Below are positions 1-43,184 of a stretch of 43,184 bases of DNA, piece by piece (position 1 is the stretch's first letter; each line of letters begins with the position of its first letter). Position numbers and translations under genes: made by a program. Origin of the DNA: Phycisphaerae bacterium (GTDB lineage Bacteria > Planctomycetota > Phycisphaerae > UBA1845 > PWPN01). Below the pieces are notes generated by a model. It was given only the letters and a program-made list of their open reading frames with translations, made no database searches and was not told where the DNA came from. The stretch covers positions 1 to 43,184 of the forward strand of contig JAAYDF010000114.1 in assembly GCA_012729395.1 (NCBI GenBank), given 5' to 3'.

Positions 1-112
1 CCGGCCTAAGCCGAAATCATACGCGAACGCGAGGCTCAACACCAGCAGTGCGGCCTGCGCGAGCGGTTAAACTCCGCGCGTCATGACCCCTCGCCGCACG
101 GCAGTACCATTC

Positions 113-185
113 GTGTCAGGAACCTTTGTTTGGCTGATCGGCGGGATTGGCGGTTGCCGATCAGCCAAACAAAGGTTCCTGACAC
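113..185. repeat. Perfect 30-bp inverted repeat (REP/RAYT-like palindrome)
   Basis: Positions 113-142 and 156-185 are exact reverse complements, with a 13-base loop at 143-155. Outer ends read GTGTCAGGAACC...GGTTCCTGACAC. It sits four bases past the stop of the LolA-like gene on the minus strand, so it could act as its transcript end, but no T-run follows the stem on that strand. Perfect 30-bp arms are longer than ordinary terminators and look like a mobile palindromic element. A remnant of a REP-associated transposase lies at the other end of the window. Confidence 0.85.
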
Positions 186-189
186 CTTT

Positions 190-1026
190 TTAGGGGTTGT
201 CGGCAGGGGGGAGGGGGATGGTGTCGGTCTCGTAGCCGGAGAGGTCGGGCAGGTTGAGCAGGCTCTCGACCAGGCCGGGGTTCACCTTGATGTCCTCAAA
301 GGAGGCGATGATCTCGTTGCCCTCTTGCTTTTCGCGGGTCTGGACACGGACGGGCAGATCGAGCGTCTTGTCGATGTAGAAGTGCACGGTGTCGTATTTG
401 CGGGCCATCTCAGAATCTGGTCTGGGCGTGCATTCGAGATGGTCGGTGTGCTTGGGGTCTTCGGTTTTTGGGGGCAAGACCTTTACGCTGAAGTGCTGGA
501 GGATGTCGGCCTTGCGTTGGCCGAAAGGCAACGGGAAGGGTCCCTGTCCGAGCTTGAAGACTTCGAGTGTTTCGCCGGGGCGTACGATCTCTCGGCGGGT
601 AATGGTAGCGGTGGTTTCGCGGGCCTCGATGTACCATCGTCCGTCGAAGACGTGCCACTGCTTGCGACGAGTGGTGATGCCCTCGTGTCTAAAACGGTCG
701 AACTCGATGAAGAACCGTGGGTTGGGCGAGGCCTGCTTGAAGCGGAGGATGCCGCGATGCTCCTGGCGGTCTTCGAGGACAGGGTCGATCTTGATGAACT
801 CGATCTTGGCCTCGATGCTGTCAATCTTGTCACCCTTGGCCTGGAGGCGATCGAGGATGCGTTCGACGGCGGGATCGAGGGGGGGCTCGGGCGGCTCGGC
901 TGGGGCGGTGGTGGTGGCCGGCTGCGTGGCGACCTCCTCGGCCGGTGCCCAAGCCGATGGGCACAGGATGGCCAGCAGAATCGCGAGTTGCGCGTACATC
1001 ACGAGATGTCTGCCAAGTCCGTTCAC
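190..1026 (-). CDS. Secreted LolA-like (outer-membrane lipoprotein-sorting family) protein
   Basis: The 278-residue product starts with a signal peptide (hydrophobic stretch about residues 9-27, ending near AWA/PAEE), then a Thr/Pro/Ala-rich linker and a globular domain. The domain has the alternating-strand pattern of LolA/LolB-fold proteins: an early segment on a computed quantity to be conserved (IDSIEAKIEF), a central FDGRWYIEAR and a late TLDLPVRVQTRE strand. Planctomycetes carry many such LolA-like proteins; whether this one carries lipoproteins is unknown. I kept the GTG start at 1026 because AAGGGG lies eight bases upstream; an ATG at 999 would also give a signal peptide. The gene stands alone, facing away from cobA-hemD. 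Confidence 0.6.
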   Translation of the reverse strand: MNGLGRHLVMYAQLAILLAILCPSAWAPAEEVATQPATTTAPAEPPEPPLDPAVERILDRLQAKGDKIDSIEAKIEFIKIDPVLEDRQEHRGILRFKQASPNPRFFIEFDRFRHEGITTRRKQWHVFDGRWYIEARETTATITRREIVRPGETLEVFKLGQGPFPLPFGQRKADILQHFSVKVLPPKTEDPKHTDHLECTPRPDSEMARKYDTVHFYIDKTLDLPVRVQTREKQEGNEIIASFEDIKVNPGLVESLLNLPDLSGYETDTIPLPPADNP

Positions 1027-1116
1027 GGCGTACCCCTTGCTCCTGAGACCAGGGTTGATTCCTGCGGGCGCTCCAAGTGGCTATTCTAAGATGACGGCCC
1101 GGCGGATCAAGCGGCC

Positions 1117-1236
1117 ACGGCAACGAGTTGCCTTGGTCCTACGGCAACAAGTTGCTTTGGTCCTTCGGCGACAAGTTGCCTTGGTCCTACGGCAACAAGC
1201 TGCCTTGATCCTACGGCAACGAGTTGCCTTGGTTCG
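1117..1236. repeat. Five tandem 24-bp units, each with an internal dyad
   Basis: Units begin at 1117, 1141, 1165, 1189 and 1213. Each reads roughly acggcaacnagttgcc followed by ttggtcct. Within a unit GGCAAC and GTTGCC form a short hairpin with a two-base loop. In units 2 and 3 the differences from the consensus keep the stem through G-T pairing; unit 4 has one mismatch. The array lies between the divergent LolA-like and cobA-hemD genes, just before the latter. Confidence 0.9.
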
Positions 1237-1274
1237 GGAGATGGCGGAGGCGAGTTGTGGATTGGTTGCGGGGA

Positions 1275-2825
1275 ATGGGTGACTGGATGGCGAGCGTGGT
1301 CGGTGGATTTGCGCCGGGCACGGTCGCGCTGGTTGGGGCTGGGCCGGGCGACAGTGGGCTGATCTCGGTACGGGGTGCGGTGCGGTTGATGCAGGCGGAT
1401 GTCGTGCTGTATGACAAGCTGGTGGGTGAGGAGTTACTGGCCTTGCCGAGTGAGGGGGCGGAGCTGGTTTTCGTGGGGAAGCGGCGGGGTGAGCATACCT
1501 GGCGGCAGGAAGCGATCAACGCGGCGTTGGTCGAGCATGCCCAGGCCGGCAAGCGGGTGGTGCGACTCAAGGGGGGGGATCCCTTCGTGTTTGGCCGTGG
1601 GGCTGAGGAATGCGAGCATTTGTCGGCGGCTGGTGTGCGGTACGAGGTGGTGCCGGGCGTCACGGCGGCCTTTGGGGCACCGACAACGGCGGGGATTCCG
1701 CTGACGCACCGCGGCGTGAGCCGATCGTTCACCTTGGTGACCGGTCATGCTGAGCCGGGAGATGTGGAGGGCTTGAACTTTGACGCGTTGGCCGGGATGG
1801 AGACACTGGTTTTCTACATGGGGTTGAAGAATCTGGCCGCGAATTGTGCGGGGCTGATCGCGGGCGGCATGCGGCCGGCGACCCCGGCGGCGGTGATCCA
1901 CTGGGGTACGACATCGCGGCAGCGGACGGTGGTGGGGACACTGGCGGATATTGCGGATCGGGTTGAGGCGGCGAAGGTTGAGCCGCCGGCCATGGTGTTG
2001 GTTGGTGAGGTAGTGCGGTTGCGTGAGCGGATTGAATGGTTTGAGCGACGACCGTTGTTTGGGCTGACCATCGTGGTGACCCGGATGCGAGAGCAGGCGG
2101 CGGCGTTGAGCGGGGCTCTGCGGGCGGCGGGTGCCGAGGTACTGGAGGCTCCGACGATCGCGTTGGCGGAGCCTGTGGAGCCGGCTGGCTTGGACCACGC
2201 GGTGGCCTGCTTGAGGGAATACGACTGGGTGGTTGTGACGAGCGTCAACGGTGTGGATGCACTGTTTGGCCGGTTGCGGGCGTTGGGCGGTGACGCGAGG
2301 TGGCTGGGTGGGGTGGAAGTTGCGGCGGTGGGCTCGGCCACGTCGGCCCGGCTGTCGGAGTACGGGGTGCGAGCGGACCTGGTGCCGGGGGAAGCGACGG
2401 GCGAGGCGCTCGGCGTGGCGATGGTTGAGCGGGATGTAGCGGGTCGGCGGGTGTTGTTGTTGCGGGGTGACCTCGCGGGGCAGGAGTTGCCGGGGGCGTT
2501 GCGGGCAGGGGGGGCTAGGTGCGATGAAGTGACGGCTTACCGTACGGTGTGTCCGGCGGCGTTGCCGGAGGGCTTTCTCACAGCGCTGGATGCTGGGCGG
2601 GTGGACTGGATCGCGCTGACGAGCCCGTCGGCGTGGGTCAACCTGCTGCATCTGCTGGGGGAGGAGAGGCGCGACCAAGTGCGGCAGGTGCGACTGGCGA
2701 GCATCGGGCCGGTGACCAGCAAGGCGATCATCGCGTCGGGAATGGCGGTCAGCGCTGAGGGTGTGCCGCATGATGTGTCGGGGTTGGTGGCTGCGATCAT
2801 CGAGCAGCGGCGGCAAGAGGAGTGA
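1275..2825 (+). CDS. cobA-hemD: Fused uroporphyrinogen-III C-methyltransferase / uroporphyrinogen-III synthase
   Basis: The N-terminal half (about residues 12-260) is an SAM-dependent tetrapyrrole methylase: GAGPGD at 21-26, then RLKGGDPFVFGRG, VVPGVTAAFGAP, GIPLTHRG and TLVTGH, all hallmarks of SUMT/CobA. It makes precorrin-2 for siroheme or cobalamin. The C-terminal half (about 265-516) is HemD, which cyclises hydroxymethylbilane to uroporphyrinogen III; it shows VVVTSVNGVDALF and WIALTSPSAWVNLL. Such fusions are known in several phyla. An open frame extends back to a TTG at 1224, but that segment is the 24-bp repeat array, so ATG 1275 (or 1287) is the better start. No other heme gene is adjacent. 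Confidence 0.9.
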   Translation: MGDWMASVVGGFAPGTVALVGAGPGDSGLISVRGAVRLMQADVVLYDKLVGEELLALPSEGAELVFVGKRRGEHTWRQEAINAALVEHAQAGKRVVRLKGGDPFVFGRGAEECEHLSAAGVRYEVVPGVTAAFGAPTTAGIPLTHRGVSRSFTLVTGHAEPGDVEGLNFDALAGMETLVFYMGLKNLAANCAGLIAGGMRPATPAAVIHWGTTSRQRTVVGTLADIADRVEAAKVEPPAMVLVGEVVRLRERIEWFERRPLFGLTIVVTRMREQAAALSGALRAAGAEVLEAPTIALAEPVEPAGLDHAVACLREYDWVVVTSVNGVDALFGRLRALGGDARWLGGVEVAAVGSATSARLSEYGVRADLVPGEATGEALGVAMVERDVAGRRVLLLRGDLAGQELPGALRAGGARCDEVTAYRTVCPAALPEGFLTALDAGRVDWIALTSPSAWVNLLHLLGEERRDQVRQVRLASIGPVTSKAIIASGMAVSAEGVPHDVSGLVAAIIEQRRQEE

Positions 2826-2939
2826 GTTCGGGGCTGTCTGGGTGGGGGAGGCGGCAACGAGAGAGGGGGGGCATGGCGGAGGGGCGATGACGGGCTTCGT
2901 GGTGAGGGCTGGATGGTTGTGGCATGGGCTTATTCGTGT

Positions 2940-2959
2940 GCCCCGCGAAGCGGCAAGCC
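2940..2959. repeat. Dispersed repeat, copy 1
   Basis: GCCCCGCGAAGCGGCAAGCC matches 18324-18343 at 19 of 20 positions. Here the motif is followed by GAGCAGCCGCTC (a four-base stem) and then TCACGCGAT, which recurs in inverted form beside copy 2. It looks like a small family of palindromic intergenic repeats. Confidence 0.7.
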
Positions 2960-3076
2960 ATGAGCAGCCGCTCACGCGATTTGATGCCTTCACGGTCAGC
3001 GTTCAGCCTTGAGTTTCTCGCTTTGAGCGTTCAGTCTTGAGCCTTCGGTCTTTAGCCTTCAGCCTTTGGCCCTTAG

Positions 3077-3160
3077 TCTTCAGGTTTTCGTCTTCTGCCT
3101 TTCGTCTTCTGCCTTTCGTCTTCTGCCTTTCGTCTTCAGGTTTTCGTCTTCTGCCTGTAT
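3077..3160. repeat. 14-bp minisatellite, six units
   Basis: Units start at 3077, 3091, 3105, 3119, 3133 and 3147. The core is tcttctgcctttcg; units 1 and 5 read tcttcaggttttcg instead, and unit 6 decays at its end. On the other strand this is a purine-rich GAAGACGAAAGG tract. It ends about 40 bases before the next gene. Confidence 0.9.
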
Positions 3161-3203
3161 GCTGTAGTTCACGGCGTTGAATTCGTGATACTCGACCTCA
3201 GGG

Positions 3204-3899
3204 ATGAAGCCCATGTCGGTGACATACACGGTGATCAGCATTGGGGCGTTGAGCCGCAATCGGCTTTGGGGAGAGCGTCAGCCCAAGCGAGCGGCCCATG
3301 CGACCACGACGCTGGTTCGGGATGGTACGACGACCATTCTGGTGGATCCTGCACTTCCGTTAGAACTATTAGCCCATCGGCTGGATGAGCGAGCGGGGTT
3401 GACTGTGGCCGAGGTGGATGTGGTGTTTCTGACGACTTTTCGGCCGGTGCATCGGCGAGCGCTCAGTGCGTTTCCGGGCGCGACGTGGCTGATGCACGAG
3501 CCCGAAATCGCGGGCATGCGGGCGTACTTGACGGAGATGCTGCAGCGGGCGGATGCGGATGGCGGCGACGACACAGGCGAGGTGGCTCGCGGTCTGGACG
3601 CCGACCGGGAGTTGCTGTCGCGTGTTGGCGCCGCGGACGACAAGTTGACACGGCAGGTTCACTTGTTTCCGGCAGTGGGGGCGTCTCCGGGGAGTGCGGC
3701 CTTGCTGCTGGCGTCGCCGCTACGGACGACGGTTATTGCCGGCGACGCGGTGCTGACTCGTGACCATGCGGAGACGGGGCAGGTTTTCGACCGGGCGTAC
3801 AGTGTTGAGGATGCCCAGGGTGCGTTGCGTGAGATTCTGGAGGTTGCCGACGAGGTTGTGCCGGGGCATGACAATGTTTTCTTTGTGGGGGGCAGGTGA
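3204..3899 (+). CDS. Metallo-beta-lactamase-fold protein with degenerate metal site
   Basis: The 231-residue product has the MBL-fold order of strands: TTILVDPAL (about 43-51), VDVVFLTTF (71-79), GATWLMHEPE, then TTVIAGDAVLTRDH and a C-terminal VVPGHDN. In active members a HxHxDH motif follows the VVFLT strand. Here positions 78-83 read TFRPVH, so three of the four ligands are replaced and only His83 is left, although the later GDAVLTRDH and PGHD signatures remain. It is either a non-catalytic relative or uses an altered site. ATG 3213 is an equally possible start. It stands alone between intergenic spacers. Confidence 0.7.
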   Translation: MKPMSVTYTVISIGALSRNRLWGERQPKRAAHATTTLVRDGTTTILVDPALPLELLAHRLDERAGLTVAEVDVVFLTTFRPVHRRALSAFPGATWLMHEPEIAGMRAYLTEMLQRADADGGDDTGEVARGLDADRELLSRVGAADDKLTRQVHLFPAVGASPGSAALLLASPLRTTVIAGDAVLTRDHAETGQVFDRAYSVEDAQGALREILEVADEVVPGHDNVFFVGGR

Positions 3900-4011
3900 G
3901 AAGTGGGCCTGCGAAGGTGGATCGCAAAGGGCTAAGATGCGTGATGTCAAGTGTTTGGCGTTTTTGGGCGGATGTGTTTGAAGGTTGTTAAGCGGGTCGA
4001 CGGCGGGTTGC

Positions 4012-4040
4012 TTGACACCTTCAGAGCCCCCCGGTAGTCT
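4012..4040 (+). promoter_or_regulatory. Candidate sigma-70 promoter for the BFN-domain gene
   Basis: TTGACA (4012-4017), a 17-base spacer, and TAGTCT (4035-4040). The -35 is perfect; the -10 matches three of six. The expected transcript start near 4047 leaves room for the GGAG ribosome site at 4051 and the ATG at 4064, and would exclude the upstream GTG at 4046. Confidence 0.5.
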
Positions 4041-4063
4041 CGCTCGTGACGGAGTTTGTCGCT

Positions 4064-4471
4064 ATGGAAGTGCGGATGGAACTTGCTCGGATCGTGATCA
4101 ATGAGACGATCGAGCAGCAGATCATCGTTCTCCGCGAGCGTGATGGCACTCGGCAGTTTCCGATTGTCATTGGGCTGTCCGAGGCGTACGCGATTGACCG
4201 GCGGGTCAAGGGCGTATCGACGCCCCGTCCGATGACGCATGAGTTGCTGGCGAGTGTGATCGGGCATCTGGACGGTGAGTTGGAGAGGATCGTCGTGCAT
4301 GATCTGCGCGATCATACCTTTTATGCGAAGCTGGTGATTCGGCGGGACGGGAAGCTGGTGGAGATTGACTCGCGACCGTCGGACGCGATTGCTTTGGGTG
4401 TTGCGGGAGATACGCCCATCTACGTGGAAGAGAGTGTCCTGCAGCAAGTCTGTGAGCAGGCAGGCGGATGA
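4064..4471 (+). CDS. Bifunctional nuclease (BFN/DUF151) domain protein
   Basis: The 135-residue product is one BFN (DUF151) domain: [10 protein letters not shown] at the start, then [39 protein letters not shown], and the family's closing block [14 protein letters not shown] followed by PIYVEESVL. Plant and Thermotoga members are reported as nucleases; bacterial roles are largely unproven. ATG 4064 was chosen because GGAG lies nine bases upstream; an in-frame GTG at 4046 lacks such a site. The stop overlaps the ATG of the next gene (ATGA at 4468-4471), so the two are probably translationally coupled. Confidence 0.88.
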
Positions 4472-5988
4472 TGATGTCGAGCCAACCGGTCACGACTGGA
4501 TCGGCGCATCCGATGATAGGCCAGGCGAAAGCCCGGGCGGATGTTCAAGATAGGCAGGAATCAGCAGCCGTGAGTGTAACGGGAACGGAGAATGGACTGA
4601 TGGCCGGCCTGGAGGAGTGCCTGGCGCGAGGTCGCTCGTTGTGGCCTGCGGATCAGAATCCGGCCCAGGTGCTGACCCGGGCTCCGGGTCGGCTGGACTG
4701 CATGGGAGGGATGGCGGACTACAGCGGGGCTTTGGTCCTGCAGATGCCGATCGATCGCGGCGCGTATGTGCTGGCCGGCCAGCGTGATGACCAGAAAGTG
4801 GCGGTGATCTCGGCTGGCTGGGGTCCGCAGGGTCACGCGGCACGATGCGAGTGGCCGTTGTCGTGGCTTTATCAGTCGGACGGGCAGATCGTGTCGCCGG
4901 AGGTGTTCCGTGCCCGCTTTGAAGATTGTTGCTGGGTTCGGCATGTGGCTGGTGTGTGCCTGAGTCTGCTGGAGAGCGGATGCGTACCGCATCTGGCGGG
5001 CGGGGTGACGTTGGTGGTGATGTCGGATATTCCGGTGTCGGCGGGTCTGGCGTCTTCGGCTGCCATCCAGGTCGCGTCGGCGAAGGCATTGGCGGCGTTG
5101 TTTGGGGCGGAATTGACCGATTACCAGCTGCTGGCAGCGTGCCGCTCGGCGAACACCGAGGTGGTGGGCGCGGAGCCGGGTCTGGTGGATCACGCCACGT
5201 GCCTGTGGGGTGAGTTAGGGGCGTTATTGCAGGTTGTTTGCCAGCCGGACAACGTATTGGGCACGGTGTCTCTGCCGCCGGAGGTGCGTTTTGCCGCGGT
5301 GGACTCGGGCGTCCGATTGCCGATCTACGCGGAGCGGTACGCGGACAACCGGGCGGCGGCGGTGCTGGGCCGTTGTCTGATCGAGCGGTTGCTCGGACGA
5401 TCGGAGGCGATGGGTGACCCGGCGGGCGGGTACTTGGCGAACATCACACCGAGCGAGTATGTGCGGCGATTTCGCAATGAATTGCCGGTCAAGATCAAGG
5501 GGCGGGATTTTCTGGCGGAGTTCGGTCAGCCGGAGAACCTGAAGCTGAGCATCGACCCGGATCGGGTATACAAGGTGCGATCGCGGACGGAGCACCACAT
5601 ATACGAGAATGATCGCACGCACCGGTTCATGGAGCGTTTGGGGCGTGTGAAGCGGACGGGAGAGCGTGACGCGTTGATCGAGGCAGGGGAGTTGATGTAC
5701 GCTTCCCACTGGAGCTATGGGCAGCGTTGCGGCATGGGTAGCATTGAGACGGACGTGCTGGTGAACATGATCCGCGAGCGAGGGCCGGCGCGAGGCCTCT
5801 ACGGTGCGAAGGTGACCGGTGGGGGGTGCGGTGGTTCGGTGGCCGTTCTGATGGCGGATCACGGCACGGCCTGGTCAGCATTGGAGGAAGCCTGTTCGGC
5901 GTATAGCGCCAAGACGGGCAAACAAGCCACTTTGTTACGAGGCAGTTCTCCTGGAGCGGCCGGGTTTGGCGTGCGGCCGCTGGATTGA
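4468..5988 (+). CDS. GHMP kinase, arabinokinase/galactokinase-like
   Basis: All three GHMP-kinase motifs are present: a sugar-binding N-terminal motif ([16 protein letters not shown], about residues 69-84), the ATP-binding glycine/serine loop [18 protein letters not shown] in the first third, and [16 protein letters not shown] near the C-terminus. The sugar motif resembles plant L-arabinokinase (RLDVMGGIADYSG) more than galactokinase (RVNLIGEHTDYN). I therefore expect phosphorylation of arabinose or galactose at C1, but the substrate is not settled. The first 35-45 residues lie outside the domain; GTG 4573 or ATG 4600 are alternative starts. It is coupled to the BFN gene and followed by a beta-mannosidase, so it may serve sugar salvage. 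Confidence 0.8.
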
Positions 5989-6053
5989 GCATCCTGCCCG
6001 TCGCGCCCTTGTTCCGTTGTCCGGCTTGGCCATCTCCGAAGTTCCTGCCCCTG

Positions 6054-6067
6054 TTAAAAGCTTTTAA
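6054..6067. promoter_or_regulatory. 14-bp perfect palindrome upstream of the beta-mannosidase (candidate operator)
   Basis: TTAAAAGCTTTTAA is AT-rich in a GC-rich setting and lies 41 bases before the ATG at 6109. This is where a repressor controlling a catabolic enzyme would be expected to bind. No regulator gene is adjacent. Confidence 0.5.
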
Positions 6068-6108
6068 TTGCCACGCATAAGCCTCTTCTGTGAGTTAAGG
6101 CTGTACCA

Positions 6109-8610
6109 ATGAACAATGTCATAAGTCTGGACGGGGAGTGGGAGTTCAAGCAGGCGGGTGCTGGGCCGCGCGTGAGGGGCTGGCAATCCGGCATGGTTCC
6201 TGGGACGGTGCATACCGATCTGCTGGCCGCATCGTTGATCGAGGATCCCTTCTATCGCTGCAATGAAGCCGAGCTGCTGTGGGTTGAGCAGGCAGACTGG
6301 ATCTACCGCCGGACCTTTGAAGTTCCGCGTGCTCAACTGGAGGGTTTGCGGGCAGCGCGGCTGGTGTTCGAGGGCTTGGACACTTTCGCCACGATTCGAC
6401 TGAACGGGCATGAAGTCGGTCGGGCGGACAACATGTTCCATGCCTGGCGGTACGAGGTGTTGAAACACCTTCGTGCGGGCCGCAATACCATCGAGGTTGT
6501 GTTTCGTTCGGCTCGACAGGTGGCCGAGGAGCGGGCGGCGGGTTCGAAAGTTCAGTACCGATCGAGCTTTTTTGAGCCGCGAGTTTTCATTCGCAAGGCG
6601 CAGTATTCCGGCGGATGGGACTGGGGTCCGCGCTTGCTGACCTGTGGTCTCTGGCGGCCGGTGCGATTGGTGCTGATTCGGGAGGCCCAGATCACGAACG
6701 TGTGCGTTCGCACGCGGTCGTTGACGGCCCGCAAGGCGGTTGAGCAGGTTGACGTGGAGGTGGAATCTCTGGTTGCGGGGTCGGCGACGCTGCGTGTGGC
6801 CATGGTGTGTCCCGCGGGCAAGGTTCACGAGCAACTGGTCTCGGCGCGGCTCAAGAAGGGTATCCAGACCGTGCAAGCGGTGGTGACGATTCCAGAGCCA
6901 CGGCGTTGGTGGCCCGCCGGCATGGGGGAGCAGGTTCTCTACGATGTGCAGGTGGTGATCGAGGCCGACGACGAGCCGCTCGATGTGTACCAGGATCGCG
7001 TAGGGCTGCGGACGGTCGAGCTGGTTCGCAAGAAGGACGGGCGAGGCGAGTCGTTTGCGTTCCGTGTGAACGGGCGGAGTGTGTTCTGCAAGGGGGCCAA
7101 CTGGGTCCCGCCGGACAGCTTCCTGCCGCGGTTCACGCCGGAGCTTTACCGTCAGCGGGTGGCGGATGCGCGTCAGGCGCACATGAATATGCTGCGTGTT
7201 TGGGGCGGGGGCATCTACGAGTCTCCGGCCTTCTACCGGGTGTGCGACGAACTGGGGCTGATGGTCTGGCAGGACTTCATGTTCGCCTGTGCGGAGTATC
7301 CGGAGGATGGGCCGTTACTCAAGAGCATCGAGCGTGAGGCGGGCGAGGCGGTTCGGCGGTTGCGGAATCATCCGAGCGTTGTGCTGTGGTGCGGGAATAA
7401 CGAGAACCAGTGGGGCTATGACGCATGGTGGCCGCCGCGGCCGAAGCGTTACGGCGAGGTGATTTACGATCGGGTGCTGCCGAAAGTGTGCCGGTCGCTG
7501 GATCCGGATCGACCGTATTGGCCGGGCAGCCCGTACGGCGGGCCCATGGCCAACAGTCCTGACTCTGGCGATCAGCACGAGTGGAGCGTGTGGATTTTCT
7601 GGGGCAACCCCGAGAAGTACCTTCAGAATAAGGCCCGGTTCGTCAGCGAGTTTGGTTTCCAGGCGATGCCGACACGTCGGACGGTGAGTGAGTTCACCGC
7701 TCCGGCGGACCGGTATCTGTTCAGTCGGGTGCTTGACGCCCACAACAAGTGCGAGGACGGGCACGCCCGCAATCTGAAGTTTCTGGCCCATGGTTACGGC
7801 GTGCCTCGCGACCTGGATGAGTATGTGTATCTCTCGCAGGTTTCTCAGGCGGACGCGATCAAGCTGGCGGTCGAGCACTGGCGGCGTCGCTGGCCGGCCA
7901 CGACCGGAGCACTTTACTGGCAGCATAACGATTGCTGGCCGGTGGCGAGCTGGTCGGCCGTGGATTCGCAGGGCAGGCGCAAGGGATTGTGGTATGCGAC
8001 GCGGCGGTTCTTTGCCCCGAGTCTGGTGAGCTTTCGGCCGGCGGATGACAACCCTTACGGCTTGAAGGATCTGGATGTGTGGGTGACGCACGACGGGGCA
8101 GAGGAGTTGCATGGCGAGGTAGAGCTCGCGGCATGGACGGTGGAGGGCGAGCTTCTGGAGCGGCGGGTCCAGCGTTGCCGGGTACCGGCGGACGGTTCGT
8201 GCAAGGTGGCGCAATGTCGGCCGGCGGAGTGGGCGATCAGCGATCCGGACCGGGTTGTCGTGCAGGCACGGTTGACCAGCGGTGGCCGGGTGCTCTCGAC
8301 GAACGTGCACTCCTTCTCCCCGCCCAAGTACGTGGAATGGCCGAACGCACGGTTGCAGGTGGTGGTGAAGGCTCAGGAGGAGCACCTGGCGCTGGAGGTG
8401 ACCAGTGCCCAGGTGGTTCGTGCGGTGTGTCTGACGGTGGATCGTTGGGACGGACATTTCTCGGACAACTTCTTCGATCTGACTCCTGGTCAGCGGCATC
8501 GGCTTCGCTGGCGGTCCGCAGGGAAGATGCCGAGCGTAGCCGAGTTCCAACGTGATCTGCATGTGCAGACGTTGGCCTCGCCGACTCGGCGTCGCGTCGA
8601 GCCGAAGTGA
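6109..8610 (+). CDS. Beta-mannosidase, glycoside hydrolase family 2
   Basis: The 833-residue protein has the GH2 layout. It opens with a sugar-binding jelly roll (ISLDGEWEFKQ, VPGTVHTDL, WIYRRTFEVP, VFEGLDTFATIRLNG), with GGWDWGPRLLTCGLWRPV closing that region, then an Ig-like domain and a TIM barrel from about residue 320 (FRVNGRSVFCKGANWVPPDS). The acid/base is Glu432 in WCGNNENQ and the nucleophile Glu514 in FVSEFG; both are intact. VHTDLLAASLIEDPFYRCNE and the MLRVWGGGIYE block are typical of beta-mannosidases rather than beta-galactosidases. It releases terminal beta-mannose from mannan or mannoside fragments. There is no clear signal peptide, so it is probably cytoplasmic. The 120-bp gap upstream carries the palindrome at 6054. 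Confidence 0.92.
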   Translation: MNNVISLDGEWEFKQAGAGPRVRGWQSGMVPGTVHTDLLAASLIEDPFYRCNEAELLWVEQADWIYRRTFEVPRAQLEGLRAARLVFEGLDTFATIRLNGHEVGRADNMFHAWRYEVLKHLRAGRNTIEVVFRSARQVAEERAAGSKVQYRSSFFEPRVFIRKAQYSGGWDWGPRLLTCGLWRPVRLVLIREAQITNVCVRTRSLTARKAVEQVDVEVESLVAGSATLRVAMVCPAGKVHEQLVSARLKKGIQTVQAVVTIPEPRRWWPAGMGEQVLYDVQVVIEADDEPLDVYQDRVGLRTVELVRKKDGRGESFAFRVNGRSVFCKGANWVPPDSFLPRFTPELYRQRVADARQAHMNMLRVWGGGIYESPAFYRVCDELGLMVWQDFMFACAEYPEDGPLLKSIEREAGEAVRRLRNHPSVVLWCGNNENQWGYDAWWPPRPKRYGEVIYDRVLPKVCRSLDPDRPYWPGSPYGGPMANSPDSGDQHEWSVWIFWGNPEKYLQNKARFVSEFGFQAMPTRRTVSEFTAPADRYLFSRVLDAHNKCEDGHARNLKFLAHGYGVPRDLDEYVYLSQVSQADAIKLAVEHWRRRWPATTGALYWQHNDCWPVASWSAVDSQGRRKGLWYATRRFFAPSLVSFRPADDNPYGLKDLDVWVTHDGAEELHGEVELAAWTVEGELLERRVQRCRVPADGSCKVAQCRPAEWAISDPDRVVVQARLTSGGRVLSTNVHSFSPPKYVEWPNARLQVVVKAQEEHLALEVTSAQVVRAVCLTVDRWDGHFSDNFFDLTPGQRHRLRWRSAGKMPSVAEFQRDLHVQTLASPTRRRVEPK

Positions 8611-8631
8611 ACCCGAGAGGTAAGGGGCGTC

Positions 8632-8659
8632 TTGTCGCAAGGGGGGGCGGCACTATAAT
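8632..8659 (+). promoter_or_regulatory. Candidate sigma-70 promoter for the ferredoxin gene
   Basis: TTGTCG (8632-8637), a 16-base spacer, then a perfect TATAAT (8654-8659). The start codon follows at 8724 with GGGAG at 8712-8716. The promoter makes the upstream alternative start at 8607 impossible. Confidence 0.65.
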
Positions 8660-8723
8660 CAGGCATGCGCATCGGTTTGCGCCTGTGTTCATGTGGGCAC
8701 ATCACAAGAACGGGAGCCCCTAT

Positions 8724-8984
8724 ATGTCTCACTGCATTGCCGAGCCTTGCGTCAACACCAAAGACACCGCCTGCGTTGCGGTTTGCCCGGTAGATTGCAT
8801 CCACCCGACCAAGGATGAGGAAGCTTTCGCGACGGCGGAGATGCTGTACATCGACCCCGAGACGTGTATTGACTGCGGGTTGTGTGTTGATGAGTGTCCG
8901 GTGAAGGCGATCTTTCCGGAAGAGGAACTGCCGGCCGAGTGGCAGAAGTACATTGCGATCAACGCGGCGTACTACAAGAAGTAG
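8724..8984 (+). CDS. 7Fe-type ([3Fe-4S][4Fe-4S]) ferredoxin
   Basis: The 86-residue electron carrier has two cluster motifs. Cys9-x7-Cys17-x3-Cys21-Pro matches the 7Fe ferredoxins: Cys9, Cys17 and Cys58 would hold the [3Fe-4S] cluster and Cys21, Cys48, Cys51 and Cys54 the [4Fe-4S]. The second motif CIDCGLCVDECP is complete. Cys4 and Cys25 are extra. The middle segment HPTKDEEAF and the Tyr-Ile-Asp-Pro-Glu before the second motif are typical of this subgroup. ATG 8724 is set by GGGAG seven bases upstream. It is a single gene with its own promoter; partners are not in the window. Confidence 0.92.
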   Translation: MSHCIAEPCVNTKDTACVAVCPVDCIHPTKDEEAFATAEMLYIDPETCIDCGLCVDECPVKAIFPEEELPAEWQKYIAINAAYYKK

Positions 8985-9120
8985 TCTCGGGCCGGTCGTC
9001 GCCTCGCATGTGCCGCCCGAGGATGTACTCGGTGTGTCCACCGGCTGGCATCATCTCGCGTGGTTGTGCGGTGTTTGCGGTTTCCGGAGGCCGCTGGGCG
9101 GCGACGGGGTTTTCGCACGC

Positions 9121-9142
9121 CGGCCGCCGCGGGGGGCGGCCG
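9121..9142. terminator. GC-rich hairpin between convergent ferredoxin and lipoprotein genes
   Basis: CGGCCGCC (9121-9128) and GGCGGCCG (9135-9142) form an eight-base stem directly against the lipoprotein stop. A second, nine-base stem (9157-9177, loop TTT) lies inside the last codons of that gene. There is no T-run, so termination might need Rho. Confidence 0.4.
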
Positions 9143-9535
9143 CTACGGGGTTGGGGCGGTGGCGGTTTCCGCCACCGGGCGAATGACGTCGACCTTGGTG
9201 GCAATAAACGAGCGTTCCCCATCCTTCTTGACCATGCGGACGACCACGTTGACCTTGTCGTCGATCTGGACGTCGTCGAGGGTTGCGGTAGCGCCGTTGA
9301 TAAGGATCTCGACGTTGGGGTCAAGCCGGCCTTGCACGCGCATTTCCTTCTGCAGCTTGGGGGCGTAGACCCACATTTCCATGACCCCGGTGTCTTTGTT
9401 GATGGCGGCGACGCGACCTTGGCGGGTGTCGTGTTCTGGCTTAGCCTTTTCCTTGCCGCAGCCGGTGAGGGCCGGCATGGCCAGGGTGACGAGGAGGGCG
9501 AAAACAGGCTTGGCGAGACTACCGGGCATTCTCAT
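9143..9535 (-). CDS. Small lipoprotein of unknown function
   Basis: The 130-residue product starts with a lipoprotein signal: a basic/hydrophobic run (about residues 7-20) ending in the lipobox LTGC with Cys22. The rest is a single small beta-rich domain (RQGRVAAINKDTGVMEMWV ... VEILINGATATLDDVQIDDKV) that resembles the OB-like domains with a set metal/ion-independent turn, and a Thr/Ala/Pro tail. No family is recognised. ATG 9535 is preceded by AAAGGA; a longer frame to 9637 would read through the promoter region. It is divergent from rpmE. Confidence 0.7.
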   Translation of the reverse strand: MRMPGSLAKPVFALLVTLAMPALTGCGKEKAKPEHDTRQGRVAAINKDTGVMEMWVYAPKLQKEMRVQGRLDPNVEILINGATATLDDVQIDDKVNVVVRMVKKDGERSFIATKVDVIRPVAETATAPTP

Positions 9536-9559
9536 GATCGATCCTTTCCGACGGCGATG

Positions 9560-9577
9560 GGTGCCCTCCCGGGCACC
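9560..9577 (-). promoter_or_regulatory. Hairpin in the leader of the lipoprotein gene
   Basis: GGTGCCC and GGGCACC form a seven-base perfect stem with a four-base loop, 11 bases upstream of the AAAGGA ribosome site (9543-9548). Confidence 0.45.
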
Positions 9578-9589
9578 ATTTGAAGGCTC

Positions 9590-9618
9590 AATGTATCGGA
9601 CGGGCGGGGCGAATGCAA
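9590..9618 (-). promoter_or_regulatory. Candidate promoter for the lipoprotein gene
   Basis: On the minus strand TTGCAT (9613-9618), a 17-base spacer and TACATT (9590-9595). The rpmE promoter facing the other way has the same TTGCAT -35. Confidence 0.4.
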
Positions 9619-9631
9619 CCGGGGGCCGGTC

Positions 9632-9660
9632 TTGCATCGTCTCGGCGCTGGGGGTAAACT
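9632..9660 (+). promoter_or_regulatory. Candidate promoter for rpmE
   Basis: TTGCAT (9632-9637), 17 bases, TAAACT (9655-9660). Together with the opposing ATGCAA at 9613-9618 it forms an inverted pair 13 bases apart. Confidence 0.45.
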
Positions 9661-9756
9661 GCTTGGTCTGTATCCCGGTTGGCCCCTCGCCGGTCGGGTG
9701 TGCCTGAAGATTGGATTCCAGCGCGAGAGACTGGACAGCGTGAGGTCGGCCCGGCC

Positions 9757-10002
9757 ATGAAAAAGGACATTCATCCCCCGTATGTGGATTGCACCGTCAC
9801 TTGCGGTTGCGGTGCGTCGTTTCAGACGCGTTCGACGGTTCCGCAGCTCAAGCTTGAGATTTGCTCGAACTGCCATCCGTTCTTCACCGGGCAGCAGCGG
9901 TACGTGGATACGGCTGGTCGGGTGGAGCGGTTCACGAAGAAGTTCGGCGGCGACTACTTCTCGAAGCAGACGGCCAACAAGGACAAAGCCAGCAAGGCTT
10001 AG
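9757..10002 (+). CDS. rpmE: 50S ribosomal protein L31
   Basis: The 81-residue protein begins [19 protein letters not shown], the standard L31 opening, with the zinc-binding cysteines Cys16, Cys18, Cys36 and Cys39 ([12 protein letters not shown]), so it is the Zn-containing C+ form. It binds the large ribosomal subunit at the central protuberance. The lysine-rich end (ANKDKASKA) is a normal tail. It precedes prfA as in many bacteria, but a 150-base gap with a long stem-loop separates them. Confidence 0.95.
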
Positions 10003-10079
10003 CGCCCCAGGCTCGTTCCCTGCGGATCGGCGAGTGCCGCGGCAGGGGGCGGGGAGGATCTGGGCGCTGCCCGAAATGG

Positions 10080-10134
10080 GAATCCACGCCGGCTCGGCAG
10101 TGCACCCCAGTGGTGGCCGACCCGGCGTGGATTC
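10080..10134 (+). terminator. Long stem-loop between rpmE and prfA (terminator or attenuator)
   Basis: GAATCCACGCCGG (10080-10092) and CCGGCGTGGATTC (10122-10134) are perfect complements. Inside, TCGGC/GCCGA and CACC/GGTG continue the stem with small mismatches. The sequence after it is TTCTTT, a weak U-tract, and the prfA ribosome site starts seven bases later. Confidence 0.6.
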
Positions 10135-10152
10135 TTCTTTGGGGAGATGGTG

Positions 10153-11250
10153 ATGGAGCGTTCCGCCTCTGATCCCGTGCTGCGCAAGCTGGAGGAGCTG
10201 CGCGAGCAGTACGAGTCCTTGACGGCGGAGATGAACAGCCCGGAGGTGGCCGGTGATTCGGTGCGGATCGTCAAGCTGAGCAGGGAGCACGGGCAACTGC
10301 GGCGATTGGTGGAGCCTTACGAGCGTTACCGCAAGGCCATCACCGAGGTGGCGGACAGCCGGGCGATTCTCGAAGACAAGCAGACCGACGCCGAGCTGCG
10401 CGAGCTGGCGGAGCAGGAGGTCGAGACGGCACAGGCTCGGGCGGACGAACTGATGACCCACTTGCGGGAAGTTCTGGTGACCAGCGATGAGGCCCGGGTC
10501 GATTCGGTGATTGTTGAGATTCGGGCGGGGACAGGTGGTGACGAGGCGGCCCTCTTTGCCCGCGATTTGTACGAGATGTACCTGCGTTACTGCGAGAGCC
10601 GGAAGTTCTCGGTCGAGGTGTTGGATTCGTCGCCGTCGGATCTGGGCGGGTTCAAGGAGATCGTGCTGAACATTCGCGGGGCGGGGGTCTACGAGCATCT
10701 GGGGTACGAGGGGGGTGGGCATCGGGTGCAGCGTGTGCCGGAGACCGAGGCCCAGGGCCGCATTCACACGTCGGCGGCGACGGTGGCTGTGCTGCCCGAG
10801 CCGGAGGAGGTGGACATCCAGGTCGATTGGGAGAAGGACGTGATCGAGCACGTGAGCCGGGCCGGCGGACCGGGCGGGCAGAACGTGAATAAGGTTTCGT
10901 CGGCCATCAAGCTCGAGCACGTGCCCACGGGCATCACCGTCTCGATGCGGGACGAGAAAAGCCAGCACAAGAATCGCGCGAAGGCCCGGCGTCTGCTGCT
11001 CTCGCGGATTTACGATGACATCGTGCAGCGGCAGTGCTCCGCTCGCGACGCCACGCGACGCAATATGATCGGCTCGGGCGACCGCAGTCAGCGCGTTCGC
11101 ACCTACAATTTTCCGCAGAACCGGTGTACCGACCACCGTATCCACCTCGATCTCTACAGTCTCGACCGCATCATGCAGGGCGAGTTGGATGATTTGATTC
11201 AGGCGTTGCGCAAGTACGACCTGGAGCAGCGTTTGCAGCATCTGGCGTGA
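10153..11250 (+). CDS. prfA: Peptide chain release factor 1
   Basis: This 365-residue class I release factor reads UAA and UAG stop codons and triggers peptide release. The recognition tripeptide is Pro196-Glu-Thr198 (the PxT motif of RF1, not the SPF of RF2). The catalytic GGQ is at residues 241-243 in AGGPGGQNVNK. HRVQRVPETEAQGRIHTSAA and DERSQHKN-like DEKSQHKNRAKA are family blocks. The GGGGAG at 10141 favours ATG 10153 over 10147. The methylase gene prmC, often next, is absent; the following gene is on the other strand. Confidence 0.96.
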   Translation: MERSASDPVLRKLEELREQYESLTAEMNSPEVAGDSVRIVKLSREHGQLRRLVEPYERYRKAITEVADSRAILEDKQTDAELRELAEQEVETAQARADELMTHLREVLVTSDEARVDSVIVEIRAGTGGDEAALFARDLYEMYLRYCESRKFSVEVLDSSPSDLGGFKEIVLNIRGAGVYEHLGYEGGGHRVQRVPETEAQGRIHTSAATVAVLPEPEEVDIQVDWEKDVIEHVSRAGGPGGQNVNKVSSAIKLEHVPTGITVSMRDEKSQHKNRAKARRLLLSRIYDDIVQRQCSARDATRRNMIGSGDRSQRVRTYNFPQNRCTDHRIHLDLYSLDRIMQGELDDLIQALRKYDLEQRLQHLA

Positions 11251-11280
11251 AGCGGCGAGTGACGCCCATACCACGAGGGC

Positions 11281-12099
11281 TTATTGGCTTCGCCAGCGGG
11301 CGATGGTGGCGGCGATGGCCACGAAGAAGGCGGAGAGCAGGACGATGACCGCGCCGCTGGGTAGGTCGGTGACGGCGGCGATCAGGAATCCGCCCAGCCC
11401 ACTGGCGGCACCCAGCAGGCTGGCCAGGGCGAGTACACGTCCGCTGCCGCGGGTCAGTTGAAACGCGGCGGCGGCCGGGTTGGTGATCAGGCTATAGATC
11501 ATCAGCCCGCCGACGGTCTGGAAGCTGACGGTCAGCAGGATCGCGGTGAGTACCAGGAAGATGGTCCACACGAGGGTTGCGTGGACGCCGGCGGCGGCGG
11601 CATCTCTGCGGGAGAACAGGATGGCGCGCATTTCCTTGTGGCAGACGATGGTGAAGATGAGGAAGGCGACGGCGGTCGCGAGGATCAGGCTCACGTCCTT
11701 CCACCGGCAGTAGTTGAGGCTGCCCCACAAGAGCGTTCGCACGTCGTGGTCGCTGCGGCCGAGAACGCCGAACAGCCCGAAGCCCAGGAACGCCAGCCCG
11801 ATGGTGACGGTGAAGAGGATGCCCATCACGATGTTGGTGTCCATGCGGATCTCGTGCGGGTTGACGAGGCCCAGGAGGATGGCGGCGATGAGGGCACTGG
11901 CCAGGGCGGGCAGGAGGAGCATCTGCCCGGTGAGCCCGGCGAGTGCTCCGAAGACCGCGCCGGCCAACGCGGCGTGGGCCACGCATACGCCCAGGAAGGG
12001 GATGCGCATGCCGACGATGAACACACTGAGCAGCCCACAGGAGCCGCCGGCGAGCAGACCGCCCATCATCACCGGTGCCCAGAATCCCAGGTCAAGCAT
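11281..12099 (-). CDS. Metal ABC transporter permease (ZnuB/MntB family)
   Basis: The 272-residue protein is an all-helical membrane protein of the ABC-3 family with about seven to eight predicted spans, for example FWAPVMMGGLLAGGSCGLLS, MLLLPALASALIAAILLGLV and MGILFTVTIGLAFLGFGLFG. The family loop FQTVGGLMIYSLITNPAAAA near residue 210 is characteristic. It should form the inner-membrane channel for Zn2+, Mn2+ or Fe2+ with the ATPase encoded just upstream; the start overlaps that gene by eight bases. The substrate-binding lipoprotein (ZnuA type) is missing nearby. Confidence 0.87.
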   Translation of the reverse strand: MLDLGFWAPVMMGGLLAGGSCGLLSVFIVGMRIPFLGVCVAHAALAGAVFGALAGLTGQMLLLPALASALIAAILLGLVNPHEIRMDTNIVMGILFTVTIGLAFLGFGLFGVLGRSDHDVRTLLWGSLNYCRWKDVSLILATAVAFLIFTIVCHKEMRAILFSRRDAAAAGVHATLVWTIFLVLTAILLTVSFQTVGGLMIYSLITNPAAAAFQLTRGSGRVLALASLLGAASGLGGFLIAAVTDLPSGAVIVLLSAFFVAIAATIARWRSQ

Positions 12100-12967
12100 G
12101 GGTTAGCCCCACAGGTACGACCGCGTGTCGGCCGGCTTGATGCAGAACCGTCAGTCCGGCTCCGTAGAGCCCCGCGATGCGCTCGTCGGTGAGTACGCCC
12201 TCCGGCGGACCGTCCGCGACGATCCTGCCTTGGTCGAGGACGACCACGCGCCGGCAACAGGCTGGCAGCACTTCGAGCTCGTGGCAGACTAAGACGACGG
12301 TGAGACGTTCCTCCTCGTAGAGTGTGTGGATGATCTCGACGATGCGTTCGCGCCAGCCCAGGTCAAGGTTGGCGGAGGGTTCATCCAGCAGCAGGAGCTT
12401 GGGGCGTTGCACCATGGCCCGGGCGATGAGCGTTTTGCGTTGTTCGCCGCCGGAGATGTCGCCGAAGCCCCGGCCGGCGAGTGGCGTGAGCCCCATGCGT
12501 TCGATCCACGCATCGATGATGTCCCAGTCGGGCGTCCGCAGCGGCCGGAGCAGGCCCGCGATGCCGGTTCTGCCGATGGCTACCACCTCGCGCACGGTCA
12601 GCGGCATCTCGCTGCGTTCCGGCAGGAGCTGAGGGATGTAGCCGATCTGTCGCCGCAGGGCGGTGAGCCTGCCTCCGCCGTCGCGGCGGACGGGGTGGCC
12701 GAGCATGGTGATGTGTCCCTGGGCATGCCGTTGCATGCCCAGGCAGGCGCGGAGTAGGGTGCTCTTGCCGGCCCCGTTAGGGCCCAGGATGCCCAGGAAC
12801 TCGCCCCGGCCAAGGGTGAGATCCGCGATGTGCAGGAGGGTGCGGCGACCCACATGGACGGTTAACTCGCGGAGGGCGATCGCGTCAGCGGAGTCGGCAC
12901 GCGTCGGGCTGCCGCATGCTTCCCGCGACGAGACCGGCGGCGTGTTGGTGGGTGGCGATGCGTTCAT
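12092..12967 (-). CDS. Metal ABC transporter ATP-binding protein (ZnuC/MntA family)
   Basis: The 291-residue ATPase has Walker A GPNGAGKST (62-70), a Q-loop IGYIPQ, signature ISGGEQRK (a degenerate LSGGQ seen in this family), Walker B LLLLDEPSANLD and the switch VLVCHELE. It would power the adjacent permease. The first 27 residues (Pro/Ser/Thr-rich) lie before the domain. There is no ribosome site, but an extended -10 (TGCTACCAT, 12974-12982) ends six bases before the ATG, which suggests a leaderless message. The cation is not determined by the sequence. Confidence 0.88.
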   Translation of the reverse strand: MNASPPTNTPPVSSREACGSPTRADSADAIALRELTVHVGRRTLLHIADLTLGRGEFLGILGPNGAGKSTLLRACLGMQRHAQGHITMLGHPVRRDGGGRLTALRRQIGYIPQLLPERSEMPLTVREVVAIGRTGIAGLLRPLRTPDWDIIDAWIERMGLTPLAGRGFGDISGGEQRKTLIARAMVQRPKLLLLDEPSANLDLGWRERIVEIIHTLYEEERLTVVLVCHELEVLPACCRRVVVLDQGRIVADGPPEGVLTDERIAGLYGAGLTVLHQAGRHAVVPVGLTHA

Positions 12968-12970
12968 GTC

Positions 12971-12982
12971 ACCATGGTAGCA
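12971..12982 (-). promoter_or_regulatory. Extended -10 and small palindrome before the metal-transport operon
   Basis: On the minus strand TGC-TACCAT occupies 12974-12982; ACCATGGT (12971-12978) is an eight-base palindrome overlapping it. No clear -35 is seen. It could be where a metal regulator binds, but the match to any known box is poor. Confidence 0.25.
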
Positions 12983-13103
12983 CAGAACGCGGCGTTATCC
13001 CTCCTGGGATGGCACGCTCGTGCGTTTTCCGATCCGCGATCACACCCGGGGACTTGCGTCCCCGGCTCGGGGGGATTCTCGGGGTCCTCGATAGCAATGA
13101 GCG

Positions 13104-13132
13104 TTGAGAAGCGGTGCGGGTTGGCGTACATT
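13104..13132 (+). promoter_or_regulatory. Candidate sigma-70 promoter for mutS
   Basis: TTGAGA (13104-13109), 17 bases, TACATT (13127-13132). The expected transcript start near 13139 is downstream of the longest open frame's start (13104), so that frame start is ruled out if this promoter is real. Confidence 0.55.
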
Positions 13133-13146
13133 GGCCGGCGAGAAGG

Positions 13147-13176
13147 ATGAATATCGTTGGCCGGCGAGGACGATGA
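13147..13176 (+). promoter_or_regulatory. Possible nine-codon leader ORF overlapping the mutS start
   Basis: ATG at 13147 encodes MNIVGRRGR and stops at TGA 13174-13176, overlapping the mutS ATG by ATGA. It comes from an imperfect 20-bp direct repeat (13131-13150 and 13157-13176, 17 of 20 identical) that duplicates the ribosome site and start. Confidence 0.35.
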
Positions 13177-15878
13177 CCACGCGACCCCAAAGCTCGATGC
13201 CCATTGACGCGGCTGACGCGCTCACGCCGGCCATGCGCCAGTACGTCGAGCAGAAGGCCAGCGCCCCGGACGCCTTGCTGCTGTTTCGCATGGGCGACTT
13301 CTACGAGCTGTTCTACGAGGACGCGGAGACGGCGGCCCGGGTGCTCGGGCTCACGCTGACCAGCCGTAGCAAGGACAAGGGCGGTGGGGCGATCCCTTTG
13401 GCGGGTATCCCGCACCACGCCCTGGAAAGCTACCTGCCCAAGCTTGTGCATGCCGGCTTCAAGGTCGCGATTAGCGAGCAGGTCGAGGATCCGCGCCAGG
13501 CCAAGGGCGTTGTTCGCCGCGAGATTGTGCGGATTGTCACGCCGGGCACGCTGACCGAGGACGCTCTCCTGCAGCAGCGGGCGGACAACTACCTCGCGTG
13601 CATTTGCCGGCAGCGTGACGACTGCGGGCTGGCGTTCGTCGAGCTGTCCACCGGGTCGTTCTGGGTCCAGCCGACTGCCGAGCGTCTGCTGCTCGATGAG
13701 CTGGTCCGGCTCGGGCCGGCGGAACTGCTGGTTCCCGAGACGCGGATCGACGCGCCCGACCCGCTGCTCAAGGCGTTTCAGGAGGCGAGCGGTCCGGGTT
13801 TGGCGGTGACCCGTCGGCCGGCCCATCTGTTCGACCCCTATCAAGCCCAGGAACGTCTGCGGCAACATTTCGGCGTGCTCACGTTGGAGGGCTTTGGCTT
13901 CGAGCGCATGGACGCCGCCCTGTGTGCCGCCGCAGTGATCATCGAGTACCTCACCCAGACTCAGCGGACCGCCCTGCAACACATCGTCAAGCTGTCGCGC
14001 CGCTACACGGAAGAGTACGTGCTGATCGACCAGTCCACTTGGCGGTCGCTGGAGGTCGAGCGGACGATCCGCAGCCAGGCGGCGGCTGGCTCGCTGGTGC
14101 ACGCCGTCGATCGTACCTCGACGGCGATGGGGGCTCGCTGCCTGCGTCGTTGGCTGGCGGCGCCGCTTCGGGCGGTAGACGCTATCCAGCAGCGGCAAGA
14201 GGGAATCGCCGAGCTGCGTGGTGATATTCATCAGCTCGCGGCGATCCGTGGCGAGTTGGGTCGCCTGGCGGACATTGAACGGATTACCGCCCGGCTGGGC
14301 GTGGGGCGCGCGTCGCCGCGCGACCTGTTGGCCTTGGGGCAAACGCTCCTGCGGGTCGAGCGTGTGGCCGACCTGATCGAGGAGTTGCCGCAGCGCCAGA
14401 CGCTGACCGGCTCGACGGTGTGCCCGTTTCTGGGCGAGCGGGCGGCGGCGTTGCGCGGGCAGCGCGAGCTGGCGGAGTTCCTCACCACGGCGTTGCATCC
14501 GGAGGCCCCGCTGACGGTGAACGAGGGGGGGATCATCGCGCCCGGTCATGATGCCGAGCTGGATCGTCTGCGCACGGTCGGCAGTGACGGCCGGCAGTGG
14601 CTCGCCGACTTCCAGGCCCGACAAATCCAGCGCAGCGGGATCCCCAGCCTTAAGGTCGGCTACAACCAGGTCTTCGGCTACTACATAGAAATCACCAACA
14701 CGCATCGCGACCGCGTCCCGCCGGAGTACGTCCGCAAGCAGACGCTCAAGAACGCCGAGCGTTACATCACCGACGAGCTCAAGAAGTACGAGACCGAGGT
14801 GCTCACCGCCCGCGATCAGGCCATCAGCCGGGAGATGGAGTTGTTCGAGATCATTCGCCAGCGGGCGATCGAGCACATTCCGGCGTTGCAGACGCTGGCG
14901 TTGGCGGCGGCGGAGATCGACACGGTCGCGGGGCTGGCGCACCTGGCCGATTCGCGGCGTTACGTCCGGCCGGAGCTGGTTGCCGAGCCCGTTCTGGATA
15001 TTCGCGACGGTCGGCACCCGGTGCTCGAGCAGAGTCTGGCCCAGAAGTTCGTGCCCAACGACTGTGATTTGGGCCGACCGACCGACGACGGCAAGCATCG
15101 CGAGACGTTGGTCATCCTTACCGGGCCGAACATGGCCGGCAAGAGCACCTACATTCGCCAGACGGCTCTGCTGACCCTGCTCGCTCAGACCGGCAGCTTC
15201 GTGCCGGCGGCAGCCATGCGCCTTGGCCCGGTGGACCGCATCTTCGCCCGCGTCGGGGCATCCGATGAGATCAGTCGTGGGCAGTCGACCTTCATGGTCG
15301 AGATGACCGAGGCCGCCAACATCATCAACAACGCTGGCGAGGCCAGCCTGGTGATCATCGACGAGCTGGGCCGCGGGACGAGTACGTTCGACGGCCTGTC
15401 GTTGGCTTGGGCGATCGCCGAGCAACTGGCGACCCGTACCCGCTGCCGAACGCTTTTCGCCACCCATTACCACGAGCTGACGCAGCTGGAGGACAATCTG
15501 GCCGGCGTGGTCAACTACAATGTCGCGGTCCGCGAGTGGGAGGAGGAGATTGTCTTCCTGCATCGCATTGTGCGCGGCGGAGCGGATCGCAGCTACGGCT
15601 CGCACGTGGCCCGGTTGGCGGGTGTGCCCCCCAAGGTTATCGCCCGTAGCCGTGAGTTACTGGCGGAGTTGGAGTCGAACTTTGCCGCTCTTCGTCGCGC
15701 TCCCATCCGCACCGCGGTCCGCACCAAGGCCAAGCCCAAGGATAATCAGCTCCTGCTTTTCGACATGCGGGATCCCGCCGACGAGGTGATCGAGGAGCTG
15801 CGCAAGCTGGACCCCAATGTGCTCACACCTTTGGACGCACTGGGTATGATCGAGCGATGGTGCAGTCATTTGAAGTGA
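13173..15878 (+). CDS. mutS: DNA mismatch repair protein MutS
   Basis: The 901-residue protein has every MutS domain. The mismatch-reading Phe-x-Glu is Phe43/Glu45 in MGDFYELF; the connector and lever helices follow; the clamp region (NTHRDRVPPEYVRKQTLKNA) is near 510-530. The ATPase has Walker A GPNMAGKST (651-659), Walker B LVIIDELGRGTSTFDGLSLAWA and the His in FATHYHELTQL. It recognises mismatches and small loops and recruits MutL. ATG 13173 follows GAGGA and agrees with the promoter at 13104. MutL is not in the window. Confidence 0.97.
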   Translation: MTTRPQSSMPIDAADALTPAMRQYVEQKASAPDALLLFRMGDFYELFYEDAETAARVLGLTLTSRSKDKGGGAIPLAGIPHHALESYLPKLVHAGFKVAISEQVEDPRQAKGVVRREIVRIVTPGTLTEDALLQQRADNYLACICRQRDDCGLAFVELSTGSFWVQPTAERLLLDELVRLGPAELLVPETRIDAPDPLLKAFQEASGPGLAVTRRPAHLFDPYQAQERLRQHFGVLTLEGFGFERMDAALCAAAVIIEYLTQTQRTALQHIVKLSRRYTEEYVLIDQSTWRSLEVERTIRSQAAAGSLVHAVDRTSTAMGARCLRRWLAAPLRAVDAIQQRQEGIAELRGDIHQLAAIRGELGRLADIERITARLGVGRASPRDLLALGQTLLRVERVADLIEELPQRQTLTGSTVCPFLGERAAALRGQRELAEFLTTALHPEAPLTVNEGGIIAPGHDAELDRLRTVGSDGRQWLADFQARQIQRSGIPSLKVGYNQVFGYYIEITNTHRDRVPPEYVRKQTLKNAERYITDELKKYETEVLTARDQAISREMELFEIIRQRAIEHIPALQTLALAAAEIDTVAGLAHLADSRRYVRPELVAEPVLDIRDGRHPVLEQSLAQKFVPNDCDLGRPTDDGKHRETLVILTGPNMAGKSTYIRQTALLTLLAQTGSFVPAAAMRLGPVDRIFARVGASDEISRGQSTFMVEMTEAANIINNAGEASLVIIDELGRGTSTFDGLSLAWAIAEQLATRTRCRTLFATHYHELTQLEDNLAGVVNYNVAVREWEEEIVFLHRIVRGGADRSYGSHVARLAGVPPKVIARSRELLAELESNFAALRRAPIRTAVRTKAKPKDNQLLLFDMRDPADEVIEELRKLDPNVLTPLDALGMIERWCSHLK

Positions 15879-15952
15879 GCCCGGGTCGGTTTTTGCAACG
15901 GTGATCGCTGCCGACTCACTGGAGCGGATGCCTGTCGCGACAGCCAAAGCGT

Positions 15953-15967
15953 CGGGTCTCGGACCCG
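15953..15967 (+). terminator. Weak intrinsic terminator candidate after mutS
   Basis: CGGGTC (15953-15958) and GACCCG (15962-15967) form a six-base stem with a TCG loop, followed by GTCGTTTT. It is 75 bases past the mutS stop. A ten-base palindrome TGTCGCGACA lies just upstream at 15933-15942. Confidence 0.35.
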
Positions 15968-16089
15968 GTCGTTTTGGCCTGGGTTTGCGCTCGGTATCGA
16001 GGCAACCTGTCCCCTCTGGCGATAGTTGTGGTCATGCGGTACAATAGACAATAATCGAGTACGCGGGATTCCTTTTCAGGACGCATTTC

Positions 16090-18261
16090 ATGAGTCCCAA
16101 GTATGCGCAGATCGCATGGTGTATCGTGGTGGTTATCGGCGTATCTCGGCCCGCTCCGGTGAGTGGCTGGACCCAGATCGTGCCGGGCATCGATTACCAG
16201 GAGTACACCCTACCCGACCCCAACAACGTGTTCGTTGCCCGCATGGACCGGCACCATCCGTCGTGTTTCATCGACACGAGTCTGGCCAACGGCGTTTGTG
16301 GGGGCTCGTTGCAGACCATTGGCGGCCAGTTCAGCCTGTACGACGGGGCGATCACTTACTGGAACCAGGATTGGGGGGCGCAAAGCGACGTTGTGGTGGC
16401 GATCAACGGTGACTACTGGAATACCAGCACCTACATTCCGCTTGGCCCGCAGATCCAGGGTGGATGGGTCGTCAAGACGCAGGGGTCAGCCGCGTTCAGT
16501 TGGCTGGCCGACCGTCGGGCTCTGATGGGATACGGGCCGTGGTCTAACAAGCGTGTAAGCTACGCGACCGGGGCTACGCAGAGTGTGGACGATATCAACG
16601 TGGCTCGCGTTGCCGACAAGCTCATCCTCTATAGCAGCCACTATGGCGCGAATACCCAGACCGACGACACCGGCGTCGAGGTGCTTATCGAGATGGCTCG
16701 TCCGGCCGTGGTGGTCCGCTCGCAGGACGCTCCGGTCGGTATCGTCCGCCAAGTCCGCATGAACCAGGGCTCGACGCCTGTGCCGTTTGACCACGTGGTG
16801 CTCTCCGCCACCGGGGCGGCGGCGAGTACCTTGCTGCAGCACGCCACTGTCGGCTCGAGAGTGGCCATCTATCACACGACGACCCTGTCCTACCAAATCG
16901 ATTGGGCTGGCACCTACGCGGCCAGCGGAGGGCTCGAATTGCTCCAGACCGTCGACGCGGCCGATGGCGGCGTGATCGAACCGCAAGGCGGCTTGATTGC
17001 TCCGCGAACCGCGGTGGCTTTCAATCGGGACTACATCTACTTCATGGTGGTCGATGGGCGGTCGTCAGAAAGCATTGGCATGGACTTCAACGAAGTGGCC
17101 GACTTCTGCCGTTCGACTCTGGGGGCCACCACGGGTCTCTCTTGCGACGGGGGCGGGTCATCCACCATGGTGGTCAACGGCCTGGTCAAGAATAAGCCTT
17201 CTGATGGATGGCAGAGACCGGTTCCTAATGGAATCCTGATGTGCGTGCTGCAGCCCAAGCAACAGACCATGACCTTCCGCAGTGGTGACCGGGTCCGTAC
17301 CACCGGGTCGGCCAACGTACGCCATGGGCCGGGGAGCAATTACTCGGCCCTGGGCAGCGTGAGCGGTTATACCGAAGGCATCATTTTGGACCATTCGCTT
17401 CGCGGTGTGCGGGCCAGGAACTACAACTGGTGGAGGTGCGAGTTCGCCAACACGACCGGCTGGGTGGCCGAGTCCTTGCTCACGCTCGTTTCTCGCGGTG
17501 ATTTACCCTACTTCACGCAGGCCCCGGTCGACCGCCGCGTGTGCCGGGGCGAACCCGCCACATTCACCGTTGCGGCCCAGGGGACGGGAACACTCAGCTA
17601 CCAATGGCAGCGGCACGGCGTCGATCTGGAGGATGGAGCGGTCTTTGCCGGCGTCCACACGCCCACCCTGACCGTACTGGATGCCAGCGACGCGACCACC
17701 GGCAGCTTTCGTTGCGTGGTGACCGACGACGTTGGGCAGGCCACCTCGTACTCGGCAGCTCTGGCCCTGCGGTTCGCCACGATCTTCCAGGATCAGCCTC
17801 AGCCGGTTGAGGTCTACCCGCTTTCCTATCCGGGGGATGCGGCGTTCACCGTTCTCGCTCGCGGGGAAGGCGAGGTCACCTACCGTTGGCAGAAAGGCGG
17901 CCAGGATCTGGTGGATGACGGGCATATTGCCGGTGCCGCCACGTCCACGTTGACGGTCTTCGACGTGGATTATCGAGACGCGGGTCTGTATCGCTGCCGG
18001 GCCTCGGCCGGATGCGGCGATACCTACTCCGACGAGGTCGGGCTGACGGTTTACTCGGCCGATTTTGACGGCGACGACGACGCGGATCTCGATGATTTTG
18101 CCCACCTGCAGGCGTGCTTGGGGATTCTGGAGGTCAAGCTGACCGATCCCACCTGCGCCGATACCGATCTTGACCGTGATCGCCGTGTTGATCGCGACGA
18201 TCTGGTCCTGTTTTTGCGGTGCGCGGATGGCCCCGGTGTTCCCTTGCGACCGGGTTGTTGA
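16090..18261 (+). CDS. Secreted phosphodiester glycosidase (NAGPA-like) with SH3, Ig-like and dockerin-like domains
   Basis: The 723-residue protein has a signal peptide (about 1-26), then an NAGPA/exopolysaccharide-type phosphodiester glycosidase domain (about 27-395) with the conserved CDGGGSSTMVVNG (Asp353-Gly-Gly-Gly-Ser-Ser), VVAINGDYW and MVVDGRSSESIGM. A bacterial SH3 (about 395-465; NVRHGPGSNYSALG) follows, then two Ig-like domains (about 472-560 and 565-650; SYQWQRHGVDLEDG and TYRWQKGGQDLVDDG), each ending in a Tyr-containing CxC-type strand. The end (about 652-716) has two EF-hand loops (DFDGDDDADLDDF and DLDRDRRVDRDDL), dockerin-like. It probably cleaves a phospho-sugar diester in surface polymer. 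A TACAAT at 16040-16045 may be its -10. Confidence 0.82.
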   Translation: MSPKYAQIAWCIVVVIGVSRPAPVSGWTQIVPGIDYQEYTLPDPNNVFVARMDRHHPSCFIDTSLANGVCGGSLQTIGGQFSLYDGAITYWNQDWGAQSDVVVAINGDYWNTSTYIPLGPQIQGGWVVKTQGSAAFSWLADRRALMGYGPWSNKRVSYATGATQSVDDINVARVADKLILYSSHYGANTQTDDTGVEVLIEMARPAVVVRSQDAPVGIVRQVRMNQGSTPVPFDHVVLSATGAAASTLLQHATVGSRVAIYHTTTLSYQIDWAGTYAASGGLELLQTVDAADGGVIEPQGGLIAPRTAVAFNRDYIYFMVVDGRSSESIGMDFNEVADFCRSTLGATTGLSCDGGGSSTMVVNGLVKNKPSDGWQRPVPNGILMCVLQPKQQTMTFRSGDRVRTTGSANVRHGPGSNYSALGSVSGYTEGIILDHSLRGVRARNYNWWRCEFANTTGWVAESLLTLVSRGDLPYFTQAPVDRRVCRGEPATFTVAAQGTGTLSYQWQRHGVDLEDGAVFAGVHTPTLTVLDASDATTGSFRCVVTDDVGQATSYSAALALRFATIFQDQPQPVEVYPLSYPGDAAFTVLARGEGEVTYRWQKGGQDLVDDGHIAGAATSTLTVFDVDYRDAGLYRCRASAGCGDTYSDEVGLTVYSADFDGDDDADLDDFAHLQACLGILEVKLTDPTCADTDLDRDRRVDRDDLVLFLRCADGPGVPLRPGC

Positions 18262-18323
18262 CCAAGTCTCTCCTCGCGAGTTTTTCACCCCGCAGGATGC
18301 GTGCGACAATGACTTGCGCGCAT

Positions 18324-18353
18324 GCCACGCGAAGCGGCAAGCCGGATCGCGTG
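18324..18353. repeat. Dispersed palindromic repeat, copy 2
   Basis: CACGCGA (18326-18332) and TCGCGTG (18347-18353) are exact complements; inside, CGGC-AA-GCCG continues the stem past an AG/GA mismatch. The left 20 bases (18324-18343) match 2940-2959 at 19 of 20. It lies between the convergent glycosidase and sheath genes. Confidence 0.7.
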
Positions 18354-18393
18354 ATTCACTTGCGAGTCGTTTATCCTATTCTCGCGCGGTTGC

Positions 18394-20217
18394 CTACCTG
18401 AGCGAGTAGCCGAGCACTACGGGGATTCCGCCGGGCAGGATGTTGGGCGGCGGAGTGACGCTGACGCCGAGCTGGAGCACCTGGGGTCCCTCGTCCGGCA
18501 TGCCGACCTGGACTTGGAACTGCTCGGGGGTTGGTTCGCCCTGGATGCCGAGCCATTCGCACAGTGCACCGGAGACGGTCGCCTGGACTTTCTCCGGTGG
18601 CAGGCCCTTGAGCTGGGGTTGCAGGGCGAGCAGCAGGGTGGACAACCGTGCGGCGAAGATCTGGTAGGGCAGGCTGACCTCCAGCATGCCGTTGGCGTCG
18701 AGTCGTACCGGGCGGGCAGCCGTCAGGCCGTTCCAGACGATGGCATCATCGTGGTCGCGGACGCCGACCACCGCGTTCAAGCCGCCGAAGGCCAACTCCT
18801 CGATCTTGGGCTGGGGCATGAGCGTGTCGGTGGGGCCGAACTTCTTGTCGCCTTTCTTGCCGCCCTGAACGGTGGCGAAGCCCTCGATCCGGCCGCGGGA
18901 GAAACCGCTCACCGCGGTGGGCCAGCCGATCGCGGCAAAGCTGGCCGCCGCCGTGCACGCGACCGCGATCGAGCCCGGTGCCCAGACGAGGTCTTTGTCT
19001 GCGAGGCACTCTTCGCGGTAGTGGAACTCGAGATCCTTCTCCTCCTCGGTGCCGTAGGCCGTCCGCAGCAGGGATCGCCCGAACACCAGGGCGAGCATGC
19101 GGGCGTAGGGCTCACCGCGAAGTGTCTTCCACTTGGCGAACTGCCATTGATCGAACATGGCGATGACGTTGGGCAAGGTCGGCACCTGCCAGGCGTGCTT
19201 GACTCCGAGGAACTCGGGCGAGGCCCCGGCGATCGCGACGGCGGGCAGGCTGGCCGCGTTTTGGGCGAGGGTGTCGAGCAGTTCCATGTCCGGAGCGGTG
19301 TTGCCGAACTCCATGCCCAGCACGATCAGGTCCGGAGCGGGGGCCCCTTCGTCGAACACCGGGTCGATCAGCAGGGTGGTCAGTCGGTCCACGAGTGCTT
19401 CTTTGGTGCTGTGCAGCAGGGACAATTGCACGCCCTTGCGGAAATCGGTGTGGGAGGTGATGAACGCCGCGGATCGCCAGGCCGACTCGATCGCCTGGAC
19501 CGGCGGACTGTGAAGGACCGTGGTAAGCCAGGCGGAAAGCCGTTTGTCGATTTCGGCCAGCGTGCGGCGCATGGCGGAGGCTTCCTCCGCGGGGATCGAA
19601 GTCCCGCCTCCCGCGGCGGCGGCCACGGCGGCGGCCAGCGGGGAGCGCGGCGGTGGGGCGGTCGCCGGGGATTCCGTGTCGCCAAGGTCGAGCTGGCTAA
19701 GCAGGCCGTCCACGGCGTTGGCGTCCGCCGCCGGTGCGCCCGGCGTCCAATGAATCGCTTCGACCAAAAATTGCATACCCGCGTCAGCGGAAGCCGCGGC
19801 GGCCACCGCCGACTTGATCTGCTCGGCGGACGCTTTGCCGCGCATTCGCTCGACCACCTTGGCCCGGATTGCCAGCAATGCCTGACAGGCGGGCAACTGC
19901 TCCGCGACACTTCGCGGGTTCATGGCCTTGAGCGAATCGAGCTTGAGGTTGACCTCAGCCATGACGCTGCCGGTGGCGGTGGGGTCGGCCAGCGTGAAGC
20001 GGGTCGTCGGGGCGGCTTGGGCTAGCACCGCGTCGAAACTGGGCGGCGTGACCGCCACCACCCGATCCGCCAGCGGGCCGGATACCGTCCCGTTCTTGCC
20101 CCCCGCGAAGTCGGCAATCAGCAGGATGTGGTAGGGGGTCTGCGTGTCGCCCGCCGGGCCGCCTTGAGGGGCCGGCAACTCGACTTCCATCTCGAATGCT
20201 CCGCTCATGTCGCTCAT
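18394..20217 (-). CDS. tssBC: T6SS contractile sheath, TssB-TssC fusion
   Basis: The 607-residue protein joins both sheath subunits in one chain. Residues about 25-150 are TssB/VipA-like: PYHILLIADFAGG, then EVNLKLDSLKAMNPRSVAEQ with LPACQALLAIR, the VipA core pattern. An Ala/Pro-rich linker (about 155-215) contains GLLSQLDLGD, which resembles the ClpV-binding helix at the TssC N-terminus. Residues about 215-607 are TssC/VipB-like: EIDKRLSAWLTTVLHSP, AIESAWRSAAFI, PDLIVLGMEFG and EKDLEFHYREEC. The C-terminus is shorter than usual. The fusion would polymerise round the Hcp tube and contract to drive it. ATG 20217 follows GGAG at eight bases. It has a structured leader and an upstream promoter. 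Confidence 0.8.
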   Translation of the reverse strand: MSDMSGAFEMEVELPAPQGGPAGDTQTPYHILLIADFAGGKNGTVSGPLADRVVAVTPPSFDAVLAQAAPTTRFTLADPTATGSVMAEVNLKLDSLKAMNPRSVAEQLPACQALLAIRAKVVERMRGKASAEQIKSAVAAAASADAGMQFLVEAIHWTPGAPAADANAVDGLLSQLDLGDTESPATAPPPRSPLAAAVAAAAGGGTSIPAEEASAMRRTLAEIDKRLSAWLTTVLHSPPVQAIESAWRSAAFITSHTDFRKGVQLSLLHSTKEALVDRLTTLLIDPVFDEGAPAPDLIVLGMEFGNTAPDMELLDTLAQNAASLPAVAIAGASPEFLGVKHAWQVPTLPNVIAMFDQWQFAKWKTLRGEPYARMLALVFGRSLLRTAYGTEEEKDLEFHYREECLADKDLVWAPGSIAVACTAAASFAAIGWPTAVSGFSRGRIEGFATVQGGKKGDKKFGPTDTLMPQPKIEELAFGGLNAVVGVRDHDDAIVWNGLTAARPVRLDANGMLEVSLPYQIFAARLSTLLLALQPQLKGLPPEKVQATVSGALCEWLGIQGEPTPEQFQVQVGMPDEGPQVLQLGVSVTPPPNILPGGIPVVLGYSLR

Positions 20218-20346
20218 AGCCGTGTCTCCACCTGCTCGGGTTTGCTCATCTTGCGCGTCAAGATCAGCCCCGTGCCGCAATACCACGACACGGGGAAATT
20301 ACGGACAGAACAATGCGGAATTGGGCACAGAGAAAGCTTCGCCTCT

Positions 20347-20407
20347 CGCGGATACCGGTGAGAGCACTGGTTTCTCACTTCCTGCTTCTCGCATCCCCGG
20401 TATCGCG
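20347..20407 (-). promoter_or_regulatory. Structured RNA leader before tssBC
   Basis: CGCG-GATACCGG (20347-20358) pairs with CCGGTATC-GCG (20397-20407) with one bulged base. Inside, TGAGA (20359-20363) pairs with TCTCA (20373-20377). The element sits in the 226-base gap between the 97-residue gene and tssBC. Confidence 0.5.
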
Positions 20408-20443
20408 GCGTGCGACATGGGGACGATGGGACCACGTCGGCCG

Positions 20444-20737
20444 TCAGATTCTGCCCTTGGGCGGCATGCTGCGTTGCCACGCGTCAAGGTGCTTGCGCAT
20501 CTCGTAGTCCGAGACCTCGCAGCCACCGCCGCCCAGTGACCGATCCACAATAGCCGCCGCTATTGCCGCCTCGGGCCCGCCGCCCAGACCGGCACGGGCG
20601 AACCGCTCATCGAACTGGAACCCGCGCACCCGGGCCAAGCTGCGCATCTGCTCGAGCAACGCGCCGCAGTCGTAGGGATCATAGTGTAACCAGTTCCGCA
20701 GAAAATCCCCGACTTTGGCTTCGACTAAAGAGTTCAT
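20444..20737 (-). CDS. T6SS-island protein of unknown function (97 aa)
   Basis: I do not recognise this 97-residue protein. It is mostly helical and acidic-basic mixed: EAKVGDFLRNWLHYDPYDCG, then LLEQMRSLARVRGF, a glycine loop (AGLGGGPEAA), an Ala-rich helix AAIAAAIVDRSLGGGG and YEMRKHLDAWQRSM. It starts at ATG 20737 after GGAGG and has its own -35/-10 upstream (20771-20799). It precedes the sheath fusion by 226 bases and is co-directional. A sheath or baseplate accessory is possible, but this is inference from position alone. Confidence 0.55.
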   Translation of the reverse strand: MNSLVEAKVGDFLRNWLHYDPYDCGALLEQMRSLARVRGFQFDERFARAGLGGGPEAAIAAAIVDRSLGGGGCEVSDYEMRKHLDAWQRSMPPKGRI

Positions 20738-20770
20738 CGCGACCTCCTCGTTTCTTGCTTTATCGAGTCC

Positions 20771-20799
20771 AACATAAATGAACCGCACATTCCCGTCAA
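20771..20799 (-). promoter_or_regulatory. Internal sigma-70 promoter for the 97-aa gene and tssBC
   Basis: On the minus strand TTGACG (20794-20799), a 17-base spacer and TATGTT (20771-20776): five and four of six matches with ideal spacing. It is 33 bases before the ATG at 20737. Confidence 0.6.
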
Positions 20800-20903
20800 A
20801 ACCGCACCGCGTTCGCGGCCGGGCACACAGTAACTTCACTTCACCGGGCAAGGGCTTGGCTGGCCCCGCGGCGCAGGTGCCGTGAGACCAACTAACGCCA
20901 GCC

Positions 20904-21437
20904 CTATTTGAGTTTCCGCCACTTGAGTCCATACGCGACCAACCTGCGGGTGATCGGATGAATCTGCACCCACAGGTAATCGCCATCCACACGAACATCC
21001 TTGATGTAATGTTCCCATTCCAGCCGGGCGACCTGGTAGCCGCCGTCGGCGAACGGCTCGTGCCCGAACCCGCTCAGCCGGGCGTCGCGGGGGATCTCCA
21101 TTGCCCCGGCCGCGGCACGGAGCGCTTCTTCCTGGCTGAGGCGGGCGTCTGTGGGCGGCTCGGCCAGCCGATCCACGCAGCGGTGCATCACCTCACCGCC
21201 GTCCGCATCCAGGTGTACGCGGGCGTCGGACCAATGCCGCCATGTCCGCACCCGAACCTGCCACCCCGCGGGCTGTGGTTGGGGATCGGTCCGCTCGACT
21301 TGGAAATACCACTCCGGCCGGGTGGTCGAGATCCCGCCCCGTACCAGGCGGGCTTTGAGCATTCGGACCACCAGGTCCTCGGCCTTTTCCGGCAGGCCGG
21401 GAGGTGGCTTCGCAGTTGGCTGATCCGCGGGACTCAT
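20904..21437 (-). CDS. PepSY-like domain protein, T6SS island (177 aa)
   Basis: The 177-residue protein has no signal peptide. The N-terminal half (about 35-100) is a beta-rich part with TTRPEWYFQVER, WQVRVRTWRHW and ARVHLDADGGEVMHR. The C-terminal half (about 103-177) runs SQEEALRAAAGAME, PRDARLSGFG, then YLWVQIHPITRRLVAYGLKW, the helix-strand-strand order of a PepSY module (the inhibitory fold in M4 peptidase propeptides and YpeB). The end resembles the two neighbouring proteins. Its start overlaps the stop of the 80-residue gene (ATGA). I infer an immunity or inhibitor role; the evidence is fold pattern and place only. Confidence 0.55.
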   Translation of the reverse strand: MSPADQPTAKPPPGLPEKAEDLVVRMLKARLVRGGISTTRPEWYFQVERTDPQPQPAGWQVRVRTWRHWSDARVHLDADGGEVMHRCVDRLAEPPTDARLSQEEALRAAAGAMEIPRDARLSGFGHEPFADGGYQVARLEWEHYIKDVRVDGDYLWVQIHPITRRLVAYGLKWRKLK

Positions 21438-21676
21438 AGGGCCCTCAATACCTCCAGCACCTCGCCGGTCGAGTTATCGACCCGCACCTCGGCAAAGCCC
21501 ATGTCCGATACGTAGGTCACGATCCACGCGACCCGGTCCTCTACGGGCCCGGCCTGCTTGCGGTCCCGGCTATACTCGACGATCGCCTTTTCCGCTCCTT
21601 GCAGCTTCATGCCCGAGCGGATGCCCAACCGACCTCGGTTGGCCTGCACCGTGCTGATCGCCTCTTGCTCAGTCAT
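21434..21676 (-). CDS. Small PepSY-domain protein, T6SS island
   Basis: The 80-residue product is a minimal PepSY unit: an N-terminal helix with EQEAISTVQANRG, a variable middle, then AWIVTYVSDMGFAEVRVD, and NSTGEVLEVLRAL, the closing PepSY strand pattern. PepSY domains occur in M4 peptidase propeptides and in YpeB, where they bind or inhibit peptidases. ATG 21676 was chosen for its spacing to GGGAG; ATG 21679 and 21697 are in frame too. It ends in a four-base overlap with the 177-residue gene and follows the 165-residue gene by 43 bases. Confidence 0.6.
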   Translation of the reverse strand: MTEQEAISTVQANRGRLGIRSGMKLQGAEKAIVEYSRDRKQAGPVEDRVAWIVTYVSDMGFAEVRVDNSTGEVLEVLRAL

Positions 21677-21719
21677 CATCCGCTCCCATGTTCGCACGTC
21701 GCGAGCCGCCTGTGCCGAT

Positions 21720-22217
21720 TCACTCCCCGCCTTGTCGATACCGGCTCAACGGGCCGGTCAGGCACTGGATGACTTTCATGGAGTCCGGCTCAGCCCACAC
21801 GTGCACGATGTCGTTCTCTCCGGCCGTTGGGGAGGGAATCAGCACTGCGTACAGTGTCCAGCCCACGGGCGGAAGCTCTTCAGGTCGCATTACGCCCAGC
21901 CGGGTGTCCGCGGGCAGCTCGAGCTCGTGGGCGACCGAGAGCCGGAATAACTCCTGTTCGGCAAGGGCCGGTCGTGGCAAACCGCGGCGCTCGTCGTCGC
22001 GCCAGCCGATCTGCCGGCCCTCTTCATCGTAGAACACCACGATATCGCCGGTGCGCTCGAGCACGTGCAGCCGGTGGTCGGACATCTGCCGGAGCAGCAT
22101 CTCGTTCCACTCGTTTTCCGCGAAGCAGTGGACGATCCGGGGCTCTCGGGGGCCGTTCTCGGCAATTGCCTTGCCCACCTGATCGACGGCCGTTTGTTCC
22201 AGTTGCTTGGCGTTCAA
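21720..22217 (-). CDS. PepSY-like protein coupled to the caspase-like gene (165 aa)
   Basis: The 165-residue product is not recognised by a named family. The front (about 1-85) is mixed: MNAKQLEQTAVDQVG, IVHCFAENEWNEM, and a strand pair HVLERTGDIVVFYDEEG. The back (about 88-160) has EQELFRLSVAHELELPADTR, then GWTLYAVLIP and IVHVWAEPDSMKVIQCL, the same helix, PADTRL turn and paired strands as its two neighbours. The start is TTG (22217) with AGGAG seven bases before, and it overlaps the TGA of the peptidase gene (TTGA), so the two are made together. That coupling is what one expects of an effector-immunity pair. Confidence 0.5.
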   Translation of the reverse strand: MNAKQLEQTAVDQVGKAIAENGPREPRIVHCFAENEWNEMLLRQMSDHRLHVLERTGDIVVFYDEEGRQIGWRDDERRGLPRPALAEQELFRLSVAHELELPADTRLGVMRPEELPPVGWTLYAVLIPSPTAGENDIVHVWAEPDSMKVIQCLTGPLSRYRQGGE

Positions 22218-24133
22218 TGCAAGGCTCCTGAGGTACTGGCCGGGGTGGGACGCCGATTCAGCATGCCTCCACGGTTCATGATCCGAGGGAAGGAACTGAT
22301 GCCCGGCCCGCCGGCGACATCCCGATAAGTCCGCAAGAACCGTTGCAGGTCGTACTCTGTCGGAGCGGGATCAGCCTGAGTTCCCTTGATCCAGGTGCGG
22401 AAGAAGTTCCGGGCGAACGTCCGATTTTCCGAAATCCACACGCTGTAGGTCCACCCGTGGAAGTACTGCGTTTCATTCCGGGTGAAGCACTCGCCGAAGT
22501 TGGTAGTCAACATGGTCCGACAGCCGCCGCAGTAGAACAGTAACCGGGGCTCGCGGCGCCCCATGGACAGGGTATGTCGCCCCCAGGAGTCGGTTCGCTT
22601 TGCCGGCTTGGTGAGCAGGTAGATGATGTTCCGAGAAGCGTCGTCCGGCAAATTGCCGACGAACATGCCGTTGCGTCCGGCGGCCAGTTCCTGGGCATGC
22701 CCGACGCGGCTTCTCTGCCCGCAGCCTGCGAAGGTCGAGCGTCGATAGTATCGCTGCTCCCACGCGAGGTCGTTCTGGCCGGCCTGGGTCGTCTCCAACC
22801 GGGTCGGGCAGCAGTTCTGATCGGGGGTGAACCCGCGATGATGCATAGGCACGAAATCCCGCTGGTCCCCAGTGCCTTCCATCGGGTGCGAGGAATGCCT
22901 GCACTTGGCGGCCGCATGACCGGCGATGATCACGATGTAGCGGTGCGAGTAGTACCGGATCCACCGCGCGGGCGAGCCGATGCCGCCGCTTTTGAGATAT
23001 GAGCGGAAGTACCGTGTGTCGCTGCGGAAGAAGCGATGCAGCTCGCGGGCACTGCCTATGTAGTCCGAATCCTTGTTGGAATTGACTGCCGGGTTGTGGA
23101 TGAACACGACGAAGCGCATGTGCAGGCAGTCGGACTCATGGTTGAGGTAGTCGCGCTCGCTGGCTACGACCGACAGGCCACGCTCGCCGAACGCCACCCG
23201 GAAGGCGTAGAAGTTGTTGCCCGCGTGTCTCCAGTGCTCCTCGTAGTTGTTGAACCGCACGTACGGCTGGTCGCTGTCGGGGGCGTAGGGTCGTCGTCGT
23301 CGCCGGCCGCGGGACGACGCCGTCCCTCCGGAGGCTGGCGGTTGACGCATCACCCGATTCTGGCGGACCACGCAGTGCTGCAGGCCCGGTTGATCCTCGT
23401 CGCCGAAGGTCGTGTCCACGTACGGCTGATCATTGCCCAGATCGGAGTCGACTCGCGGCGGATTGCCCGTCGGATTGGCGATCCGATACACCTCCAGCCG
23501 GACAGGTGTTCCCTCGCGAACATTGCGGACCTCGATTTCCATGCCGGCTACGCCGCGGTCAGGCTCGTCGGGATCGTCGTAGGGGATGACCCACTCCTTA
23601 TCCCAGCGGGCGCGGATGATCGAGTCGATGTCCACCGAGGCGACCCCTGAACTCAGCCATTCGTTGGGTACACTGGTTCTGCCCCGCCCGCCGCGGACCG
23701 GCGTACCCGGCTCCGGGTTGGTGTTGTTCCAGACTTCGACGATCACTCCGATCGGGGACAGGTCGGCGGTCACCTTCTCGCCGATGCGGTTTTCGGTGCC
23801 GTTGGTACCGTCCAGTCCTTCCGTGATCGTGCCGTCCCACTGTTCGGCCTCGCTCAGTTCGTAACAGCGGCCATGCACAAGCTGGGCGCGTTGCAGGCGC
23901 TGGCGATGGATGACCACTTCGCGGTCCGCGGCCACGATGGTGTAGCGGATACGCCCGTTGCGGATGCGGCTGTTGGGATCGCTGATGTCGTACCCGACCG
24001 GCAGCTTCCGGCTGCTGGGGTCCCAAGGCGTGGTCGCCTGGACCCGCTCGACGTGAAACGGGCGCAAACGGGCGGTGGTGTCTCCGCCCGTGTGAGCGTT
24101 GCGTCGCAATGTGCCGCCTTGCCCGTTGGACAT
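22214..24133 (-). CDS. Candidate T6SS effector, caspase-like cysteine peptidase fold
   Basis: The 639-residue product is not a named family to my eye. The second half has the layout of a caspase-hemoglobinase fold: a strand ending in histidine, RYIVIIAGHAAA (His406), a 125-residue insert rich in Cys, a strand ending in cysteine, RLLFYCGGC (Cys535 or Cys538), and then FHGWTYSVWISENRTFARNFF, like the post-cysteine helix of clostripain/CHAT-type proteins. The front half is beta-rich with two DQPYV repeats (about 234 and 287) and a RGRRRRR patch. ATG 24133 follows GGAG; the longer frame to 24415 overlaps the PAAR gene. It lies between the PAAR spike and three PepSY-like genes, the usual effector slot. 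The fold call is inference. Confidence 0.5.
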   Translation of the reverse strand: MSNGQGGTLRRNAHTGGDTTARLRPFHVERVQATTPWDPSSRKLPVGYDISDPNSRIRNGRIRYTIVAADREVVIHRQRLQRAQLVHGRCYELSEAEQWDGTITEGLDGTNGTENRIGEKVTADLSPIGVIVEVWNNTNPEPGTPVRGGRGRTSVPNEWLSSGVASVDIDSIIRARWDKEWVIPYDDPDEPDRGVAGMEIEVRNVREGTPVRLEVYRIANPTGNPPRVDSDLGNDQPYVDTTFGDEDQPGLQHCVVRQNRVMRQPPASGGTASSRGRRRRRPYAPDSDQPYVRFNNYEEHWRHAGNNFYAFRVAFGERGLSVVASERDYLNHESDCLHMRFVVFIHNPAVNSNKDSDYIGSARELHRFFRSDTRYFRSYLKSGGIGSPARWIRYYSHRYIVIIAGHAAAKCRHSSHPMEGTGDQRDFVPMHHRGFTPDQNCCPTRLETTQAGQNDLAWEQRYYRRSTFAGCGQRSRVGHAQELAAGRNGMFVGNLPDDASRNIIYLLTKPAKRTDSWGRHTLSMGRREPRLLFYCGGCRTMLTTNFGECFTRNETQYFHGWTYSVWISENRTFARNFFRTWIKGTQADPAPTEYDLQRFLRTYRDVAGGPGISSFPRIMNRGGMLNRRPTPASTSGALH

Positions 24134-24182
24134 CCACTGCTCTCCGCCGCCCGCTGACGGGTGGCACCTCTGCCCGGCCTGC

Positions 24183-25388
24183 TTACCAGGGCAATTCGAT
24201 CGCGTCGTCATCCGGGCCGGCACCCGCCGACCCATCTCCCGCCGCGTCCTGATCTCCTTCCGGATCGTCGTCCCAGACATCCTCCTCGGCGAGGTAGCCG
24301 TTGCTCTGCCTGGCGGCTGCGGTGCGAGGCGATTCCGGCTCAGGCTGTTGCGATTCCTCTTGCTGTGGCGGCTCCAGATCGGCCTTGTTGGAGATTCCCG
24401 GGAAGTTGGCCTCACCCGAAGCCGGCTGAAGCCCGTCGAAACGGATGTACCCTTCCTCGTCGGTATCGCCGGATACCGCTTGCCCGTCGTCCAGGGTTAC
24501 GGAGACGTTCTCGCCAGCGATTGGCATACCGTCAAAGTCGAACAGCCTGACTCCCAACCAAGTGGGTGGGCGGGGTTGTTGCTCCTGCTCGGCGGGGGCG
24601 AGTGGCCCGGTTTGCTCGGGCGGCGGAGCGGCGGGCGAGGCCGCGGGCTGCGAAGCTGCTTGCGCAACCTGCTGCTGGGCGGGGCTGGTGCTGGCGGGTG
24701 GTGGTGGTGGCGAAGACGCGCCGCCGCCGCCGCTCCCGCCGGAGTCGCCGATCATCACCGTCGGGCAGCCCATCGCGATCGGATCCGAACCGCCGCAAGC
24801 CTCCATGATTTTGTCGCCCTGGCGGCAGGCCGGCAGGTTATCGATCATCACATTCTCGCTGCCCTTGCTTACCATGCCGGGGCCATGCGGTGGGATAGGG
24901 CAGGGGATGGGGCAGATGTGCGTATCGGCCATTCCGCCGATCGCCGCGAACACCGCGGAGGACGCCGCCGCCATGGCGGCTTGGATGCCCTTGGTGTAGG
25001 CCGTGTTGGCTGCCGGTTGACCGCCCGGCACCGCCGACGCCGTGGACCAAGCCGCAGTCAGGCCGAAGTTCGTAGCGATCAGCGTCGCCGAGGCCCCTGC
25101 GGCGGCTCCAAGAGCAGCCGGGTTCATCTCCGCCGCCGCTTGGCCCGCCGCCTGCACCAGGCCGCCGACGATATTGGCGATGTCCGAGGTGGCGCTGGGG
25201 GGCGTGAGTACGGGCTTCTGCATGAACTTGTTGACGGAGTTAGACACCGACTCAACGGCCGCGCCTACGCTGGCCGGCAGGGCTCGCCAAGCCGGCATGT
25301 ATCCGATCATCACGTCGACGCTGCCGATTCCGGGATTCATCGGCACGCCGTGACTGGTTAGATCGCCTACTCGTGCGGCCATCGGCAT
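24183..25388 (-). CDS. PAAR-domain spike protein with large insertion and C-terminal extension
   Basis: The 401-residue protein tips the VgrG spike. The PAAR unit is split: residues about 4-35 (ARVGDLTSHGVPMNPG ... VMIGYMPAWRA) and about 152-215 (THICPIPCPIPPHG, NVMIDNLPACRQGD, CPTVMIGDSG). His13, His157, Cys159, Cys163 and His168 are candidate zinc ligands. Between them are about 110 residues of Ala/Gly-rich helices (ANIVGGLVQAAGQAAAEM, AAWSTASAVPG, AMAAASSAVFAAIGG) that could be membrane-active. A Pro/Gln linker then leads to a small beta domain (about 292-345; GMPIAGENVSVTLDDG) like that in VgrG, and an acidic tail. Effector cargo is probably the next gene. Confidence 0.8.
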   Translation of the reverse strand: MPMAARVGDLTSHGVPMNPGIGSVDVMIGYMPAWRALPASVGAAVESVSNSVNKFMQKPVLTPPSATSDIANIVGGLVQAAGQAAAEMNPAALGAAAGASATLIATNFGLTAAWSTASAVPGGQPAANTAYTKGIQAAMAAASSAVFAAIGGMADTHICPIPCPIPPHGPGMVSKGSENVMIDNLPACRQGDKIMEACGGSDPIAMGCPTVMIGDSGGSGGGGASSPPPPPASTSPAQQQVAQAASQPAASPAAPPPEQTGPLAPAEQEQQPRPPTWLGVRLFDFDGMPIAGENVSVTLDDGQAVSGDTDEEGYIRFDGLQPASGEANFPGISNKADLEPPQQEESQQPEPESPRTAAARQSNGYLAEEDVWDDDPEGDQDAAGDGSAGAGPDDDAIELPW

Positions 25389-25450
25389 GGGCTAGTTTCC
25401 TTCGTCTCGCAACTCAACCATCTCTCTTCGCCAATCGAACCGCCCGCGCG

Positions 25451-26401
25451 CTAACTCGGCGTAAACGGGTTCGGCGGTACGTCCCCGGCCAGGAACTGCT
25501 GTTCCTTCTCGGTGAGCTCGCCGCCAAAGAACGCAATGGCGTCGTAAGCTCGGGCGGTGGTCTCCTCTTTCGTCTCTGCCGCCAGCACCGGATCCTCATC
25601 GCCGAGGTTCGTCTTCTCGAATTCCGAGAACGCCTGACGCACCGCCTCCACGACAGCCTCGCGGCTGGAGCGCTCCTTCGCCTCGGCAATCAGCTCGTAC
25701 GCCGCCCAGTCCTGCCCCAGGGTTGCGTAATCGACCATCCCCAGGTAGATCCGGGCGAGCCCGAAGGCTCGCTGACTGACGCGCTTGTCCGTCACCACCA
25801 TGTCCTTCTGGCGCTTGGCGGCTACGGTGCGCACCAGGGTTCGGTGGGCCAGCTCATCCAGCGTCTCCGCATCGGGGTCACGCGGCTGGGCGGTCTCGAC
25901 GTTCTTGAGCGCCTCCTGGTACTGCTTCTCCAACTCCTTCTCCAGGGGATCAGCCTGTGCGTCCGCTCCCAAGTGGAAGAAGCTCTCGATCAAGCGTGCG
26001 CCCACCTGATCCAGCCTGCGGTAGACGGTCAATCGCTTCCACTCGTCGTACGCCAGCCCCTGCTGCTTCTCGCCACCCAGGTCGCCCAACACGTCGATGG
26101 ACTCAGCCGAACGGTGCACATCGGCCGCCTCGCGGATGTTGCGACTCAGGAAGTCGGCGAAGTGCTTGAGGCAGTCCCGCAAGCGGTAGAAACGAGCCGT
26201 TTCACAGGCGTTGTGGATATGCTCCACTTGAGCGTCGTTTTTGACCTCCTCCCGGATATAGCGCGAAGCCACCTCCGGCGGCACGCGATGGGGCACGTAG
26301 AGCCGCTCACTGAAGGTGCGCTCGTGGAAGATGTATCTGCGCAAGACGGACTTGGCCGTCTCCTCGTCGTGCTCTTGCGGTTTCTGAGGTTCGTTCGCCA
26401 T
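25451..26401 (-). CDS. T6SS-island helical protein of unknown function (316 aa)
   Basis: I do not recognise this soluble 316-residue protein. It is almost all helical with many charged residues: RYIFHERTFSERLYVPHRV, HIHNACETARFYRLRDCLKH, EKELEKQYQEALKNVET and RIYLGMVDYATLGQDWAAYE. The last 40 residues (FFGGELTEKEQQFLAGDVPP) look like a docking tail. There is no signal or membrane segment. It is 49 bases downstream of the metallopeptidase and 62 bases upstream of the PAAR gene, where effector-loading adaptors often sit, but it shows no match to the known adaptor families DUF1795, DUF2169 or DUF4123. ATG 26401 is the only good start. Confidence 0.55.
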   Translation of the reverse strand: MANEPQKPQEHDEETAKSVLRRYIFHERTFSERLYVPHRVPPEVASRYIREEVKNDAQVEHIHNACETARFYRLRDCLKHFADFLSRNIREAADVHRSAESIDVLGDLGGEKQQGLAYDEWKRLTVYRRLDQVGARLIESFFHLGADAQADPLEKELEKQYQEALKNVETAQPRDPDAETLDELAHRTLVRTVAAKRQKDMVVTDKRVSQRAFGLARIYLGMVDYATLGQDWAAYELIAEAKERSSREAVVEAVRQAFSEFEKTNLGDEDPVLAAETKEETTARAYDAIAFFGGELTEKEQQFLAGDVPPNPFTPS

Positions 26402-26451
26402 ACCATTCTCCTGGCATCGCCCTCAAGCGGGTGTACCTGGGCAACCCGATC

Positions 26452-28491
26452 TCACGGTCCGTCCACTTTGCGGTCGGTCGGCTTCACGACCAGGCCATAG
26501 CTGCCTCCGATCCGCCGGAACCTTTCGACCGGAGTGTCCTTGAGCGTTTTCTTGATCCCGAGAAAGCCGCTCACCGGCGTCTTCTGCTTCTGGCCATTCA
26601 GGAGCAGGCAGAACGTCTTGGACTTCTTGTAGAACACCGTGTAGCTCACGTCGATCGGGGCATCGGCCATGTGCTTGGTGGCGTTGACGCTGTCGGCGGC
26701 GCTGGTCGCGGCGGGCATGATCTCGTAGCGATCGGCAGGGCCGCTCGCGGTGTCGATCGGCAGGCCGTCATCCGTGTGGCCTACATGCATGAGCGGATGG
26801 AAGATTTCGTGCGTCGGGTTGAAGGGCTTCTGGGCCGCGTCCATGGCTCCCGCGCACAGCACGGAGCAGGGGCCGACGTCGGCCACCATGGTCCAGCCCT
26901 CATAGGTGCCGGTCGGGCCCACGCCCCAGCAGGCTTTGGTGCCGCTCATCACGTCATCCCCGCAGACGTAGATGTTGAAATGTTCCGTCCTGTAATTGTG
27001 GTTGACACAGCGGATATCTCGATGCGCATCCTTGCCAACCATGACATTGAGCGCATTGATGTCTATCAGTCGTGTGGACTGCAACCCCTGCCCCAGTTTT
27101 CCGTTGGTGTCCGGGTGATCGGTCGACTGGGCGCTTTCGATCACTGCCAGACTGCCATCCCCCTTGAAGATCACCAAGTCTTGCGGGGAGCTGACCTGTC
27201 CGCGTTTGACCTTCAGCCCGGTCACCCGGACAGGGAATGGCCCCTTGACCTTGAAGCCCTCGGTTTCGAGCAGCTTCTTCAGGGCTTCGGCGGTCTTGGC
27301 GGGCGAATCTCCTCGTTTCGGCTTGTGCTTGATCTCCTTGCCGTCGACCTTGACCACCATCTCGGAGTCGCCCCCGCCGCTTTTCTTGCCGGAGGCGTGC
27401 ACACCGTTTCCATCGCTGATGGTCAGCATGTTCTTGGGGACGTCGACCGTGCGCAGCATCTTCAAGTGCGGGCGCGTGTTGGCCGGGGCCAGGCACCGCC
27501 GCATCCACTTGTAGATCTGCTCGCGAACTTTGTCGTCGGTGGCCGTCGAACCCCGCAGGATGTGCACCGCCAGCGGAACCTCCCTGTCCAGCGTGAGCTG
27601 AGCCTCCTTGACGACCTGGCAGCGGGTCGCGTCGTCGGTCACTTTGCACATCTTCACGAAATACACCGCGCGGACGACCTGATCGAGGATCTCGGAGAAC
27701 CGCTTCTCCTCGTCGTTTTTGCCGTCGGCGTAGTAGTCCTTCATGAGCAGCGCCTGAGCGGGCCGGGCCGTCCGGTCGGTTTCCGTGGTCACCAGCCGCA
27801 GGTAGGGCGAGCGGAAGTAGTTGGTCTTCCCCACTCGCTTGCAGGTCAGCTCCAGCTTGCGATCATCGGATGCCGGAAGCTCGTGCTTGCCGGTGAATTC
27901 GATTACTTCTTTGCCGTCCGCCTTGCCCTTGTAGATCGGACGCATGGCGTACAGCTTGACGGTCACGGTGTCCGTGCCCTGAGGAACCTTGTTGTCATAG
28001 ACCTGGACCTTGAAGTGATCCGGGTCGCGGGACGAAGGCTCGTGGTAACCATAGAAGTCCGCCGCCGCGAATTTGTTCTCCGGTTTGCGTTGGCTGCCGT
28101 TGCCGCCCCACTCGACGTGGTAGTTGTTGATGTTCAGCTTGGAGATCGTCTCGTCCTTGCTGGGGTAGTGCGGATCGTATCCCTTGTCGCCGGGCTCGAG
28201 CGGCTCGGCGGGATACCCGGAGCCTTGCTCGCGGATGAAGCACACACTGGGCGGCGGGTAGTTCTCCAGCTTGTATTCGGTGTCGGACTTGTCCGGCTCG
28301 GTGTCCGTCCCCTCCTCGGTCGGCGGGATCAGGAGATCGAGTTCGGTGCCTTCCAGATAAGGCCGGTTGCCCCACTCCCGGTTGCTGTTGGCCGCCCGGA
28401 CCTTTTCGCAATCAGGGAAACCATGGGCCACGGCGATGTGGCAGAACGTCTCGCCGGCCTTCGGTGTGTAGTGTATGACTTCCTTGGCCAT
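26452..28491 (-). CDS. Candidate T6SS effector, LysM-like domain and HExxH metallopeptidase
   Basis: The 679-residue product starts with a LysM-like module (residues about 5-57: IHYTPKAGETFCHIAVAHGF ... GTELDLLIPP), which would bind peptidoglycan or glycan. The middle is beta-rich with a four-helix stretch about 240-340. The end has HEIFHPLMHVGH (561-572): HExxH plus two further histidines, and then RYEIMPAA (589-596), which fits a Met-turn at Met592. Compared with metzincins (HExxHxxGxxH) the third histidine is one place off, so it is a metallopeptidase-like call, not a proven subclass. ATG 28491 follows AAGGA; the neighbour upstream is vgrG, as for cargo effectors. Confidence 0.65.
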   Translation of the reverse strand: MAKEVIHYTPKAGETFCHIAVAHGFPDCEKVRAANSNREWGNRPYLEGTELDLLIPPTEEGTDTEPDKSDTEYKLENYPPPSVCFIREQGSGYPAEPLEPGDKGYDPHYPSKDETISKLNINNYHVEWGGNGSQRKPENKFAAADFYGYHEPSSRDPDHFKVQVYDNKVPQGTDTVTVKLYAMRPIYKGKADGKEVIEFTGKHELPASDDRKLELTCKRVGKTNYFRSPYLRLVTTETDRTARPAQALLMKDYYADGKNDEEKRFSEILDQVVRAVYFVKMCKVTDDATRCQVVKEAQLTLDREVPLAVHILRGSTATDDKVREQIYKWMRRCLAPANTRPHLKMLRTVDVPKNMLTISDGNGVHASGKKSGGGDSEMVVKVDGKEIKHKPKRGDSPAKTAEALKKLLETEGFKVKGPFPVRVTGLKVKRGQVSSPQDLVIFKGDGSLAVIESAQSTDHPDTNGKLGQGLQSTRLIDINALNVMVGKDAHRDIRCVNHNYRTEHFNIYVCGDDVMSGTKACWGVGPTGTYEGWTMVADVGPCSVLCAGAMDAAQKPFNPTHEIFHPLMHVGHTDDGLPIDTASGPADRYEIMPAATSAADSVNATKHMADAPIDVSYTVFYKKSKTFCLLLNGQKQKTPVSGFLGIKKTLKDTPVERFRRIGGSYGLVVKPTDRKVDGP

Positions 28492-28570
28492 TCGAGTTCT
28501 TCCTTCAATACGGAGCCGCCCGCGAGGGTCCAACGAGGCCTCACGGGTGATGCCCGTATCGGCCCGGCGG

Positions 28571-31180
28571 TCACGTGTTCTTCTGCCAGGCCGATTCGTC
28601 GCGGTTCGGGAACGTCACCTCGCATGTGCCCGGGCTGATGCCGGTCACGTGCGCCCGTCCATTGGCATCCAGGGAGCCTTCGAATACCTTGCCGGCTGAG
28701 TCGGTCACGCGATACCGCTCGCCCGCCACCGGCATTCCCTCCTCATCCACCAGACTGATATCGATCCACGTCGTTTCGCTGGTCTCTTCTTCAACCTCGG
28801 TTTGCTCGAATTCGTGGCCGGCGACGTCGGCCGGAGCTTCTGCCGCCGCGAGTGCCTCGCCCCCGCCGTAACTGGTGTCCTGGCCGAACTGGACTGTGTC
28901 GGCCGCACCGGGCTCGGCGGGCGCTTCCGGCGAGGTCGCCGACGCGGTCACCGGGCCCACCGGCGGGCCCGACCCGCTGTTGATGTTCACCAGCGGGCCG
29001 CCCACGATGAAAATCGCCGCCGGAGTGAGCACAATGCTGCTGCCGCCGCACTTGAGCTCGATGCCCGACGAGGCCTCCAGCTTGATGCTCATGGCCTTGG
29101 CTGCATAGGTCGTCGCGACTTCGTGTTTGTGGTTGCCGTCGAACTTCTCGACCACATCCCCGCTGACGTTCGTCGAATGCGTGCCGGTTACCTGGATCGA
29201 GACTTTGCCCTGGACTTTCAGCGAGTCGTCCGTCTTGATCTCGACCTTGCGGCTGCCCTCTTTGATCGTCAGGCTGTAATCCTTCTTGACCTGCTCGATC
29301 CGATCATTGCCCACGTCCAAATGGCGATTGGCCCCGATGGTCTCCACCCGGTCGTTCTGGGCCCGGACATGCAGATCCTTCTGGGCATGGATGAGGATCT
29401 GTTCACTGTCCTTGAGATCCTCGAAGCGGATTTCGTTGGCCCCTTCGCCGCCCTTGCTGCTGCGCGTCTTGATGACGCTCTTGGTCTTCTCGTCGGGCAG
29501 CGCGTAAGGCGGCATGTGGTCCGCGTTGAATACTCGTCCGACGATGATCGGCTGGTCCGGGTCGCCCTCCAGGAAATCGACGATCACCTCCTGGCCCACG
29601 CGCGGCAGGAACATCATGCCGTATTGTCCGCCGGCCATGCCCTGACTCACCCGGATCCAGCAGGAGGAGTTTTCGTCGAACTTGCCTTCACGGTCCCAGT
29701 TGAACTTGACCTTCACGCGGCCGTATTCGTCGGTGTAGATCTCCTCGCCCGACGGTCCCACCACACGGGCTGTCTGTGCCCCCCGCATGACCGGCCAAGG
29801 GGTGACCCGGGCCGGGCGATACACCACCGCGGCCGGGATGCACTCGAAGCGGCACTCATACTCGAGGGCGTCCGGGTGCAAGACGATCGCCTCGGTCACG
29901 TCGTCGATCAGGTTGGGCAGAGTCAGCGCTGCCAGCGGGTTCCCGCCCGAAGCGGCCACCGCGGCCGGCAACTCCCGGGCTACCTGCCCCGCGTGATACA
30001 GCCATTGGGTCAGTGCCCGATTGGCCGTCGGGTCGCCGCCCTGCAACCGGGCTCCGATTTGCAGCAACGCCCCAGCCAGTTCCCGGATCATCGGGTTCTC
30101 ATTCTGCTGGGCGGTCCGCAGCGATTGCATCACTCGCTGGTCGAACAGCACCGTTCGCCCGTTGGTCCCCGTGCTACTTGCCGTCGTCGCCTGTCGGCCC
30201 TGGTGGCTGACCGAAGTGAGCAGATATGAGCCGTTCATCGAGGACGCGGGATGCTCGGTCAGCTCGAACGTGTAGCCCGGTGCCAGCCGATACGAGTTGC
30301 TTTGCCCCACGCCGAGGATGCGGCTGGCCTCGAACTCCTCCGCCCGAAGTTGGGCCAGAGTCGTCCCGTCCGCTTGCAGCTTGTACTCACCGGGGTAGTC
30401 GGAAAACTCGAGTCCCGCGTCGCGCCCCGAGTCCGCCTTGGCTTGCAGGTTGAGCTTGGGGTTCTCGAAGCTGAAGTCGTCGAGTACCACCGCGCCCGGC
30501 CGGACCGCTTGGCTTCGCCGGAAGCGGTAGACGTTCTCGGTCTCCACCTTCAGGCCTGTCGGATCGCAGTAGCGAATCTGCGGCTCGCCCTCGATGGGGG
30601 CGTACGCGCTGGCGTCGTCGGCCAGCACAAGGATGTGCGCCTCCTGCGTCTGCTCGAAGTACCACCAAATCCCCTCTTCTTCCATGAGCCGGCAGATGAA
30701 GTTGTAGTCCGTTTCCCGGTATTGCACACAGTAGTCACGGGTGTTGTGCGTGCCGTTGAGGGTCATGCGTACGCGATCGGAAGTGATACCCGCCTGCGTC
30801 AGCACGTCCGAGATGATGTCCGTGACTGATTTGTTCTGGAAGATCCGCGAGCCGTAGCGATGGGTGAGGGTCCAGACGGCCGGTACCAACTCCGCGCGGA
30901 AGAATTGCCGACCCACCGTCTGCCCGGTCAGCTCGAACCGGCTCACGATGCCGTGAAAATACCGCGTGCCCGCCGCCGTGTTGATGCTCAACGCGGCCGA
31001 CTTGCCCACGATCTCCGCGAAGTCGACTTGATCTTCTTCCGAGACCAGCTCGATCTCGAACCGGTACAGTTGGCAGAGCCCTTCCGTGCCCCGGTATCGG
31101 GTTACCAGAAACTGGTCGACCGGGGCCTCGCCAACCTGGAAGGCCAACTGCGAGCTGCTAAGATCCCTTATCAGAGCCAT
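28571..31180 (-). CDS. vgrG: T6SS spike protein VgrG (TssI)
   Basis: The 869-residue protein has a gp27-like ring: QVGEAPVDQFLVTRYRGTEG, SEEDQVDFAEIVGK, YRETDYNFICRLMEEEGIWW, YFEQ. The gp5-like OB domain has TDEYGRVKVKFNWDREG and WIRVSQGMAGG, then the beta-helix stem with ANEIRFEDLKDSEQ and KVEIKTDDSLKVQGKV. An unusual helical insert lies in residues about 340-430 (MRELAGALLQIGARLQ-like text, LTQWLYHAGQVARELPAAV). The last 60 residues (about 808-867; LVDEEGMPVAGERYRVTDSA) form a small beta domain matched in the PAAR protein. It caps the Hcp tube. Its start is 15 bases after tssH, with AGGAG. Confidence 0.92.
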   Translation of the reverse strand: MALIRDLSSSQLAFQVGEAPVDQFLVTRYRGTEGLCQLYRFEIELVSEEDQVDFAEIVGKSAALSINTAAGTRYFHGIVSRFELTGQTVGRQFFRAELVPAVWTLTHRYGSRIFQNKSVTDIISDVLTQAGITSDRVRMTLNGTHNTRDYCVQYRETDYNFICRLMEEEGIWWYFEQTQEAHILVLADDASAYAPIEGEPQIRYCDPTGLKVETENVYRFRRSQAVRPGAVVLDDFSFENPKLNLQAKADSGRDAGLEFSDYPGEYKLQADGTTLAQLRAEEFEASRILGVGQSNSYRLAPGYTFELTEHPASSMNGSYLLTSVSHQGRQATTASSTGTNGRTVLFDQRVMQSLRTAQQNENPMIRELAGALLQIGARLQGGDPTANRALTQWLYHAGQVARELPAAVAASGGNPLAALTLPNLIDDVTEAIVLHPDALEYECRFECIPAAVVYRPARVTPWPVMRGAQTARVVGPSGEEIYTDEYGRVKVKFNWDREGKFDENSSCWIRVSQGMAGGQYGMMFLPRVGQEVIVDFLEGDPDQPIIVGRVFNADHMPPYALPDEKTKSVIKTRSSKGGEGANEIRFEDLKDSEQILIHAQKDLHVRAQNDRVETIGANRHLDVGNDRIEQVKKDYSLTIKEGSRKVEIKTDDSLKVQGKVSIQVTGTHSTNVSGDVVEKFDGNHKHEVATTYAAKAMSIKLEASSGIELKCGGSSIVLTPAAIFIVGGPLVNINSGSGPPVGPVTASATSPEAPAEPGAADTVQFGQDTSYGGGEALAAAEAPADVAGHEFEQTEVEEETSETTWIDISLVDEEGMPVAGERYRVTDSAGKVFEGSLDANGRAHVTGISPGTCEVTFPNRDESAWQKNT

Positions 31181-31195
31181 GAGCGCCCACTCCTG

Positions 31196-33922
<2,727 letters not shown>

Positions 33923-34065
33923 GCGCTGCTACCCATTCCTTTCTCTGTACGCCAAACCTTCAACCACTCGCTGCTTCGACAAACACCCACGTGCCCGCTG
34001 CGACGAGCCTTGCCAGGGCCGTGCGCCGGCGGATCCAGGCACTGTGCGTCAGCGAAAAGCGAAAG

Positions 34066-35211
34066 TCACGCCGCTGGGGCGCTCCTGACCGATTCGCCCG
34101 CAATCCACGGACCGTGCCGCACCGTCGCCTCGAACATCACCGCCGTCTCGGGTACCTCTTGTGTTGCCACCCAACTGGTGTACCCCAGCCGCACGGTGTC
34201 GCCGTGGGCCGCCATCCTCGCCGGCGGCACCTGCCCGCTCTTGAGCCGGATCTCCACATTGAACGCCAGCGGATCCTGCCCATACAGCCGCACCAGAGCC
34301 TGCGTCTGGGCGAACCGCTCGCCGTCCGGGAGCAGCGACAAGTACGTCGCCCAATCCACCGGCCCAAGCACCAGGTTGAACTCGCCGTTCAGATCGTAGA
34401 CCTGCTCTCCGACCGTGAGATCCTCGCCCAGGCGGCAATTCGCACTGCCGATGACGTTCAAGTCCTGGCTCTTGAGCGTGACCCACCGACCGACGCACTG
34501 TTGAACCTGCACCGTCGTGTCAGGCCAGTAATCGGTGAGCAGTCCTTCAAGCCCGGTGGCCGACCGTGGCCGTTGCGTGAGCAGGCCCGCGTAGCGGATC
34601 ATGCGGATCGGATCGACGCCCAGCTCCTGCTGGGTTGTCCCCGGCGAGAGCCCGATCAGCCACAACAGGTAATCGCTGACCACGTCCCGGTCAGGCATGC
34701 CAAACGTCACGTGATAGCGGTATTTCAGCCACGAGCGGTAGAACAGCGAGATCAGCCTGTGGTGCAGGACGTCGAGAAAGTCCCGCGTCGGGGCCGAGCC
34801 CGGCTCGACGCCCGGTGTGTGCTCCGGCTTTGCCTCCAGGGCCGGCTCCACGGATCGCAGAATATCCACCGCGTAGTGCAGCGGCAACGGAGTCGAAACC
34901 CCGTACAGTCCCAGGAAGGTCACGTCGATCCGGTACGATGATCGGCCGGTCGCCTCGTCAACCCGGGTCGCGATCTGTCGCACATCCGTAGCCGGGAAGC
35001 CCAACTCGACATCCGGCCGGAAGTGCACTAACTCGCGCCCGGTCGGGCCTCGTCCGCCCACCGGGATGTACCCCGCACCCAACAGACGTTCCAATAGCCA
35101 GACCGCCTGGAAGAACGGAAACTCCCAGCCGCGATCCGTCAATCGACGTACCAGCACCCCACCGGCGTTTTCGCTCGTTCGATCTGTTGCCCCAACTCCC
35201 GACATCACCAT
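34066..35211 (-). CDS. tssG: T6SS baseplate protein TssG
   Basis: The 381-residue protein has the TssG blocks: RGWEFPFFQAVWLLERLLG at about 25-43, HFRPDVELGFPATDVRQI, VTFLGLYGVSTPLPLHYAVDI, FLDVLHHRLISLFYRSWLKYR, and LTQRPRSATGLEGLL with the FLD-x-HHRL signature. With TssF it builds the baseplate wedge around the VgrG hub. The best start is ATG 35211 (GAAGGG upstream); ATG 35205 is also possible, and the longer frame to 35277 crosses the tssF-tssG hairpin. It is followed 143 bases on by tssH. Confidence 0.9.
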   Translation of the reverse strand: MVMSGVGATDRTSENAGGVLVRRLTDRGWEFPFFQAVWLLERLLGAGYIPVGGRGPTGRELVHFRPDVELGFPATDVRQIATRVDEATGRSSYRIDVTFLGLYGVSTPLPLHYAVDILRSVEPALEAKPEHTPGVEPGSAPTRDFLDVLHHRLISLFYRSWLKYRYHVTFGMPDRDVVSDYLLWLIGLSPGTTQQELGVDPIRMIRYAGLLTQRPRSATGLEGLLTDYWPDTTVQVQQCVGRWVTLKSQDLNVIGSANCRLGEDLTVGEQVYDLNGEFNLVLGPVDWATYLSLLPDGERFAQTQALVRLYGQDPLAFNVEIRLKSGQVPPARMAAHGDTVRLGYTSWVATQEVPETAVMFEATVRHGPWIAGESVRSAPAA

Positions 35212-35265
35212 CCGCCCTTCATGGTCTCCTGCTCCAACTCCTATTCCTACTCTTCCGTCTCCCAC

Positions 35266-35287
35266 GCCGGGTCGCAAGCGACCCGGC
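35266..35287 (-). terminator. Perfect 10-bp hairpin between tssF and tssG
   Basis: GCCGGGTCGC (35266-35275) and GCGACCCGGC (35278-35287) are exact complements with a two-base loop. It is 62 bases after the tssF stop and 55 bases before the tssG start. Purine-rich tracts flank it on the minus strand. No T-run follows, so it may be an RNA-stability or processing site rather than a terminator. Confidence 0.5.
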
Positions 35288-35349
35288 TAAACAGCGTTCC
35301 TATCGTTTCCCGTCTTCTCCATCCCGCCTTCTCTCTCCCGTCTTTCCCC

Positions 35350-37164
35350 TTACGCCTTCTCTCGCACTGTCGCCGGGGTCAGTTGCTCGCCCCACCGCGG
35401 CGCAAACGCATACACCTGTCCGGACCGCGTGAACCGGACCGTCAGTTGCACGTACGAGTTGAGCGTCACGTACAAGCCCAGGAAGCGGTCGAGAATCTGG
35501 GCGAACAGGTATGCGTCGCCTTCGCCCGCGAAGTGGTCCTCGTTCAACTCGACCTCGACCTGCGTGCCGCGCAGCGGTGCCCCGCGGACCATTCGTTCCC
35601 CGAAGCTCGATCGCACCGCGACAATCCCGTCCAGCATCCGCTGGTGAGCCAGAGCTCGTTGTGCGTCCTGGGCCGACTGAAAATCGTAAATCCGCAATAG
35701 CTCCTTGAGGTGGGTAGCATCCGCCAGCGAAACGTAATTCAGCGACAGATGCGAAATGAGCTTCCAGTGCAGACCCCGACCCAGCGGCGGGCATACGGTC
35801 GGTGTCGGCTTGACCACGTTGCGAAATCGTGTGTTCGCCGGCGACCGGTCCGTCGGTTCGCAGATGTCGCCCGAACGCAGCTCCTCGGGGAGGTGCCGGT
35901 TCGTGCACGTCAGCTCGATCGAAACCGTCTCCTCCGCCGGAAGCCCCCGCTTGTCCCCGGCAATCACGAACGATACATACGTGTCCGTGCCGAATCGAGG
36001 ATCGCCTCCGCGCACGTTGGGCCGCAAATGCGTCTGGTAGTACGCCTCGCCCCTGGCCTCGCCGGACACCTTGTGCTGGAACGAGTAGAAGGGCGAATAA
36101 CGCCGTGTCTCCATGCTCTCCGAACGGATCAGCCCGACGACGTCATCGACCCGGAAAGTCTCCACATGCCAACGGTCCGCCACCCCCGTCTTGGATGGCT
36201 GGATCAGGTATTCCGTGCGATCGTGTTTCAGGCGGATCGGGTCCGCCGGATGCTTGAAGAGGTTGATGATCGGCACACAGTGCAGGCGGACATTCTCACG
36301 CGAAACCAGCGGGTAGGATTCAAACCGCCGGTTGAAAATGATCCGCACCTCTACCGTGTCGGTCAGCTCCAGTTGGGAGACCGCCCGGTCCAGCCCCTTG
36401 AGGTCCACGAACAGAAAGCGATCCTTGAAGGCAAAGTACTCCTGCAGCAGCCGGTAGCCGGGAAAGGCGTGTGCCGGGTACGGCAGTACGCCCTCGCGAC
36501 GATCCAGTCCCAAGGCCGATACCGGCGAGGCGCCCAACGGCACCTCGCGACGGCGGCCGTCGGCGGACCCGCTGCTGACCGTCACTTGTTCGACGTGGGC
36601 CGACAGCAGAAGGTACAACATGAACGACGCCCGCGGCTCGCCCGTCAGGTGCAGCCGCACCGAACCCAGCTCCAAGTCCGACAACTGCGTCTTCGCCGAG
36701 GTCTGGAAGGTCAACACCAACGCCGGCGATTGAGCGGCCGGCGTTTCCAGCCGAACGTCACGCAGCGTCCACGGCCGCAGCATCGCCGGCCACGCGGATT
36801 GATATCGACAGCGAGTGCCCGCCACCGGCACGCTCGCGAACTCGGCGCCCGCCTCGACCCGCTGCGGCCCCTGCATCGCGTCGATCTCAGGCAGGAACTC
36901 CAGGATGCTCATCGACGGCACCGGCCGAAGATAGTGCGGCCACAGTAGCCCCATCATGCTCGCCGTCAGCTCGGGAAGCTCGTCATCCAGCTTCTGCCGG
37001 ATTCGACCGCAGAGAAATGCGACCCCCTCCAGGATGCGTTCCACGTCCGGGTCCGAACCCCGGTCGCTCAGGTAGCGGGCAATCTCCGGGTTGGCTCGGG
37101 CGAAGTCCGGCCCTACCTCCCGCAGATACTCAAGCTCGTCCTGGTAGTACGTGTTGAGCGACAC
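35350..37164 (-). CDS. tssF: T6SS baseplate protein TssF
   Basis: The 604-residue protein has the family opening NTYYQDELEYLREVGPDFAR (residues 4-23), HPEI-like NPEIARYLSDRGSDPDVER, and GVAFLCGRIRQKLDDELPE with LTASMMGLLWPHYLRPVPS; late blocks include SLNYVSLADATHLKELLRIY and GLYVTLNSYVQLTVRF. It forms wedges of the baseplate with TssG and TssE. I chose the GTG at 37164: GGGAG lies nine bases upstream and the usual TssF opening starts there; ATGs before 37164 would add an atypical tail. The end overlaps no other gene. Confidence 0.9.
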   Translation of the reverse strand: MSLNTYYQDELEYLREVGPDFARANPEIARYLSDRGSDPDVERILEGVAFLCGRIRQKLDDELPELTASMMGLLWPHYLRPVPSMSILEFLPEIDAMQGPQRVEAGAEFASVPVAGTRCRYQSAWPAMLRPWTLRDVRLETPAAQSPALVLTFQTSAKTQLSDLELGSVRLHLTGEPRASFMLYLLLSAHVEQVTVSSGSADGRRREVPLGASPVSALGLDRREGVLPYPAHAFPGYRLLQEYFAFKDRFLFVDLKGLDRAVSQLELTDTVEVRIIFNRRFESYPLVSRENVRLHCVPIINLFKHPADPIRLKHDRTEYLIQPSKTGVADRWHVETFRVDDVVGLIRSESMETRRYSPFYSFQHKVSGEARGEAYYQTHLRPNVRGGDPRFGTDTYVSFVIAGDKRGLPAEETVSIELTCTNRHLPEELRSGDICEPTDRSPANTRFRNVVKPTPTVCPPLGRGLHWKLISHLSLNYVSLADATHLKELLRIYDFQSAQDAQRALAHQRMLDGIVAVRSSFGERMVRGAPLRGTQVEVELNEDHFAGEGDAYLFAQILDRFLGLYVTLNSYVQLTVRFTRSGQVYAFAPRWGEQLTPATVREKA

Positions 37165-37293
37165 TGGATTCGACTCCCTGCTTCGTCGGCTCTGAGGTTT
37201 GGCCTCAGTGCTTGCGTCCTCCGTGCACCCCGGTGGGCCGCGTGCCGCTTCGCCCTCCACCGATCCTATGCCGCCGCCCTTCAGGCAGTGCAG

Positions 37294-37316
37294 GGTAGCC
37301 CCGCGCTAGCGCTACC
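37294..37316 (-). promoter_or_regulatory. Small hairpin between tssE and tssF
   Basis: GGTAGC (37294-37299) and GCTACC (37311-37316) can pair round an 11-base loop; a ten-base palindrome GCGCTAGCGC (37303-37312) competes for part of it. It lies 22 bases after the tssE stop. Confidence 0.3.
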
Positions 37317-37337
37317 GCCTCTGCGTCACGCCCGGCG

Positions 37338-37766
37338 TCAGCCGCCCACCTCGAAGGCCCCGTCACCCCGCAGTGCCGTCTCATACCAGACGCGATGTTC
37401 CTGCGTACGGCCCACCAGTGTCGCCTCAATCCGAAAACCCAGCGTCTGAGCCCGCGGTGACTCGCTGTCTCGTTCGCAGATCACACGCACCCGCCGAAGG
37501 CGAGGCTCGTACTTCTCGATCGCCGTCCGGATGGCTTCCGAGACCACCTGGATATGGTCGCCGCTCCCCGCCAACAGATCCACCATGGCCGGCAAACCGT
37601 AATCGCCCTGAGCCTGGCTCATCCCGTGCCGGGTATTCAGCAGCCGGTCCAGATGAAGCCGGACAGACTCCATCAAGGCGTGCAGATCCTCGCTCGTGTT
37701 CGCGGCAAACCGCTCGAACCGCTCACGCTTCGCCAGACGTTCCAGGAAAGTCTGCTCGCGGCTCAT
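37338..37766 (-). CDS. tssE: T6SS baseplate protein TssE (gp25-like)
   Basis: The 142-residue protein is a gp25/lysozyme-like baseplate component: QTFLERLAKRERFER, MESVRLHLDRLLNTRHG, the conserved AQGDYGLPAMVDLLAG, IRTAIEKYEPRLRRVRV and a closing EATLVGRTQEHRVWYETAL strand pair. It initiates sheath assembly at the baseplate. The start codon is ATG 37766. It follows hcp after a 154-base gap with a strong stem-loop, and precedes tssF by 173 bases. Confidence 0.92.
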   Translation of the reverse strand: MSREQTFLERLAKRERFERFAANTSEDLHALMESVRLHLDRLLNTRHGMSQAQGDYGLPAMVDLLAGSGDHIQVVSEAIRTAIEKYEPRLRRVRVICERDSESPRAQTLGFRIEATLVGRTQEHRVWYETALRGDGAFEVGG

Positions 37767-37832
37767 CTATGCCACTCGACTCGGCGACCACATCCCAACA
37801 ACGTACACCCAGACCCTGGCGAGGTGGTACGG

Positions 37833-37872
37833 CCGCGGGCGGGAAGCCCGGTTTCCGGACTTCCCCCCGCGG
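37833..37872 (-). terminator. Strong stem-loop between hcp and tssE
   Basis: CCGCGGG/CCCGCGG, GGGAAG/CTTCCC and CCGG/CCGG stack into one stem with one bulge and one mismatch round a TTT loop (37833-37872). It follows the hcp stop by 48 bases on the minus strand. No U-run follows, so partial termination or 3' end protection of the hcp message is more likely than full termination. Confidence 0.6.
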
Positions 37873-37920
37873 ACACGAACCGCAGCACTCTCCCCATTAC
37901 TCAACAGACCCCCGCGCGGA

Positions 37921-38400
37921 TCAACCGCCACCCGGCGCTCGCCAGCGATCCTGCTCGACAACGCTGTCCGGAATCCAGTTCCACTCGATCTCCTCGTACA
38001 CGAAGCTCACCTGCTCCATGTGACGGTACGACTCGTTCGCGGGCACGAAGCTCATCGGCATGTACGGCCGCATGTCCACGATCCGCGCGTTGCGCAGCGT
38101 GATCGTGTAGTACTTCGCCTCCTCGCGAGTCGCGGGGTCGATCCGGTAGAAGTCTAGAATCACTTCCGCCAGGTTCTGGCCGGTGCACATCGCCTTGTGG
38201 AAGCCCGGCGTCGCCTTGTCGACCACCTTCACGACCCGTAGCGGGCTGTGCACACGCACGCCGGTCGCCATACCGGTCGTCAGGTCGACCGGCTGATGAA
38301 TGTGATGCTCGATTTCGAAAACATCACTGGTATCCTCGCGACCCTCCTTCTCGGATGATCCTGGATACTCCGCCACCTTTAGATTGCAGGGGGTAGGCAT
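37921..38400 (-). CDS. hcp: T6SS tube protein Hcp (TssD)
   Basis: The 159-residue protein is the hexameric Hcp ring that stacks into the inner tube and is secreted. FEIEHHIHQPVDLTTGMATG, RVHSPLRVVKVVDKATPGFH, AMCTGQNLAEVILDFYR and EAKYYTITLRNARIVDMRP match the Hcp family pattern throughout. The last 15 residues (DSVVEQDRWRAPGGG) are a loose tail. ATG 38400 follows AAGGAG at eight bases. It is the first gene of the island, before the 532-bp spacer; no other T6SS gene lies upstream. Confidence 0.92.
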   Translation of the reverse strand: MPTPCNLKVAEYPGSSEKEGREDTSDVFEIEHHIHQPVDLTTGMATGVRVHSPLRVVKVVDKATPGFHKAMCTGQNLAEVILDFYRIDPATREEAKYYTITLRNARIVDMRPYMPMSFVPANESYRHMEQVSFVYEEIEWNWIPDSVVEQDRWRAPGGG

Positions 38401-38932
38401 GTTCGATTCTCCTTGTCCTACGAGTCCCTCGGACTGAAACCACCGAATCCCAACGGACGCCTTCGAACCCGATATCCGCGGGTCGTCGACGTGACACTAT
38501 CCTCGAGTCGCTTTCGGTTGGCTTCCACCCGACCGTTTTGACCACCGCGACCTTCGCGGGCGCCTTGTGCAGTCAGTCGGCCAACCCGCCTCTGTTCTTA
38601 ACACGTCCCGTGCCGAACTTGCACAAGAATCACGTCATCGGTCACCGCAATTCCCTTACCCGCTGACCAACAGGGGGTTACAGTGTGAAGAACGTTCCGA
38701 CAGACCCGCCGATCGTCCCAGCCGTGCACTCGCGGTCTGCGCCCACAGACCCAGACCATCCCCCGCTTGGGTCCATACGCCCAGGAATCCGCAAAGTGGG
38801 ACTGTTTTCGGACCAACCTCCGGAGGCCGGGCTCGGCCAGCAACGGGCCTGGCACCCGTGGCCTCGCCGACAGCGCTGCTGGCAGACCTCCCCGGTGGGG
38901 GGGCATCGAGAGCTTCTCATCTCAAACGTGAC
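38401..38932. other. 532-bp intergenic region upstream of hcp
   Basis: I see no credible coding frame. It should hold the hcp promoter on the minus strand, but no -35/-10 pair stands out, nor a sigma-54 site. Small hairpins lie at 38423-38435 (AGTCC/GGACT, 14 bases before the hcp ribosome site) and 38545-38559 (CCGCGA/TCGCGG). Confidence 0.6.
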
Positions 38933-40069
38933 TCAAAGACCGGGTGGACGGATTTCCGCCACATAGATCTGCGGGTGGCCACTGCGGTCGCTGGTGAAGG
39001 TTGCGAATCGGCCGGAACGGCTGAAGGCGGGGTGCGGATGCGTCCACTGCGGGCCGTATACCGTGTCCGTCTTCATGTCCGTCCAAGAGAGCTGCTCGCC
39101 GACACTGGTCCCGGCGGCCCGGGCGGCTTCCTCGAAGTCGGCCTTGAGGGCCACCCGGCCCTTGGCCCACTGAGACCCGCCGTTGCTGCTCTGCGGGTAA
39201 CACAGCGTCTGCCGTCTGCTGGTTGCAACCTCTACAAGCTGGATACCGTCGTCCGGGCAGTTGGTGTCGCAGATGATGACCCGGCCGTCCGGGCTCGCGC
39301 TGATGTGCCAGGCGTTGAACTCGGCCACCGTCTCGATCTCGCCGCCGGGCATCCGCAGCCGCTTGATCCCCCGTGGCCAGGAAGTAAAAACCAGGTCATC
39401 GCTGCCCGGCAGCCAAGTCTCGTGGACCACCCATTCCTCCACGCCGTGCTCGTAAAGACAACGGTCGCCGGTGCCGTCGCGGTGGATGACGTGGATGCGC
39501 GGGGCGGGATCGACCGCGTACTCGATCAGCTCCGACCGGCGCGGGTGAAACTGCGGATGAATCACCACGTCGGTCTGGCGGTGGATGATCCGGCCGCCGC
39601 CGCCGTCGGTCGCCGCTACCGCCACGCCGTACCCGTCCGCCAGCGTCACCGCCGAGACGACCCACCGCTCGTCGGCCGAGAGGCTCACCTCGCCCAGCCG
39701 CCCACCGGGGAAGTCCGCCACCACCCGCTCGCTCAAGTCCGCGAAGTCCAGCACCACGATGCTCGATCCCCGCGTGAACCACAGGTGCGAACCCGCCGCC
39801 GAGATCACCGCGGAGAAGCTGCAGAGGCCCTCGGTATCCGTGAGCTGCACGATCTCGCCTTCGGGAAACGCGGCTCGGAAGAAGTTGGCCCGGCCGGTGC
39901 GGAAGCTGGCAAATACCAGCGAGCGATCGTTGGGCAAGAAGGAACTGGTGAGAAAGTAAAGGCTGTGATTGATGCTGGCGTGTCGCGTCATTTGCCAAAC
40001 GCGAGCCCCGGTTCGCTGGTCCCGGCTGGCCGAGGCCTCGCTCGCCCAAACGCGTCCTTTGTCGCTCAT
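38933..40069 (-). CDS. Oligogalacturonate lyase-like beta-propeller protein (PL22-like)
   Basis: The 378-residue protein is a seven-bladed propeller: WQMTRHASINHSLYFLTSSF, NDRSLVFASFRTGRANFFRA, GEIVQLTDTEG, DLVFTSWPRGIKRL, AWHISASPDGRVIICDT and WTHPHPAFSRSGRFATFTSD, the last being a PL22 hallmark (thPHPaFS-x-G) with metal-binding His. IHPQFHP and VVHETWLPGS supply further histidines. PL22 enzymes split short pectin fragments by beta-elimination using Mn2+; TolB-like proteins share the fold but lack these histidines. There is no signal peptide. Its ATG overlaps the stop of yhbY (ATGA). Confidence 0.75.
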   Translation of the reverse strand: MSDKGRVWASEASASRDQRTGARVWQMTRHASINHSLYFLTSSFLPNDRSLVFASFRTGRANFFRAAFPEGEIVQLTDTEGLCSFSAVISAAGSHLWFTRGSSIVVLDFADLSERVVADFPGGRLGEVSLSADERWVVSAVTLADGYGVAVAATDGGGGRIIHRQTDVVIHPQFHPRRSELIEYAVDPAPRIHVIHRDGTGDRCLYEHGVEEWVVHETWLPGSDDLVFTSWPRGIKRLRMPGGEIETVAEFNAWHISASPDGRVIICDTNCPDDGIQLVEVATSRRQTLCYPQSSNGGSQWAKGRVALKADFEEAARAAGTSVGEQLSWTDMKTDTVYGPQWTHPHPAFSRSGRFATFTSDRSGHPQIYVAEIRPPGL

Positions 40070-40383
40070 GGCCCAGGCTCCGCAGGCTTGCGGTACAGAA
40101 TCGCCACCCGCCCGATACGCCGCAGCAGGTGGCAGCCCACCAATCGCGCCAGGGCGTCAGCCAACTCCTCGGCGCCGGCGGCGTCGTCCGCATCGAGTCG
40201 CACCTTCAACAGGCAGCCCTTGCCGAACGCTTCTCTGACCTGTTGGGCGAACGTTTCACTGAGCCCCTTGCGCCCCACGGCCATGTGCGCTTTGAGCCGA
40301 TGCGCCTGCCCGAGTAACGCCCGTCGCTCCGCCGAATTCGGCGCCGGCCCCGCACCGCCCTGATATGATGAATGCTCACTCAT
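40066..40383 (-). CDS. yhbY: YhbY-family (CRM domain) RNA-binding protein
   Basis: The 105-residue protein is one CRM/YhbY domain: RRALLGQAHRLKAHMAVGRK with GLSETFAQQVREAF, the GxxG-like loop, LLKVRLDADDAAGAEELADAL, ARLVGCHLLRRIGRVAILYRK. YhbY binds pre-50S ribosomal particles and assists assembly. The N-terminal 20 residues (Ser/Gly-rich) are outside the domain. ATG 40383 was chosen because a TTGCAT/TATGGT promoter ends seven bases before it, so the message looks leaderless; upstream starts lie in the promoter. It is coupled by a four-base overlap to the PL22-like gene. Confidence 0.9.
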   Translation of the reverse strand: MSEHSSYQGGAGPAPNSAERRALLGQAHRLKAHMAVGRKGLSETFAQQVREAFGKGCLLKVRLDADDAAGAEELADALARLVGCHLLRRIGRVAILYRKPAEPGP

Positions 40384-40390
40384 AACCCAC

Positions 40391-40418
40391 ACCATACCCA
40401 CGGCAAGACACAATGCAA
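40391..40418 (-). promoter_or_regulatory. Candidate leaderless promoter for yhbY
   Basis: On the minus strand TTGCAT (40413-40418), 16 bases, TATGGT (40391-40396), then seven bases to the ATG. No ribosome site lies between, as expected for a leaderless start. Confidence 0.5.
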
Positions 40419-40616
40419 CGGCCGCACATTCGCAACGAGCCAGCTACGAAAGCAGCGGGTGTCCCGTTTTGTGTCCCAGCCGACGGCACATCCCGGTGCT
40501 GAGCTTGTCGGGCAACGCGGCCGGCCGTGCACACTGAGAGAGTACTGGCCAGGGGGTGGTGGGGGGTGGAGCCACTGCCCGGATGAAAGACAATACCTAT
40601 AGCCTGAAAGGTTTTC

Positions 40617-40645
40617 TTGACAGGGGCGATAAAGTGCGGTAGATT
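40617..40645 (+). promoter_or_regulatory. Sigma-70 promoter for the PEP-CTERM gene, with a long leader
   Basis: A perfect TTGACA (40617-40622), 17 bases, TAGATT (40640-40645). The leader to the ATG at 40788 is about 135 bases and has CCGGCC/GGCCGG (40714-40726). The rest of the gap from 40384 holds no gene that I can see. Confidence 0.6.
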
Positions 40646-40787
40646 GATAGGGGAGCGAGGCGAGCCGTCGCTGAGGTGCCGGCGGGCGGGGTTGGCGGCT
40701 GAAGGGTTGTCAACCGGCCTGGCCGGCCTATGGCGACAGGGGTGATGCCGTTCAAGGTCGTAGGCACCTGCTGACGGAGGAAACCAC

Positions 40788-41453
40788 ATGTTGCGTTACA
40801 TCTGCATGATCGCGGCCCTAGTCTTAGTAGCACCCGGCCCGCTGGCGCATGCCATCACGTTGGGGCAGACCAATGATTTCCAGGATGGGACAACCCAAGG
40901 GTGGTCGGGCTACGCGACTGCGGGCAACGTCTCTACCGGCGGGCCCGCGGGAGTTGGGGACAGGTATCTGCTCCTAACGTCGAGCGGGTCAGGATTGACT
41001 TCCGAGCTGCGAACATTCTCAGGGTTCGTAATCACGCCGTGGGGGGGAGACTACGCTGAGGCGGGTGTGACGGCTGTGGCCATGGATCTTCTGAACCTCG
41101 GTGCCATCGACTTGGAAATGCGTATTCTGGTTGGCGGCAACTTTGGGGATTGGACATCAAACAGTGCGTTCACAGTCCCCGCTGATGGCCAATGGCATCG
41201 TGCGGTCTTTGGCCTGACTGCGAACGAACTGGTCTGGGGGGGGGACCAAGGGGGGAACTCTGCCAATCTTGAAGATGCTCTGCGCTACTGCGGCGGTTTC
41301 CATATTAGGCATCAGGCGGGCGAGCCTCTGGGCTGGCGGGGAACCACGCCGATCGCATCGAGCTTGGGAATCGATAATGTGACCGCGGTACCTGAGCCGG
41401 TGTTTGGTATGCTCGTTGCCGGGGCGATGCTCTTTCTCCGGCGACATACATAA
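40788..41453 (+). CDS. Secreted PEP-CTERM sorting-signal protein
   Basis: The 221-residue protein has a signal peptide (about 1-22, ALVLVAPGPLAHA) and a C-terminal sorting tail: VPEP motif (VPEPVFG), a hydrophobic span MLVAGAMLFL and a basic RRHT end, the PEP-CTERM pattern processed by exosortase. The middle (FQDGTTQGWSGYATAGNVSTG; VGDRYLLLTSSGSGLTSEL) is a beta-sandwich of the discoidin/laminin-G-like kind that surface proteins of planctomycetes share. ATG 40788 follows GGAGGA. Such proteins are often held at the cell envelope; function is not shown by the sequence. Confidence 0.85.
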   Translation: MLRYICMIAALVLVAPGPLAHAITLGQTNDFQDGTTQGWSGYATAGNVSTGGPAGVGDRYLLLTSSGSGLTSELRTFSGFVITPWGGDYAEAGVTAVAMDLLNLGAIDLEMRILVGGNFGDWTSNSAFTVPADGQWHRAVFGLTANELVWGGDQGGNSANLEDALRYCGGFHIRHQAGEPLGWRGTTPIASSLGIDNVTAVPEPVFGMLVAGAMLFLRRHT

Positions 41454-41572
41454 TTGGAGCACAAAAGGGGTCCGAAGCCATCAGCGGGACTCCTGTTTAG
41501 TCTTCGGCCGTCCGACGGGTCGAACCGTGCTTTCCAGGCTGAGTCTCCTGGCTGTCCGACGTATCCAGCGAG

Positions 41573-41743
41573 CATCAGGGCATAAGCACATACCCGCATG
41601 GCCTCCCGCTCCCGGGCGTCGGCCAGCACCCGTTCGAAGACCGCATCATCTTGACCGTCCTCGAACAGATCCTGCCCACCGGCCACACGATTCATCACGT
41701 GATACGCCATCCCGCCCAGCCATGTCCACGGTCTTCGAGCCAT
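41573..41743 (-). pseudogene. Truncated REP-associated tyrosine transposase (RAYT, Y1_Tnp) remnant
   Basis: The minus-strand frame from ATG 41743 reads ARRPWTWLGGMAYHVMNR, then VAGGQDLFEDGQDD, FERVLADAREREAMRV and CAYALML, the N-terminal quarter of IS200-like RAYT transposases (family opening MxRRPR...GGxxYHVxNR). It should go on with NHxHLL, but this is lost after about 57 residues; the frame continues antisense to the PEP-CTERM gene with unrelated sequence. No catalytic tyrosine or HUH pair is left. The gap to 41454 holds only decayed sequence. Confidence 0.75.
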
Positions 41744-42353
41744 GACCCTACGGTACCCTCGCCCGGGTCCACTGCCAATTCGCTTCCGACCCTCAAAGAG
41801 AAGAATTGCCTTGAGGTGAAAACATGAAGGCATGCCGGATTTCGAGAGCGAACTGTGGACGGGGACGCCCCGAGTGTGAGCCACAACAAGATTGGCGCGG
41901 CCTTCGCGGCCGCAAGCCAAGTTCCTGTTCGGCCGTCAGCCGTGATCGCGGCGGGCGGCAGACCCAATTGGACACGACCGGGCACCGACGGTTTTCTGGG
42001 GCGCTGACAGCGCCAGGGGCTGGGAAAGGAATCCTCGCGAATCGTCCCGAGCCTTGATCCTGATGGGTGACTGGAGCGTGCCCGCCGGGCACGACAGCCA
42101 AAGTGTTGAAGACCGGGGCGCGTGCCAGGGCAGTTGCTGTCGGACAGTGGCGGGTTTGGGCGTTCGACCGAAGAAGGAAGAATCGCCATCGGGACTTTTC
42201 TCACTTGACGCGGCGGAGGCTAATGGGTGACACGTGTTCTTGGCCTGGCGGAATGTGCGCCAATTGCGGGATCTGGCGTTGGAGCGGATCGCCGCCAATG
42301 AGGTGGCCACCGGCGACCCGCCATCTGGCCTCCGGCTTGACCGAGACCGCTGG
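41744..42353. other. 610-bp region without a recognisable intact gene
   Basis: Frames on both strands here look non-coding. I see inverted repeats GGCGCT/AGCGCC (42000-42014) and GTGCCC/GGGCAC (42078-42092), and the eight-base palindrome ACACGTGT near 42231. A short plus-strand frame from 42234 (WRNVRQLRDLALERIAANEV) might be a gene relic but ends inside the next gene on the other strand. It is probably debris around the transposase remnant. Confidence 0.55.
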
Positions 42354-43025
42354 TCATTTGTGCTCTTGCCAATTTCGGACCGTCTCCCAGGCGATGTGCT
42401 GAAGGAATGCGGCTTCGTCTGCTGAGACACCCTCAGGGTGATACGTGCAGCCTGCTGGGCTTTCCTGGAACAGAGTGGCGTAGATCACGCCGGCCGCCAG
42501 GTACGTGCCGTGGATACTCTCGTGCTCCTTGTCAGGTCCCAACATGGCCAGCGTCGGTCGGATTGCCAAGGCCCGTTCGAAGGCAAGACCGACTGGAGCC
42601 ACTGGAATGCGCAGTCTGCCGCCAAGCTCTCTGTGGGCCTGAGCGATCTCCGTCAGGGTCACCCAGTCTAATCGTTCATACGGCCAGGCCATGAACAGAA
42701 CGGTCCTGCTGCCTGCCTTGCGGATTTCCTCATCGAATCGGCCGGCATACTCAAAGAACGGCTCCACGGTGTGTTCTCTGAATTCCGGGATGTCGTCCTG
42801 CAGAATCACGAGGTCGTAACCGTCTCTTATCCTGTCGTGCACGGATTGCCTGCCGTACAGGATCTTCAAAGTCGCGCCGCCCTTCGTTTCGCTGTCGGCG
42901 ACAATTGTCTTCGGGACCTTGGCGGTGGCCGCCAGTTCCCTCACGTGGTTTCCGACCCCGCCGTTGCAGAAGGTGAAACTGTCACCGACAAAAAGGAGCC
43001 TTCGCGGCTGCTTTGCTGTTGTCAT
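42354..43025 (-). CDS. SGNH/GDSL-type hydrolase-like protein
   Basis: The 223-residue protein opens RRLLFVGDSFTF, with Ser16 in a GDS motif, then a block-III-like VILQDDIPEF, VLFMAWPYERLDWV and, at the end, ESIHGTYLAAGVIYATLF with a candidate catalytic His. It resembles the subgroup of SGNH hydrolases with FVGNSFT and HPS-x-x-GTYLAA motifs; substrate unknown. I prefer ATG 43025. An in-frame ATG at 43103 would add a stretch ending in a lipobox-like LTGC and would make it a lipoprotein, but that start lies within the promoter of the divergent gene and the n-region lacks positive charge. Confidence 0.65.
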   Translation of the reverse strand: MTTAKQPRRLLFVGDSFTFCNGGVGNHVRELAATAKVPKTIVADSETKGGATLKILYGRQSVHDRIRDGYDLVILQDDIPEFREHTVEPFFEYAGRFDEEIRKAGSRTVLFMAWPYERLDWVTLTEIAQAHRELGGRLRIPVAPVGLAFERALAIRPTLAMLGPDKEHESIHGTYLAAGVIYATLFQESPAGCTYHPEGVSADEAAFLQHIAWETVRNWQEHK

Positions 43026-43084
43026 GGGATGTGATGAACTGCATCCAGTGAGCGACAGCGAGATAGTATCGAAACCTGTGTAAA

Positions 43085-43113
43085 TTGAAAAAGCGAGGGG
43101 CATCCTCCATAAG
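43085..43113 (+). promoter_or_regulatory. Candidate promoter of the right-edge gene
   Basis: TTGAAA (43085-43090), 17 bases, CATAAG (43108-43113). It leaves a 30-base leader holding AAAGGAGGAG (43135-43144) before the ATG at 43150. Confidence 0.5.
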
Positions 43114-43149
43114 TGTTGTTGTGACTGCACTTTGAAAGGAGGAGCCCTG

Positions 43150-43184
43150 ATGGCTACTACAACCGATCGTGGTCGGAAGGTCAA
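43150..43184 (+). CDS. 5' end of an unidentified gene, cut by the window edge
   Basis: ATG 43150 reads MATTTDRGRKV and runs off the right edge. The start is convincing because AAAGGAGGAG lies five bases upstream and a promoter lies at 43085-43113. Eleven codons are too few to name a family. Confidence 0.6.
   Translation, partial: MATTTDRGRKV

Follow-up and report, generated by a model that had tools for sequence, protein, structure and literature searches.

A perfect palindrome bordered by an insertion sequence end: a probable REPIN-like dimer of a RAYT-associated repeat in a Phycisphaerae bacterium

Why does a perfect palindrome with 30-bp arms stand close to a contig edge in a Phycisphaerae bacterium, and is it connected with a REP-associated tyrosine transposase (RAYT)? 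The window, that is, the whole stretch of DNA analyzed here (43,184 nt), corresponds to contig C78 of a 5.74-Mb genome in 370 contigs. Within it, positions 113–142 pair with 156–185 at 30 of 30 bases across a 13-nt loop, just as a first-pass annotation had described. This is the longest perfect local inverted repeat of the window, the next longest measuring 13 and 11 bp, and three Markov-chain shuffles of the window yielded maxima of 11, 10, and 14 bp. The RNA fold of positions 101–200 reaches −63.0 kcal/mol on the plus strand and −59.5 kcal/mol on the minus strand (z = −10.5 and −13.2, respectively; 200 shuffles). What that annotation overlooked is an insertion sequence (IS) end and a target duplication at the left boundary: the left limit of the 30-bp palindrome is the boundary of the IS end at 1–112. 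The features of this region are as follows.

1–112, plus strand: type A end of a multicopy IS, probably of the IS4 family, with its interior beyond the contig edge
94–112, plus strand: 19-bp terminal inverted repeat CCGCACGGCAGTACCATTC, common to 18 type A and 16 type B ends
113–123, plus strand: GTGTCAGGAAC, putative target duplication of 11 bp that forms the head of the left REP as well
113–127, plus strand: left REP/terminal repeat GTGTCAGGAACCTTT, its outer A-tract displaced by the IS (consensus from 26–27 pairs)
128–170, no strand: copy-specific inner stem (15 bp) and 13-nt loop, perfectly paired
171–191, minus strand: right REP/terminal repeat, inverted, with outer T-tract, AAAGGTTCCTGACACCTTTTT
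190–1026, minus strand: neighboring ORF of 278 aa, whose TAA stop (190–192) overlaps the T-tract; the coding score favors the minus strand

The neighboring ORF has no Pfam match. Further along the window, a 24-bp tandem repeat of about five units (1118–1237), each with a small CAAC...GTTG inverted repeat, lies upstream of a gene encoding a fusion of tetrapyrrole methylase and uroporphyrinogen-III synthase.

Our findings make it very probable that the palindrome is a REPIN-like dimer of a TIRYT-type RAYT repeat, with an IS4-like element inserted later. The dimer would consist of two inverted copies of the REP/terminal repeat AAAAGGTGTCAGGAACCTTT belonging to a TIRYT-type RAYT. The RAYT encoded on contig C122 would recognize the folded single-stranded repeat, cut and rejoin it, and spread non-autonomous dimers; an IS4-like element would subsequently have entered the locus at the outer edge of the left REP, duplicating 11 bp of target.

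The argument begins with the ends of the palindrome. In the window, exact GTGTCAGGAACC occurs solely at these two ends, and the genome holds 62 exact copies (30 on the plus and 32 on the minus strand; none of the reversed control), mostly arranged as inverted pairs 65–99 bp long. A sister repeat, GGTGTCAGGATGATTTT, is present in 135 genome copies at one mismatch or fewer (66 plus and 69 minus; reversed control, 0). We collected at least 27 distinct inverted pairs of the first family and at least 51 of the sister family, some of them nested and the latter drawn from fetched loci among the first 100 of the 135 places listed; the simple pairs with flanks taken for analysis number 26 and 50, respectively. 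An inward-facing partner accompanies 51 of the 61 distinct half-sites of the first repeat, and the remaining 10 have none. The constant part of the first-family dimers is their ends, with the sequence AAAAGGTGTCAGGAACCTTT, and the inner stem varies. Uninterrupted copies elsewhere in the genome extend outward as AAAAGGTGTC.../...GACACCTTTT. This is the layout of a REPIN: an inverted doublet folding into one hairpin, with conserved ends. The collected copies have neither a GTAG nor a GTGG foot, the repeat starting instead with AAAAGGTGTC, and it is not a canonical GTAG REP. The suggestion that the end motif might be the hallmark of a family is thus borne out by its genome copies, which also occur around RAYT genes. 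A genome-wide count of the palindrome, in which uniqueness was to speak against it, gives a divided answer: the ends are far from unique, and the full-length sequence (101–197) finds its sole identical match in the window itself.

Several further observations concern the repeats themselves. The length of the dimers shows unconvincing helical phasing (resultant 0.18 at 11 bp, n = 76). In the source genome, partial repeat heads (AAAGGTG-like) lie a few bases outside the full repeat in 16 of 140 outer flanks, compared with 2.1 expected from shuffles, for instance at dimers L029, L049, and L053; RAYT loci L241, L260, L267, and L290, elsewhere, show comparable partial copies in tandem on visual inspection. 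Such heads are possibly the trace of insertion or slippage. Among 100 relatives from other genera, GTGTCAGGAACC is present in 33, and more than five copies are found only in G016, which has 30.

The genome also encodes the enzymes expected to accompany such repeats. It contains 11 matches to PF01797, 10 of them above the cut-off. The RAYT on contig C122 is intact (231 aa) and has the repeat of the window, in exact form, 58 nt upstream of its start, with a degenerate copy (one mismatch) past its stop, so that a full-length RAYT flanked by the palindrome's repeat, as sought by the first-pass annotation, does exist. The C260 RAYT, also intact (229 aa), carries 22-bp perfect inverted copies of GGTGTCAGGATGATTTT on both sides. 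The RAYTs of C122, C260, and C207 match Pfam Y1_Tnp above its cut-off, and NCBIfam REP_Tyr_transpos gives 63 and 56 bits for the first two, under its cut-off of 80. Their alignment shows invariant H60/H62 (MPNHWH) and Y122, the latter being the presumed catalytic tyrosine. Pfam reveals no HTH domain in these RAYTs, and phmmer found no match among solved structures (PDB) at E 0.01. These proteins possess a Y1 HUH domain with an intact HxH motif and a downstream tyrosine, as in RAYTs and TIRYTs, and the C122 and C260 genes stand between inverted copies of the repeats that are scattered through the genome in the 62 and 135 copies counted above. The C122 gene is likely the cognate RAYT of the repeat in the window. 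The proposal that the hairpin is a RAYT substrate therefore holds as far as the ends are repeated and intact RAYTs carry them; that a RAYT acts on the hairpin itself is what we infer from this arrangement. As a separate observation, the C207 gene (locus L062) is a third intact RAYT with its own repeat type, AAAGGGGACGCAGCTCTTTTT.

A RAYT remnant at 41.6 kb in the window had been put forward as the partner of the palindrome. The remnant is real: 48–49 of its residues align with RAYTs of the source genome at 46% and 49% identity (E 3e-13 and 6e-13, as single comparisons), and the likeness stops short of the HUH motif. It has no Pfam match at E 0.1 and no NCBIfam match at E 0.01. The repeat is absent from the roughly 120 nt upstream of it, and the window has no exact copy close by. 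Truncated before the HUH motif and lacking the repeat in that upstream stretch, it was rejected as the cognate RAYT, and its proposed link to the palindrome falls in favor of the C122 gene.

The left boundary of the palindrome is explained by the IS. The type A end is found at 18 contig ends, including that of the window, and the sequence that follows differs by contig; 16 other contig ends (type B) carry CCGCACGGCAGTACCATTC in a different upstream context. Since CCGCACGGCAGTACCATTC is common to two end types in different contexts, these are the two ends of one element bearing terminal inverted repeats. Repeats of the GTGTCAGGA type adjoin 15 of the 18 type A and 13 of the 16 type B ends (28/34, counting that of the window), and six of the 34 ends lie in other sequences; the element has a preference for such repeats as insertion targets, and the assembly is interrupted where its ends lie. 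Four pairs of ends can be assigned without ambiguity, their duplications measuring 11, 12, 12, and 11 bp; further pairings, over 10 or 11 bp, are equivocal. The window's own end has three candidate partners, since three type B ends begin with GTTCCTGACAC, the reverse complement of GTGTCAGGAAC. With the duplication located on GTGTCAGGAAC, neither arm of the palindrome is lost, and only its outer left A-tract is displaced.

Target duplications of about 10–12 bp are typical of the IS4 family, and terminal inverted repeats together with duplications in this range are what we observe. The multicopy element is probably IS4-like. A 27-aa stretch at the type B end weakly matches seven plasmid records (58–62.5% identity, E 1–7), two of which are annotated as IS4-family transposase, and in one record this weak match runs up to the C-terminal end of the gene. 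The interior of the element and its transposase gene were not found in the assembly. Among 149 other genomes, seven have a single match to the IS with two mismatches, fewer than the 12 genomes with matches to the reversed control. An IS110-type (bridge-RNA) element was also considered and set aside in view of the true terminal inverted repeats and the 11–12-bp duplications.

The association between repeat and transposase extends beyond the source genome. A scan of other genomes with the alignment of the three RAYTs retained 79 loci from the best 80 of 564 relatives, largely in Planctomycetota and Nitrospirota, and the same or related repeats occur at RAYT homologues of these two phyla and of other bacteria. 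Within these loci from the best 80 of 564 relatives, a strict pattern places the RAYT gene inside an inverted pair at 33 of the 79, the flank having been too short at 8 of the 79 in the first repeat test. Of the loci, 70 yield a usable protein, and the motif lies upstream in 50 of these; 33 of the 50 motifs start with GGTGTCAGG. On a RAYT tree, repeat type changes seven times, whereas none of 200 shuffles needed fewer than 13 changes (n = 53); removing the rows of the source genome, whose three repeat-type labels were assigned by hand, gives six changes compared with a minimum of 12 (n = 50). The tree comes from a quick search of rows from the best 80 of 564 relatives, with SH-aLRT as sole support, and 32 of 70 inner branches are open. 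Repeat type follows RAYT phylogeny, as co-evolution would have it. Additionally, loci L350–L352 and L242, from one other genome and one related contig, carry dimers that are all 87–88 bp long, with AT-rich, strongly diverged spacers and conserved ends.

These distributions bear on a different view, in which the hairpins are mainly terminators or mRNA stabilizers under selection, their ends a favored stem foot and the RAYT incidental. The structure at 113–191, a GC-rich hairpin and then a T-tract, would fit an intrinsic terminator. A/T tracts are found at both feet, the site lies just past a stop codon, and the folds are strong; the orientation of 28 classified pairs is convergent in 10, tandem in 12, and divergent in 6. 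This orientation is a codon-usage guess trained on five ORFs of the window, in which 31 of the 59 pairs with enough flank were unclassifiable and 17 of 76 pairs had too little flank. However, a promoter and terminator scan covering loops of 3–8 listed nothing at the 113–185 hairpin, and such a function needs neither 62 and 135 near-identical ends nor a common repeat around RAYT genes in many phyla. We consider it unlikely that transcript function accounts for these hairpins. Located at the adjacent gene's 3' end, the hairpin may nevertheless also end or stabilize that transcript, a plausible role that can coexist with its being a RAYT dimer.

Under the RAYT-dimer reading, the arms still call for an explanation. 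At inner positions 6–20, 273 of 390 cells pair in the 26 first-family pairs, compared with 131.9 ± 10.4 when right arms are reassigned to other copies, and 352 of 645 cells pair in the sister family, compared with 248.2 ± 11.4; in neither family did any of 2000 permutations reach the observed value. For the sister family, the inner and outer tests used 43 of the 50 pairs, the inner test needing sufficient length. Perfect stems of at least 22 bp occur in 11 of the 26 first-family pairs, the longest reaching 35 bp. When copies are compared two by two, their inner sequences resemble each other in only 2 of 325 comparisons in the first family and in 47 of 1035 in the sister family, many of the latter inside one 83-nt subfamily. 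Pairing also continues outward: 137 of 264 cells in the outer flanks are self-complementary in the first family (91.3 ± 7.2 permuted; 22 of the 26 pairs, excluding those flanked by the IS), as are 198 of 516 in the sister family (160.9 ± 10.0 permuted), again with 0 of 2000 permutations reaching either value.

Such self-complementary outer flanks, seen at short dimers of both families in the source genome, would be expected if the RAYT inserted dimers into existing hairpins, the outer stem coming from the target and the inner one from the element; copy L028, with its 25-nt perfect outer palindrome, fits this as well. Inner stems, however, should then travel with the element, and they are unrelated between copies. 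Furthermore, the outer flanks from other genomes show no pairing beyond that of permuted flanks, as seen past the A-run in 31 RAYT-bearing elements and in 23 short pairs (83 of 276 cells, 75.1 ± 7.5 permuted). Insertion into hairpins is accordingly an improbable origin for these palindromes.

The inner arms of the same 23 short pairs show little or no excess, with 37 of 108 cells pairing at positions 6–14 (29.7 ± 4.9 permuted, n = 12) and 45 of 120 at positions 6–20 (34.8 ± 4.6 permuted, n = 8; 50 of 2000 permutations reach 45). Long arms are therefore not general to the repeat family, and the copy-specific perfect inner stem is a feature of the source genome that is not evident in the others. 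From this comparison across different genomes, with small numbers, the long arms look like something that arose on short dimers in the source genome, and neither a rule of the family nor a trait of insertion targets. The perfect inner stems are most simply explained by homogenization of the arms after insertion, through template switching between inverted arms, and/or by selection for pairing; in yeasts, template switching is described as homogenizing inverted-repeat arms (PMC8604942). A bolder and less probable proposal is that, in the source genome, each locus has had its dimer arms converted, inward and outward, into long perfect palindromes through the copying of one arm onto the other (by template switching or by a strand-copying step of the RAYT). 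The repeat might then be a seed that makes hairpins from unrelated neighboring DNA, tolerated in a lineage often without detected SbcD, a subunit of the palindrome nuclease. SbcD has no match at E 0.001 in the source genome, and 13 of 14 control genomes match. Loss of SbcD as a peculiarity of the source genome was rejected, as 22 of the 40 genomes searched, the source genome included, likewise have no match and only two have one above the cut-off; its absence is therefore at most permissive.

That the perfect palindrome is an artefact of assembly or of the IS end, as a contig starting inside a collapsed repeat and a left edge at the IS boundary might imply, is hardly credible, given like dimers away from contig ends with perfect stems of up to 35 bp.

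As a REPIN-like dimer of a RAYT repeat, the palindrome can be set beside several known systems; a literature text search for the sequence of the repeat gave no REP-related match. Di Nocera et al. 2013 (PMC3733652) describe RAYT-like genes framed by terminal inverted repeats (TIRtron/TIRYT), with dimers elsewhere, and both traits are found in our system. The TIRYT motif, GGGGWSAS, resembles the GGGGTCAGG/GGGGACGG variants around homologues, whereas the main repeat, GGTGTCAGGAACC, departs from it at the third base, and the inner stems of the source genome differ in being copy-specific and often perfect. REPINs (Bertels and Rainey 2011, PMC3116915) are inverted REP doublets whose ends are conserved and whose spacer is looser, with compensatory changes and a predicted hairpin. 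Our dimers share the inverted arrangement, ends conserved over the spacer, and hairpin formation, but they lack a GTAG-type foot, their first-family spacers go beyond reduced conservation in showing no relation from copy to copy, and perfect stems of 22 bp or more occur in 11/26 first-family pairs.

Most TIRYTs are placed in TnpAREP subclass 2.1 by Quentin et al. 2018 (PMC6006769). The likeness to this subclass lies in an HUH-Y1 protein with a C-terminal extension and in inverted repeats replacing canonical REPs, and the difference in the absence of an HTH domain, by Pfam, from the RAYTs of the source genome. REPs are also described as IS targets, for example that of ISRm22 of the IS4 family (Tobes and Pareja 2006, PMC1525189). 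In both cases, an IS has inserted many times at one set position of a REP and left target duplications. In contrast, the duplications are 11–12 bp here and 6 bp there, insertion is at the outer end of the repeat here and at the palindrome axis there, and 6 of 34 ends here lie in other sequences.

Taken together, these comparisons describe a new repeat family of a familiar RAYT-associated kind, with unusual arms, and not a new type of system. They add to the REP/RAYT picture a widespread non-GTAG repeat family with its transposases in Planctomycetota, Nitrospirota, and others, in which repeat type and RAYT go together as well, and provide a clear case of an IS preferring such repeats. The perfect stems of the source genome, specific to each copy and numbering in the dozens, make it possible to test how REP dimers acquire and retain their arms.

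What the first reader, a model, noticed from the sequence alone, without database searches (positions are those of the whole stretch)
18394..20217. One-piece sheath subunit: TssB fused to TssC
Residues about 25-150 look like VipA/TssB and about 215-607 like VipB/TssC, joined by an Ala/Pro linker. T6SS sheaths are normally built from separate TssB and TssC chains that form heterodimers. A fusion fixes the 1:1 stoichiometry and changes how the inter-subunit strand exchange can be made. The linker also has a possible ClpV-binding helix (GLLSQLDLGD).
Basis: partly seen in the sequence, partly recalled or inferred. Interest (0 to 1): 0.6.

Follow-up and report, generated by a model that had tools for sequence, protein, structure and literature searches.

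The report
Extra one-piece type VI sheath protein
This planctomycete gene really joins the two halves of the bacterial 'spring-loaded harpoon' sheath into one protein, but the same genome still has the normal two-piece sheath genes, so the joined protein is a conserved extra sheath part whose place in the machine is unknown.

Summary
The fusion is real. Window 18394-20217, minus strand, is one open 607-aa frame: TssB/VipA (residues 18-146), a linker with a TssC-type ClpV-binding motif, then TssC/VipB (about 219-607) ending in the gp25/TssE-like handshake fold. It is not an assembly join: full-length homologues at 49-56% identity occur in many independent Phycisphaerae genomes, under purifying selection.

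This genome has a single T6SS (one TssF, one TssK) and also encodes a separate TssB and TssC. In this bacterial order, 28 of 33 sheath-bearing genomes surveyed have a fusion, and all 28 also have a canonical TssC. On unbroken contigs the fusion lies 15-20 kb downstream of tssC in the same cluster, past vgrG and PAAR. The fused copy evolves about twice as fast as canonical TssC and has mostly lost the acidic residue needed for contraction in Vibrio, but keeps the assembly lysine and a ClpV motif that tracks its partner TssC's motif type. Best reading: a second, position-specific or minority sheath subunit, recycled by the same ClpV.

Prior art: roseobacter TssCL (2022), a larger TssB-TssC fusion beside canonical genes. 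New variant of a known kind.

The parts
18394..20217 (-). Fused TssB-TssC sheath-like protein, 607 aa
   Evidence: Open frame; Pfam VipA + VipB; conserved in 28 genomes of the order
19780..20166 (-). TssB/VipA-like half (residues about 18-146)
   Evidence: PF05591 E 2e-13; PDB TssB/VipA by sequence; pLDDT about 90; 5urw TssB TMt 0.68
19640..19740 (-). Linker (residues about 160-193) with TssC-type ClpV-binding motif NAVDGLLSQLDLGD
   Evidence: Aligns with own canonical TssC N-terminus and EAEC TssC1 peptide DSVYASLFEKINL (PMC5048182); motif type matches the partner canonical TssC in 26 genomes; helix 166-175 in the model
18736..19563 (-). TssC/VipB-like core (residues about 219-494)
   Evidence: PF05943 E 8e-40; VipB structures Z 16-17
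18394..18699 (-). C-terminal handshake (gp25/TssE-like) domain, residues 507-607
   Evidence: T4 gp25 Z 9.0, T6SS TssE 6gj1 Z 8.9
20444..20737 (-). Small conserved 97-aa ORF directly upstream of the fusion, unknown
   Evidence: Homologues at the same place in L037, L041, L042; sequence read
37921..38400 (-). Hcp (TssD)
   Evidence: PF05638 E 2e-30
37338..37766 (-). TssE (gp25)
   Evidence: PF04965 E 9e-18
35350..37260 (-). TssF
   Evidence: PF05947 E 1e-169
34066..35277 (-). TssG
   Evidence: PF06996 E 2e-84
31196..33922 (-). TssH / ClpV
   Evidence: AAA_2, AAA_lid_9, Clp_N
28571..31180 (-). TssI / VgrG
   Evidence: Phage_GPD E 1e-94, Gp5_trimer_C
24183..25388 (-). PAAR protein
   Evidence: PF05488 E 9e-9

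Best explanation
The gene encodes a second, one-piece sheath subunit of the bacterium's single T6SS, alongside the canonical TssB/TssC pair. The chain folds like a phage or eCIS sheath protomer: TssB supplies the N-terminal part, TssC the core and the C-terminal handshake domain. It most likely assembles into the same sheath as the canonical heterodimers, either as a dedicated ring at one end (baseplate side or distal cap side) or as a minority component. After firing it is stripped by the same ClpV through the TssC-type helix now sitting in the linker. SHOWN: the fusion, its conservation, its coexistence with canonical TssB/TssC in one T6SS, its domain make-up, and the ClpV-motif match by sequence. 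INFERRED: co-assembly, its position in the sheath, and ClpV recycling.
For: Single T6SS with separate TssB and TssC plus the fusion. Twenty of 20 fused-gene genomes across several families have exactly one TssK and one TssF gene (G247's TssF is read as two pieces); 19 of 20 also have a standalone TssC, the exception G273 having its T6SS genes scattered over several short contigs. In the order, 28 of 28 genomes with the fusion have canonical TssC. In seven unbroken contigs the fusion is 15-20 kb downstream of tssC on the same strand; in four read gene by gene the order is tssA-B-C-hcp-E-F-G-clpV-vgrG-...-PAAR-...-fusion. Sheath fold in both halves and a gp25/TssE-like C-terminus. Lysine equal to VipB K223 (needed for assembly, PMC5797969) kept in 28/28. 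ClpV motif type follows the canonical TssC of the same genome: AVDxLIxxLDLD with VVDxLLGQLDLG in 20 genomes, SSLLDEI with GGSILDxVDE in 6. In the roseobacter relative TssCL the N-terminal TssB domain is 81-85% identical to the cluster's own TssB, as expected of a protein that must fit the canonical sheath. Established knowledge (not tested here): eCIS particles such as AFP use several sheath paralogues at set positions.
Against: No biochemical or structural evidence of co-assembly. The fused TssC half is only 25-33% identical to its own canonical TssC and evolves faster (mean 58% against 83% identity between genomes; lower in 190/190 pairs), which could mean a different job. The acidic residue equal to VipB D333 (needed for contraction) is D/E in all 35 canonical TssC but in only 8/28 of this family. 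The ClpV-motif match spans two clades, so it may be one evolutionary change. In several other planctomycete families the fusion lies away from the main T6SS cluster.
Confidence: 0.55

Rival explanations
1. Alternative sheath: the fused protein forms a complete homopolymeric sheath used instead of TssB/TssC under some conditions or with a particular VgrG/PAAR cassette, sharing the one baseplate, membrane complex and ClpV.
For: It has every domain a self-sufficient sheath protomer needs, in the order of single-chain sheaths, keeps the assembly lysine, and is encoded at the end of the vgrG-PAAR cassette.
Against: Always found beside the canonical pair, never alone in the order; the contraction-site acid is mostly lost; the related short family lacks the handshake domain altogether and so could not build a self-standing sheath.
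Confidence: 0.2
2. Non-sheath role: a sheath-derived adaptor or chaperone for the VgrG/PAAR/effector cassette or the baseplate, no longer polymerising.
For: Gene sits beside the spike/effector cassette in Phycisphaerae; roseobacter TssCL is directly next to vgrG; fast evolution; short relatives have lost the handshake domain.
Against: In this family both handshake ends, the assembly lysine and the ClpV motif are kept; a ClpV handle makes most sense on something built into a sheath.
Confidence: 0.17
3. The canonical TssB/TssC hits come from contamination or a second T6SS, and the fusion is the true sheath of the window's T6SS.
For: The genome is a 370-contig assembly with 3.4% contamination, and the canonical pair is on another contig.
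Against: Only one TssF and one TssK in the genome, with TssK on the contig of the canonical pair and TssF on the window contig; relatives carry all of these on one contig in one cluster.
Confidence: 0.03
4. Decaying paralogue with no function.
For: Faster evolution than the canonical copy.
Against: Open and full length in relatives, dN/dS about 0.08-0.21, present in 28 of 33 sheath-bearing genomes of the order.
Confidence: 0.03

Closest known systems
TssCL of roseobacters (PMC9515649, 2022)
   Same: TssB and TssC domains in one chain, encoded in a T6SS cluster that also keeps separate tssB and tssC; function unknown; near clpV and vgrG.
   Different: TssCL is about 1,550-1,690 aa with an extra N-terminal TssB domain almost identical to the cluster's TssB and a long repetitive spacer. 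Its C-terminal module matches the SHORT planctomycete fusion family (414-424 bits) rather than the window's family (74-75 bits). The paper reported it only from Alphaproteobacteria.
Canonical T6SS sheath TssB/VipA + TssC/VipB
   Same: Both Pfam families over cut-off, same fold, ClpV motif, handshake domain.
   Different: One chain; both NCBIfam equivalog cut-offs missed; TssC half only 25-33% identical to the genome's own TssC.
Single-chain sheaths of phages and eCIS (PVC, AFP, cyanophage A-1(L))
   Same: Whole-chain layout N-part, core, C-arm in one polypeptide (Z about 12-13).
   Different: Sequence ancestry is TssB + TssC, not phage sheath; carries a ClpV motif, which phage and eCIS sheaths do not use (established knowledge).

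Membership tests
T6SS TssB (VipA) + TssC (VipB) sheath proteins | Homology to PF05591 and PF05943 | tested here: met
   Both over gathering cut-off
T6SS TssB (VipA) + TssC (VipB) sheath proteins | Equivalog-level match (TIGR03358 TssB, TIGR03355 TssC) | tested here: not met
   48.1 bits against 97.25; 148.6 against 271.5
T6SS TssB (VipA) + TssC (VipB) sheath proteins | Two separate chains | tested here: not met
   One 607-aa frame
T6SS TssB (VipA) + TssC (VipB) sheath proteins | C-terminal handshake domain (gp25/TssE-like) | tested here: met
   Residues 507-607: gp25 Z 9.0, TssE Z 8.9
T6SS TssB (VipA) + TssC (VipB) sheath proteins | ClpV-binding helix before the TssC core | tested here: met
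   By sequence only: motif matches the own TssC in type; binding not tested
T6SS TssB (VipA) + TssC (VipB) sheath proteins | Acidic contraction residue (VipB D333) | tested here: not met
   Q in the window protein; D/E in 8 of 28 family members against 35/35 canonical
T6SS TssB (VipA) + TssC (VipB) sheath proteins | Polymerises into a contractile sheath | not testable with these tools
   Needs microscopy or biochemistry
TssCL (roseobacter fused sheath protein) | Two VipA domains and one VipB in a chain of about 1,600 aa | tested here: not met
   One VipA and one VipB in 607 aa
TssCL (roseobacter fused sheath protein) | Coexists with separate tssB and tssC in the same T6SS | tested here: met
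TssCL (roseobacter fused sheath protein) | Same clade of TssB-TssC module | tested here: inconclusive
   TssCL module matches the short fusion family; one origin of all fusions not rejected, p-AU 0.335
Phage/eCIS single-chain sheath | Single-chain sheath protomer layout | tested here: met
   Alignment to model range 1..589 for PVC, Z 12.2
Phage/eCIS single-chain sheath | Encoded in a phage/eCIS locus | tested here: not met
   Locus is a T6SS cluster

The most novel reading that the evidence does not exclude
Planctomycete (and, through TssCL, roseobacter) T6SSs build mosaic sheaths in which a fused, poorly contractile TssB-TssC protomer forms a dedicated ring at one end, setting where the sheath starts, stops or begins to contract.
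Probability: 0.3. Interest if true: 0.75.

Novelty: new variant of a known kind. Interest (0 to 1): 0.5.

Why it matters
T6SS sheaths are treated as polymers of one heterodimer. A conserved second, one-piece sheath protomer in single-T6SS genomes suggests position-specific sheath subunits as in eCIS particles. It extends the TssB-TssC fusions, reported only from roseobacters, to Planctomycetota, and identifies the widespread core (a TssB-TssC module) behind the odd TssCL protein. It would make testable how a T6SS marks the ends of its sheath.

Tried and rejected
Replacement of the heterodimer: rejected, canonical pair present in the genome and its relatives. Assembly join: rejected. Second T6SS: rejected, one TssF and one TssK. 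Single origin of all fusions: neither shown nor rejected; the window family, the f30-type family and the tandem G169 pair form one clade (95), the short family another. N-arm linker length (longer linkers block contraction in Vibrio): comparison left undone, the alignment of the first strand is ambiguous and the script failed. Model confidence is limited (mean pLDDT 66.6 from 8 sequences; residues 430-517 below 50), so no claim is made on the outer domain. Literature: no hit on fused planctomycete sheaths; the roseobacter paper was found and read. Other phyla could not be surveyed because only genomes of this phylum had handles; the plasmid hits opened were canonical pairs or TssCL.

Full report
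THE OBSERVATION. The frame 18394-20217 lies on the minus strand and reads 607 residues without a stop. The ATG at 20217 follows a purine-rich GGTGGAG stretch. Pfam finds T6SS_VipA at 18-146 and VipB at 219-494, both above curated cut-offs; NCBIfam finds the same two but below both equivalog cut-offs. PDB sequence searches agree. The AlphaFold model (mean pLDDT 66.6, eight sequences) matches VipB structures at Z 16-17, single-chain eCIS and phage sheaths at Z about 12-13 over nearly the whole chain, and T4 gp25 / T6SS TssE at Z about 9 over residues 507-607. The best TssB match is 5urw TssB, TMt 0.68. The chain therefore contains all parts of a sheath protomer.

NOT AN ARTEFACT. Seven independent Phycisphaerae MAGs hold full-length homologues at 50-55% identity. 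The class survey finds further ones at 49-56% and a second group at 32-36%. dN/dS in close pairs is about 0.08-0.21, so the gene is kept.

NOT A REPLACEMENT. The same genome has a standalone TssB (192-aa frame) and TssC (500-aa frame) on contig C235, with TssA, a TagF-like protein, TssM, TssL and TssK. The window contig holds Hcp, TssE, F, G, ClpV, VgrG and PAAR. There is one TssF and one TssK in the genome, hence one T6SS split over two contigs. Twenty of 20 fused-gene genomes from several families show a single TssK and a single TssF gene; 19 of 20 have a standalone TssC. In the order of G000, 33 genomes have a sheath match, 28 have the fusion, and all 28 also have canonical TssC, two of these truncated at contig ends. 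Where the contig is unbroken (G431, G440, G444, G453, G468, G567, G584) the fusion is 15-20 kb downstream of tssC on the same strand; in the four read in detail the order is tssM-tagF-tssA-tssB-tssC-hcp-tssE-F-G-clpV-vgrG-...-PAAR-...-fusion. In another family the fusion directly follows clpV (L054).

WHAT HAS CHANGED IN THE FUSED COPY. Between genomes the fused TssC half averages 58% identity where canonical TssC averages 83%, lower in all 190 pairs; the TssB half behaves alike (39-64% against 75-91%). The lysine equal to VipB K223, needed for assembly in V. cholerae, is kept in 28/28. The acidic residue equal to D333, needed for contraction there (PMC5797969), is D/E in 35/35 canonical TssC but in only 8/28 fused ones. 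The numbering of K223 and D333 was inferred through the 5mxn/5myu alignments.

THE CLPV HANDLE. In V. cholerae and EAEC, ClpV binds a helix at the TssC N-terminus (PMC4239648, PMC5048182). In the fusion this stretch lies in the linker. It matches the motif type of the canonical TssC of the same genome: AVDxLIxxLDLD with VVDxLLGQLDLG in 20 genomes, and SSLLDEI with GGSILDxVDE in the six genomes of another clade. It may be a single evolutionary switch.

FAMILY PICTURE. TssC-core trees put the window family (28 members) as one clade, joined with the f30-type family and the G169 pair (support 95), apart from canonical TssC. A third, short family (507-611 aa) lacks the C-terminal handshake domain and forms its own clade. 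A single origin of all fusions is not rejected (p-AU 0.335). In the phylum draw 83 of 392 genomes have a TssB match; by hand count at least 25 have an accessory fusion with both domains in one frame.

PRIOR ART. A 2022 study reported TssCL in roseobacters, a TssB-TssC fusion of about 1,684 aa beside canonical tssB and tssC, not detected outside Alphaproteobacteria (PMC9515649). In two Leisingera plasmids TssCL lies between clpV and vgrG. Its last 500 residues or so match the short planctomycete family over nearly that model's full length (414-424 bits), and its first 170 residues are 81-85% identical to the cluster's own TssB. So TssCL seems to be a TssB domain plus a long spacer plus a short-type TssB-TssC module. 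The window's compact family is a sister kind not described in the papers found.

MECHANISM. The best-supported reading is a second sheath protomer that co-assembles with canonical TssB/TssC, as a special ring or minority subunit, and is recycled by ClpV. Co-assembly and position are inferred. Alternative sheath and spike/effector adaptor remain open rivals.

Noticed in passing
window 38400-43184 and G000 contig C235 1-1107: In relatives hcp directly follows tssC; in this genome the T6SS is split between tssC (C235) and hcp (window), with unrelated genes upstream of hcp in the window.
   Followed up: partly
window 26452-28533 (-): Protein of up to 693 aa directly after VgrG with no convincing Pfam domain but a HEIFHPLMHVGH stretch like a zinc-protease site; candidate T6SS effector, homologues after vgrG in relatives.
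   Followed up: no
window 20444-20737 (-): Conserved 97-aa protein just upstream of the fusion, same place in three relatives; possible partner.
   Followed up: partly
window 21720-24415 (-) and 20904-21437 (-): Genes of unknown family between PAAR and the fusion, shared as a block with L038 only; looks like an exchangeable effector/immunity cassette.
   Followed up: no
L052, L086-L094, L132, L133: Short TssB-TssC fusion family lacking the C-terminal handshake domain, most ending in a conserved G-x-W type motif; spread over several planctomycete families and homologous to the C-terminal module of roseobacter TssCL.
   Followed up: yes
L109 22790-27424 (-), L110 13175-18256 (-): Leisingera TssCL spacer holds many repeats of the form VLxGLxxxxP between its TssB domain and its TssB-TssC module; function unknown.
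   Followed up: no
L131 5054-7243 (-) (G294): Canonical-type TssB and TssC in one open frame as the only sheath match in that MAG; either an independent replacing fusion or a sequence error at a stop codon.
   Followed up: partly
L027 1264-3381 (+) (G221): Another in-frame fusion of canonical-type TssB and TssC, with a separate TssB/TssC elsewhere in the same genome.
   Followed up: partly
L048 16482-19843 (-) (G169): Two tandem fused TssB-TssC frames (653 and 507 aa) about 13-17 kb from the canonical pair in the same region.
   Followed up: partly
window 16090-18261 (+): NAGPA phosphodiester glycosidase domain joined to an SH3-like domain and two immunoglobulin-like domains, next to the fusion on the other strand.
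   Followed up: no
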